IMG/VR virus record: IMGVR_UViG_3300025816_000032
Location: 1 to 37,418 of that record
DNA from: a virus
Length of the DNA stretch: 37,418 bases
Direction: 5' to 3' (one strand)
Below, piece by piece: positions 1 through 37,418 of the stretch. The notes below the pieces were generated by a model that searched no databases, was not told the DNA's origin, and saw only the letters and a list, made by a program, of their open reading frames with translations. Made by a program: the position numbers and the translations under genes. The stretch's first letter is position 1. Every line of letters starts with the position of its first letter.

Positions 1-1950
1 ACAGGATTACGAAGTGATCTTATTGAGTATGCTAAAACATACTTTCCTGCATCATACTCAGACTTTAATGAAACTAGTCCTGGAATGATGTTTATCGAAA
101 TGGCTGCTTATGTAGGGGACATACTTTCATTTTATATCGATGAACAATTTCGGGAATCTTTATTAGCCTATGCAGAAGAAAGAAAAACTGTCTTCGATAT
201 AGCACAATCATACGGATACAGGCCAAAAATTTCTACACCTTCAAATGTTACAGTTGATTTCTTTCAAACAGTGCCGGCTACAGGAACTGGTGACACAGTA
301 GTGCCAGATTATAGATACGGTCATAGAATTAAAGAAGGGACTGTCATAGCTTCAGACCAATATAGCAAAACATTTAGAACAGTTAGTGAAGTTGACTTTA
401 GTACGTCAGGCTCATTGGAGCCTGTCGAAGTATCAATCTATGAAGTTGGTGAAGACAGTACACCAACAAAATATCTTTTAAAGAAACAAGCAAGAGCTGT
501 TAGCGGTGAAGTTGTAACAGAAACTTTTGCATTTAGTTCAGCTAAAGCTTATGATATGGTTACACTGGCAAATAAAAATGTATTAGAAATAATATCTGTA
601 ACTGATAGCAACCTTAGTAAGTGGTATCAGGTTGAGTCACTTGCACAAGATTTAGTTTATGAAGAAGTTAGAAATGATGCTGAATTCGATCCTAATTTGG
701 CAGGCTTTAATGACACTACACCTTACATGATTAAATTGTTAAGGACAAAAAAGAGGTATAAGTCTTACATAAAATCAGATGGATCATATCAGCTAAGATT
801 CGGTTCAGGAACTGCAACAGAAAATGATGAAGAAGTGATACCTAATCCTTCAACAGTTGGAAATTCAAATGTTAATTCTGACTTTTTAAATTCTAATTCT
901 GCATTAGATCCTGCTAACTTTTTGGAGACAGCTGTTTATGGTGTTGCTCCAGCCAATACAACACTCACAATAAAATATTCTGTTGGTGGCGGTGTTGATG
1001 ATAATGTTCCATCAAACAGTATTAATTCTTTAAGAAGTCTAACTTCAGAAATAAACAGTACAGGATTAGACGCTACATTAGTAGAAGAATCACAAGGTTC
1101 AATATCTGTTAGCAATCCTGGTCCTGCTACAGGTGGAAAAGGTGAAGAAACAATAGACGAAATAAAAGAAAATGTAAAACAGTTTTTTCAAGCTCAATCA
1201 AGAGCAGTAACAAAACAAGACTATATTACAAGAATTTATAGCTTACCTGCGAAGTATGGCAATGTTGCAAAAGTTTACATTACACAAGATGATCAATTAA
1301 ATTCAGGTGAAGGTGTAATACAAGGTGATGTTATTACTCCAGAAACTTTACAAACAGAATTTATTGACAAAGGTGAATCATTAAAAGTTTCTGATTTAGA
1401 AGTTAGAGTTCCTAATCCTATGGCATTAAACTTTTATGTTTTAGGATATAATAACAACAAAAAACTTGTAAACGTAAATCAAGCGACAAAAAGAAATTTA
1501 AAAACTTATATGGGGCAGTACAGAATATTAACTGATGCTATAAACTTAAAAAATGCTTATGTGATTAATATAGGTGTTAGATTCACAATATACGCAAAAA
1601 GAGGATATAACAAAGAAGAGGTGATTTTTAAATGCATACAGAAAGTTAAAGAATATTTTAATGTTGATAAGTGGCAAATAAACCAGCCAATAATGCTTTC
1701 TGATGTTGCTTATCAGGTTTCACTTGTAGACGGTGTAAATAGTGTTGTACCGCCTGTCTCTGATAATCCTGATGGTAATTTAATAGTTGTGACAAATAAG
1801 TTTGAAACTGCTAGCGGATATAGCGGTAATATTTTTGACATATCAACAGCAATAAAAAGTGGAGTAATTTATCCTTCACTAGATCCTTCAATCTTTGAAG
1901 TAAAATTTCCAGATATTGATATTATTGGTAAGTGTTTAGGAGACTATTAA
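1..1950 (+). CDS. Baseplate wedge protein, T4 gp6-like (5' partial)
   Basis: The frame is open from base 1, so the true start lies just outside the window and the ATG at 85 is internal. At least 649 residues are visible, close to the roughly 660 of T4 gp6, so little is missing. The N-terminal stretch with MMFIEMAAYVGDILSFYID and a following AYAEERKTVFDIAQSYGY helix is the typical start of gp6/baseplate-J-like wedge proteins of marine T4-like phages. The middle (about residues 375-400) has a FFQAQSRAVTKQDYITRI motif typical of the family. In T4, gp6 dimers join neighbouring wedges into the inner baseplate ring. The stop overlaps the start of the next gene (TAATG), which is also structural. The family is fairly sure; the exact gp6 equivalence is inferred from motif and position. 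Confidence 0.85.
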   Translation, partial: TGLRSDLIEYAKTYFPASYSDFNETSPGMMFIEMAAYVGDILSFYIDEQFRESLLAYAEERKTVFDIAQSYGYRPKISTPSNVTVDFFQTVPATGTGDTVVPDYRYGHRIKEGTVIASDQYSKTFRTVSEVDFSTSGSLEPVEVSIYEVGEDSTPTKYLLKKQARAVSGEVVTETFAFSSAKAYDMVTLANKNVLEIISVTDSNLSKWYQVESLAQDLVYEEVRNDAEFDPNLAGFNDTTPYMIKLLRTKKRYKSYIKSDGSYQLRFGSGTATENDEEVIPNPSTVGNSNVNSDFLNSNSALDPANFLETAVYGVAPANTTLTIKYSVGGGVDDNVPSNSINSLRSLTSEINSTGLDATLVEESQGSISVSNPGPATGGKGEETIDEIKENVKQFFQAQSRAVTKQDYITRIYSLPAKYGNVAKVYITQDDQLNSGEGVIQGDVITPETLQTEFIDKGESLKVSDLEVRVPNPMALNFYVLGYNNNKKLVNVNQATKRNLKTYMGQYRILTDAINLKNAYVINIGVRFTIYAKRGYNKEEVIFKCIQKVKEYFNVDKWQINQPIMLSDVAYQVSLVDGVNSVVPPVSDNPDGNLIVVTNKFETASGYSGNIFDISTAIKSGVIYPSLDPSIFEVKFPDIDIIGKCLGDY

Positions 1951-3056
1951 TGGCACATCTTTTTAGAACACCAAATAAAGATGCAATACTTAGAAGAGGT
2001 GCATCAGTTGCAGGAACATCAAGCGCGCAAAATTTCGGTGGTGATGAAATATTAGAAGTAGGTAAAAGCTTTCAAGCAGGTGGAACATCTGTAAGCGCTA
2101 TTCAAAGAGCAATTATAAAATTCGACATCACAGACTATTCTGCATCGCAGGCAGACGAATCAATTGGTGAAGATGTAAAATACTATTTAAATCTTTATGA
2201 CGCTGGCTCTTTTGAATTAACAAGAGACAACAACAACATTGAAGTTTACGTTGTGTCACAAAGTTGGACAGAAGGTGACGGAAAATTATCAGATGATCCA
2301 GCAATAGAAGAAGGCACTAGTTGGAGATACAGGACAGGTGTTTCTGAATCTTTAGAATGGTCAGCTACAAATTCAGAATGGGGTGGATCATATGTCTCTA
2401 GCTCAAACTATTCTGCATCATTTAGTTTTTCAAAATCAGGATCTGATGCAAGAGTTGACGTTACAGACATTGTAAAAACTCTGATCGCAGGAAGTGCCTC
2501 CAATGAAGGCTTCTTAATAAAGAGAACAACAGATATAGAAAATTCTTCCGCAAATTTCGGTACATTAAAGTTTTTCTCTAGTGACTCTCATACAATATTT
2601 AAACCAACACTTGAAGCTGTTTGGGACGACGCATCATGGACAACAGGTTCACTTTCAGCACTTGACTTAGATGAATTAGGAAATTTAGATATTTATATGA
2701 ATAGTTTTAGAAGAGAATACAAATTAGGTACTGTATCTAAAATAAGGGTTAAGGGCAGAGAAAAATATCCTGCTAGAACTTTTGGAACATCATCAGCTTA
2801 TTTAGACTGCGCTTACTTTCCATCTGCATCTAGTTTTTATTCTATAGTTGATTCTAAAAATCATCACACTATTATTCCTTTTGGGAGTGGTTCAAAATTA
2901 AGCTGTGATGGGACTAGTAATTTTTTCAAATTAACAACTACCGGTTTGGAACCAGAAAGATATTATAATGTATTATTTATGGTAGAAAGCGGAAGCGGTA
3001 TAACAAAGACAACACAATTTATAGATAACGACGACCAGTTTAAGGTGGTAGAATAA
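1950..3056 (+). CDS. DNRLRE-like beta-sandwich structural protein
   Basis: 368 residues when started at the ATG that overlaps the previous stop. An in-frame ATG at 1932 exists, but the AGGAG just upstream of 1950 and the TAATG overlap favour 1950. After a short N-terminus (MAHLFRTPNKDAILRRG), residues about 45-210 read as a DNRLRE/CBM96-type beta sandwich: a RAIIKFDI strand, a LNLYDA strand, then EVYVVSQSWTEGDG. Such domains occur in cell-surface and phage tail proteins, often with carbohydrate-binding roles. The C-terminal part (about 240-368) has no recognisable motif. Its position between gp6 and the giant tail protein suggests a baseplate-peripheral or adhesion part. The function is inferred from fold resemblance only. 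Confidence 0.6.
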   Translation: MAHLFRTPNKDAILRRGASVAGTSSAQNFGGDEILEVGKSFQAGGTSVSAIQRAIIKFDITDYSASQADESIGEDVKYYLNLYDAGSFELTRDNNNIEVYVVSQSWTEGDGKLSDDPAIEEGTSWRYRTGVSESLEWSATNSEWGGSYVSSSNYSASFSFSKSGSDARVDVTDIVKTLIAGSASNEGFLIKRTTDIENSSANFGTLKFFSSDSHTIFKPTLEAVWDDASWTTGSLSALDLDELGNLDIYMNSFRREYKLGTVSKIRVKGREKYPARTFGTSSAYLDCAYFPSASSFYSIVDSKNHHTIIPFGSGSKLSCDGTSNFFKLTTTGLEPERYYNVLFMVESGSGITKTTQFIDNDDQFKVVE

Positions 3057-3379
3057 TGCCGTATAATGAAGAAGAGTTAAAAGATAATATCTACTATCAG
3101 TCTTTAAAACAAAGAGATGAAGATGCATATAATAGAAAATATCATAAAACACATGATACTTTTATGGCTAGAGAGGCAGAATTTGAGCCTAATGAGACCA
3201 AGAGGTTAAAGATTTCTTTAAGAGATAAAGGTGATATAATAAAATTATATGAAGATCCACAGACAGGTGAATCATATCCTAGTCCTTGCCAAAAACTTTA
3301 TATTAGACTGTATCAGAGAAGATACAGAACACAAGAAGATACTCTCGATTATATCGATAGAGAATTTACGGAGTTGTAA
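3056..3379 (+). CDS. Small hypothetical baseplate-region protein
   Basis: 107 residues, highly charged and Tyr-rich, with no signal peptide or membrane segment. It starts at an ATG overlapping the previous stop by one base and ends directly against the next start at 3380, so it is translationally coupled on both sides. The N-terminal third looks alpha-helical (many Glu/Lys/Arg). A short strand-like segment (KRLKISLRDKGDIIKLYED) is followed by a basic KLYIRLYQRRYR stretch. I do not recognise a family. Its place between two tail/baseplate genes makes a small virion or assembly component likely, but that is context only. Confidence 0.6.
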   Translation: MPYNEEELKDNIYYQSLKQRDEDAYNRKYHKTHDTFMAREAEFEPNETKRLKISLRDKGDIIKLYEDPQTGESYPSPCQKLYIRLYQRRYRTQEDTLDYIDREFTEL

Positions 3380-6300
3380 ATGCCAATTGATCCAAAACTT
3401 AGGAGAGGTCAATTACTTCCTACAAAGGTAGCAGATTTTGTAACCTTACCAGAAGGAAATGATTGGATCCCATTCAGAGACAGTGAAAGATACCCACAGT
3501 TTGAGACTGAAGGTTATGCATCTGTAAAATGGCCAGAAATCAATTTTGGTGCAGGTCAAAATGATTATGTAAGAGTAAATGTATTTGGTGAAGATGGATC
3601 ACTAATAACAACTAGTTACTTAAATCATAATGAATTCGACACAAATCAAGATAATGATTTACAATACCCCACTGTTGAGTTGGACACAGGAAAACTTTTA
3701 CGCGACCTTGGATTTAGAAGAGGTAGATTTCGTGTACAATTCTCTTTTTATAGAAACATGTTTGGAAGTCCATTTCCTCTTCTTGTTAATAATGATGAAA
3801 AGATTTTTTTAGGTGGATTCGAAGAAAATGAATTAGGAAAAATATATGCAGCAGAGCCGCATATTGGTTCTGATACAAATATTGGAGATAGATTATATCC
3901 AAAAGAAGATAAAGCAACATTAGTAAAAATATCTTCTGACAGAACAGAAATAATATTATCACCTCCTTTTATAAGTGATACAGACTATCTAGAAAAATTT
4001 AGAATAGCTGCGTATACTTGCTTAAATGATTTTGCAGATGTCGGACAAACAGCAATCTTTAGTGATGGTGAAGATTCTAATAGGATAACATTACAAGGTT
4101 ATGACACTGTGCCTAAGTCTTATATTAACGGCATGATAAGAATTAATAATGCATACTTTTTAGGAAATAGAGTAACACCTGCGATAACAGCAGAGTATGT
4201 TGTTGAACCTTCTTTAACAACTGTTGACAAGACACAGAATTTATTACAAGGTAGGTTTCTAGACAGTGATTATCAATGGAGACCACATAGCGTTTATAAG
4301 GGTGGCGTAAATTCTATATCAATAGAAAATCCAAAACTTATGAATGTAGAAACTGTAATAGAACAATCTCCAGTTGGAAATCAATGTGTAAGATTAGAAT
4401 ACCAAACTACTGAGTCTGATAGTCCTAATTCATCAAACAGATCTTTTGGTTTGTCACCTTTATTAAAAATTTACAGACCAATCGAAGGTGAAGAAATGAC
4501 GTTTAGTGTTTATGTCAAAGCAGATGCTGCAGCAATTGGTTCAAAAGTTAGCTTATTAGCTCATGCAGGGCCTTGGAGCCAAGAAGGAACAACAAAACAC
4601 TCACAAAAAGTAGAGATGACAGGCAAATGGCAAAGAATTACATTAACTTTTATATTAAGAAATGTAGGTGAAGGAAATGATTTAATTCACTTAAGAGCAA
4701 CACACTTCCCAGATGGCGCATATGATACACAAAATGAAACAACAATAGTTGGATTAGGGTATTTATACGCAGGAGCTCAACTAGAATTAGGAAGTTCTGT
4801 AAGTGATTTTACAAGAAATGAAGATGAGTCTTCTGAAACTATAGAAATAGCAGAAGCAGGAACAATTACTTTTTCTGACCCTGATGATTCTGACTCTACA
4901 AAAAGAAGAATCTTAACAGCTGTACTAAATAATACTGATGATCCTTTTGAAAGAAAAATGATTGGAAGTAAAATAATCATAAATGACGGTATTGCAGTAG
5001 ATGACTTTTCTTCTCAACTAACGGTTGTTGATACAGACCATAGAGAAGTACGAAAATTATTTGTTGTTCCTGATGAGGAACGCTCTATACCTGGCTCCTA
5101 TATTGGCAGCACAGAGTATAAAGGCATAACAATTGAGTGGGACAAATCTTTAAACGAAGCAATATGGATTCTTGGTGAAAGATACGGTGATAGAATATGG
5201 TCTTCTGGATGGAGTGCAGCACCTTATGACCAGAAATGGAGTGAGGTTGGAACAGCACATATTGGTTACCACGCACAGTGGAGATACGGTGGTGTTGATG
5301 GTGAAAATGCACCTTGTATGTATTTCCCAGATTTAAATTACCAAGAAGAAATTTTAGAGGCTAGACGTGCTGCATTTATAGCTGCAGCAACTGCAGAGAC
5401 AGGTTATTTTGTAAGTAGAGGTGAAGATGATCCTAGAATATCAGGACAATATTATGATAAAGAGTGGTGGAAACACAGGTATCAAGCAATCGCAACTAAT
5501 AGAGGCGGTGTATCTGGATCATCTAGCACAATAGGTCCATTGGCGCGTTATGGTGCAAAACCAGGAGACACTGTAAGAATATCTTGGCAACAAAAATCTA
5601 GACCTGCAGCACCTAATTTTGATGAAGGTGGTAGAAAAGGAGCGATGGTAAGGTTATACCACTGGTACAAGAACGTATATGAAGCACCTCCAGCTCCTGT
5701 CGTATCAGCGTTTGAGGTTAGACAAGAACAAATACAAATGATGAAACCGATTCCATCATTTAGACAGACAGATCAGGATGGTACGCAACTTCTTGTTAAG
5801 GTCGACGGAACAAATGCTCCTGACACTAAATTTAATAATAAGACAATATCTGAAGAAGTATTTTATTTGAGAAAAATAGAATTAAATGGATTTGAAAGCA
5901 GAGATGCAATAGGTGTATTTACACCAGGTGCAGGATTTAAAACATATAGACTTAACGGTGGATCGAGTGAAGAGGTAACTAGCGACGGTATTGATACACT
6001 AACAAATAATACTAATACAGTATGGTTCGGAAAAAATGATGAATTAGCTTCAAAGCTGAGTGTTTCAAACGGTTTATTATTTTCAAAACAAGTTGAAGAT
6101 GTATCTGGCATTTTAGATGCAGCAGATGTTATTCCTACAAATGAGCTTGAAACACCTGCTAACGCATCTGAACTACCATCTGCTATAGCACAAGGACTTA
6201 CACGTGGAAAAGCAATCGGTGCAATGTATAAGCCAACACAAAATCTTTTTGAGTTAGGATATAGACAATATCCAGAATTAGATCTCGGAAGAATCCCTAC

Positions 6301-9300
6301 AGAGCCTAAACCTACATCACCGCCTGCAGGTGATTGGCAAGATAATTACGATATCTCCGTAAAACAATTTAATATATTTATATCAAGTACTGACTGGGTA
6401 TTTAACGTTAACGCTGGAAGATGGAGAATAAAAAGAGATTTAAGACTTAACGGATGGGAATGGAATAATGAAACTGGTGAGTGGTATAACACTACATCTT
6501 CACCAGGTAGAGGTTTTATATTACCGGCAATACAGACACTAGATGGAGACTTATATTTTTCAGAGGCGCTTGGATGGATATGGACAGGAGTTGATTGGAT
6601 TTCATGTTTAGATTTATGTAGAGAGACACCCTTCTTAGCACTAACAGCGAATGATTCTCTAGAGACGTATAATAAAAGAGCAACTACATATATTGACACA
6701 GTAAATGATTATGAAGTAATATCATTTTACAATACAGGTGAACAATATTACCCATCTTACGATCTTATAAAAAATAGTAAAACACTTTCACCAAATGGTA
6801 AATTCCAATGGAAGGGAATATTAGGTTGGCAGTTTCAAGGTGATGGAGATGTGAGTTCTGATGGTAATAGTGCAACAACACTTCAGTGGACAGATGTTGC
6901 TTCAAGAAATATAGATGGCTCTACATCAGAAAGATTTAATAAGTACGTTGAGTGTTTTGAGCTTGATGAATGGGAAGAAGCACACGCTGATTTTGTAATA
7001 CCTACTGATAATAGTTTTGGGTTGTATACAAATTCATCGATTTATGTTGTTGGTAGCAGAGGTGGTTTTGGAGAGTTATGGGTTGACAAAGTTAGGATTG
7101 ATATATTGTTGACTTCTAATGAAAGAGTAAAAGTTGATCAAACTGCAAAATTTGCTCCGCTCTCACTTACAATACAAGATGTGTTAGGAAATAATCAACT
7201 ATTAGTTGAAGAAGAATATGATGAAGCTGCAAATGTTCAAGGTGGAATACAATCAAATCTTGCAGTAAACAAATACAGCGTATTTGGATCAGGATTTCAG
7301 ATCGGATTCTTAGAAGCACCAGAAGATATATCACAAGTAATGGGAAGATACGAAGGAAAAATATTAGATGTTGATGGAAACACACTCATCGTAAACACAT
7401 CGTACAGGGAGTATGGTGGTACAATAGGCGCAGTTAGTGGAAGTGAAGATTCTCCTGACTTAAGTTTGCCGTTTGAACAATACTTTGTAAGATACAGGAT
7501 AAAAGACGCAGATAACTTATACACAAGAGTTGTTTTTGGGCCTGAAAGAGAAAGCTTGGTTATTAATTTTAAGCCAGTTAATGTAACAAATTACCCAGGA
7601 TCAATAGCATATAAATTGTTAGATCCGTTGCCAGATTCAGTACAACAATTTGATACTGCGTATATTGTTAATGAAGTTACACCTGATTTATTTGAAGGTG
7701 TTGATTTAATTCCGTTTATTGATGAAGTATTACCTGAGACAGTTTTAAAGGCACCAAAGCTTGATGAAGCAGAGCCTCTAATAAGAAGGAGAGAGACAGA
7801 GTATAGAAGTCACACAGACTTAGTTGGTGTTGAATTAGATACTAGAAAACAACTTGAAGACAAAATATTTAGTGGTAGTTTATTAGATGTCAGTGTTAAT
7901 GTCGACTATAATCACTTTCAAAATTTTTCACACTTTGGATCTGTTGAAAAGAGAATAAGAAATTTTAAAGATAAATTAACATCAATAGAATTGCACACAC
8001 AAAAAAGTCAATCACTAGGTGGCACAACAAGTACACCATACATTACAGGACAGACATCAAGTGCATATGTCTCTGGTTCTTCTGATCAGCAGGAACATTG
8101 GGATTTAGAAAAGAGAAAAGTAATAAACGGCTTTGATGATTTTGAAAATTTTATGTATTTTAAATCTTCATCTTATATATCTTCGTCTAACGGTATAGAC
8201 TATGACAATGCTGCGCCAAAATCAAGTGGAGATGGAACACTTACTTCTCCTTACCAGATATATTCTGTTTCTAGCTCTAATTTTACTTCATGGTTTGATA
8301 ATCAAATAGTCTCAGCATCAACATACGATAATACTAACATGAACAGACTAGTTAATTTAACACCTGCTCATATTTCTTATGATTCTGATAATGAATCGTT
8401 TATTAGATTCATGGACATGATGGGCCATCATTATGATATAATTTGGACACACATTAAAGCTATGACTGACAGTCATGACAGGTCTGAAGACATAACAAAA
8501 GGCATATCTGCAGAATTGGTAAAGCCTATTGCAGAATCACTTGGTTTTAAAATGCAAGAAGGAAAAGATTTAGTTAGACTTCCTGAGTATCAATTAGGTC
8601 TTCAGGAGTCAGGTTCAAACACAGGTGTTTTTAACGTAAGATTCTCTAAGAAGTCTCAACAAGATATATCTAGAGAAATATGGAACAGACTACTATCAAG
8701 TATGCCTTATTTGTTGAAAACAAAAGGTACAAAGCAAGGACTAAAAGGATTAATAGCAGCATACGGTATTCCAACATCTATCTTAAGAATACAAGAATAT
8801 GGTGGTCCTAAAATTGAAGGTGGTACTCCTGAATTTGAGATCAAACAAAAGTACACGTATGCGTTACATTTAAAAGGTTCACAACAATTAGCATCACCGT
8901 GGTATAGAAATGCAGAGACACAAAGAGTTAACGATACAATAGAATTTAGATTTAAAACAGGTGTTGAACAAGACACATTAATTGCTTCTAAAAATAATAC
9001 TACAAATCATATTGAATCTGCTGTCTATATAAAAAATGTTGACGGTCAAGATACAAAAGGTAAATTATCTTTCGCTTTAAGCGGTAGTGAAGGTTTCTTT
9101 TCTGCAAGCTTAGACTCACTACCAATGTATAATGATGAATATTGGTCTGTAATGATTAGAAGAAGAGCAGGTGAATCTGGCTTTACAAGCAGTTATGACG
9201 GAATGCAAATGACATCTGAAACTAGCTCACTAACACAGAGCTTTGATATTTTTGCTGGATATTATGACTCAGGTGTAGATGAAATTATTACAAAAGCATC

Positions 9301-10975
9301 TGCTAGTATTGATGTATCTGGATCAAGTGCACTCTTAAGCTGGTATGCTTCAAGTTCTACAGGAGACAATTATTGGCATATAGGCGGAAGAAAACAATCA
9401 TCTGAAGAGACGGCGTTATACGGATCACAGTACACTGGCTCTATTATGGAATGGAGATACTGGCAAACACCATTAACAGAATCAGCTTTCTTTAATCATG
9501 TATCAGCTCCAAAAGCAGTAAATGGTAATCATCCAAGCTCATCATTTTATGATATGAATTTAAGATTTTCTATGGATGATAAAATTAATCTAAATTCATC
9601 ACCGAACGGTATAAGAGATTATTCACTAACAGGTGACCAACTGTATGCTACAGGATCAGGATTTGCAGATGAAATAAACTTTGAATCTGTTTCTGATAGA
9701 CAAAAAGCTTTTACACCTTCAATAGGTCTTAATAAGACAAGTAATAAAATTAGAATAGAAGATGCAAAATTAAAGTTTCCTGATGGCGCTGATCCAGTAT
9801 TAAGCACAACTGAAAGAGTAGAATTAAGCTCATATGACACAGCACCACTTGATAGTAATAAATTAGGAATATTCTTTGCACCGTCAGATGTAATAAATGA
9901 AGATATAATCTTATCAGTAGCAGACTTAGACTTCGGTTCTTATCTAGGAGATCCAAGAGATATGTATGCTGAACGTTATGATCACGGAAAATTAGATAGG
10001 ATAGCAGACACATACTGGCAAAAATGGACAACAAAATTTAATTTCTGGAATTATTTAAAACTTATAAAATATTATGATTTAAGTTTATTTGATCATTTAA
10101 GAAATATGTCACCTGCACGTGCTAAGAAAAATATAGGTATATTAATTGAACCTACAATCTTAGAAAGACCAAAAGTAATAGTTGGTAATAGGCCATTCTT
10201 AGAAGATAAAACTTTTGATTCTAAACTTGATGTTATGGCACATTATTCTCAGAGCGGTGACAATGAATTTAGAAAAGGAAATATAACATATGCTATAGCA
10301 CACGAATTGACATCTTCAAATGATTATTTTATAGCAAATCCGATAACAGGAACTTATGCACTTAAGAATGAATTTACTTCTAGCATTGAAGAAAAAAGAG
10401 GAAAGATAGACACAATAGATTTTAGAGGCTATACAGGGTCTAGAGATGACCAACTAGTTGAACACACTTGGTCATTTTTAAATGAAGTTAGTACTAGTGC
10501 TGCAAAAAGTGATTATGGTACAGTTAGCTCATCACAAAGTCCTTACATATTAGATCAACTTAGATCTTTTGGAAGTAATCCGCTGATAGACCCATTGGAA
10601 AGAGACTATGCAAATACAGACAATAAAGTTCACACCGGTGGTGGATCAAATGTATTTTTTGAAATTTTACAACCAACAGCAACAGGTTCTGTGCTATCAC
10701 ATTTTAATGATGATAAGATATACCACTACAGTTCTTCTGTAAGTAAATCGTTAGGTTTATATTATTCACAGTCTTTAGAAGTGAGTGATATTGATTCAAT
10801 ATTTACAACACACACAGGACTATTTAATTTAGCTTATGGCGGCTGTCAAGAAGACGGATTAACTGTACCTGAAGGAAATGAGGTTGCGGTTGAAATACTA
10901 GATGTTAATCCTTATGCTGTAACGGCAACTACATCAGGCGATTCGTTCGTTGATGTACAACTAGACAATGAATAG
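3380..10975 (+). CDS. Giant multidomain tail/baseplate protein (2531 aa)
   Basis: One uninterrupted 2531-residue frame. Visible parts in order: an N-terminal beta-rich region; about residues 295-475, a CBM4/9-like jelly-roll (MTFSVYVKAD, then GKWQRITLTF, then YAGAQLELGSSVSDFTR); about 1000-1080, a Trp-rich segment with GW-x-W repeats (NGWEWN, LGWIWTG); about 1770-1815, a tail-protein-I-like helical motif (SMPYLLKTKGTKQGLKGLI, then AYGIPTSILRIQEYGG); about 1830-2050, a LamG/concanavalin-like lectin sandwich; about 2210-2280, NYLKLIKYYDLSLFDHLR and IGILIEPTILERPKV. The last block and the LLKTKGT motif recur in very large tail/baseplate proteins of marine and Bacteroidota phages. Position after gp6 corresponds to gp7/gp8 in T4, but no homology to those is claimed. 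A role as peripheral baseplate plus glycan-binding surface is inferred. Confidence 0.75.
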   Translation: MPIDPKLRRGQLLPTKVADFVTLPEGNDWIPFRDSERYPQFETEGYASVKWPEINFGAGQNDYVRVNVFGEDGSLITTSYLNHNEFDTNQDNDLQYPTVELDTGKLLRDLGFRRGRFRVQFSFYRNMFGSPFPLLVNNDEKIFLGGFEENELGKIYAAEPHIGSDTNIGDRLYPKEDKATLVKISSDRTEIILSPPFISDTDYLEKFRIAAYTCLNDFADVGQTAIFSDGEDSNRITLQGYDTVPKSYINGMIRINNAYFLGNRVTPAITAEYVVEPSLTTVDKTQNLLQGRFLDSDYQWRPHSVYKGGVNSISIENPKLMNVETVIEQSPVGNQCVRLEYQTTESDSPNSSNRSFGLSPLLKIYRPIEGEEMTFSVYVKADAAAIGSKVSLLAHAGPWSQEGTTKHSQKVEMTGKWQRITLTFILRNVGEGNDLIHLRATHFPDGAYDTQNETTIVGLGYLYAGAQLELGSSVSDFTRNEDESSETIEIAEAGTITFSDPDDSDSTKRRILTAVLNNTDDPFERKMIGSKIIINDGIAVDDFSSQLTVVDTDHREVRKLFVVPDEERSIPGSYIGSTEYKGITIEWDKSLNEAIWILGERYGDRIWSSGWSAAPYDQKWSEVGTAHIGYHAQWRYGGVDGENAPCMYFPDLNYQEEILEARRAAFIAAATAETGYFVSRGEDDPRISGQYYDKEWWKHRYQAIATNRGGVSGSSSTIGPLARYGAKPGDTVRISWQQKSRPAAPNFDEGGRKGAMVRLYHWYKNVYEAPPAPVVSAFEVRQEQIQMMKPIPSFRQTDQDGTQLLVKVDGTNAPDTKFNNKTISEEVFYLRKIELNGFESRDAIGVFTPGAGFKTYRLNGGSSEEVTSDGIDTLTNNTNTVWFGKNDELASKLSVSNGLLFSKQVEDVSGILDAADVIPTNELETPANASELPSAIAQGLTRGKAIGAMYKPTQNLFELGYRQYPELDLGRIPTEPKPTSPPAGDWQDNYDISVKQFNIFISSTDWVFNVNAGRWRIKRDLRLNGWEWNNETGEWYNTTSSPGRGFILPAIQTLDGDLYFSEALGWIWTGVDWISCLDLCRETPFLALTANDSLETYNKRATTYIDTVNDYEVISFYNTGEQYYPSYDLIKNSKTLSPNGKFQWKGILGWQFQGDGDVSSDGNSATTLQWTDVASRNIDGSTSERFNKYVECFELDEWEEAHADFVIPTDNSFGLYTNSSIYVVGSRGGFGELWVDKVRIDILLTSNERVKVDQTAKFAPLSLTIQDVLGNNQLLVEEEYDEAANVQGGIQSNLAVNKYSVFGSGFQIGFLEAPEDISQVMGRYEGKILDVDGNTLIVNTSYREYGGTIGAVSGSEDSPDLSLPFEQYFVRYRIKDADNLYTRVVFGPERESLVINFKPVNVTNYPGSIAYKLLDPLPDSVQQFDTAYIVNEVTPDLFEGVDLIPFIDEVLPETVLKAPKLDEAEPLIRRRETEYRSHTDLVGVELDTRKQLEDKIFSGSLLDVSVNVDYNHFQNFSHFGSVEKRIRNFKDKLTSIELHTQKSQSLGGTTSTPYITGQTSSAYVSGSSDQQEHWDLEKRKVINGFDDFENFMYFKSSSYISSSNGIDYDNAAPKSSGDGTLTSPYQIYSVSSSNFTSWFDNQIVSASTYDNTNMNRLVNLTPAHISYDSDNESFIRFMDMMGHHYDIIWTHIKAMTDSHDRSEDITKGISAELVKPIAESLGFKMQEGKDLVRLPEYQLGLQESGSNTGVFNVRFSKKSQQDISREIWNRLLSSMPYLLKTKGTKQGLKGLIAAYGIPTSILRIQEYGGPKIEGGTPEFEIKQKYTYALHLKGSQQLASPWYRNAETQRVNDTIEFRFKTGVEQDTLIASKNNTTNHIESAVYIKNVDGQDTKGKLSFALSGSEGFFSASLDSLPMYNDEYWSVMIRRRAGESGFTSSYDGMQMTSETSSLTQSFDIFAGYYDSGVDEIITKASASIDVSGSSALLSWYASSSTGDNYWHIGGRKQSSEETALYGSQYTGSIMEWRYWQTPLTESAFFNHVSAPKAVNGNHPSSSFYDMNLRFSMDDKINLNSSPNGIRDYSLTGDQLYATGSGFADEINFESVSDRQKAFTPSIGLNKTSNKIRIEDAKLKFPDGADPVLSTTERVELSSYDTAPLDSNKLGIFFAPSDVINEDIILSVADLDFGSYLGDPRDMYAERYDHGKLDRIADTYWQKWTTKFNFWNYLKLIKYYDLSLFDHLRNMSPARAKKNIGILIEPTILERPKVIVGNRPFLEDKTFDSKLDVMAHYSQSGDNEFRKGNITYAIAHELTSSNDYFIANPITGTYALKNEFTSSIEEKRGKIDTIDFRGYTGSRDDQLVEHTWSFLNEVSTSAAKSDYGTVSSSQSPYILDQLRSFGSNPLIDPLERDYANTDNKVHTGGGSNVFFEILQPTATGSVLSHFNDDKIYHYSSSVSKSLGLYYSQSLEVSDIDSIFTTHTGLFNLAYGGCQEDGLTVPEGNEVAVEILDVNPYAVTATTSGDSFVDVQLDNE

Positions 10976-10995
10976 TACACTTTTTTGAAAGAAAA

Positions 10996-11010
10996 CAATA
11001 TTTATTAAAA
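10996..11010 (+). promoter_or_regulatory. Candidate late promoter box
   Basis: CAATATTTATTAAAA lies 31 bp upstream of the ATG at 11042. It matches the ATATTTATAAA-type box found before 13117, 14265 and 22970. T4-like late promoters have TATAAATA near -10, and the right half of the box is a loose variant of that. No -35 element is evident. Confidence 0.4.
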
Positions 11011-11041
11011 AAGTTCTACACATCTTTATGGAGAAAAAATA

Positions 11042-11713
11042 ATGGGATACTTGAATAATGCGTCAACAGTTTTAGACGCAGTCTTAACAAAAAAAGGTAG
11101 AGAACTTCTCTCAAGAGGTGAGCAAGCTTTTAATGTAACAAAGTTTGCACTTTCTGATGATGAAGTCGATTACAGCTTATGGAATGTAGCACATCCTCTA
11201 GGCACTGACTACTATGGCACAGTAATAGAAAATTTACCTCTATTAGAGCCAACTGTAGATCCAGACACGACTATGAGGTATAAGCTAATAACAAGAGCTG
11301 ACAATCCTAACAAACTACCGTCAATTGCTAGCTTATCAAATACGACTGTTAACTGGCAGGAAACACAATCAGGAACTGCACAAACAATAATACCAGATTT
11401 AACAAATTTAGGTGGTATGGAACAAGGTCAGTACATGTTTACAATACTAAACTCATCAATCGCTTATCTTTCAACAGCAGGAACAGAAGCTGTCGGGACT
11501 GGTGGTATTGATTATGTTTCTAGTGTTGATTCTATAAGTCAGACAGTAACAGGAACTCAAGTTGATATAAGAGCTAAATCAGTTCCTAACAATACTGCTG
11601 CAGGAGCATCTGCAGGACAACCTGATCCTACTACTACAGTTGTTGTTACAAGCCTTATGCATGGCGCATCTGCTGCTTTTACATTGACTGTTAAGTATTT
11701 ACAACAAAGTTAA
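11042..11713 (+). CDS. Virion protein, paralogue A of tandem pair
   Basis: 223 residues, starting at an ATG 8 bp behind GGAG and behind a candidate late promoter. The N-terminal block (LDAVLTKKGRELLSRG, then VTKFALSDDEVDYSLW, then GTVIENLPLLEP, then RYKLIT) is shared with the next gene, so the two arose by tandem duplication. The C-terminal half (about 110-223) is Ser/Thr/Gly-rich and beta-like, as in structural proteins. No signal peptide is seen. Similar N-termini occur in uncharacterised structural genes of marine myophages (recollection, not searched). A small tail or fibre-attachment protein is the best guess. Confidence 0.6.
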   Translation: MGYLNNASTVLDAVLTKKGRELLSRGEQAFNVTKFALSDDEVDYSLWNVAHPLGTDYYGTVIENLPLLEPTVDPDTTMRYKLITRADNPNKLPSIASLSNTTVNWQETQSGTAQTIIPDLTNLGGMEQGQYMFTILNSSIAYLSTAGTEAVGTGGIDYVSSVDSISQTVTGTQVDIRAKSVPNNTAAGASAGQPDPTTTVVVTSLMHGASAAFTLTVKYLQQS

Positions 11714-11730
11714 TAAGTCAGGAGTAACAT

Positions 11731-12180
11731 ATGTCTTTTTTAGACAAGTCATCGTTAATAGTTGACGCTGTAATAACAAAACTAGGTAGAGAAAAACTCT
11801 CACAAAATGATTTTGTAATTGCTAAGTTTGCTTTAGGTGACGATGAAGTTGATTATAGGCTTTATAATGAATCGAACACTCAAGGTCCCAATAATTATGG
11901 AATCATTATAGAAAATATGCCCGTACATCAGGCGTTCTTAACGACTGACTTAGCTTTAAAATACAAGCTAGTTACTCAAGATGTCGGATCACTTATCACG
12001 CCAGAAATTGATGATTCACTTCCTTCAGAAGTAGAATTATCAGGTGAAGGAAATATGGTAACATTAAATCCTTCAGTAGTTGGTGGATTAGATGATGAGG
12101 ACTTTATATTTGAATTACAAGATAACCAAGACGTAGTATTAGTTGAAGGTGATCTTAATGCAGAATTAGGAGGAGGTTAA
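11731..12180 (+). CDS. Virion protein, paralogue B of tandem pair
   Basis: 149 residues, shorter than its upstream neighbour. It shares the same ordered motifs: VDAVITKLGREKLSQ, then IAKFALGDDEVDYRLYN, then YGIIIENMPVH, then KYKLVTQDVG. The Ser/Thr-rich C-terminal domain of the paralogue is replaced by a short acidic tail ending ELGGG. AGGAG stands just ahead of the ATG. The gene stops one base before the next ATG, with that gene's strong AGGAGG inside its last codons. Function unknown; a virion role is inferred from location and paralogy. Confidence 0.6.
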   Translation: MSFLDKSSLIVDAVITKLGREKLSQNDFVIAKFALGDDEVDYRLYNESNTQGPNNYGIIIENMPVHQAFLTTDLALKYKLVTQDVGSLITPEIDDSLPSEVELSGEGNMVTLNPSVVGGLDDEDFIFELQDNQDVVLVEGDLNAELGGG

Positions 12181-12181
12181 A

Positions 12182-13060
12182 ATGGCAGATAGAACAATGT
12201 CAGCTGAAGACTTATTGGCAATGGGCTATACACGTGAAGACGTGGAAATGATGATGGAGAGAGAAGCTGAAAGAGCGCAAGAAGTAAGAAATGTTGTTGC
12301 TCCAGCACCTGCTCCAGCACCTGCACCTTCTCAACAAGCTACAGGATATGGTGCACTAAATGGGCCACCACCAGGCTTTTCAGCATATGATGTGCCAACA
12401 ACAGCACCAGCTCCGGCAGCACCGAGACAGCAAAGGGCATCTGCAGTAGATATAGAAAGAAGTAGAATACGAGCAGAGGAAGAAGCACTAGTTCTAGGAT
12501 TTAGACAAGATGAAATACATCAAATGCCAGATGGTTTATACATGGCAGGTCCTAATCATCAAGCATATCAAGCAGCATTAAGGTCTAATCAAATAAGACA
12601 AGAACAAAGAAATGTAGTAGATGCCAGAGATGCTAGATCAACAAGAGACATAGCAATAGAAACACTTGCAAGAGACGGTTCAAACAGAGGTAGAGCTGTT
12701 GTTGTAACAGGTAGAAATGCAACATTATTAGCAAGAGAAGTTTCATCTGCGACATCAGTAGAAATTTTAGTTACTGGAGTTGAATCTGGTGCACAAAAAA
12801 GAATTACCGTTAATATTACACCTGGTGAAAGTGTTATAAACACACCAGTTAACGGAAATAGAAGTCCTATTTCAAGGAGAGCAAGAACAAGAGTTAGTGC
12901 AGAAGACAGAGCAAATGTAAGACCCGGTGTTCGTGAAAGAGCACAAAGGGCAGTTTCATCTGTTAGAACACAAGAGACAGCTAGAAGTGTAGTAGAAAGA
13001 GCTGTTAGTGACGGCAGAGCTATATCAGCAGAATCACTTGCAAGAGAACTTAGTAGATAA
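12182..13060 (+). CDS. Arg-rich protein with Pro-Ala linker
   Basis: 292 residues behind a near-perfect AGGAGGT. Residues about 4-32 form an acidic helix (AEDLLAMGYTREDVEMMMER). A PAPAPAPAP low-complexity linker (about 42-50) and further Pro/Ala runs to about 82 follow. A second helical segment with LVLGFRQDEIHQMPDG comes next, then a basic region. Residues about 190-215 look like a small beta domain (VEILVTGVESGAQKRITVNI). The C-terminal 70 residues are Arg/Ser/Ala-rich helices (RERAQRAVSSVRTQETARS). I recognise no family. Architecture suggests an extended scaffold or virion linker; the basic C-terminus could bind nucleic acid or acidic partners. Confidence 0.55.
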   Translation: MADRTMSAEDLLAMGYTREDVEMMMEREAERAQEVRNVVAPAPAPAPAPSQQATGYGALNGPPPGFSAYDVPTTAPAPAAPRQQRASAVDIERSRIRAEEEALVLGFRQDEIHQMPDGLYMAGPNHQAYQAALRSNQIRQEQRNVVDARDARSTRDIAIETLARDGSNRGRAVVVTGRNATLLAREVSSATSVEILVTGVESGAQKRITVNITPGESVINTPVNGNRSPISRRARTRVSAEDRANVRPGVRERAQRAVSSVRTQETARSVVERAVSDGRAISAESLARELSR

Positions 13061-13088
13061 AATAAAATTTTATGAAAAACAAAAAGGT

Positions 13089-13104
13089 TGATATTTATAA
13101 ACAC
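13089..13104 (+). promoter_or_regulatory. Candidate late promoter box
   Basis: TGATATTTATAAACAC lies 12 bp upstream of the ATG at 13117 and directly abuts the AGGAG ribosome site. It is one of the best matches to the ATATTTATAAA box of this window. The short distance to the start would give a very short leader. Confidence 0.45.
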
Positions 13105-13116
13105 AGGAGTTAAATA

Positions 13117-14163
13117 ATGTCAGTATTTCAAAACTTTGATACAGAAAACGATATAAAAACAGGACAGATAAGCGTAGTCTCATCTGGGATGTGGTCTGGT
13201 GGTGTTGGAACACTAACAAACTTTTACACATCTTCAACACAAACAGGAAGTACTGGTGAACATTACTTTGACATTTACAATGGTGTCGTAGGAACAAATG
13301 CCACTGCTTCAGTACAATTCTCACTTGCTTTTGGAAGTTATGGTGGAAGTGGTTCACTATCAGGTGATAATGATAATGCAGCTTCAAAAGCAATCTATAG
13401 ACAATTAAGAAATTTATTATTACCACAAGGCACTGAAAAATTCCAAGCAGGTGCTTATCAAGGTGGTGGAACAGATGCAGATACTGATACAATATTCGCA
13501 GTCAGTTTAAACAGAGGAAGACTAAAAGAAAAGATGGATCCAGGTAACTGGGAACTTAGGCTTTCAGGATCTACAGGTAAGGTATTACATCTTATAGATG
13601 ACAGTGGTGCTACTAACGATCCTAATGTAAGAAACACTGCTAGAGAATTTAATATTGTATCTGGTTCTATTGCTTCTGGTAATGCAGTTATTGGCGGTGC
13701 AGCAACAGCATCATTTGGAAAATTCTATCCTGAATCAGGATTATTAATTTTAGATGCTACACTATTATTAGATGATAGTAACGGTATCCCAATGACTGGT
13801 TATAACACAGCATCAAATGTAAACGGTAATAATAACCAAGCATTTTATAATGCAATTGCAGGTAACAGTGAAAACACAGCTACTGGTTACTTTGCTGCAA
13901 GGCGTGAAGAACAAATTAAATCTACACACTATTTCTGTAGAGTAAGACATAATCAATATAATCACAGTCAAAATCCTACATATACGACAGGAGATGCTGG
14001 TGACTTAACGATACCTTCGTTCAGAAATGATCCTAAGTCTTACATAACTACAGTAGGTTTGTATAACAGCGCAAATGAATTATTAGCAGTTGCAAAACTA
14101 TCAAAACCTGTATTAAAGTCTACTAGTAGAGAGGCATTAATTAAAGTAAGATTAGACTTCTAA
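13117..14163 (+). CDS. Tail/fibre-type structural protein, paralogue of the next
   Basis: 348 residues, Gly/Ser/Asn-rich and beta-like throughout, with no signal peptide. It has AGGAG 7 bp before the ATG. The C-terminal 45 residues (SYITTVGLYNSANELLAVAKL, then SREALIKVRLDF) are clearly homologous to the end of the 14265 gene. This GLYN-x-x-NELLAVAKLS-x-P module is recurrent at the C-terminus of marine phage structural proteins (recollection). The gene lies between a candidate late promoter and an intrinsic terminator, so it may be its own transcription unit, as expected for an abundant virion protein. Exact role not known. Confidence 0.6.
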   Translation: MSVFQNFDTENDIKTGQISVVSSGMWSGGVGTLTNFYTSSTQTGSTGEHYFDIYNGVVGTNATASVQFSLAFGSYGGSGSLSGDNDNAASKAIYRQLRNLLLPQGTEKFQAGAYQGGGTDADTDTIFAVSLNRGRLKEKMDPGNWELRLSGSTGKVLHLIDDSGATNDPNVRNTAREFNIVSGSIASGNAVIGGAATASFGKFYPESGLLILDATLLLDDSNGIPMTGYNTASNVNGNNNQAFYNAIAGNSENTATGYFAARREEQIKSTHYFCRVRHNQYNHSQNPTYTTGDAGDLTIPSFRNDPKSYITTVGLYNSANELLAVAKLSKPVLKSTSREALIKVRLDF

Positions 14164-14186
14164 AGAAGTATTTTAACATATAATCA

Positions 14187-14215
14187 AGCCCTGCGTGTTC
14201 AGGGCTTTTTTATTT
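14187..14215 (+). terminator. Rho-independent terminator
   Basis: A perfect 7-bp stem AGCCCTG/CAGGGCT closes a 6-base loop and is followed by TTTTTT. It starts 23 bp after the stop of the 13117 gene. It is the only clear intrinsic terminator in the window, and a candidate late promoter follows within about 20 bp. Confidence 0.9.
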
Positions 14216-14233
14216 GAAAACTAAAGATGTTAT

Positions 14234-14251
14234 TGTATATTTATAGAAAAC
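14234..14251 (+). promoter_or_regulatory. Candidate late promoter box
   Basis: TGTATATTTATAGAAAAC sits between the intrinsic terminator and the ATG at 14265. Its position right after a terminator strengthens the reading of this motif as a promoter. Confidence 0.45.
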
Positions 14252-14264
14252 ATAGGTGCACTAA

Positions 14265-15410
14265 ATGTTTAGAGATATAGATCCAGATGACAAGAGAGTG
14301 ACTCCGATAAAAGTACATAAGAGATTTATGGCACAAAAATTCGGAGCAACAGATAACACACAGTATTTAGGTGTTATGTCCACTCAAGGCACTAGGGCAA
14401 CATCAGCTCAATTACACCAATTTTCTACAGGTTCTCTATCAGAGTCCGGGCCACAATTTTCTTTAGTTTCTGGCGGTGTTACATATACAAAATATGGTTA
14501 TCTTATCTGGCATGAAGTATACAATATGTTTTTTAGATATGCAGTCACTGGAAGCGATAAAAGTACTACATCTCCTCAACCTCAATTTGTATTTGATAAA
14601 TATCACAGGCCGTGGGGAAGAGGAAGAATACAGTCATCAAGCAATACAGTGCCAGACTATGAAACACTAAAAATTAGAACATACCACGATCAGTTTAATG
14701 TTTTTAGCATACCACAAAGATTGTATGGTGAAGGTATAAAGACAGGTTCTATAGAAATAACAGACTACTCTACAAATGGTGTAATATCAATTAAAGATGA
14801 TGGCTACGGTAATTTATATGATACAGACTTTGAAACAAATTATTTAAGCGGTAGTCCTGAGGCTGTTAATGGATCTGGCTCTGCAATAGGTGTTGTAAAT
14901 TACGATTTAGGTTTAGTAATAGTAACTGATACAGGAAGTTATGGAACTGTAGGGCAGGGATCTGGTGCAAACGGCTGGAAGCTTGAATGGGATTCAACAA
15001 AGACAATACAAGAATATGAATTTGGATGTATTATACCACCAAACACATTTAATAGAACTAGAAACATAAGTATAACACCTGGTAGAAGTGGTAGCATGAA
15101 TATTAATTCAACCGTTGCTACGCAAGACGATTATTATTGGAAAGGTAATAGCTATGTAACGCAATCTGCAATACAAAAACTTAGAGCAATATTACCAAGT
15201 CCTGCAGAAGGTTCGTACAATACAACAAGCGCTTACGAGGCTGCAACAGATGTAGAATCTTTTGCAACTCATTCATTTTTTGCGCCTTATATTACATCAA
15301 TTGGTTTGTATAACGATTTAAATGAATTATTGGCAGTTGCTAAAGTTTCCCGGCCAATTAGAAATGACCCGGAATTAGCTTTGTCATTTGTTGTAAGATT
15401 TGATATTTAA
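14265..15410 (+). CDS. Tail/fibre-type structural protein, paralogue of the previous
   Basis: 381 residues. The C-terminal module (PYITSIGLYNDLNELLAVAKV, then LALSFVVRFDI) matches the end of the preceding gene, so the pair derives from duplication. The rest has diverged: an N-terminal segment with TPIKVHKRFMAQKFGATD, then an aromatic, Gly/Ser-rich beta region with several WK/YW motifs. A weak AGGTG ribosome site precedes the ATG. No export signal. Its independent promoter/terminator arrangement suggests a copy number separate from its paralogue. A virion or neck/tail appendage role is inferred. Confidence 0.6.
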   Translation: MFRDIDPDDKRVTPIKVHKRFMAQKFGATDNTQYLGVMSTQGTRATSAQLHQFSTGSLSESGPQFSLVSGGVTYTKYGYLIWHEVYNMFFRYAVTGSDKSTTSPQPQFVFDKYHRPWGRGRIQSSSNTVPDYETLKIRTYHDQFNVFSIPQRLYGEGIKTGSIEITDYSTNGVISIKDDGYGNLYDTDFETNYLSGSPEAVNGSGSAIGVVNYDLGLVIVTDTGSYGTVGQGSGANGWKLEWDSTKTIQEYEFGCIIPPNTFNRTRNISITPGRSGSMNINSTVATQDDYYWKGNSYVTQSAIQKLRAILPSPAEGSYNTTSAYEAATDVESFATHSFFAPYITSIGLYNDLNELLAVAKVSRPIRNDPELALSFVVRFDI

Positions 15411-15425
15411 TAATAGGAGAATGTA

Positions 15426-15599
15426 ATGGAAAGTATTTATAACGAAATTAAAGATTTGTGGGATGTGTTTGAAGAGAACCACGCAACACATTCAGAAAAA
15501 GGTAATAAAGCTGCAGGAGGAAGAGCAAGAAAAGCTATCGGTGAAATTAAAAAGCTGGTAACTGAGTATAGAAAAGCTTCAGTAGCTAAGGGTAAGTAA
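15426..15599 (+). CDS. Histone H1/Hc1-like small DNA-binding protein
   Basis: 57 residues starting at the ATG at 15426, with TAGGAG 10 bp upstream; an ATG at 15421 is closed at once by TAA. The core EKGNKAAGGRARKAIGEIKK is a close match to the conserved core of the small histone-H1-like (Hc1-type) proteins of Bacteroidota and some phages, which run about 55-65 residues, so the length also fits. An acidic/aromatic helix (IYNEIKDLWDVFEEN) precedes it. These proteins bind DNA and are thought to compact it. The gene opens the envelope cassette. It could condense phage or host DNA late in infection; that role is inferred. Confidence 0.7.
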   Translation: MESIYNEIKDLWDVFEENHATHSEKGNKAAGGRARKAIGEIKKLVTEYRKASVAKGK

Positions 15600-15613
15600 T
15601 TAGGAGAAAAAAG

Positions 15614-16912
15614 ATGTTAAAGAAAATTATCATAGGTTTATTAATGACCTCATCTTTGTTTAGCCAGGTAAGTGATAACAACTTTTTTGTAAACTTTTTT
15701 AAGTATTCAACAGCTTATGCTAGTTTTAGTTTAAATGCGCCAAGATACCAAGATGATAGATTTGCAATTGTAGGGGGTTTATCTACAGGCGATTTAGTAT
15801 TTGAAAGGTCTGAAAGAGAGTTAAAACCTGACTTTCAAAAATCTTTTGGCATTAGAAAAATTGGCAGATTTAAATATGAACCTAAAAGAGGTGTTAGGAA
15901 TGCAGGAAAAGGTGGAGAGTGGTATGACGGATCAGAACAAAATGCTAATGAAAGTGCTACATTTGGACCTGTTAAAGGCTGGGAATATTTAGTTAAATGG
16001 TCAGAAGGTAGACAATGGGGTAATGAATACTTGAATCAAGAATATTGGTTAAGGTATGTTGGCTCGTGGTATGTTGCTAAAGTAGCTTGGACTGAGTTAG
16101 GTTTAGAAGAAATAAATTACGGTTCTGCAGATCTTAGGTTCAAGGCAAATGCTATGGACAATAAATTTAGTTTTAGTGCAGGAATGAAACACAGGCAACA
16201 TCCAGTATACGGATTTGATGCAGCTATTTTAGATACGACCTGGTATAGAGGCCAATGGTGGAATTTTGCAGAAGATGCATTTGGTATAGATGATAATATG
16301 TGGTATGACCCAACAATGCAAGATGAAAACGGTGATTGGATTAGACAACAACTTTATGAAATAGATCCTGTAACAGGTGAACTTAGAGAAATAGAAGGTG
16401 CTGGTCCATTTTGGAATGAAGGTGGAGAATATTGGGGACACGATTGGTTGTGGAGAGATGCAGATGGTCGTATCTTTGCTTATACAGACAGAGAATATTT
16501 TTTGTATCATTTCCCAGGTATGTTGGAAAAATACATCGATGGGAAAAAGAAAGATCTTGGATTTCAGCGCGAAACATCTATAGTTTTAGGTGCTGACTTT
16601 TATCATTATGGTGATAGCTGGTGGTTGCATGCATGGGGTAACTGGATGCCGTATCACTATGGTCATGACACATATTCATATCATAATGCAGATGCTTATG
16701 CAGAACATAAAGATGAAAAGAAAAAGCCACACGAATTTATGTTTATGGATCCAATGTGGATGCAATGGCATGATTACGATTTTGGTGCGATATTTGGTGT
16801 TAAGATAAAAGACAATCTTGGAGTTTTTGCAGAAGGAAAATATTTATATTATTGGGAACGCCCTGCTTATGACATTAAGTTAGGCATAAATTATCAGTGG
16901 ATGGGATTTTAA
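15614..16912 (+). CDS. Secreted Trp/His-rich protein, probable outer-membrane barrel
   Basis: 432 residues with a strong TTAGGAG. A clear signal peptide (KKIIIGLLMTSSLFS, cut before QVSDNN at about residue 18) exports it. The mature protein has about two dozen Trp, many Tyr, and a His cluster at about residues 330-390 (FYHYGDSWWLHAW, PYHYGHD, MQWHDYDF). Alternating strand-like segments, aromatic girdles and an aromatic C-terminal Phe after GINYQWMGF look like an outer-membrane beta barrel with its C-terminal insertion signal. No known enzyme motif is seen. It is followed 1 bp later by a lipoprotein gene. Possible roles are surface remodelling, superinfection exclusion or help in release; none can be chosen from sequence. 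Confidence 0.6.
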   Translation: MLKKIIIGLLMTSSLFSQVSDNNFFVNFFKYSTAYASFSLNAPRYQDDRFAIVGGLSTGDLVFERSERELKPDFQKSFGIRKIGRFKYEPKRGVRNAGKGGEWYDGSEQNANESATFGPVKGWEYLVKWSEGRQWGNEYLNQEYWLRYVGSWYVAKVAWTELGLEEINYGSADLRFKANAMDNKFSFSAGMKHRQHPVYGFDAAILDTTWYRGQWWNFAEDAFGIDDNMWYDPTMQDENGDWIRQQLYEIDPVTGELREIEGAGPFWNEGGEYWGHDWLWRDADGRIFAYTDREYFLYHFPGMLEKYIDGKKKDLGFQRETSIVLGADFYHYGDSWWLHAWGNWMPYHYGHDTYSYHNADAYAEHKDEKKKPHEFMFMDPMWMQWHDYDFGAIFGVKIKDNLGVFAEGKYLYYWERPAYDIKLGINYQWMGF

Positions 16913-16913
16913 A

Positions 16914-17489
16914 ATGAGAAAGTTAGTATTATTATTAAGTGCTGCTATGTTTCTACACTTTAGTTGTGAAGACAGCAGAGTAGAAGACAAGCTAGAAGAA
17001 AGCATTGAGATGTGGGTAAACGGCTCAGAGTTTAATGTTCGCGAGTATTATGAAAGTATTACAACATACGGATCTGCTGTTGTACAAGAAGACGGATCTA
17101 TAAAAAAGATATTTGTATTGCACTTTCAAAGAGAGGACGGAAGAGTCACACCTGAAAAAGAACATTATGCACTAATTATGTATGACAATTCAGGCCAAGA
17201 CAATGGTCAGTTAATAGATACAAAATTATATTTAGGTGGTACACAAATGGATTCATTATTGTTAGAGACAACAACTGGTAGAATTACATTAGAGATTGTT
17301 GGATTATCTGATTTTACAGAATTTGGTCAAGCATCAATACAAAAATATGAAGATGGTAAAGTTAGTGGTATCGCAGATGGATACTTCTTCAATCCTTACA
17401 GAGATGAAATGCAACACGGAATAATTATTTTTGATAACTTAGTAGTAGGGACAGATCCTGAAGCTACATTTTATCAAGGTGTCTATTAA
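16914..17489 (+). CDS. Probable lipoprotein
   Basis: 191 residues starting 1 bp after the previous stop. The N-terminus is KLVLLLSAAMFLHFSC, a positively charged, hydrophobic leader ending at Cys18. The F-S-C lipobox is atypical for enterobacteria but common in Bacteroidota-like lineages. The mature chain begins EDSRVEDKLEESIEMWVNG and continues as a beta-rich domain of about 150 residues (HFQRED, EHYALIMYDNSG, TGRITLEIVGLS, GIADGYFFNP, HGIIIFDNLVVG). No family recognised. Pairing with the secreted barrel candidate suggests that the two act together in the envelope (inference). Confidence 0.6.
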   Translation: MRKLVLLLSAAMFLHFSCEDSRVEDKLEESIEMWVNGSEFNVREYYESITTYGSAVVQEDGSIKKIFVLHFQREDGRVTPEKEHYALIMYDNSGQDNGQLIDTKLYLGGTQMDSLLLETTTGRITLEIVGLSDFTEFGQASIQKYEDGKVSGIADGYFFNPYRDEMQHGIIIFDNLVVGTDPEATFYQGVY

Positions 17490-17492
17490 GCA

Positions 17493-17639
17493 ATGCCAAG
17501 TAAAAAAGCCAAAGATAGAAAACGCAAAAAAGCTGCGCTGAATAAAAAATGGTCTATTGAAGGAAGAACAGCTAACCAACATAAAAAATGGGCAGCTAAA
17601 AACAAAGGATTAAATGATCCAACAAGGAGATTCAGATGA
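17493..17639 (+). CDS. Small very basic protein
   Basis: 48 residues encoded from the ATG at 17493, a few bases after the lipoprotein stop and overlapping the next start by ATGA. It is strongly basic (PSKKAKDRKRKKAALNKKW at the N-terminus) with two Trp. It has no signal peptide or membrane segment. The tight coupling on both sides and absence of stops support a real gene. It resembles small basic nucleic-acid-binding proteins in composition only; no family assigned. Confidence 0.5.
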   Translation: MPSKKAKDRKRKKAALNKKWSIEGRTANQHKKWAAKNKGLNDPTRRFR

Positions 17640-18073
17640 TATTACAAATTTTATTTTGTTTACTAATAGTCTTATATTGGTTTAGTGAGGGTGTAACAGA
17701 GGGCTGGACTTGGTCTACTAAAAAGAGAAAAGAAACTAACAAACTCATACATCCAAATAATAAGTCAAATGGTATATTTGATTATCATATGTGGAGAATA
17801 TTAGAGAATGTAGGAATATGGGGTGCTGTAATTGTAGCATTTTTTATTGAAGCATCGTTTGCTAAATTCTTTTGGTTAGGTGTGGGTAGTTGGTTCATTG
17901 GAACATTTTGTTATGAGGCCGCGCTTAATCACGTTAACAAAGGAACAATTTATAAACCAGTAGATTACAAATGGCATATCTTGGGATATGATATTCCTTG
18001 GTGGGGCGGTAAAAAGATATTTATTTTACCTGCAACAGGATTTTTAGTTTTAGTATATGGTGTGTTAATATAA
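17636..18073 (+). CDS. Polytopic membrane protein
   Basis: 145 residues with likely membrane segments at about 2-18, 56-74, 76-93 and 128-145. A hydrophilic loop with STKKRKETNKLIHPNN comes after the first helix. A Trp-rich stretch (HILGYDIPWWGG) lies before the last. The start overlaps the preceding stop (ATGA) and AAGGAG lies just upstream. No holin or transporter family is recognised with confidence. The gene belongs to the envelope cassette by spacing. Candidates include an inner-membrane partner of the secreted proteins or a lysis regulator. Confidence 0.6.
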   Translation: MILQILFCLLIVLYWFSEGVTEGWTWSTKKRKETNKLIHPNNKSNGIFDYHMWRILENVGIWGAVIVAFFIEASFAKFFWLGVGSWFIGTFCYEAALNHVNKGTIYKPVDYKWHILGYDIPWWGGKKIFILPATGFLVLVYGVLI

Positions 18074-18082
18074 GGACCAACA

Positions 18083-18661
18083 ATGAATGGTGATGTTAAA
18101 ATAGGAAAGCTACTTTGTGAAGAAGACATAATCACAAAAAGACAGCTTAATCAAGCACTACAGGCTCAAGTCAAAGGAGATAAAAGATCTTTAGGTGAGA
18201 TACTAGTTGATAAAGGTTTTTGCTCGCTAGAAGACATTACAGAAGTGTTACTAAAGACTGATTCTCCTCATGAGCAAAAACAAGAAGAGATTTCAGAAAA
18301 AATAGAACCAAAAGAAGAGCCAACTGAATTAAGTGAAGATACAAAATTTTCAATGTCAGTCGGCACAATGATTGGTATTGGTACAGCAATAGCTTCTGTT
18401 GTTGGTGTTTATTATATGTTGATAGGTGAGATTGAAGAAGCAAAAGAGTTGCCGAGCTTGGACATGCTCTATAAAGCTGAATACCCTTCAAGACCAGAAG
18501 GCTATAACTGGCCTAGATCTTATGAACAGTACAAGGACCAAGTAGGAACTCTTCAAGATGATATGGACGACATGTATGAAACTGTTGAAGAGTTAGAGGA
18601 ATTAATCAAAGATTTACAGAAAGAGACACGCGACCTTGAGAAGAGGAAACGTGACAAGTAG
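18083..18661 (+). CDS. Membrane-anchored MshEN-like protein with coiled-coil tail
   Basis: 192 residues. Residues 6-57 contain two tandem copies of the pattern found in MshEN/GspE N-terminal domains: KIGKLLCEEDIITKRQLNQA, then SLGEILVDKGFCSLEDITEV. In MshE that repeat binds cyclic di-GMP. An acidic linker (62-87) leads to one membrane segment at about 92-114, then a segment with YPSRPEGYNWPRSYEQY and a charged coiled coil at about 148-190. The topology predicts a cytoplasmic sensor domain and a periplasmic coiled coil, the latter reminiscent of inner-membrane spanins. In copy 1 the usual Gly is Asp12 or Asp15, so binding is uncertain. AAGGA precedes the ATG. No secretion ATPase domain is present. 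Confidence 0.6.
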   Translation: MNGDVKIGKLLCEEDIITKRQLNQALQAQVKGDKRSLGEILVDKGFCSLEDITEVLLKTDSPHEQKQEEISEKIEPKEEPTELSEDTKFSMSVGTMIGIGTAIASVVGVYYMLIGEIEEAKELPSLDMLYKAEYPSRPEGYNWPRSYEQYKDQVGTLQDDMDDMYETVEELEELIKDLQKETRDLEKRKRDK

Positions 18662-18670
18662 GAGTTTGTT

Positions 18671-19042
18671 ATGAAAAAGTTGCTTTTATCATTATTTCTG
18701 TTTACTTCATTAGGTGCACAAGTAACAGACAAAAATTTTAAAGACAAGACTGGCGATGGAGTTGCTGTAGTTGTTTTCACATCGAAGTGGGCAGAAAGCG
18801 ACGGAATGGATTATGTTAAAGGTGTGAAAGGACATGAAGATGCAAAGATAATTAAAGCATCTTCAGAAGACACCAAAAAAGTTTGTAAGAAATTAAGATT
18901 AAGAAACTTTCCCTCTATAGCTTTATTTGTCAATGGTGATAAAATAGACACATGGAAGGGTGATATGGACGGAATAATAGAAGTTAAACCTGGTGATATT
19001 AAAGAAGCAATAGAAGATGCCATAGGTGGTGATGTATTTTGA
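18671..19042 (+). CDS. Exported thioredoxin-fold protein without CxxC
   Basis: 123 residues with a typical signal peptide (KKLLLSLFLFTSLGA, cut before Gln17) and AGGAG before the ATG. The mature part keeps the thioredoxin layout: VAVVVFTSKW strand, active-site loop, a helix, a DAKIIKASSED strand and the cis-Pro loop NFPSIALFVNGDKI. The WCGPC active site is replaced by W40-A-E-S-D44, so both redox cysteines are gone; only Cys72 remains, elsewhere. It therefore cannot be a normal disulfide reductase. A binding or chaperone-like role in the periplasm is inferred. Its stop overlaps the TTG start of the next gene by four bases. Confidence 0.7.
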   Translation: MKKLLLSLFLFTSLGAQVTDKNFKDKTGDGVAVVVFTSKWAESDGMDYVKGVKGHEDAKIIKASSEDTKKVCKKLRLRNFPSIALFVNGDKIDTWKGDMDGIIEVKPGDIKEAIEDAIGGDVF

Positions 19043-19524
19043 AAATTATAAAATTAAAAGAATTATTATCAGAAAATACTTACGCTAAATTCACTAGGAA
19101 TGAATTGGCTTTGTATATTGGTGATTTAAGTAATATGTTAAAGTCTGTTAGAAATCCAAAAAGTATACAGCTTATTAAACAAGACTTAAAAGATGTAAAA
19201 GCTGCATTAGCAAAAAAGAAAAATGAGTCTATTAGTGAGGCAAAACATAATAAAAAAATATTTGACAAAGTTGTTAATGCTTTAAAAGATATAAAATTTA
19301 AGGCTACAATACATTTAAATGATGATAAAATAACAATTGGTCTGGGTAGAGATTATTTTAAAAAGAAAAATCCACATGGAACTGGTTCTTTAGATGATGA
19401 GATAGAAAACAGACTTAAAAAAATAGGGTTACAAAATGCTGGAATTGATATAATGGCATCAAGTTCAGACTTTAATGATAAAAAATACACTAAAGCGCAA
19501 AAAGATATACGAGGCGGTGTGTAA
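19039..19524 (+). CDS. Possible internal head protein with capsid-targeting-like N-terminus
   Basis: 161 residues from a TTG start (19039) that overlaps the previous stop as TTGA. The N-terminus KIIKLKELLSE resembles T4 internal-protein capsid-targeting peptides (MKTYQEFIAE), which the gp21 protease cuts after (L/I)xE. A second such site (SISE|AKHNKK) falls at about residues 65-68, just before a small alpha/beta domain (KIFDKVVNALKDIKFKATIHL, then DKITIGLGRDYF). The spacing fits a propeptide plus mature domain. No known enzyme motif. Internal virion location is inferred. Confidence 0.55.
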   Translation: MKIIKLKELLSENTYAKFTRNELALYIGDLSNMLKSVRNPKSIQLIKQDLKDVKAALAKKKNESISEAKHNKKIFDKVVNALKDIKFKATIHLNDDKITIGLGRDYFKKKNPHGTGSLDDEIENRLKKIGLQNAGIDIMASSSDFNDKKYTKAQKDIRGGV

Positions 19525-19535
19525 GGAGAGAAGTT

Positions 19536-19949
19536 ATGGGATTATTAAGTACATTAGCAAAAGGTGCAGGAAGCTTATTAGGTGGAGATGCGCTTAAAGA
19601 CGTAGGCAACATAATAGATGACCTACATACATCAGGCGAAGAAAAAGCTGCTGCTAAGGAAAGAATTACACAAATAATAGCACAAGCAGAGCAAGCTGCA
19701 CAAGCACAAGTTTCTGCTAGATGGGAAGCTGATTTAAAACATGGTAGTTGGTTAAGTAAAAATATAAGACCTTTGACATTAATCTTCCTTACCGCGATAT
19801 TTACTATATTAAGCATCTTCGATGGAAACGTTGGAGAATTTACAATAGGCGCTGCATATGTGCCTGTTTATCAAACGCTATTAATGACTGTTTATGCTGC
19901 ATATTTTGCTGGTCGTTCAATTGAAAAAGTTAAGAAGGTGACTAAATGA
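19536..19949 (+). CDS. Holin, 3TM gene-transfer-agent type
   Basis: 137 residues behind TAAGGAG. The N-terminal 65 residues are soluble, small-residue-rich helices (KERITQIIAQAEQAAQAQ). The motif SWLSKNIRPLTLIFL at about 71-85 opens the first membrane helix (78-95). A second hydrophobic region at about 105-125 ends in AAYFAGRSIEKV. This WLSKNIRP ... GRSIEK pattern and length match the 'holin of 3TMs' family known from gene transfer agents and many phages. Holins permeabilise the inner membrane at lysis. It lies between two putative head-protein genes and overlaps the next by ATGA. Family assignment is fairly sure; lysis function is from family knowledge. Confidence 0.8.
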   Translation: MGLLSTLAKGAGSLLGGDALKDVGNIIDDLHTSGEEKAAAKERITQIIAQAEQAAQAQVSARWEADLKHGSWLSKNIRPLTLIFLTAIFTILSIFDGNVGEFTIGAAYVPVYQTLLMTVYAAYFAGRSIEKVKKVTK

Positions 19950-20632
19950 CATATAAAATGAATGAATCGGTTTATAAGTTCAAAGGTATGACATCATCAG
20001 ATATGGATGAGTTTGATGCGCAGCTAAGCAGAGATAATGTAAAAGGAACACCTAATTTTACTAATATGACTTACACAATACACAGTCCTAAAAAATCTGT
20101 ATATTTGGACTATTGGATAAAAACTAAATATAAGAAATTTAAACCAAAGAGAATTAGAGAATCTGCAACTCCTGAAAATCAGCCTAATTATTTTAAAGGC
20201 TTATCTAAGAAAGATAAAGAAGAAAGAGAGAGAGTAATAAAGCGGAGATCAAAAATGGACAGTGATGATCCAAAAGCTTATAAAGGCTTTTCGTCTGATA
20301 AGGGTGTGAAAACAAAGCCTTCTAAATGGACAGCAAAATTTAAGAAAATGTACGGTGAGATGAATGAAGATCAGAAAACTGTATTTCATGAAAAATTATC
20401 TGCTAAGATTCGCAAGTCTTTAAGAAACAAAGCTAAAAAATCAAATGCACCTACAGGTGCTCTGACAACTGTTTATAACAAAGGATTAGCAGCTTGGAGA
20501 ACTGGACATAGACCAGGTGCTAATCAACATGCATGGGCAATGGGAAGGGTGAACTCTTTCTTAGCAGGTGGACCTGCAAGAAAAGTTGATTCAGCTCAAT
20601 GGAATCAAGTAAAGAAGCATAGGAAAAAATAA
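19946..20632 (+). CDS. Basic phage protein (DUF5824-like C-terminus)
   Basis: 228 residues, overlapping the holin by ATGA. The N-terminal part (1-70) is a small domain with MTYTIHSPKKSVYLDYW. At about residues 68-71 lies a possible (L/I)xE cleavage site (RIRE|SATPENQ). The basic C-terminal half carries TGALTTVYNKGLAAWRTGHR and then PGANQHAWAMGRVNSFL, a pattern I recall from a phage domain of unknown function, DUF5824. It is Lys/Arg-rich, as are its neighbours. A virion-internal or DNA-associated role is inferred from composition and context; no enzymatic motif is visible. Confidence 0.6.
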   Translation: MTYKMNESVYKFKGMTSSDMDEFDAQLSRDNVKGTPNFTNMTYTIHSPKKSVYLDYWIKTKYKKFKPKRIRESATPENQPNYFKGLSKKDKEERERVIKRRSKMDSDDPKAYKGFSSDKGVKTKPSKWTAKFKKMYGEMNEDQKTVFHEKLSAKIRKSLRNKAKKSNAPTGALTTVYNKGLAAWRTGHRPGANQHAWAMGRVNSFLAGGPARKVDSAQWNQVKKHRKK

Positions 20633-21648
20633 TGCCGGCATCTTCTAAAGCTCAACAAAGACTTATGGGATTGGTAAAGGCAGTCCAAGCAGGTGATATT
20701 CCGAAAAGTAAAGTAACTAAAAAAATAAAACAATTGGCAAAAAATATGAAACAAAAAGACGTTAAAAAATATGCATCTACCAAACACAAAAACTTGCCAG
20801 ACAAGGTTAGAGAAAGCAAAACTTCTGATATGATGAGAGATATTCGTAAAGGTGGCGCTGCAGGACCGTGGAATATTATTGTAAGTAAAAATAATAAAGT
20901 AGTATCACAAGTATCTGTAAAGAATCTGAAAGAGATTCCAGCATATTTAGCTGCTTTAAGGCCAAGGTACCCAAATCATAAAATTGGTATAGAGTCCAAA
21001 GGTGGTAAAATAGTTTACAGAGAATCCGTAAATGAAGACGGAAGAGCAATTATGAAATCAATATCTAATGCTAAAAAAGGCGCAGTTGCCAAAGGCGGTG
21101 GATATGCACCATTTGTTAAGATGGGTAAGAATTCTTGGAAGCAAGCAAAGACAAATACAAAAACTCATGATGATGGCTTATTTGATAAGATAGGCGGATT
21201 TAAAGATTTTATTGTTGAAGCTTGTTGGGATGGTTACAAGCAAGTAGGAATGAAAAAAGGTAAAAAAGGGAAACAAGTTCCTAATTGCGTTCCTGAAGTT
21301 GTAGAACATTGTGGGTGTGAACACAAAGACACTTATGACGTTTTCAGTGAAGCTACAGGGTTAGGTTATACCTTATCGTTCTGTACGGATAAAAACTTAA
21401 AAGAGGCCGAGTACCAAGGACGTAAAGTTAAGCTAAATAAGCCGATGCAAGGTGATGTAGGAAAATTTAAAGTCTATGTAAAGAATGATAAGGGCAATGT
21501 TGTTAAGGTAAATTTTGGTGCAAAGGGTAGTGAAAACAGAATTAAGAAGTCTGATCCTGCCAGAAGAAAATCATTTAGAGCTAGACATAATTGTGATAGC
21601 CCAGGTCCTAAACATAAAGCTAGATATTGGAGTTGTAGAAAATGGTAA
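20632..21648 (+). CDS. Modular Lys-rich phage protein (DUF3008-like N-terminus, Cys C-terminal domain)
   Basis: 338 residues. Residues 1-60 (SKAQQRLMGLVKAVQAGDIP, then YASTKHKNLPDKV) match the DUF3008-type phage domain. A basic alpha/beta module with GPWNIIVSKNNKVVSQV follows (about 79-130). GGFKDFIVE|ACWDGYKQVG at about 188-206 combines a T4-like targeting/cleavage string with a module found in marine phages. Residues 258-338 form a conserved C-terminal domain (GRKVKLNKPMQGDVGKFKVY, then RRKSFRARHNC and ARYWSCRKW), with two Cys possibly for metal binding. Several E| junctions separate modules. TAATG couples it to the previous gene. Likely head core or internal protein (inference). Confidence 0.65.
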   Translation: MPASSKAQQRLMGLVKAVQAGDIPKSKVTKKIKQLAKNMKQKDVKKYASTKHKNLPDKVRESKTSDMMRDIRKGGAAGPWNIIVSKNNKVVSQVSVKNLKEIPAYLAALRPRYPNHKIGIESKGGKIVYRESVNEDGRAIMKSISNAKKGAVAKGGGYAPFVKMGKNSWKQAKTNTKTHDDGLFDKIGGFKDFIVEACWDGYKQVGMKKGKKGKQVPNCVPEVVEHCGCEHKDTYDVFSEATGLGYTLSFCTDKNLKEAEYQGRKVKLNKPMQGDVGKFKVYVKNDKGNVVKVNFGAKGSENRIKKSDPARRKSFRARHNCDSPGPKHKARYWSCRKW

Positions 21649-21917
21649 GTTTAAAAGAGATTTATTTCGCTGACAATACGTTGAAAGAGAATGCTGCTTT
21701 AAAAAGAGACGCAAAAAAATTAGAGATGAAGTGCAACAAGGCTGTTAAGATGATGCAAGAAATCGCTTCAGACTTTAAGAAAATTTACGGTGTCTCTACA
21801 TCAAATGCAGTGCTATATAATAATTTAAAAGATTTCGAAGAGCTTTCATCAAAAGCTGATGGGAAGTACGGCGGCTGGTTTCAATTTGCCAACGGAAATC
21901 CAGACTACGAAAAATAA
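21642..21917 (+). CDS. Small hypothetical helical protein
   Basis: 91 residues, starting 7 bp before the end of the preceding gene. The N-terminus VSLKEIYFADNTLKE|NAAL resembles the LKELL-type leader plus (L/I)xE site of its neighbours, though less cleanly. The middle is a helix (LKRDAKKLEMKCNKAVKMMQ), and the C-terminus is aromatic (YGGWFQFANGNPDYEK). No family recognised. Context suggests a member of the internal head protein set. Confidence 0.5.
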   Translation: MVSLKEIYFADNTLKENAALKRDAKKLEMKCNKAVKMMQEIASDFKKIYGVSTSNAVLYNNLKDFEELSSKADGKYGGWFQFANGNPDYEK

Positions 21918-21929
21918 AAGGAGAAAGTT

Positions 21930-22268
21930 ATGCCTACAGATAATAAGATATTAAGCAAAGTAAGTGATAATAAAACAGACTATCACATTCAAGACCAAAA
22001 ACATTCTATTAATACAGAATTAATTGGTATCATAAAATTTAGACAAAACAAAAAATGGTTAATTAGCATTGTTGTTGTTTCACTATTTGCTACAATATTA
22101 GGACTTATGATTTACTTTATGAGCAGTGGTGTTGATGTGATGGGTGGATGGAAAGAAATCTTGCTATTAATGTTAGGTGGATTTGTCGGTTCATTTGCTA
22201 AAGTAATCGACTTCTGGTTTAACAACGCCGAAGATGATGTTAAACTATTAGAACATGCAGATGACTAA
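21930..22268 (+). CDS. Small two-helix membrane protein
   Basis: 112 residues behind a strong AAAGGAG. A soluble N-terminus of about 45 residues is followed by two hydrophobic segments, about 47-69 (WLISIVVVSLFATILGLMIY) and 77-95 (EILLLMLGGFVGSFAKVIDF), and a short acidic tail. Size and topology would fit a holin, antiholin or small accessory membrane protein. With a 3TM-type holin 2 kb upstream, an antiholin-like role is possible, but nothing in the sequence proves it. TAATG couples it to the next membrane protein. Confidence 0.55.
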   Translation: MPTDNKILSKVSDNKTDYHIQDQKHSINTELIGIIKFRQNKKWLISIVVVSLFATILGLMIYFMSSGVDVMGGWKEILLLMLGGFVGSFAKVIDFWFNNAEDDVKLLEHADD

Positions 22269-22924
22269 TGAATATAGCAACTTTAGCTGGCCACATGGCA
22301 TTTGGGTTAATTGCATTTTCGTTTTTAGTAAAGGATATTCTATATCTTAGAATAGTATCAGTAGTAGCTAGTTTATTTTCTATATTTTATAATTTTTATA
22401 TTCCCACAGAACCAATGTGGTTGGCTATTAATTGGAACATAGTATTTGTACTAGTTAACTTATACCATATAGCTGTTATTATTTACGAGAAGCGTCCTGT
22501 AAAAATGGAACCAAAAGATAAAGAGTTATATGAAACTTTATTCAAAGACCTAACACCAGTAGAATATTTAAAAATAACAAAGATCGCTAAGTGGGAAACA
22601 TTTAAGTCAGGTTATAAATTAATTAAAGAAGGTGCTGATGTTAACCGTCTTATGCTAATTTATAACGGCACTGTAGACATAGCAGTTAAGGGAAAGTGGG
22701 TTGCAGAATTAAAAGACGGACAATTTATAGGTGAAATGAGTTTTCTTACAGAAAAGCCAGCAACAGCTGAATGTATTGTAAAGCATGATACTGAATGCAT
22801 TGTCTGGAGACAACCAGAATTCAAAGCACTATTAAAGCGCAATCCTTCACTGTACTTTACAATACAATCGTTGTTAAGTGCACAAGTTTCAGATGCGCTA
22901 GTGACTAAAAACACAAAAACTTAA
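22268..22924 (+). CDS. Membrane-anchored cyclic-nucleotide-binding-like protein
   Basis: 218 residues. Three membrane segments (about 5-21, 27-45, 54-73) precede a CRP-type cyclic-nucleotide-binding fold at about 92-210: KWETFKSGYKLIKEGADVNR, then YNGTVDIAV, then the phosphate cassette GQFIGEMSFLTEKPATAECI. The layout (three helices plus cNMP domain) is like Popeye-domain proteins and like PycTM-type effectors of Pycsar defence. Gly155-Glu156 are kept. The Arg that normally contacts the cyclic phosphate (PRxA) is replaced in P164-A-T-A167, so ligand choice is uncertain. No DNA-binding helix-turn-helix is present. TAATG links it to the preceding small membrane protein. Such a gene is unusual in a phage. 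Confidence 0.75.
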   Translation: MNIATLAGHMAFGLIAFSFLVKDILYLRIVSVVASLFSIFYNFYIPTEPMWLAINWNIVFVLVNLYHIAVIIYEKRPVKMEPKDKELYETLFKDLTPVEYLKITKIAKWETFKSGYKLIKEGADVNRLMLIYNGTVDIAVKGKWVAELKDGQFIGEMSFLTEKPATAECIVKHDTECIVWRQPEFKALLKRNPSLYFTIQSLLSAQVSDALVTKNTKT

Positions 22925-22940
22925 TATTTTGGTAATTAAT

Positions 22941-22961
22941 CAATATTTATAAAAAAACTGG
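22941..22961 (+). promoter_or_regulatory. Candidate late promoter box
   Basis: CAATATTTATAAAAAAACTG lies in the 45-bp gap before the ATG at 22970. It is the strongest copy of the window's ATATTTATAAA box. Its right half (TATAAAAAAACTGG) recurs exactly at 26912-26925. Confidence 0.5.
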
Positions 22962-22969
22962 AGCCTCGA

Positions 22970-24280
22970 ATGTCTTGGAACTCAAAAATAATAGAATTAA
23001 TTAGCTTACACGCAGAAGGTGATAAAGAAGCATACCAAAAGTTTTTTAAGTCTGCTATGGATAAGTTTAATATAAAGTCTCCAACTGAATTAGATGGCGA
23101 TAAGAAAAAAGAATTTTTTAATTATATAGATAAAAATTATGATGCAAAAAATGAAGATTTAGATCCATATAAAGACTTTGATGGTTCTCCAAAAGAAGAT
23201 TACAATTTAAATCTCGGTGCTTTCGTAGATGAGTATCAAAAGTTTTTAAAGTTTATGAAAAAACATAAAGAAGTTCCAGATAAAAATAAAAGAGAGTGGG
23301 CATTAGCAATTAGAAAAAAAGTTGGTCAAGGTATGTTTAATGGACATATTCATTCTTTTGAAGACGTATCAGATTTACTATCTATGGGTGATAAATTTAG
23401 AAATTTAAAAGAATCTGTATTAAAAGAAAATCCAGCTGTGATAGCTACAGCAGCTAGGATGGCAATACAAAATGCACAAGGTAAAAAAGTTTCAGTCAAT
23501 ACAGCAAGACAAAAAGATTATAGAGAAAAAGATCCGAAAGCATACAAAAAAGCTAAGAGCATTTTTGATAAAATAAAAGATAAGCTTAAAAGTAAAAAGA
23601 AACCACAAGCTAAAGGTCAAAAATTAAAAACCACAAATAATAAAAAATCAGACGCTCAAAAGTATTCTGACTTATATGGCGGAGGTGCTAAAGTAGAGTC
23701 AACTAAGGCTTACGCCCAAACATTAACTAAAATGGCAAAAGATAGACAGTTAAAAAATATTTCTAAAAAAGACAAAGATATGCTAATGAAAATTGCGCAG
23801 ATGATGAAAACTGCAAATGAAGGCGCTTTAAGTTCTAAAATAAAAAAAGCAATTATGATCGCAATTCAAATGAGTGGTAATATGACAGGTGCAGTCAATA
23901 AAATTGAAAAGATGGCAAAAGGATTATCTAAAGATAAAAAAGTTGCAGGTGCTTTAAGGCTTGCAAATGAATCAAAAATAAATGAAAAAGCAGATAAAAA
24001 AGCTATTAAGAATTTTTTAGATGCTGCACTTAAACAAGCAGGAATTAAAGTTTTAAAACATAAAGAAATGAAACCGGGAACAACTAGAGCAGTATATGGC
24101 TGTTTTTATACAGTAAAAGCTGCTAGTGGGAATGATGTTTTACCGTTCTACGTATACAAAAATGGCAAAATAGAATTAGGTGTATCTAGCAAAGGATTCT
24201 GGCCAGGGAAATACGGAGAGATGAGTAAAGTTGTTAAACAATTAAAAGATTTTAAAAGCACAGATTTAGACAAGGGATAG
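22970..24280 (+). CDS. Modular head-core/internal protein candidate
   Basis: 436 residues, very Lys-rich (GAG ... CG ahead of ATG). Residues 1-62 (AYQKFFKSAMDKFNIKSPTE, then KKKEFFNYIDKNYDAKNE) resemble a module recurrent in marine T4-like phage core/scaffold-type proteins. Next are a helical region to about 150 and a short helical block with PAVIATAARMAIQNAQG. A basic linker (about 180-228), YAQTLTKMAKDRQLKNISKK (248-267) and AIMIAIQMSGNMTGAVNKIE (294-313) follow. A C-terminal alpha/beta domain (345-430) carries VYGCFYTVKAASGND. Modules meet at Glu-ended junctions (LKE153|N, ANE284|G, ANE334|S, INE339|K), of which LKE and INE fit the T4 protease rule. The starting promoter box marks a new transcription unit. 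Confidence 0.6.
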   Translation: MSWNSKIIELISLHAEGDKEAYQKFFKSAMDKFNIKSPTELDGDKKKEFFNYIDKNYDAKNEDLDPYKDFDGSPKEDYNLNLGAFVDEYQKFLKFMKKHKEVPDKNKREWALAIRKKVGQGMFNGHIHSFEDVSDLLSMGDKFRNLKESVLKENPAVIATAARMAIQNAQGKKVSVNTARQKDYREKDPKAYKKAKSIFDKIKDKLKSKKKPQAKGQKLKTTNNKKSDAQKYSDLYGGGAKVESTKAYAQTLTKMAKDRQLKNISKKDKDMLMKIAQMMKTANEGALSSKIKKAIMIAIQMSGNMTGAVNKIEKMAKGLSKDKKVAGALRLANESKINEKADKKAIKNFLDAALKQAGIKVLKHKEMKPGTTRAVYGCFYTVKAASGNDVLPFYVYKNGKIELGVSSKGFWPGKYGEMSKVVKQLKDFKSTDLDKG

Positions 24281-24283
24281 ACA

Positions 24284-24748
24284 ATGAAAATCAAAAAAAC
24301 ACAACTTAAAGAGATTATTAGAGAAGGCATCAAGGTGGTCTTAAAAGAAAGAAAAAAGACTAAGCTTACTGAGGACAAAATGTCACCAGAACAGATGAAA
24401 TTTGCAAAACCTATTTTTGCTGCAGCAGCTAAAAAGGGTGGATTTAAGATTAAAAAACTGACAATGTTCCGTCAACCTTCAGCAGAAATTGCAGTATACA
24501 AATATGGAAAAGATAGTGGTAGCATGTGGAGTATTTGGGGAACAACTTTTACTAAATCAGAAGCAATGAATATTAAGAAACTTATTGAAAAGACAGATTC
24601 TGATATGATCTCTGGAGAACCTTCTTACAGACCAAAAGTAAAAGTTGGAACAGATACTGAATATATGGATCTTTGGGTTGCTGCTCAATTCGCTGGTATA
24701 AAATACGATCGCGATGAGTATGACAGATTATTTAGGAGTAAAAACTAA
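24284..24748 (+). CDS. Internal head protein candidate with targeting-like N-terminus
   Basis: 154 residues. The N-terminus KIKKTQLKEIIREGIKVVLK is a leader that I recall at the start of many unrelated marine phage proteins. It contains two (L/I)xE sites (IRE|G and LKE|R). The mature part has a small domain with KMSPEQMKFAKPIFAAAAKK, an aromatic MWSIWGTTFTKSEAMN strand-helix, and an acidic-aromatic end. No catalytic motif. It starts 4 bp after the previous stop and couples to the next by TAATG. Confidence 0.55.
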   Translation: MKIKKTQLKEIIREGIKVVLKERKKTKLTEDKMSPEQMKFAKPIFAAAAKKGGFKIKKLTMFRQPSAEIAVYKYGKDSGSMWSIWGTTFTKSEAMNIKKLIEKTDSDMISGEPSYRPKVKVGTDTEYMDLWVAAQFAGIKYDRDEYDRLFRSKN

Positions 24749-25044
24749 TGATTAAATTAAAAGACATATTAAAAGAAAGCTCGCCTGGATATGAAAATAG
24801 ACAATTTGGTGATCCACTTCCTACAATAAAAGATATTGCACGAGAACATCAAAAGAAGAAGATCAAAGAAGAAAACCTTGATGAAGGTCCGGACGCTGAT
24901 TTATTTAAAAAATTAAGTAAAATAGACGATCAGATTGTTAAACTTATGGTAATGTACTCTAAAAAAGCAGATACTGATAAAATTGCGCAGAGCTGGATGG
25001 CAGGATTACATGCAAAACTAAAAAAGAGTGGCATAAAATTATGA
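24748..25044 (+). CDS. Small internal protein candidate (IKLKDILKE leader)
   Basis: 98 residues. It starts IKLKDILKE|SSPGYENRQF, then has a second site NLDE|GPDADLFKKL at about residue 48 that leads into a compact helical domain (KIDDQIVKLMVMYSKKADTD). The same order (leader, linker, xE|GP-acidic, helical domain) is seen in the following gene, so the two are probably diverged paralogues. Joined to the previous gene by TAATG and to the next by ATGA. Family unknown. Confidence 0.55.
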   Translation: MIKLKDILKESSPGYENRQFGDPLPTIKDIAREHQKKKIKEENLDEGPDADLFKKLSKIDDQIVKLMVMYSKKADTDKIAQSWMAGLHAKLKKSGIKL

Positions 25045-25361
25045 TAAAATTAAGAGATTTATTAGATAAGTCAGAGCAAACAGGACATATATCTAAGCAT
25101 AACCCAGCAACAGCTTTTGCACCTGTACAAGAAGGACCTGCAGATGATGACACAAAAGCAGCAGATAAAATACACGGAAATCTTAAGAGCGCTATAGAAG
25201 GCATAGACACTGCAATGGCACTTATCACAAGAAATTTATCTAGCTTTAATGCACCAGGATTGAGACATGCTTTTACTAAAGCTATTGCATCTTCAACTAG
25301 CCAAGGTAAATTTGATGTTCGCAAAGCACACAAGATTTTAAACGACTACTACAGTAGATAA
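25041..25361 (+). CDS. Small internal protein candidate, paralogue-like
   Basis: 106 residues. The leader IKLRDLLDKSEQTG lacks a clean (L/I)xE end, but PVQE|GPADDDTKAADK at about residue 33 mirrors the NLDE|GPDAD site of the previous gene. The helical domain after it contains HGNLKSAIEGIDTAMALITR and a basic HKILNDYYSR tail. It overlaps its neighbours by ATGA upstream and by one base (TAATG) downstream. Function unknown. Confidence 0.55.
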   Translation: MIKLRDLLDKSEQTGHISKHNPATAFAPVQEGPADDDTKAADKIHGNLKSAIEGIDTAMALITRNLSSFNAPGLRHAFTKAIASSTSQGKFDVRKAHKILNDYYSR

Positions 25362-25576
25362 TGAATAAAAAAGCCGCGATTCGCAAAATACGCGAGATGG
25401 ATGAAGATAAGCGTCGTATTATGATGCTTAAATTATACGGAAGCAACATGGTTACAAATTTTAAAAGACTATTAGCAGGATTAGATAGGGAAAAGCCCGG
25501 GATTTATAAGAAGGCTTATAAAGATTTTAAAGGCATAATCGGTGCCATAGATAAGAAGATGGAGGAAGTCCTATGA
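25361..25576 (+). CDS. Small basic helical protein
   Basis: 71 residues, rich in Lys, Arg and Met, predicted all helical (NKKAAIRKIREMDEDKRRIM, then NMVTNFKRLLAGLD, then KDFKGIIGAIDKKMEEVL). No signal peptide, membrane segment or (L/I)xE leader. Coupled by TAATG upstream and ATGA downstream. No recognised family; it is supported mainly by coding density and coupling. Confidence 0.5.
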   Translation: MNKKAAIRKIREMDEDKRRIMMLKLYGSNMVTNFKRLLAGLDREKPGIYKKAYKDFKGIIGAIDKKMEEVL

Positions 25577-25767
25577 AGAATGTATTAAAACTATTATTAT
25601 CAGCAGTTATACTTTTCGCTGCTGTACCTACTGTCAATGCAGCTGATATGAATATGGCTGGGATGGAAGAGATAAAGAAGCAGAAAAAGAAAAAAGGTAA
25701 GAAAATGCAGAAAGGCAAGAAGGGAAAGAAGAAAGGTTTCTTTTCTAAAATGTTTGGAAGCAAGTAA
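25573..25767 (+). CDS. Secreted poly-Lys peptide
   Basis: 64 residues behind GGAGG. A good signal peptide (KNVLKLLLSAVILFAAVPTVNA) ends at about residue 23. The predicted mature chain is 41 residues, 16 of them Lys, with KKQKKKKGKKMQKGKKGKKK and an amphipathic GFFSKMFGSK end. The start overlaps the previous stop by ATGA. A highly cationic exported peptide could bind lipopolysaccharide or peptidoglycan, or help disrupt the envelope at lysis. These roles are inferred from composition only. Confidence 0.6.
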   Translation: MKNVLKLLLSAVILFAAVPTVNAADMNMAGMEEIKKQKKKKGKKMQKGKKGKKKGFFSKMFGSK

Positions 25768-25778
25768 GAAAGGAAACA

Positions 25779-26072
25779 ATGAATAATCCGATAGCAAAGT
25801 TTTATCAATGGCAAGTCTCATCAGGCGCGTTAGATGGTTGGACATCATATCATTTAGCTGCTGGACTGTTTATTGCCAAAGTTGCACAATGGCTAGGAGC
25901 AACAGACTTCTGGGCTGTCATGTGGGTTGTTATCATTGGCGTTGCATGGGAAATCTTCGAAGTGTATGTTGAAGGCACAGAAGAAACTTACGGCACAAAA
26001 AAGAGATGGGCATACAATACAGGTGCTGATTTATTCGTGGAGATAGCAGCGGCATGGTGGATGGTACTTTAA
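25779..26072 (+). CDS. Small membrane protein (weakly VanZ-like pattern)
   Basis: 97 residues with GAAAGGA before the ATG. Membrane segments lie at about 24-40 (HLAAGLFIAKVAQWLG), 43-60 (FWAVMWVVIIGVAWEIFEVY) and 82-97. The order of H25-x-x-x-G, then GVAWEIFE, then NTGADLFVE recalls small VanZ-like/DUF membrane proteins, but the match is weak. The end overlaps the next gene's start by 19 bp. Possible roles are lysis control or envelope modification. Confidence 0.55.
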   Translation: MNNPIAKFYQWQVSSGALDGWTSYHLAAGLFIAKVAQWLGATDFWAVMWVVIIGVAWEIFEVYVEGTEETYGTKKRWAYNTGADLFVEIAAAWWMVL

Positions 26073-26905
26073 AACCCTATAAAAACTATAGAGAATATAC
26101 TCCAGAAGAAACTAGAAGTGAGCAAGACGAGTATTTCGATAATGATGCAACTAAAAAAGCGTTGCCTAATTTATTTAGAGATAGAGACGATGTTACATTT
26201 CATGTAAAAGATGCACCCTTAGAGTTACTTGACTTAGAAGAGTTAAAAAACTTAAATAATTCAGATGTTGGAGAAATACTGACAGAGCCAACACAGAAAG
26301 CACGTATGTTATCTACGTTAAGGTTGATGATGCAGTATGGGAAGAACTATAGGCGTTTATTTGCAGCATTTAAAAAGAACGAAAAGTTACCACCACCACT
26401 AGTTGTAAGAGATAAAAATTTAGATTTATACCTTTTAGCTGGCAACTCTAGGATGATGATGGCAGCTGCTCTTGGTTATAATATGCCTGTTAAGATAATT
26501 AAGTTTAGCAAAGAGATTGTCAAAGAAGCAAAGTTTAAAAAAGATGATTTGTTAAAAATTGCAATAAGAATTGCAGGTATGTATGGTATTAGATCAAAGT
26601 TACGATTTAAAACTGGTACTGGAAACAAAGCAGACTATGATTGGATGAAAGATATTATAACATTAGATCCTAATCCGGATGATATGTTAGACTTTGTAGA
26701 GTCTGTGTTACATGAAATAGATCATGCTAGGATGCGAAAAAAATATGGCCCAAATAAGTATGAGCAAGAATACACAATAGCTGGTCAATTAATGGTAGAC
26801 AAGGGAAAAGATTTTTATTGGGATAATCCTTTTGAAAAACAAGCAGAAGACTTTGCTAAAAGAGAAGGAAAAAAAGTCTTAAAAATGCTTAATAAGAAGA
26901 GATAA
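26054..26905 (+). CDS. ParB-like domain fused to HExxH (ImmA/IrrE-like) peptidase domain
   Basis: 283 residues. Residues about 112-152 form a ParB/sulfiredoxin-like segment (PPPLVVRD, then LYLLAGNSRMMMAAALGYN) as in phage ParB-like proteins. After an IVKE|AKF junction (about 155-162), the second domain carries a zinc-protease signature H220-E-I-D-H224. It is followed by NPFEKQAEDFAKREG (258-272), whose E-x-x-A-x-x-FA spacing matches ImmA/IrrE peptidases, where that Glu completes the zinc site. ImmA/IrrE enzymes cleave repressors or regulators. The start is the first ATG of the frame, overlapping the previous gene, with a weak ribosome site; a later start is possible. Target unknown. Confidence 0.7.
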   Translation: MVDGTLKPYKNYREYTPEETRSEQDEYFDNDATKKALPNLFRDRDDVTFHVKDAPLELLDLEELKNLNNSDVGEILTEPTQKARMLSTLRLMMQYGKNYRRLFAAFKKNEKLPPPLVVRDKNLDLYLLAGNSRMMMAAALGYNMPVKIIKFSKEIVKEAKFKKDDLLKIAIRIAGMYGIRSKLRFKTGTGNKADYDWMKDIITLDPNPDDMLDFVESVLHEIDHARMRKKYGPNKYEQEYTIAGQLMVDKGKDFYWDNPFEKQAEDFAKREGKKVLKMLNKKR

Positions 26906-26911
26906 AAAATA

Positions 26912-26925
26912 TATAAAAAAACTGG
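26912..26925 (+). promoter_or_regulatory. Promoter-like box shared with the 22941 site
   Basis: TATAAAAAAACTGG is identical to 22948-22961, in a late promoter candidate. Here it stands 222 bp before the next coding start, so it would give a long leader RNA. Confidence 0.35.
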
Positions 26926-27002
26926 TTTTTAACAATTTATGTTTATATATATTAATGAACGGTTCAATAGGTTTTAGTTTTGACTAAAATAATACTTTAA
27001 AA

Positions 27003-27023
27003 ATTAGGACAAGTGTCTCTAAT
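27003..27023 (+). other. RNA hairpin candidate
   Basis: ATTAGGAC pairs with GTCTCTAAT across an AAGT loop: 8 base pairs with one bulged T. No T-run follows, so it is not an intrinsic terminator. It lies in the middle of the non-coding gap. Confidence 0.4.
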
Positions 27024-27146
27024 CCTGTGTTATTTATTGTGAATCAAACGCTAATAACTACTACAGCTAAAGCTGATAGAATAAAACTATAATCTATTAT
27101 CTTCAAAACTAAAAATACTAAAACTTAAAATAAATAAGGATTTTGA

Positions 27147-27491
27147 ATGAGACCAAGAAGCGCTAAAGCTAAAGGAAAACGACTTCAAAACAAGGTTACA
27201 CAATTGTTGCAAGAAAAATACTCTTCAGTATTAGAAGAAGGTGATTTTAAATCAACTACTATGGGTGAACATGGTATGGATGTACAGCTATCACCTTCAG
27301 CTAGAAAACATTTTCCTTTTGCTATAGAGTGTAAAAATCAAGAAGCTCTGAATATATGGAAAAGCTTAGAACAAGCTGAGAATAATTGTGAAGGTTTAAC
27401 ACCTCTGCTAATATTTAAGAGAAACAAATCAAAAATTTACGCAACATTAGAAATTACAGACTTTTTAGATCTACTAGATGGAAATAAATAA
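27147..27491 (+). CDS. Holliday-junction-resolvase-like PD-(D/E)xK nuclease
   Basis: 114 residues with AAGGA before the ATG. The basic N-terminus (KAKGKRLQNKVTQLLQEKY) and the pattern D45 (EHGMDVQLS) ... E61-C-K63 (FAIECKNQ) ... SLEQAENN with Gln76 fit archaeal Hjc-type/PD-(D/E)xK nucleases. Such small resolvase-like enzymes are frequent beside replication genes in marine phages. It would cut branched DNA before packaging, a job done by gp49 in T4. It overlaps the primase start by 14 bp, so the three downstream genes form one recombination/replication operon. Confidence 0.75.
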   Translation: MRPRSAKAKGKRLQNKVTQLLQEKYSSVLEEGDFKSTTMGEHGMDVQLSPSARKHFPFAIECKNQEALNIWKSLEQAENNCEGLTPLLIFKRNKSKIYATLEITDFLDLLDGNK

Positions 27492-28392
27492 CAGGTTATT
27501 AAACTTACTAAATTCAGTAATAGGTAAACCCGGTACAGTAAGCAAAAACAACGAGCTTATGTATGAATGCCCTTTTTGTGATACATCAAAAAAGAAGCTA
27601 CAGGTTAATGTTACAACACAGCAGTGGCACTGTTGGGTTTGTGATGCTAAGGGAAGATTGATTTACACACTTTTAAAAAAGCTAAGATCAGCTAAAAGTG
27701 CTTTTCAAGAATTAAATCAAATCTATAAGAATACTTCATTTAGGTCTAAAAAAGATGAAAGCTTTATAGTCACACTTCCCGAAGAATTTCTACCTCTTAC
27801 AGAGTTTACAGACTCAATACAGTTTTTACATGCTAGGAATTATCTAGAAAAAAGAAACATAACAGATGATGACATAATCAGATATAATATCGGATATTGT
27901 ACAGGAGGTGAGTACAAAGATAGAATAATTATTCCATCTTACGATGAGAATGGTTTGCTAAATTACTTTGTTGCCAGATCTTACTATAATAAAGCATTTA
28001 TGAAATATAAAAATCCTCCTGCACCAAAAGATACAGTTATATTTGATTTGTACATTAACTGGAATATGCCTGTAATACTATGTGAAGGTGTCTTTGATGC
28101 TATAGCAATAAAAAGAAATGCAATACCGTTATTAGGAAAAACAGTGCAAGATGCACTATTACAAAAAATGATAAACAGACATGTTTCCGAAGTTACAGTA
28201 ATATTAGATGCTGATGCTAAGGAAACATTAGTAAAAGTTTGTGATAAATTAATGAGACACAACATAAACGTTTCAACAGTTATGTTAGATAAGGGCGATC
28301 CATCAGACTTAGGATATAAAACGATGTTGTTCGCAATAGAAAAAAGAACAGTCATGAATGAATATGACTTAATAAGGCAAAGAATACTATGA
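27478..28392 (+). CDS. DNA primase, T4 gp61-like (zinc finger + TOPRIM)
   Basis: 304 residues, near the 342 of T4 gp61. The N-terminal zinc finger is C31-PF-C34 and C52-WV-C55, with WHCWVCDAKG as in DnaG/gp61 primases. The TOPRIM catalytic centre has Glu203 (LCEGVFDAIAIKR), D244-A-D246 (VTVILDADAKET) and DKGDPSDLG at about 271-279. No helicase domain follows, so a separate replicative helicase must exist outside the window. It makes RNA primers for lagging-strand synthesis. The start at 27478 lies inside the resolvase gene; the stop overlaps the next start by ATGA. Confidence 0.85.
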   Translation: MEINNRLLNLLNSVIGKPGTVSKNNELMYECPFCDTSKKKLQVNVTTQQWHCWVCDAKGRLIYTLLKKLRSAKSAFQELNQIYKNTSFRSKKDESFIVTLPEEFLPLTEFTDSIQFLHARNYLEKRNITDDDIIRYNIGYCTGGEYKDRIIIPSYDENGLLNYFVARSYYNKAFMKYKNPPAPKDTVIFDLYINWNMPVILCEGVFDAIAIKRNAIPLLGKTVQDALLQKMINRHVSEVTVILDADAKETLVKVCDKLMRHNINVSTVMLDKGDPSDLGYKTMLFAIEKRTVMNEYDLIRQRIL

Positions 28393-31300
28393 TAATAGAA
28401 GCTGGACTAAAAACTGTAAAAAAGATCTACCATATATCAGATATACAGATAAGAAATCTAAAAAGACATAAAGAATATGAACAAGTATTTGAAAATTTGT
28501 ATGACTTTATAAAACAGGACACAAAAGATGCAGTTGTATACATAGGTGGCGATATCGCTCACAGTAAGACAGATATGTCTCCAGAGCTGGTAGATCAGCT
28601 TTCTAGACTGTTTAAGTCTCTGAGTGATATTGTACCTACGCTTATTATTGCAGGAAATCATGACTGTAATTTAAACAATAGATCTAGGCTAGATGTACTT
28701 CAACCGATCGTTGACAATTTACAACATCCTAATTTACACTACTTAAAAGATACAGGAGTTTATCATATAGGTGATATTGGATTTGCTGTATTAGACGTCT
28801 GGGATGATGAACCTGAAAAAATACCAGATCCGGATAATATAGTATCTAATACTAAAGTACTATTGTATCATGGCACAGTTGATAAGTCAAAAACAGACTT
28901 AGGTTATGCATTACCGTCTGCTGTTAAACTAAAAGACTTTGATGGTTATGACATGGTATTATTAGGTGATATTCATAAAATGCAAACAATGCAAGAATAT
29001 AAAAAAGGAAAAGTAACAAAGCCAATAGTAAGATATTGTGGTTCACTAGTGCAGCAAAATCACGGTGAAACTTTAAAAGGGCACGGAGTCTCTGTATTTG
29101 ATGTAAAATCTAGGTCTTTTTTTCATCAAGAGATAGAAAACGAATACGGTTATTATACAATAGAAATAAACAAAGGATTAGTTCCTAAAGTAGATGACCT
29201 CCCGAAAAAAGCAAGGTTGAGAGTAAAAGTAAAAGATACCTCGTCAACAGACCTTAAAAAAGCACTAACAGTTATAAGGCATAGACACAATTTAAAAGAA
29301 GTAGCAATAATCAGAGAAGACAATTATAGAGTTGATTCAGGTAATTCTCAAACAGTAGACTTCGGAAACATAGATGATCCTGAAGTACAGAATGGATTAA
29401 TAGAAGAATTTTTAAAAACAAATTCAACAGCTCCCGATGACATAATAGAAAAAGTAAAAAAGATAAACACAGAACTAGGTGGACAATTAGTAGCAGATGA
29501 TATTTCTAGAGGAATAAGTTGGAAGCCTAGAAAATTTGAATTTTCAAATATGTTTAGCTACGGTGAAGATAATGTTATAGACTTTGATAGATGTAACGGT
29601 ATTGTAGGTTTATTCAGTCCAAATGCAAGTGGAAAATCAAGTATACTAGATGCAATTACATACTGTATTTTTGACAAGTCTACTAGAGCGTGGAAAGCTG
29701 AAAATGTTATGAATCATTCTAAATCGAACTTTAGTTGTAAACTTACATTTGATGTAGGTAATGATTCTTACGCAATAGAAAGAAAAGCAAGAGTTTTAAA
29801 ACACGGTTCAACAAGAGTTGATGTAGACTTTCATAGAATAGAGCAAGATGGCACTAAATTTTCTTTAAACGGAGATCAGAGAAACTCTACAAATAAGAAT
29901 ATTAGAAAAATGTTAGGTACATATGAAGATTTTATTATGACCAGCTTTTCATCTCAAAATAATAACACAATATTCTTACAACAAAATCAAACAGAGAAAA
30001 AAGAAATATTAGGCAAATTTTTAGGATTATCTGTATTTGATAAATTATACAAACTTGCAAAAGAAGAATCAAGCGGTTTACAATCTATGTTAAAAAACTT
30101 TTTAGATGTAGATTACGACCAACAAATAGCAGACATAGAAGAAGAATTAAATCAAGTATCTTCTGTTATTAAAAACTTAGACAAAGCACTCTTAAAGAAA
30201 GAAAAAGAAAGAGACGGCTTTAAATCTAAAGTATTAGACTTTACGAAAACTTTAAGACCTGTAGACCCGAATGTAAAAACTCCAGAAAAACTGCAATCAG
30301 AGTTAAAAGCTCAAGATGTAAAACTATTAAATATTCACAATCGCTTAGGGAATGTCGAATTAGAAGCAGAAGAGACAAAAGACAATAAGCAAATGTTACA
30401 AAATAGAATACAGTCTGAAAAATATAAAGATATAGAACGAAGAGTCGAAGAATACAGTGAGTTAATCAAACAAAGAGATTCAGCAAAAAGTGAAGTTGAT
30501 GCATTAAAAATAGAGGTTCAGCATAAATTAGATAAGATTGAGAAGCTAGGAAATTTAGAGTATGATGATGACTGTGATTATTGTATGAATAATGTTTTTG
30601 TAAAAGACGCTATAAAGACAAAAGAAGCTTTGCAAGAAGATAAAAGTAGAGCAGGTGAAGTAATAGCACAACTAAAAACAATAGAAAATAAATTACAAAT
30701 ACATTCAGATGTCCCTGAATCACATACAGAATTTACTTCACTAAGACAACAAATGATAACAGAAGAAAGAAGCTATTTAGATAGTGTCACAAAAATATCT
30801 GATATGAAATCAGCAAATGAAGAAATGTCAGCTGTAAGAAAATCAATAACAGAAGAAATTAAAAGAAGCAAGTCATATCAAAAAGATATAATTCATAATG
30901 AAAAAGTTCAAAAGAAAATAGAAGACAATAGAAAATCAGAAGCCTTAATAGAGACAGACATTAAAGCAGTCAATGGTGATATTAATCAATACACAGGAAA
31001 GCATTCTGCACTTAATACAAAGAAAACTGAAATATTAAATGTGATAGAAAAAGTAAAAGACTTAGAAGAGAAGTATGAGGCATACAAATATTACTTAATT
31101 GCAATAGATAAGAATGGTGTAGGTTATTCTTTGATGTCACAAGTTCTCCAAAATGTAGAATCAGAAGTCAATAATATTCTTTCACAAGTTGTTGAGTTTC
31201 AAATAATATTTGACATGGATGGAAAAAACATAAACAACTACATTGCATATGATGATGATAAGTCTTGGCCTTTAGAAATGGCCTCCGGAATGGAAAAATT

Positions 31301-31553
31301 TATTTCTACTCTAGCAATAAGAATTGCACTTACAAATATCTCAAATCTACCTAGACCTAATTTTGTAGCAGTTGACGAAGGATGGGGAACTATGGATAGC
31401 GAAAATCTAAATTCTGCATACCAACTATTACAATATTTAAAGTCTCTATATCAGTTCACACTTGTAATTTCACACCTAGACACAATGAGAGATTTTACAG
31501 ATACATTATTAGAGATAAAAAATGATAACGGTTACAGCAAGATTAATTTCTAA
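28389..31553 (+). CDS. Fused SbcD-SbcC (gp47-gp46/Mre11-Rad50-like) recombination nuclease
   Basis: 1054 residues in one frame. Residues about 12-240 are the Mre11-type phosphodiesterase: HISDIQIR, GGDIAHS, AGNHDCN, LYHGT and LLGDIHK. The remaining part is Rad50/SbcC: Walker A SPNASGKSS (410-418), long coiled coils, a zinc-hook C729-D-Y-C732, the ABC signature MASGM (964-968), and Walker B FVAVDEG with D996-E997, then VISHLD. T4 encodes these as separate genes 47 and 46. The complex resects DNA ends for recombination-dependent replication. In motif I the usual DxH His is Gln20. The stop region overlaps a convergent minus-strand gene by 11 bp. Confidence 0.9.
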   Translation: MIIEAGLKTVKKIYHISDIQIRNLKRHKEYEQVFENLYDFIKQDTKDAVVYIGGDIAHSKTDMSPELVDQLSRLFKSLSDIVPTLIIAGNHDCNLNNRSRLDVLQPIVDNLQHPNLHYLKDTGVYHIGDIGFAVLDVWDDEPEKIPDPDNIVSNTKVLLYHGTVDKSKTDLGYALPSAVKLKDFDGYDMVLLGDIHKMQTMQEYKKGKVTKPIVRYCGSLVQQNHGETLKGHGVSVFDVKSRSFFHQEIENEYGYYTIEINKGLVPKVDDLPKKARLRVKVKDTSSTDLKKALTVIRHRHNLKEVAIIREDNYRVDSGNSQTVDFGNIDDPEVQNGLIEEFLKTNSTAPDDIIEKVKKINTELGGQLVADDISRGISWKPRKFEFSNMFSYGEDNVIDFDRCNGIVGLFSPNASGKSSILDAITYCIFDKSTRAWKAENVMNHSKSNFSCKLTFDVGNDSYAIERKARVLKHGSTRVDVDFHRIEQDGTKFSLNGDQRNSTNKNIRKMLGTYEDFIMTSFSSQNNNTIFLQQNQTEKKEILGKFLGLSVFDKLYKLAKEESSGLQSMLKNFLDVDYDQQIADIEEELNQVSSVIKNLDKALLKKEKERDGFKSKVLDFTKTLRPVDPNVKTPEKLQSELKAQDVKLLNIHNRLGNVELEAEETKDNKQMLQNRIQSEKYKDIERRVEEYSELIKQRDSAKSEVDALKIEVQHKLDKIEKLGNLEYDDDCDYCMNNVFVKDAIKTKEALQEDKSRAGEVIAQLKTIENKLQIHSDVPESHTEFTSLRQQMITEERSYLDSVTKISDMKSANEEMSAVRKSITEEIKRSKSYQKDIIHNEKVQKKIEDNRKSEALIETDIKAVNGDINQYTGKHSALNTKKTEILNVIEKVKDLEEKYEAYKYYLIAIDKNGVGYSLMSQVLQNVESEVNNILSQVVEFQIIFDMDGKNINNYIAYDDDKSWPLEMASGMEKFISTLAIRIALTNISNLPRPNFVAVDEGWGTMDSENLNSAYQLLQYLKSLYQFTLVISHLDTMRDFTDTLLEIKNDNGYSKINF

Positions 31554-31731
31554 TCTCACTTCTTAGAATAGTAACTTTCTCTTTTTGTTCTATTAAGCTT
31601 CTATGGTCTGACATTAATTTGTTTAGAAATGAGCTAAAGCTTCTATATTCGCTAATCGCGTTATCTTTAATCCAATCTGAAAGATCTACGTCTAAATACA
31701 CGCACATACGCGTTCTTTTTATGTTCTTCAT
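31543..31731 (-). CDS. Ribbon-helix-helix transcription regulator
   Basis: 62 residues started at the minus-strand ATG at 31731, with AAGGG about 9 bp upstream. The frame is open further upstream, but that extension has no ribosome site and would cover the operator candidate. The fold order is a beta strand RTRMCVYLDVD (6-16), helix A LSDWIKDNAISEY (17-29), a turn, and helix B SFSSFLNKLMSDH (31-43), as in Arc/MetJ-type repressors. It is the only minus-strand gene. It lies tail-to-tail with the SbcDC gene and head-to-head with the tail-fibre gene, whose expression it may control. Confidence 0.65.
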   Translation of the reverse strand: MKNIKRTRMCVYLDVDLSDWIKDNAISEYRSFSSFLNKLMSDHRSLIEQKEKVTILRSEIRN

Positions 31732-31750
31732 GAGTTTTCCCTTGTGTATA

Positions 31751-31769
31751 ATAAGTATATAAAACTTAT
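31751..31769. promoter_or_regulatory. Operator candidate, inverted repeat
   Basis: A perfect inverted repeat ATAAGT-N7-ACTTAT stands 20 bp upstream of the regulator's start, in the divergent intergenic region. A further half-site-like AACTT follows at 31772. Ribbon-helix-helix proteins bind such short repeats, so autoregulation is a natural reading. Confidence 0.45.
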
Positions 31770-31795
31770 ATAACTTCACGATATTTTTATTTTCT

Positions 31796-31812
31796 AAATA
31801 ATTATAAACAAC
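31796..31812 (+). promoter_or_regulatory. Weak late promoter-like box
   Basis: AAATAATTATAAACAAC precedes the tail-fibre ATG by 18 bp. It shares TTATAAACA with the 13089 box. It is a less complete match than the others. Confidence 0.3.
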
Positions 31813-31830
31813 TAGCACCACAAGAGTAAA

Positions 31831-34800
31831 ATGCGCAAAAAATCTGTAAAATTACAAAATCTAAATCAAGTATCTACTTATCTTCAAGAAAGCGGAACAG
31901 TATCTGAGTATTTCAATGTTACTGATTTTTCAGAAGAAATGCCAACTGGTAGATCTTCTTTTTTAATATTAGGTTCAAGGTTTTTAAAAGAAAATGTAAA
32001 CATAAAAATAGAGATAATAGATAATCAAGGCAATCCTGTCTATGTAGAGCCTGTATTTAACTATGAGGAAGCGAACGGAATAAGAGTATCCGTAGAGGTT
32101 TATCAAGACGTAAGTGAAGGTGCATCTACACTAACAATATTAGGTGAAGTAGATCCAACAAAAGTAGATGTAGATATACCATCACAGTACAGAGGTATCT
32201 ATAATGTAAAATATACAAGAAATTTTACAATAACAAAAGACATACCTAATACAAGACCAATAAGATTTTATAAAAGACCGGGAATATCTATAAGAGAAGT
32301 TTTTAGAGCAAAACTAAATGTAGATGTTGCAACCTCCGGATCATTAACACAAACAGAAGGTAAAGTAAAAGGCGTTCCAGTACCAAACAGTGAAGGAAGA
32401 ACATTTCAACCAGACTCTGCAGAATATGGTGACGTAATAAACTTTACAGACCAAAATCTTGGCTATACACCAATTGGTAACTTAACAACTAATATAGGTG
32501 AAAGATACCAATTTCAAATTGAAGATGGAGTGTTTTCATCATCAATGCAAGGTGGAACAATAACAATAACCACACCAGTTGCTAATCCGTCATTTCAGAC
32601 ACAAAGTTTTCAAACAGTACCTGCATATTCTTCTTCAATATTAGAAGTTTTAAATAAAAATACTATTACAGTACAAAAACCTTTTGGACTTTATAACTCA
32701 TCTAGTGCAGAATATCAAATATCTGCAGTAGACCCAAGTAATTATTCTATAGAATATCCAAAGTTTAGAACATATCTAACAAGCAGTATAGACTTTAAAT
32801 CATTTGCAGAAATAACAGCACATACAATGAGAACATTTTCAGGTGATGTTTTTAGAATTGCAGGTTATGTAAAAGATAACGGTCCTGTTGGTAATTGGAT
32901 AAAAATAGCAGATACACCAATTGAGTCACCAGAACTGTTAGTTGATGATAATAGTACAACAGGCACAGATAGAACTGGCTTCTTTAGATCAGACACTACT
33001 GTAACAAATTATTGGAATGCAACAGGTGGCGCATTTGGCACAGAAGTAGATCCAATAACAATACAAACAGCTTCAGACCCTGAGTTTATTGGAAATTCAG
33101 TTTTTATATCTTCATCAGTAGACATGCTTTCTAACAATGAAGAAACTTGGATAAAATTACAATTAAAAGATCAGTACTCTTCAAGTTTTATTGCAGGAAA
33201 TGATTATGCTTTAAGAGGAAAACTAATAGCAGATAATAGAACCGGTCAACAAAACGAAATTAAAGCAGTAGCTCACTTCTCAGGTTCAGCATTTAATATG
33301 TCAAATCAATTCGGAGACTTTGATTATGGAAGGGCTGTTGGAATGGTAAGACACCAAGAAGCAGCAGGACGACTATTCTCATCAGAATCACCAGAATTTG
33401 AATTTATTTTTACACCAGACAGATCTGGTACAGGTGTTTTACAGTTAAGGTTTACAGGAGGTTTTTGGCACCTTTCAGACTTATCACTTAGACCAGCATC
33501 AGAAACAAATTTTTCTCCTGACATTGTTAAACTAACTGCACCTATTCCAACATTAAAAACAAGACCGGATAATTTAGACTTTGCAGTAGAATTTTATGAC
33601 GTAAACAACAATAAATCAGAAACAGTAATAACATCACTAATGTCAAATCCTGACGGAATATCTTTCTTAGGTGAAAATATGGTAATAGCAGGTGATGATA
33701 GCACAATCGAAGGCTCGTTGTTCTTAGGAGGAGATACAACAGGCTCAGGTATACAATTCGGTGGTGTTGATTCTACACTTCCTGAAACAGGTGAGCCAGG
33801 AGCTGCAGGTTCGGGATTTATAAGATCATTAGGTTATAGAGGATTTACATCAGCAAGTCTTTCAGAAGAAAACACAGGCTTCATGATTTACAGTGGTTCT
33901 GTATTGCCAAACAGTGGTGATACATATAATGGTGTAGGCTTGGAATTAGTAGGATTAAGTGGAAGTTTAAGATTTAGTACAAATCCGTCATTATTTGAAG
34001 TAAAAGCAGACGCATTTTTTGTAGGAAATGAATCATTACAATTTATTTCTGGATCAGAAGGAAATATAGAAATAAGCTCATCAGCTTTTCATCTAGATCC
34101 TACAAATAATGTATTAAAAGTAAGTGGTTCAATTACAGCATCAACAGCACTGATAGGTGCTAGTGACGGACCTAGGCTTTCTTTTGACGGTTCAAACCTT
34201 GTTGTAAGTTCTTCTGATTTCTATTTAGGAGGTTCAGGACAATTTATTTCTGGATCAGAAGGAAATATAGAAATAAGTTCGTCAGCTTTTCATCTCTCTA
34301 GAGACGGTGATGTCGCAATATCAGGTTCTATAACAGCAGCAGATGGTGTAATTGGAAATTGGAATATAATAGATGGAAAGTTAAGCGGAAGTAACGCAAC
34401 ATTAGATGCAGACGGTGCTGCTTTATACAAGTCAGATGAAGGCCCTGAGACAAATCCGTTAGACGGTTATTATATAGACTTTACACCTACGAATGCAAAT
34501 CCTTATTACGTAAGGTTTGGTTCTGATTTTGCAGTATCTTCTAGCGGAAAATTAATTGCAAGTGGTGCAATTATTGAAGGTGTTTTAACAGCTAGTGCTG
34601 GATTTATCGCTGATTGGGTGATCGGATCAAATGCTATCCACAAAACAACAGACACTAAAGTATCAGGACTATCATCAATTGGCGACACAAGATTTTTCGC
34701 AGGTGCAACATCACTAGAAGCAAGTGGAAGTGCACCATTCAATGTAAAATCAACAGGAGACATAACAGGTTCTGCTGTTCTTTTTACAGGTGGCAGTATC

Positions 34801-37418
34801 GGAGGCTTTGAATTAGCAGCTACATCAATAAGTGATACAGCAAATAATTTAATACTAAGATCTACAGGTGAAATAACTGGATCACAAGTAGACTTTTCAG
34901 GTGGTGTTATTGGTGGATTTACACTTAACGCAACCCAAATTAGTTCGAGTGGTTTATTATTAAAATCATCAGGTGAAATAACAGGTTCTAAAGCACTATT
35001 TGATGGTGGTACAATTGGAGGATTTGAAATAGGTTCAGGCTCTCTTAAAAACTCTGATGACACTGTAGAAATAGATGCTTTATTGCCAGGACTAAGAGTT
35101 AAGGACGGTTTAGGCGTAAGCAGAGTAGAAGTTAAGTCTGGTTCACTATCAACATTAGGTGGTGGCACACAATACATCGGAAATAAAAGCTTTGAAGACG
35201 ATACAATTTCTGCAGGAAGAAATATTACGTCATCTGCAACTAGCTGGTCATTCAACACATCAGGCCACGCATCAATGAGTCTTACAAAAAGAAGTGCATA
35301 TGTTGATGATGAACAAGCTGTAAGCGGTGATGTTACACTAGATGTAGTAGTTCCAGCCGGTGCAGGAAATTATGCGAATAATAACACATATGAAATAGTA
35401 CAAGTTATAACACAGTCTATCGCTGCAGGTGATACACTATCTTTTAGTTCTGTTGCAAGATTTAGTTCTTCATTTGGTGGTAAAGGAAAAGACAGAGCTT
35501 TAGGCCCACAATATTTTAGAATGGAATATCATGATGGCTCACAATTTCAACCATTCTTACCAGCAGCAGTTTATACAGCATCAAACGGATACGGAGAATA
35601 TTTCTTAGGAAGTGGACAATATGCTAGTTTTGGTGGAAGTGCAGAAATACCAGCAGGAACAGAATACCTAAAATTAGTGTTAACCGGTTCTATAAACGAT
35701 GATTCAGGATTTACAGTAGAAAAGCCTCTATTTGTAGGTGACAAAGGTGAAGTAAATTCAGAACTAAGCGGAAAAACATTTACAAAAACTGTAGTTGGAA
35801 GCTCAACACCAGAATATCCAGAAACTGAAATAACATTTGATAATTTTTCTGTAAGAAGCAATACTAGAAGAGTTGAGTTAACGCAAGAAGGCTTATTAAT
35901 TTATAATTCAGAAGATAGTTTCTTTAAGATGACAGGTGCTGGAATAGAATTTAGAGGTGGAAGCGGTCTTGCAAGCTTTGGTACTAGTATTAATAGAGAA
36001 TCATTTACAAATGATAGCCAGGTTGCTGGAACACTTGGTGCTCCATCACTACAGGCGTATAGTGCTGATCCAGAAGATATTGGAACAACTGCATCAGACG
36101 GTAATGTTGCTGATTATGCCAAAGGAAATCACAGACATAGAATAACAGCTGCAACAATTAATTCTGTATTAAGTGGTGAAACACTTACAAATATTTTTAA
36201 CGGTACATTCGGATCAAGCGCTGCTTCGGATATTAGTGGTTCATTAGGTCCAAATAATAACCTAATAAGAAGCCTGACTGAGGCATCAATCACAGGATCT
36301 TTTACTGCACTATCAGCATCACTATCATCGAGAATAGCAGTTGAAGAAGCTGAAGCAGGTGATATATCAGGTGTCACCGCAGGATCAGGTTTAACAGGAG
36401 GAGGAAGCTCTGGTGATGTAACTGTAAATGTTGGTGCTGGAAGCGGTATAACTATAAATGCAGATGATGTAGCATTAGACACATCTAGCACAAGAAATGT
36501 AGATCACAGCTCTGTTTCAATTACAGCTGGTTCAGGATTAACAGGCGGCGGAACAATAGCATCTACAAGAACTATTAATATTGGAGCAGGAACAGGTATA
36601 ACTGTAAATACAGATGACATTGCAACTAATGATTCTGAAATAGTTCATGATGATTTAAGTGGTTTTGTTGCTAATGAACATATAGATCACAGCTCTGTTT
36701 CAATTACAGCTGGTTCAGGTTTGACAGGCGGTGGAACAATAGCAGCAAATAGAACAATTAACATTGGTGCGGGAACTGGTATCGATGTTGCTGCTGATGC
36801 AATTTCAGTTGATGTTTCAGACTTTATGACAAATGGTCAAAATAATAGAATAGTTACTTCTACTGGAACAGATGCAATGAATGCAGAAACTAATTTATCA
36901 TTTGACGGTTCAGAATTAGAAGTTATAGGTGACGTATCATCATCAGGGACCGGTTCATTTGAATTTTTATTACTTGCAGGAAATCCAGTTGTAGGTGCTA
37001 GTGTTGCTGGGAGTGATACAGAAATACAGTTTAACGACGGCGGAACATTCGGTGCATCATCAAATTTAACTTTTACAAATGCAACAAATAAATTAGAAAC
37101 ATCAACAGGTTCTTTTGATAGAATCGAATCAACAAAAATTTATCCAGGTTCAGTAACAACTAATCAATATATTTCTAGAGGAAACGGTATTGAAATACAC
37201 GGTATAACAAATAGACCTGTACAAGTTCCTGATGCATCATTATTAGTTGGAACACTAAGTGATGGATCGTCAATAGGGACAGGAAATATATCTGCATCAG
37301 GAACAGGATCATTCTCAAATATAAACATAGCAGGAAATATTGATACTTCAGGAACAGTCGATGGAAGAGATTTACAAACTGATGGCACAAAATTAGACGG
37401 AATAGAATCCAGTGCTAC
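31831..37418 (+). CDS. Tail fibre protein (3' partial, at least 1862 aa)
   Basis: The frame is open from the ATG at 31831 (AAGAG upstream) to the last base, 1862 codons, so the gene runs beyond the window. The N-terminal third is a non-repetitive Ser/Thr/Gly-rich beta region with jelly-roll-like parts (SFAEITAHTMRTFSGDVFRI). From about residue 735 come repeats: SGSEGNIEISSSAFHL twice, then GEITGS ... IGGF units. At about 1430 stands GNHRHRIT with a His-x-His motif. After it come SITAGSGLTGGGT repeats, and the visible end has VDGRDLQTDGTKLDGIE, a signature common in trimeric phage fibres. Host recognition is inferred from family resemblance; the receptor-binding tip lies outside the window. 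Confidence 0.85.
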   Translation, partial: MRKKSVKLQNLNQVSTYLQESGTVSEYFNVTDFSEEMPTGRSSFLILGSRFLKENVNIKIEIIDNQGNPVYVEPVFNYEEANGIRVSVEVYQDVSEGASTLTILGEVDPTKVDVDIPSQYRGIYNVKYTRNFTITKDIPNTRPIRFYKRPGISIREVFRAKLNVDVATSGSLTQTEGKVKGVPVPNSEGRTFQPDSAEYGDVINFTDQNLGYTPIGNLTTNIGERYQFQIEDGVFSSSMQGGTITITTPVANPSFQTQSFQTVPAYSSSILEVLNKNTITVQKPFGLYNSSSAEYQISAVDPSNYSIEYPKFRTYLTSSIDFKSFAEITAHTMRTFSGDVFRIAGYVKDNGPVGNWIKIADTPIESPELLVDDNSTTGTDRTGFFRSDTTVTNYWNATGGAFGTEVDPITIQTASDPEFIGNSVFISSSVDMLSNNEETWIKLQLKDQYSSSFIAGNDYALRGKLIADNRTGQQNEIKAVAHFSGSAFNMSNQFGDFDYGRAVGMVRHQEAAGRLFSSESPEFEFIFTPDRSGTGVLQLRFTGGFWHLSDLSLRPASETNFSPDIVKLTAPIPTLKTRPDNLDFAVEFYDVNNNKSETVITSLMSNPDGISFLGENMVIAGDDSTIEGSLFLGGDTTGSGIQFGGVDSTLPETGEPGAAGSGFIRSLGYRGFTSASLSEENTGFMIYSGSVLPNSGDTYNGVGLELVGLSGSLRFSTNPSLFEVKADAFFVGNESLQFISGSEGNIEISSSAFHLDPTNNVLKVSGSITASTALIGASDGPRLSFDGSNLVVSSSDFYLGGSGQFISGSEGNIEISSSAFHLSRDGDVAISGSITAADGVIGNWNIIDGKLSGSNATLDADGAALYKSDEGPETNPLDGYYIDFTPTNANPYYVRFGSDFAVSSSGKLIASGAIIEGVLTASAGFIADWVIGSNAIHKTTDTKVSGLSSIGDTRFFAGATSLEASGSAPFNVKSTGDITGSAVLFTGGSIGGFELAATSISDTANNLILRSTGEITGSQVDFSGGVIGGFTLNATQISSSGLLLKSSGEITGSKALFDGGTIGGFEIGSGSLKNSDDTVEIDALLPGLRVKDGLGVSRVEVKSGSLSTLGGGTQYIGNKSFEDDTISAGRNITSSATSWSFNTSGHASMSLTKRSAYVDDEQAVSGDVTLDVVVPAGAGNYANNNTYEIVQVITQSIAAGDTLSFSSVARFSSSFGGKGKDRALGPQYFRMEYHDGSQFQPFLPAAVYTASNGYGEYFLGSGQYASFGGSAEIPAGTEYLKLVLTGSINDDSGFTVEKPLFVGDKGEVNSELSGKTFTKTVVGSSTPEYPETEITFDNFSVRSNTRRVELTQEGLLIYNSEDSFFKMTGAGIEFRGGSGLASFGTSINRESFTNDSQVAGTLGAPSLQAYSADPEDIGTTASDGNVADYAKGNHRHRITAATINSVLSGETLTNIFNGTFGSSAASDISGSLGPNNNLIRSLTEASITGSFTALSASLSSRIAVEEAEAGDISGVTAGSGLTGGGSSGDVTVNVGAGSGITINADDVALDTSSTRNVDHSSVSITAGSGLTGGGTIASTRTINIGAGTGITVNTDDIATNDSEIVHDDLSGFVANEHIDHSSVSITAGSGLTGGGTIAANRTINIGAGTGIDVAADAISVDVSDFMTNGQNNRIVTSTGTDAMNAETNLSFDGSELEVIGDVSSSGTGSFEFLLLAGNPVVGASVAGSDTEIQFNDGGTFGASSNLTFTNATNKLETSTGSFDRIESTKIYPGSVTTNQYISRGNGIEIHGITNRPVQVPDASLLVGTLSDGSSIGTGNISASGTGSFSNINIAGNIDTSGTVDGRDLQTDGTKLDGIESSA
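34039..34295 (+). repeat. Tandem-spaced fibre repeat, two copies
   Basis: A 38-bp identical block begins at 34039 and again at 34240, 201 bp (67 codons) apart, and is followed by 18 further bases with two changes. It encodes QFISGSEGNIEISSSAFHL. The near identity at DNA level points to recent duplication or gene conversion within the fibre gene. Confidence 0.75.
34750..35031 (+). repeat. Three IGGF repeats in the fibre shaft
   Basis: Three in-frame units of about 36 codons encode variations of STG(D/E)ITGS ... F(T/S/D)GG ... IGGF (units near 34750, 34861 and 34967). They are diverged more than the 34039 repeat and are typical of trimeric beta-helical shaft segments. Confidence 0.6.
36373..36783 (+). 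repeat. GSGLTGGG fibre repeats, three copies
   Basis: Units at about 36373, 36502 and 36685 encode TAGSGLTGGG followed by an INIGAGTGI-type segment. The last two are identical over 35 bp at 36502-36536 and 36685-36719, 183 bp apart. Such repeats let fibres lengthen or shorten by recombination. Confidence 0.75.

Follow-up and report, generated by a model that had tools for sequence, protein, structure and literature searches.

What does a marine phage do with a run of envelope-type genes placed among its late genes? The question is raised by a 3.4 kb stretch in the viral record IMGVR_UViG_3300025816_000032, the whole 37,418 nucleotides of which were analysed and are here called the window. It had been proposed, in what we call the original prediction, that six contiguous genes form one envelope cassette and operon that reaches from the outer membrane to the cytoplasm, with no resemblance to a standard lysis or adsorption module; superinfection exclusion, remodelling of the envelope or lysis of a new type were suggested as its role. 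We confirmed six open reading frames, separated in order by 1, 3, -4, 9 and 9 bp:

15614..16912, plus strand: gene 1, barrel, 432 aa; core; about 12 strands and a signal peptide, from an AF2 model and PDB fold matches
16914..17489, plus strand: gene 2, lipoprotein, 191 aa; accessory and clade-specific; invariant C18-E19-D20
17493..17639, plus strand: gene 3, basic mini-protein, 48 aa; optional, position variable; net charge +15
17636..18073, plus strand: gene 4, polytopic membrane protein, 145 aa; optional; hydrophobic segments
18083..18661, plus strand: gene 5, MshEN/coiled-coil protein, 192 aa; core; MshEN domain, linker, one transmembrane (TM) segment and acidic coiled coil
18671..19042, plus strand: gene 6, exported thioredoxin fold, 123 aa; core; lacks CXXC

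Core and accessory genes

We counted 182 marine viral contigs in which 4 kb of sequence or more follows the barrel gene; 168 of them encoded both the coiled-coil and the thioredoxin-fold partner within 4 kb downstream. Gene order was thus kept among relatives, and the linkage of the three genes is far above chance expectation. The conserved core across these contigs consists of genes 1, 5 and 6 only, and the set is common to many uncultured marine phages. All six predicted genes are present, but they are not an indivisible unit: the core comprises three genes, to which some clades add the lipoprotein.

Taking three branches in turn, 37/43, 26/74 and 0/65 contigs encoded the family lipoprotein close to the barrel, and another small lipoprotein could stand in for it in some branches. 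Cys18-Glu19-Asp20 following its signal sequence was invariant in 16 relatives, and the lipobox Cys is the sole cysteine of the protein. Its PDB matches were weak and were dismissed as chance. The basic mini-protein shifts its place among relatives. For the polytopic protein four overlapping hydrophobic windows were found, corresponding to about three stretches, and no copies were seen other than those in L302 and in one near-identical contig.

Properties of the three core proteins

Modelled by AF2 from 110 diverse sequences, the gene 1 product gave a barrel of about 12 long strands (pLDDT 77.9, pTM 0.70); a model from 23 close relatives alone was unusable (pLDDT 39). The top structural matches in the PDB were nearly all bacterial outer-membrane barrels, with the selective channels Tsx, KdgM and NanC among the closest folds. 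Compared with known 12-strand families (Tsx, KdgM, OMPLA) the Z scores ranged from 14.6 to 11 at an identity of 5–12%. A conserved polar face was found in 12/12 strands, and the invariant charged residues include R133, K156, R194, D328 and D387. Judging by the model, conservation within the barrel is highest on this lumen face and in an insert presumed to be periplasmic, residues 83-121, which is as conserved (0.71) as the lumen face. The insert is poorly ordered in the model, and such a conserved yet poorly ordered segment would fit partner binding.

Two scans of marine viral contigs returned at least 581 and at least 543 relatives of the barrel. No sequence match was detected in PDB, Pfam or NCBIfam, and no relative in PHROGs. 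A tblastn search with the barrel of the window, distant barrels and their consensus gave no match among 50,697 phage records, nor did one with three coiled-coil proteins. BFVD contained one unnamed viral protein (A0A516LKJ4, 24% identity), and a scan of genome contigs with the close barrels yielded no relatives. The barrel profile also found nothing in 245 genomes of the phylum matched by the pilins described below, a weak result of a scan run without a positive control. The family is thus very common in marine viral contigs, and none of the collections searched contains a named relative of it. Phage-borne outer-membrane proteins as such are known, namely Lom of lambda and the Lc porin of PA-2. 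The cassette resembles these in that a phage gene encodes an outer-membrane barrel; it differs in that no sequence relation was found and that its barrel is one component of a conserved group of genes, probably expressed late. Our search of the literature on phage-borne porins gave nothing useful.

In the gene 5 product an MshEN domain was identified at residues 6-56 (NCBIfam NF053729, 50.3 bits; cut-off 38), with profile matches to PilF (E 3.9e-7), PilB (E 5.8e-6) and also MshE. By profile it is the same domain as in these proteins, but instead of an ATPase it is followed by a TM segment and a coiled coil. The two-motif c-di-GMP pattern, judged by eye, agreed only partially: the usual motif has a spacer of five residues, which here reads six, and a Gly at position 15, where gene 5 has Asp. 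The single hydrophobic segment covers about residues 89-107, and the acidic coiled coil after it carries heptad-like hydrophobic residues at 11/14 a/d positions. None of 163 distinct coiled-coil tails contained a cysteine. The MshEN domain is an addition in the clade of the window; distant branches retain the TM segment and coiled coil only.

Profile comparison identified a thioredoxin fold in the gene 6 product, the best-scoring chain giving E 1.9e-12. A CXXC active site was present in just 2 of 234 distinct relatives.

With Tsx, KdgM and NanC among its closest folds, a conserved polar strand face and invariant charged residues, the barrel might be a substrate-selective channel, through which the infected cell is fed or surface proteins made by the phage are exported; surface-type proteins are indeed encoded nearby in relatives, among them pilins and others that carry a T9SS sorting domain. 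We regard this as quite improbable. It leaves the two obligate partners, the coiled coil and the redox-dead thioredoxin, unaccounted for; nutrient uptake would be an odd task for genes that are probably expressed late; and fold likeness among 12-strand barrels does not establish function.

Transcription and gene neighbourhood

The following features flank the cassette:

14186..14207, plus strand: putative intrinsic-terminator-like hairpin, an 8-pair stem then TTTTATTT; precedes the transcription unit of the cassette
14237..14245, plus strand: ATATTTATA, probable late promoter of this transcription unit, from motif enrichment in relatives
14265..15410, plus strand: fibre-like structural gene that opens the presumed operon; no family match
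19536..19949, plus strand: holin-like gene in the same gene run; phrog_3427 holin E 1.5e-25, PF11351 just under cut-off
22268..22924, plus strand: Popeye-like membrane protein with a cyclic-nucleotide-binding domain; PF04831 and PF00027 above cut-offs

In relatives, ATATTTATA, a word on the plus strand, showed strand specificity and a strong enrichment outside genes. It was found upstream of virion-type genes and of about half of the barrels in the clade of the window, and almost never upstream of internal cassette genes, a distribution which suggests that the cassette is one late operon. The predicted location in the late region was borne out, and the single operon is probable, given the tight spacing and a promoter-like motif that is nearly absent from the cassette interior. 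The T4 late-promoter word TATAAATA was no more frequent in the window than in shuffled sequence, and it matched on the minus strand alone.

The fibre-like gene preceded the barrel in 86 contigs of the clade of the window. As the cassette adjoins fibre-like genes and shares the promoter-like motif, its products could be virion or baseplate proteins merely sited in the late region. This is highly improbable in view of the signal sequences, the invariant lipobox-type Cys and the barrel fold. Profile and PDB matches gave envelope folds and did not support virion folds, and the predicted span from outer membrane to cytoplasm agreed with these folds and the sequence features. In an identity comparison among relatives, the cassette genes were moreover found to swap independently of the virion genes, with r of 0.12-0.28 between the two groups versus 0.86-0.96 among virion genes themselves. 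Blocking of a receptor tuned to the phage's own fibre is also unlikely, because fibre sequences diverge among relatives (median identity 0.38) whereas the barrel stays conserved (0.74), with r = 0.14 between the two.

Two branches had lysis-type genes near the cassette, in 31/42 and 23/36 of their contigs; in the clade of the window the holin-like gene was the sole such neighbour (13/33 contigs). In large amidase-bearing contigs the amidase adjoined the barrel in 4/10 and lay 39-103 kb off in 6/10. In small phages the coiled-coil/thioredoxin pair was found among small TM proteins and lipoproteins, at two of the loci read with an M15-like lysin, recognised by eye, about 1.5-2.5 kb downstream. 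Two Pfam M15 models detected no lysin in 32 large contigs; M15-like proteins were found by motif in contigs outside these. In many relatives the Popeye-like gene lies immediately 3' of the thioredoxin gene.

Possible functions of the cassette

In some relatives within the clade of the window, a pilin operon captured from a host lies immediately after the cassette. Pilins followed it in 11/32 contigs with MshEN and in 0/138 others, and they form a syntenic copy of a Neomarinimicrobiota (SAR406) pilin operon, with the closest copies in those genomes. The window itself has no pilin gene. The literature on phages of SAR406 yielded nothing useful. The MshEN domain and this operon speak for the main alternative to the mechanism proposed below, an action on the host surface and the pilus or c-di-GMP machinery, for example phage exclusion or pilus alteration. 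MshEN would compete with the pilus motor or sense c-di-GMP, and barrel, lipoprotein and pilins would alter the surface. The above-threshold MshEN match and the exchange of cassette genes independently of virion genes are in line with this, and there is precedent in the phage proteins Tip and Aqs1, which inhibit PilB (PMC11656802; PMC11436027). Those are small peptides, whereas the cassette is a larger set with MshEN fused to a membrane-anchored coiled coil; the two are alike in being phage genes that may be directed at the type IV pilus motor. We consider such a role possible but rather unlikely: the core triad also occurs in branches without MshEN or pilins, the association of the two is confined to one clade and thus not independent, the window lacks pilins, and probable late expression fits exclusion poorly.

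Late-type promoters and the recurrent, though not constant, neighbouring lysis genes favour a role in lysis or at the outer membrane. As the best mechanism we tentatively propose that the products assemble, late in infection, into a complex across the envelope by which the outer membrane is disrupted or remodelled. The coiled coil would be anchored in the inner membrane with its C-terminus in the periplasm, and the thioredoxin fold would be a periplasmic adaptor. Barrel insert 83-121 may join both to give a late-made bridge from inner to outer membrane, which would most likely disrupt or remodel the outer membrane for progeny exit. This would be the job of a spanin, with the barrel, and in some phages the lipoprotein too, as outer-membrane anchor. 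In Neomarinimicrobiota phages the added MshEN may tie the inner-membrane part to c-di-GMP or the pilus motor. For the bridge we counted the conserved triad, the envelope folds, the conserved lumen and insert, the promoter motif and the nearby lysis genes; against it, the distant amidase in 6/10 contigs, the strong conservation of the barrel compared with the diverse known spanins, and the Cys-less coiled-coil tails. It leaves the pilins and the MshEN domain unexplained.

Like two-component spanins (Rz/Rz1), the cassette combines a predicted inner-membrane-anchored coiled coil with an outer-membrane partner into a set that would span the envelope, often near lysis genes. Unlike in Rz/Rz1, the outer-membrane partner is a barrel of about 12 strands, a thioredoxin fold is added, and the lipoprotein is large and missing from one branch, hence no constant o-spanin partner. 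Known i-spanins are very diverse (157 families among 528 systems) and periplasmic cysteines occur in 507/528 two-component systems (PMC6139136), whereas the cassette is highly conserved, not hypervariable, and its coiled-coil tails have none. It is unlikely, though conceivable, that the cassette is a new device altogether, a late barrel-containing complex that opens the outer membrane without spanins, common to many uncultured phages of Bacteroidota-type and Neomarinimicrobiota hosts, and in one lineage c-di-GMP-controlled and coupled to a pilus operon captured from the host.

For the phages that carry it, the captured pilin operon provides a computed host link. Should the cassette be a device for lysis of the outer membrane, it would go some way towards accounting for phages without an identified spanin, which made up 91 of 677 genomes in one survey (PMC6139136). 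An action on pili or c-di-GMP, if that is its role, would offer a handle on how SAR406 phages manage their uncultured hosts.

Locus layout and a promoter-like motif

Six contiguous genes had been predicted in the window, and all six reading frames were confirmed, with intergenic gaps of 1, 3, -4, 9 and 9 bp. The virus record is 37.4 kb long with 34% G+C, and its phage is myovirus-like.

85-1950, baseplate wedge gene
15426-15599, histone H1-like protein of 57 aa (Pfam Hc1, E 3e-17), immediately 5' of the barrel gene
15614-16912, plus strand, barrel
16914-17489, plus strand, lipoprotein
17493-17639, plus strand, basic mini-protein
17636-18073, plus strand, polytopic protein
18083-18661, plus strand, coiled-coil protein
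18671-19042, plus strand, thioredoxin-like protein
22268-22924, plus strand, Popeye-like membrane protein that also has a cyclic-nucleotide-binding domain; the two domains score above Pfam cut-offs
27478-28392, primase gene
28389-31553, SbcC-like nuclease gene
about 31800-37418, plus strand, long repetitive region 3' of the nuclease gene

The repetitive region, for which no long closed reading frame was listed, reads like a large structural gene continuing past the window end. The Popeye-like gene is the direct 3' neighbour of the thioredoxin-like gene in many relatives. Directly 5' of the barrel, some relatives encode a small protein weakly similar, below the Pfam cut-off, to the mechanosensitive-channel beta-domain (9566-9913 in contig L326).

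In contigs of clade W, to which the window belongs, the motif ATATTTATA was found 206 times. Of these occurrences 145 are intergenic, where 13.7 would be expected. The motif is strand-specific: no copy of its reverse complement is intergenic. It was located 5' of a structural gene family (84/118), fibre-like genes (44/174) and barrels (44/85), and hardly ever 5' of lipoprotein (5/59), coiled-coil (1/65), thioredoxin-like (1/63) or pilin (1/64) genes. Judged by the genes downstream, ATATTTATA is likely a late promoter, distinct from the TATAAATA of T4. In the window its core lies 5' of 13117, 14265 and 22970 (first bases 13091, 14237 and 22943). The unit starting at 14265 is preceded by a hairpin that resembles a terminator; from this placement and the hairpin, the cassette probably belongs to a late operon spanning 14265-22924 (about 8.7 kb).

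A conserved core of three genes

The scan with the barrel matched 52 viral contigs, and profile scans confirmed at least 581 and at least 543 relatives in two distant barrel branches. Many of these contigs were also recovered with the lipoprotein, coiled-coil and thioredoxin-like proteins. Iterated profile searches were evaluated for the 182 barrel contigs that extend 4 kb or more downstream of the barrel; in 168 of them both partners, the coiled-coil gene and the thioredoxin-like gene, lie no more than 4 kb downstream. Many of these contigs are related to one another and are not independent observations. Both partners were found in 43/43 contigs of W, 72/74 of branch B5 and 53/65 of branch B6, and barrel identity between the three is only about 30%. 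The lipoprotein was present in 37/43, 26/74 and 0/65 contigs, respectively, the basic mini-protein at some W loci in variable position, and the polytopic protein, besides the window, only in a near-identical contig and in L302. The predicted six-gene unit thus holds for a core of barrel, coiled coil and thioredoxin fold, but not for the other three genes. Small phages in which no barrel was detected carry the coiled-coil/thioredoxin pair amid small transmembrane proteins and lipoproteins.

Within W the virion-type genes covary (r 0.86-0.96; median identities 0.32-0.38). Conservation is higher among the cassette genes (0.51-0.74), which correlate with the virion-type genes at only r 0.12-0.28; among themselves the best correlation is that of coiled coil with thioredoxin (r 0.59). 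The cassette therefore behaves as an exchangeable module and not as part of the virion, and we consider it highly improbable that its products are virion proteins.

Predicted properties of the proteins

The AF2 model of the barrel, built with 110 diverse sequences (pLDDT 77.9, pTM 0.70), has about 12 long strands. Its top structural match was Tsx (Z 14.6, 3.8 A over 194 residues), and further best matches were KdgM, NanC, autotransporter domains and OMPLA. The polar face was the more conserved one in 12/12 strands (0.73 vs 0.58 overall, p 2e-5), which argues that the lumen matters; that the barrel serves as a selective channel is an unlikely reading. Outer-membrane barrels have both termini in the periplasm. 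If this applies here, residues 83-121 would be the sole long periplasmic segment; their conservation (0.71, the level of the lumen face) and poor order in the model are compatible with a partner-binding site.

In the window, the coiled-coil protein carries an MshEN domain (residues 6-56, with PilF/PilB/MshE profile matches), after which come a linker, a single hydrophobic segment and a tail of acidic, coiled-coil-like character; in the distant branches only the transmembrane segment and tail are found. The thioredoxin-like protein has a thioredoxin fold by profile, and since CXXC occurs in 2 of 234 relatives, it likely binds instead of performing redox chemistry. The lipoprotein has an invariant Cys-Glu-Asp, and the acidic residues right behind the lipid cysteine are a candidate for a surface-export signal like that known from lipoproteins of Bacteroidota.

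Hosts and possible function

Pilin-like genes, at most four per locus, follow the cassette in 19 W loci.

L027, 13339-15308, run of at most four type IV pilin-like genes
L015, 13399-15352, the same
L326, 13084-15151, the same

Four of the L015 proteins were tested, and three scored above the cut-off for the N_methyl motif. When the count was limited to contigs with 5 kb or more of downstream sequence, pilins were found in 11/32 with MshEN vs 0/138 without. Among cellular organisms, the best relatives belong to Candidatus Neomarinimicrobiota, a phylum in which 55 of 245 genomes matched (E <= 1e-15); one locus read by eye contains a PilB-like ATPase, a response regulator, a PilC-like protein and a pilin. 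The order of the pilin-like genes p0-p1-p2 is identical in phage and Neomarinimicrobiota loci, and p1 shares 62-72% identity with the two closest host loci, so the operon was probably captured from the host and Neomarinimicrobiota are likely hosts of W. As the window itself has no pilin gene, this host applies to it by relationship only. PilB has precedents as a target of phage proteins (PMC11656802, PMC11436027). A role in pilus or c-di-GMP function would account for the W additions but leaves the core triad unaccounted for, and we hold it possible but doubtful.

In B6, a predicted exported protein is encoded 5' of most barrels; a T9SS sorting domain above cut-off in two of three tested points to Bacteroidota hosts. 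Phage-encoded T9SS type A sorting-domain proteins lie 5' of the barrel at L475:7312-9789 and L430:60-1808, in a Bacteroidota-type branch.

The window has a holin-like gene 0.5 kb 3' of the cassette. Lysis-type genes were found nearby in 31/42 B5 and 23/36 B6 contigs, and near W cassettes a holin-like gene alone (13/33). An amidase was found in 10 of 32 large contigs, adjoining the barrel in four and 39-103 kb distant in six.

The analysis establishes the conserved gene set, the barrel fold, the MshEN and thioredoxin profile matches and an operon-like arrangement; the membrane topology, a bridge and expression late in infection are inferred from these. We favour, at somewhat below an even chance, that the cassette products would form a late bridge by which the outer membrane is disrupted or remodelled; what probability remains falls to none of the four readings. 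Such action would be spanin-like. Spanins, however, commonly have an outer-membrane lipoprotein partner and periplasmic cysteines; for the cassette, neither a constant lipoprotein partner nor cysteines in the coiled-coil tails were found, and for this reason we do not file it as a spanin. Its composition had no match in Pfam, PHROGs, NCBIfam, PDB sequences, phage records or the literature searched, and no barrel relatives were found in Pfam, PHROGs, NCBIfam, PDB sequences and 50,697 phage records. The function of the cassette may prove to be lysis or exclusion, and we therefore class it with the known phage modules directed at the host envelope.
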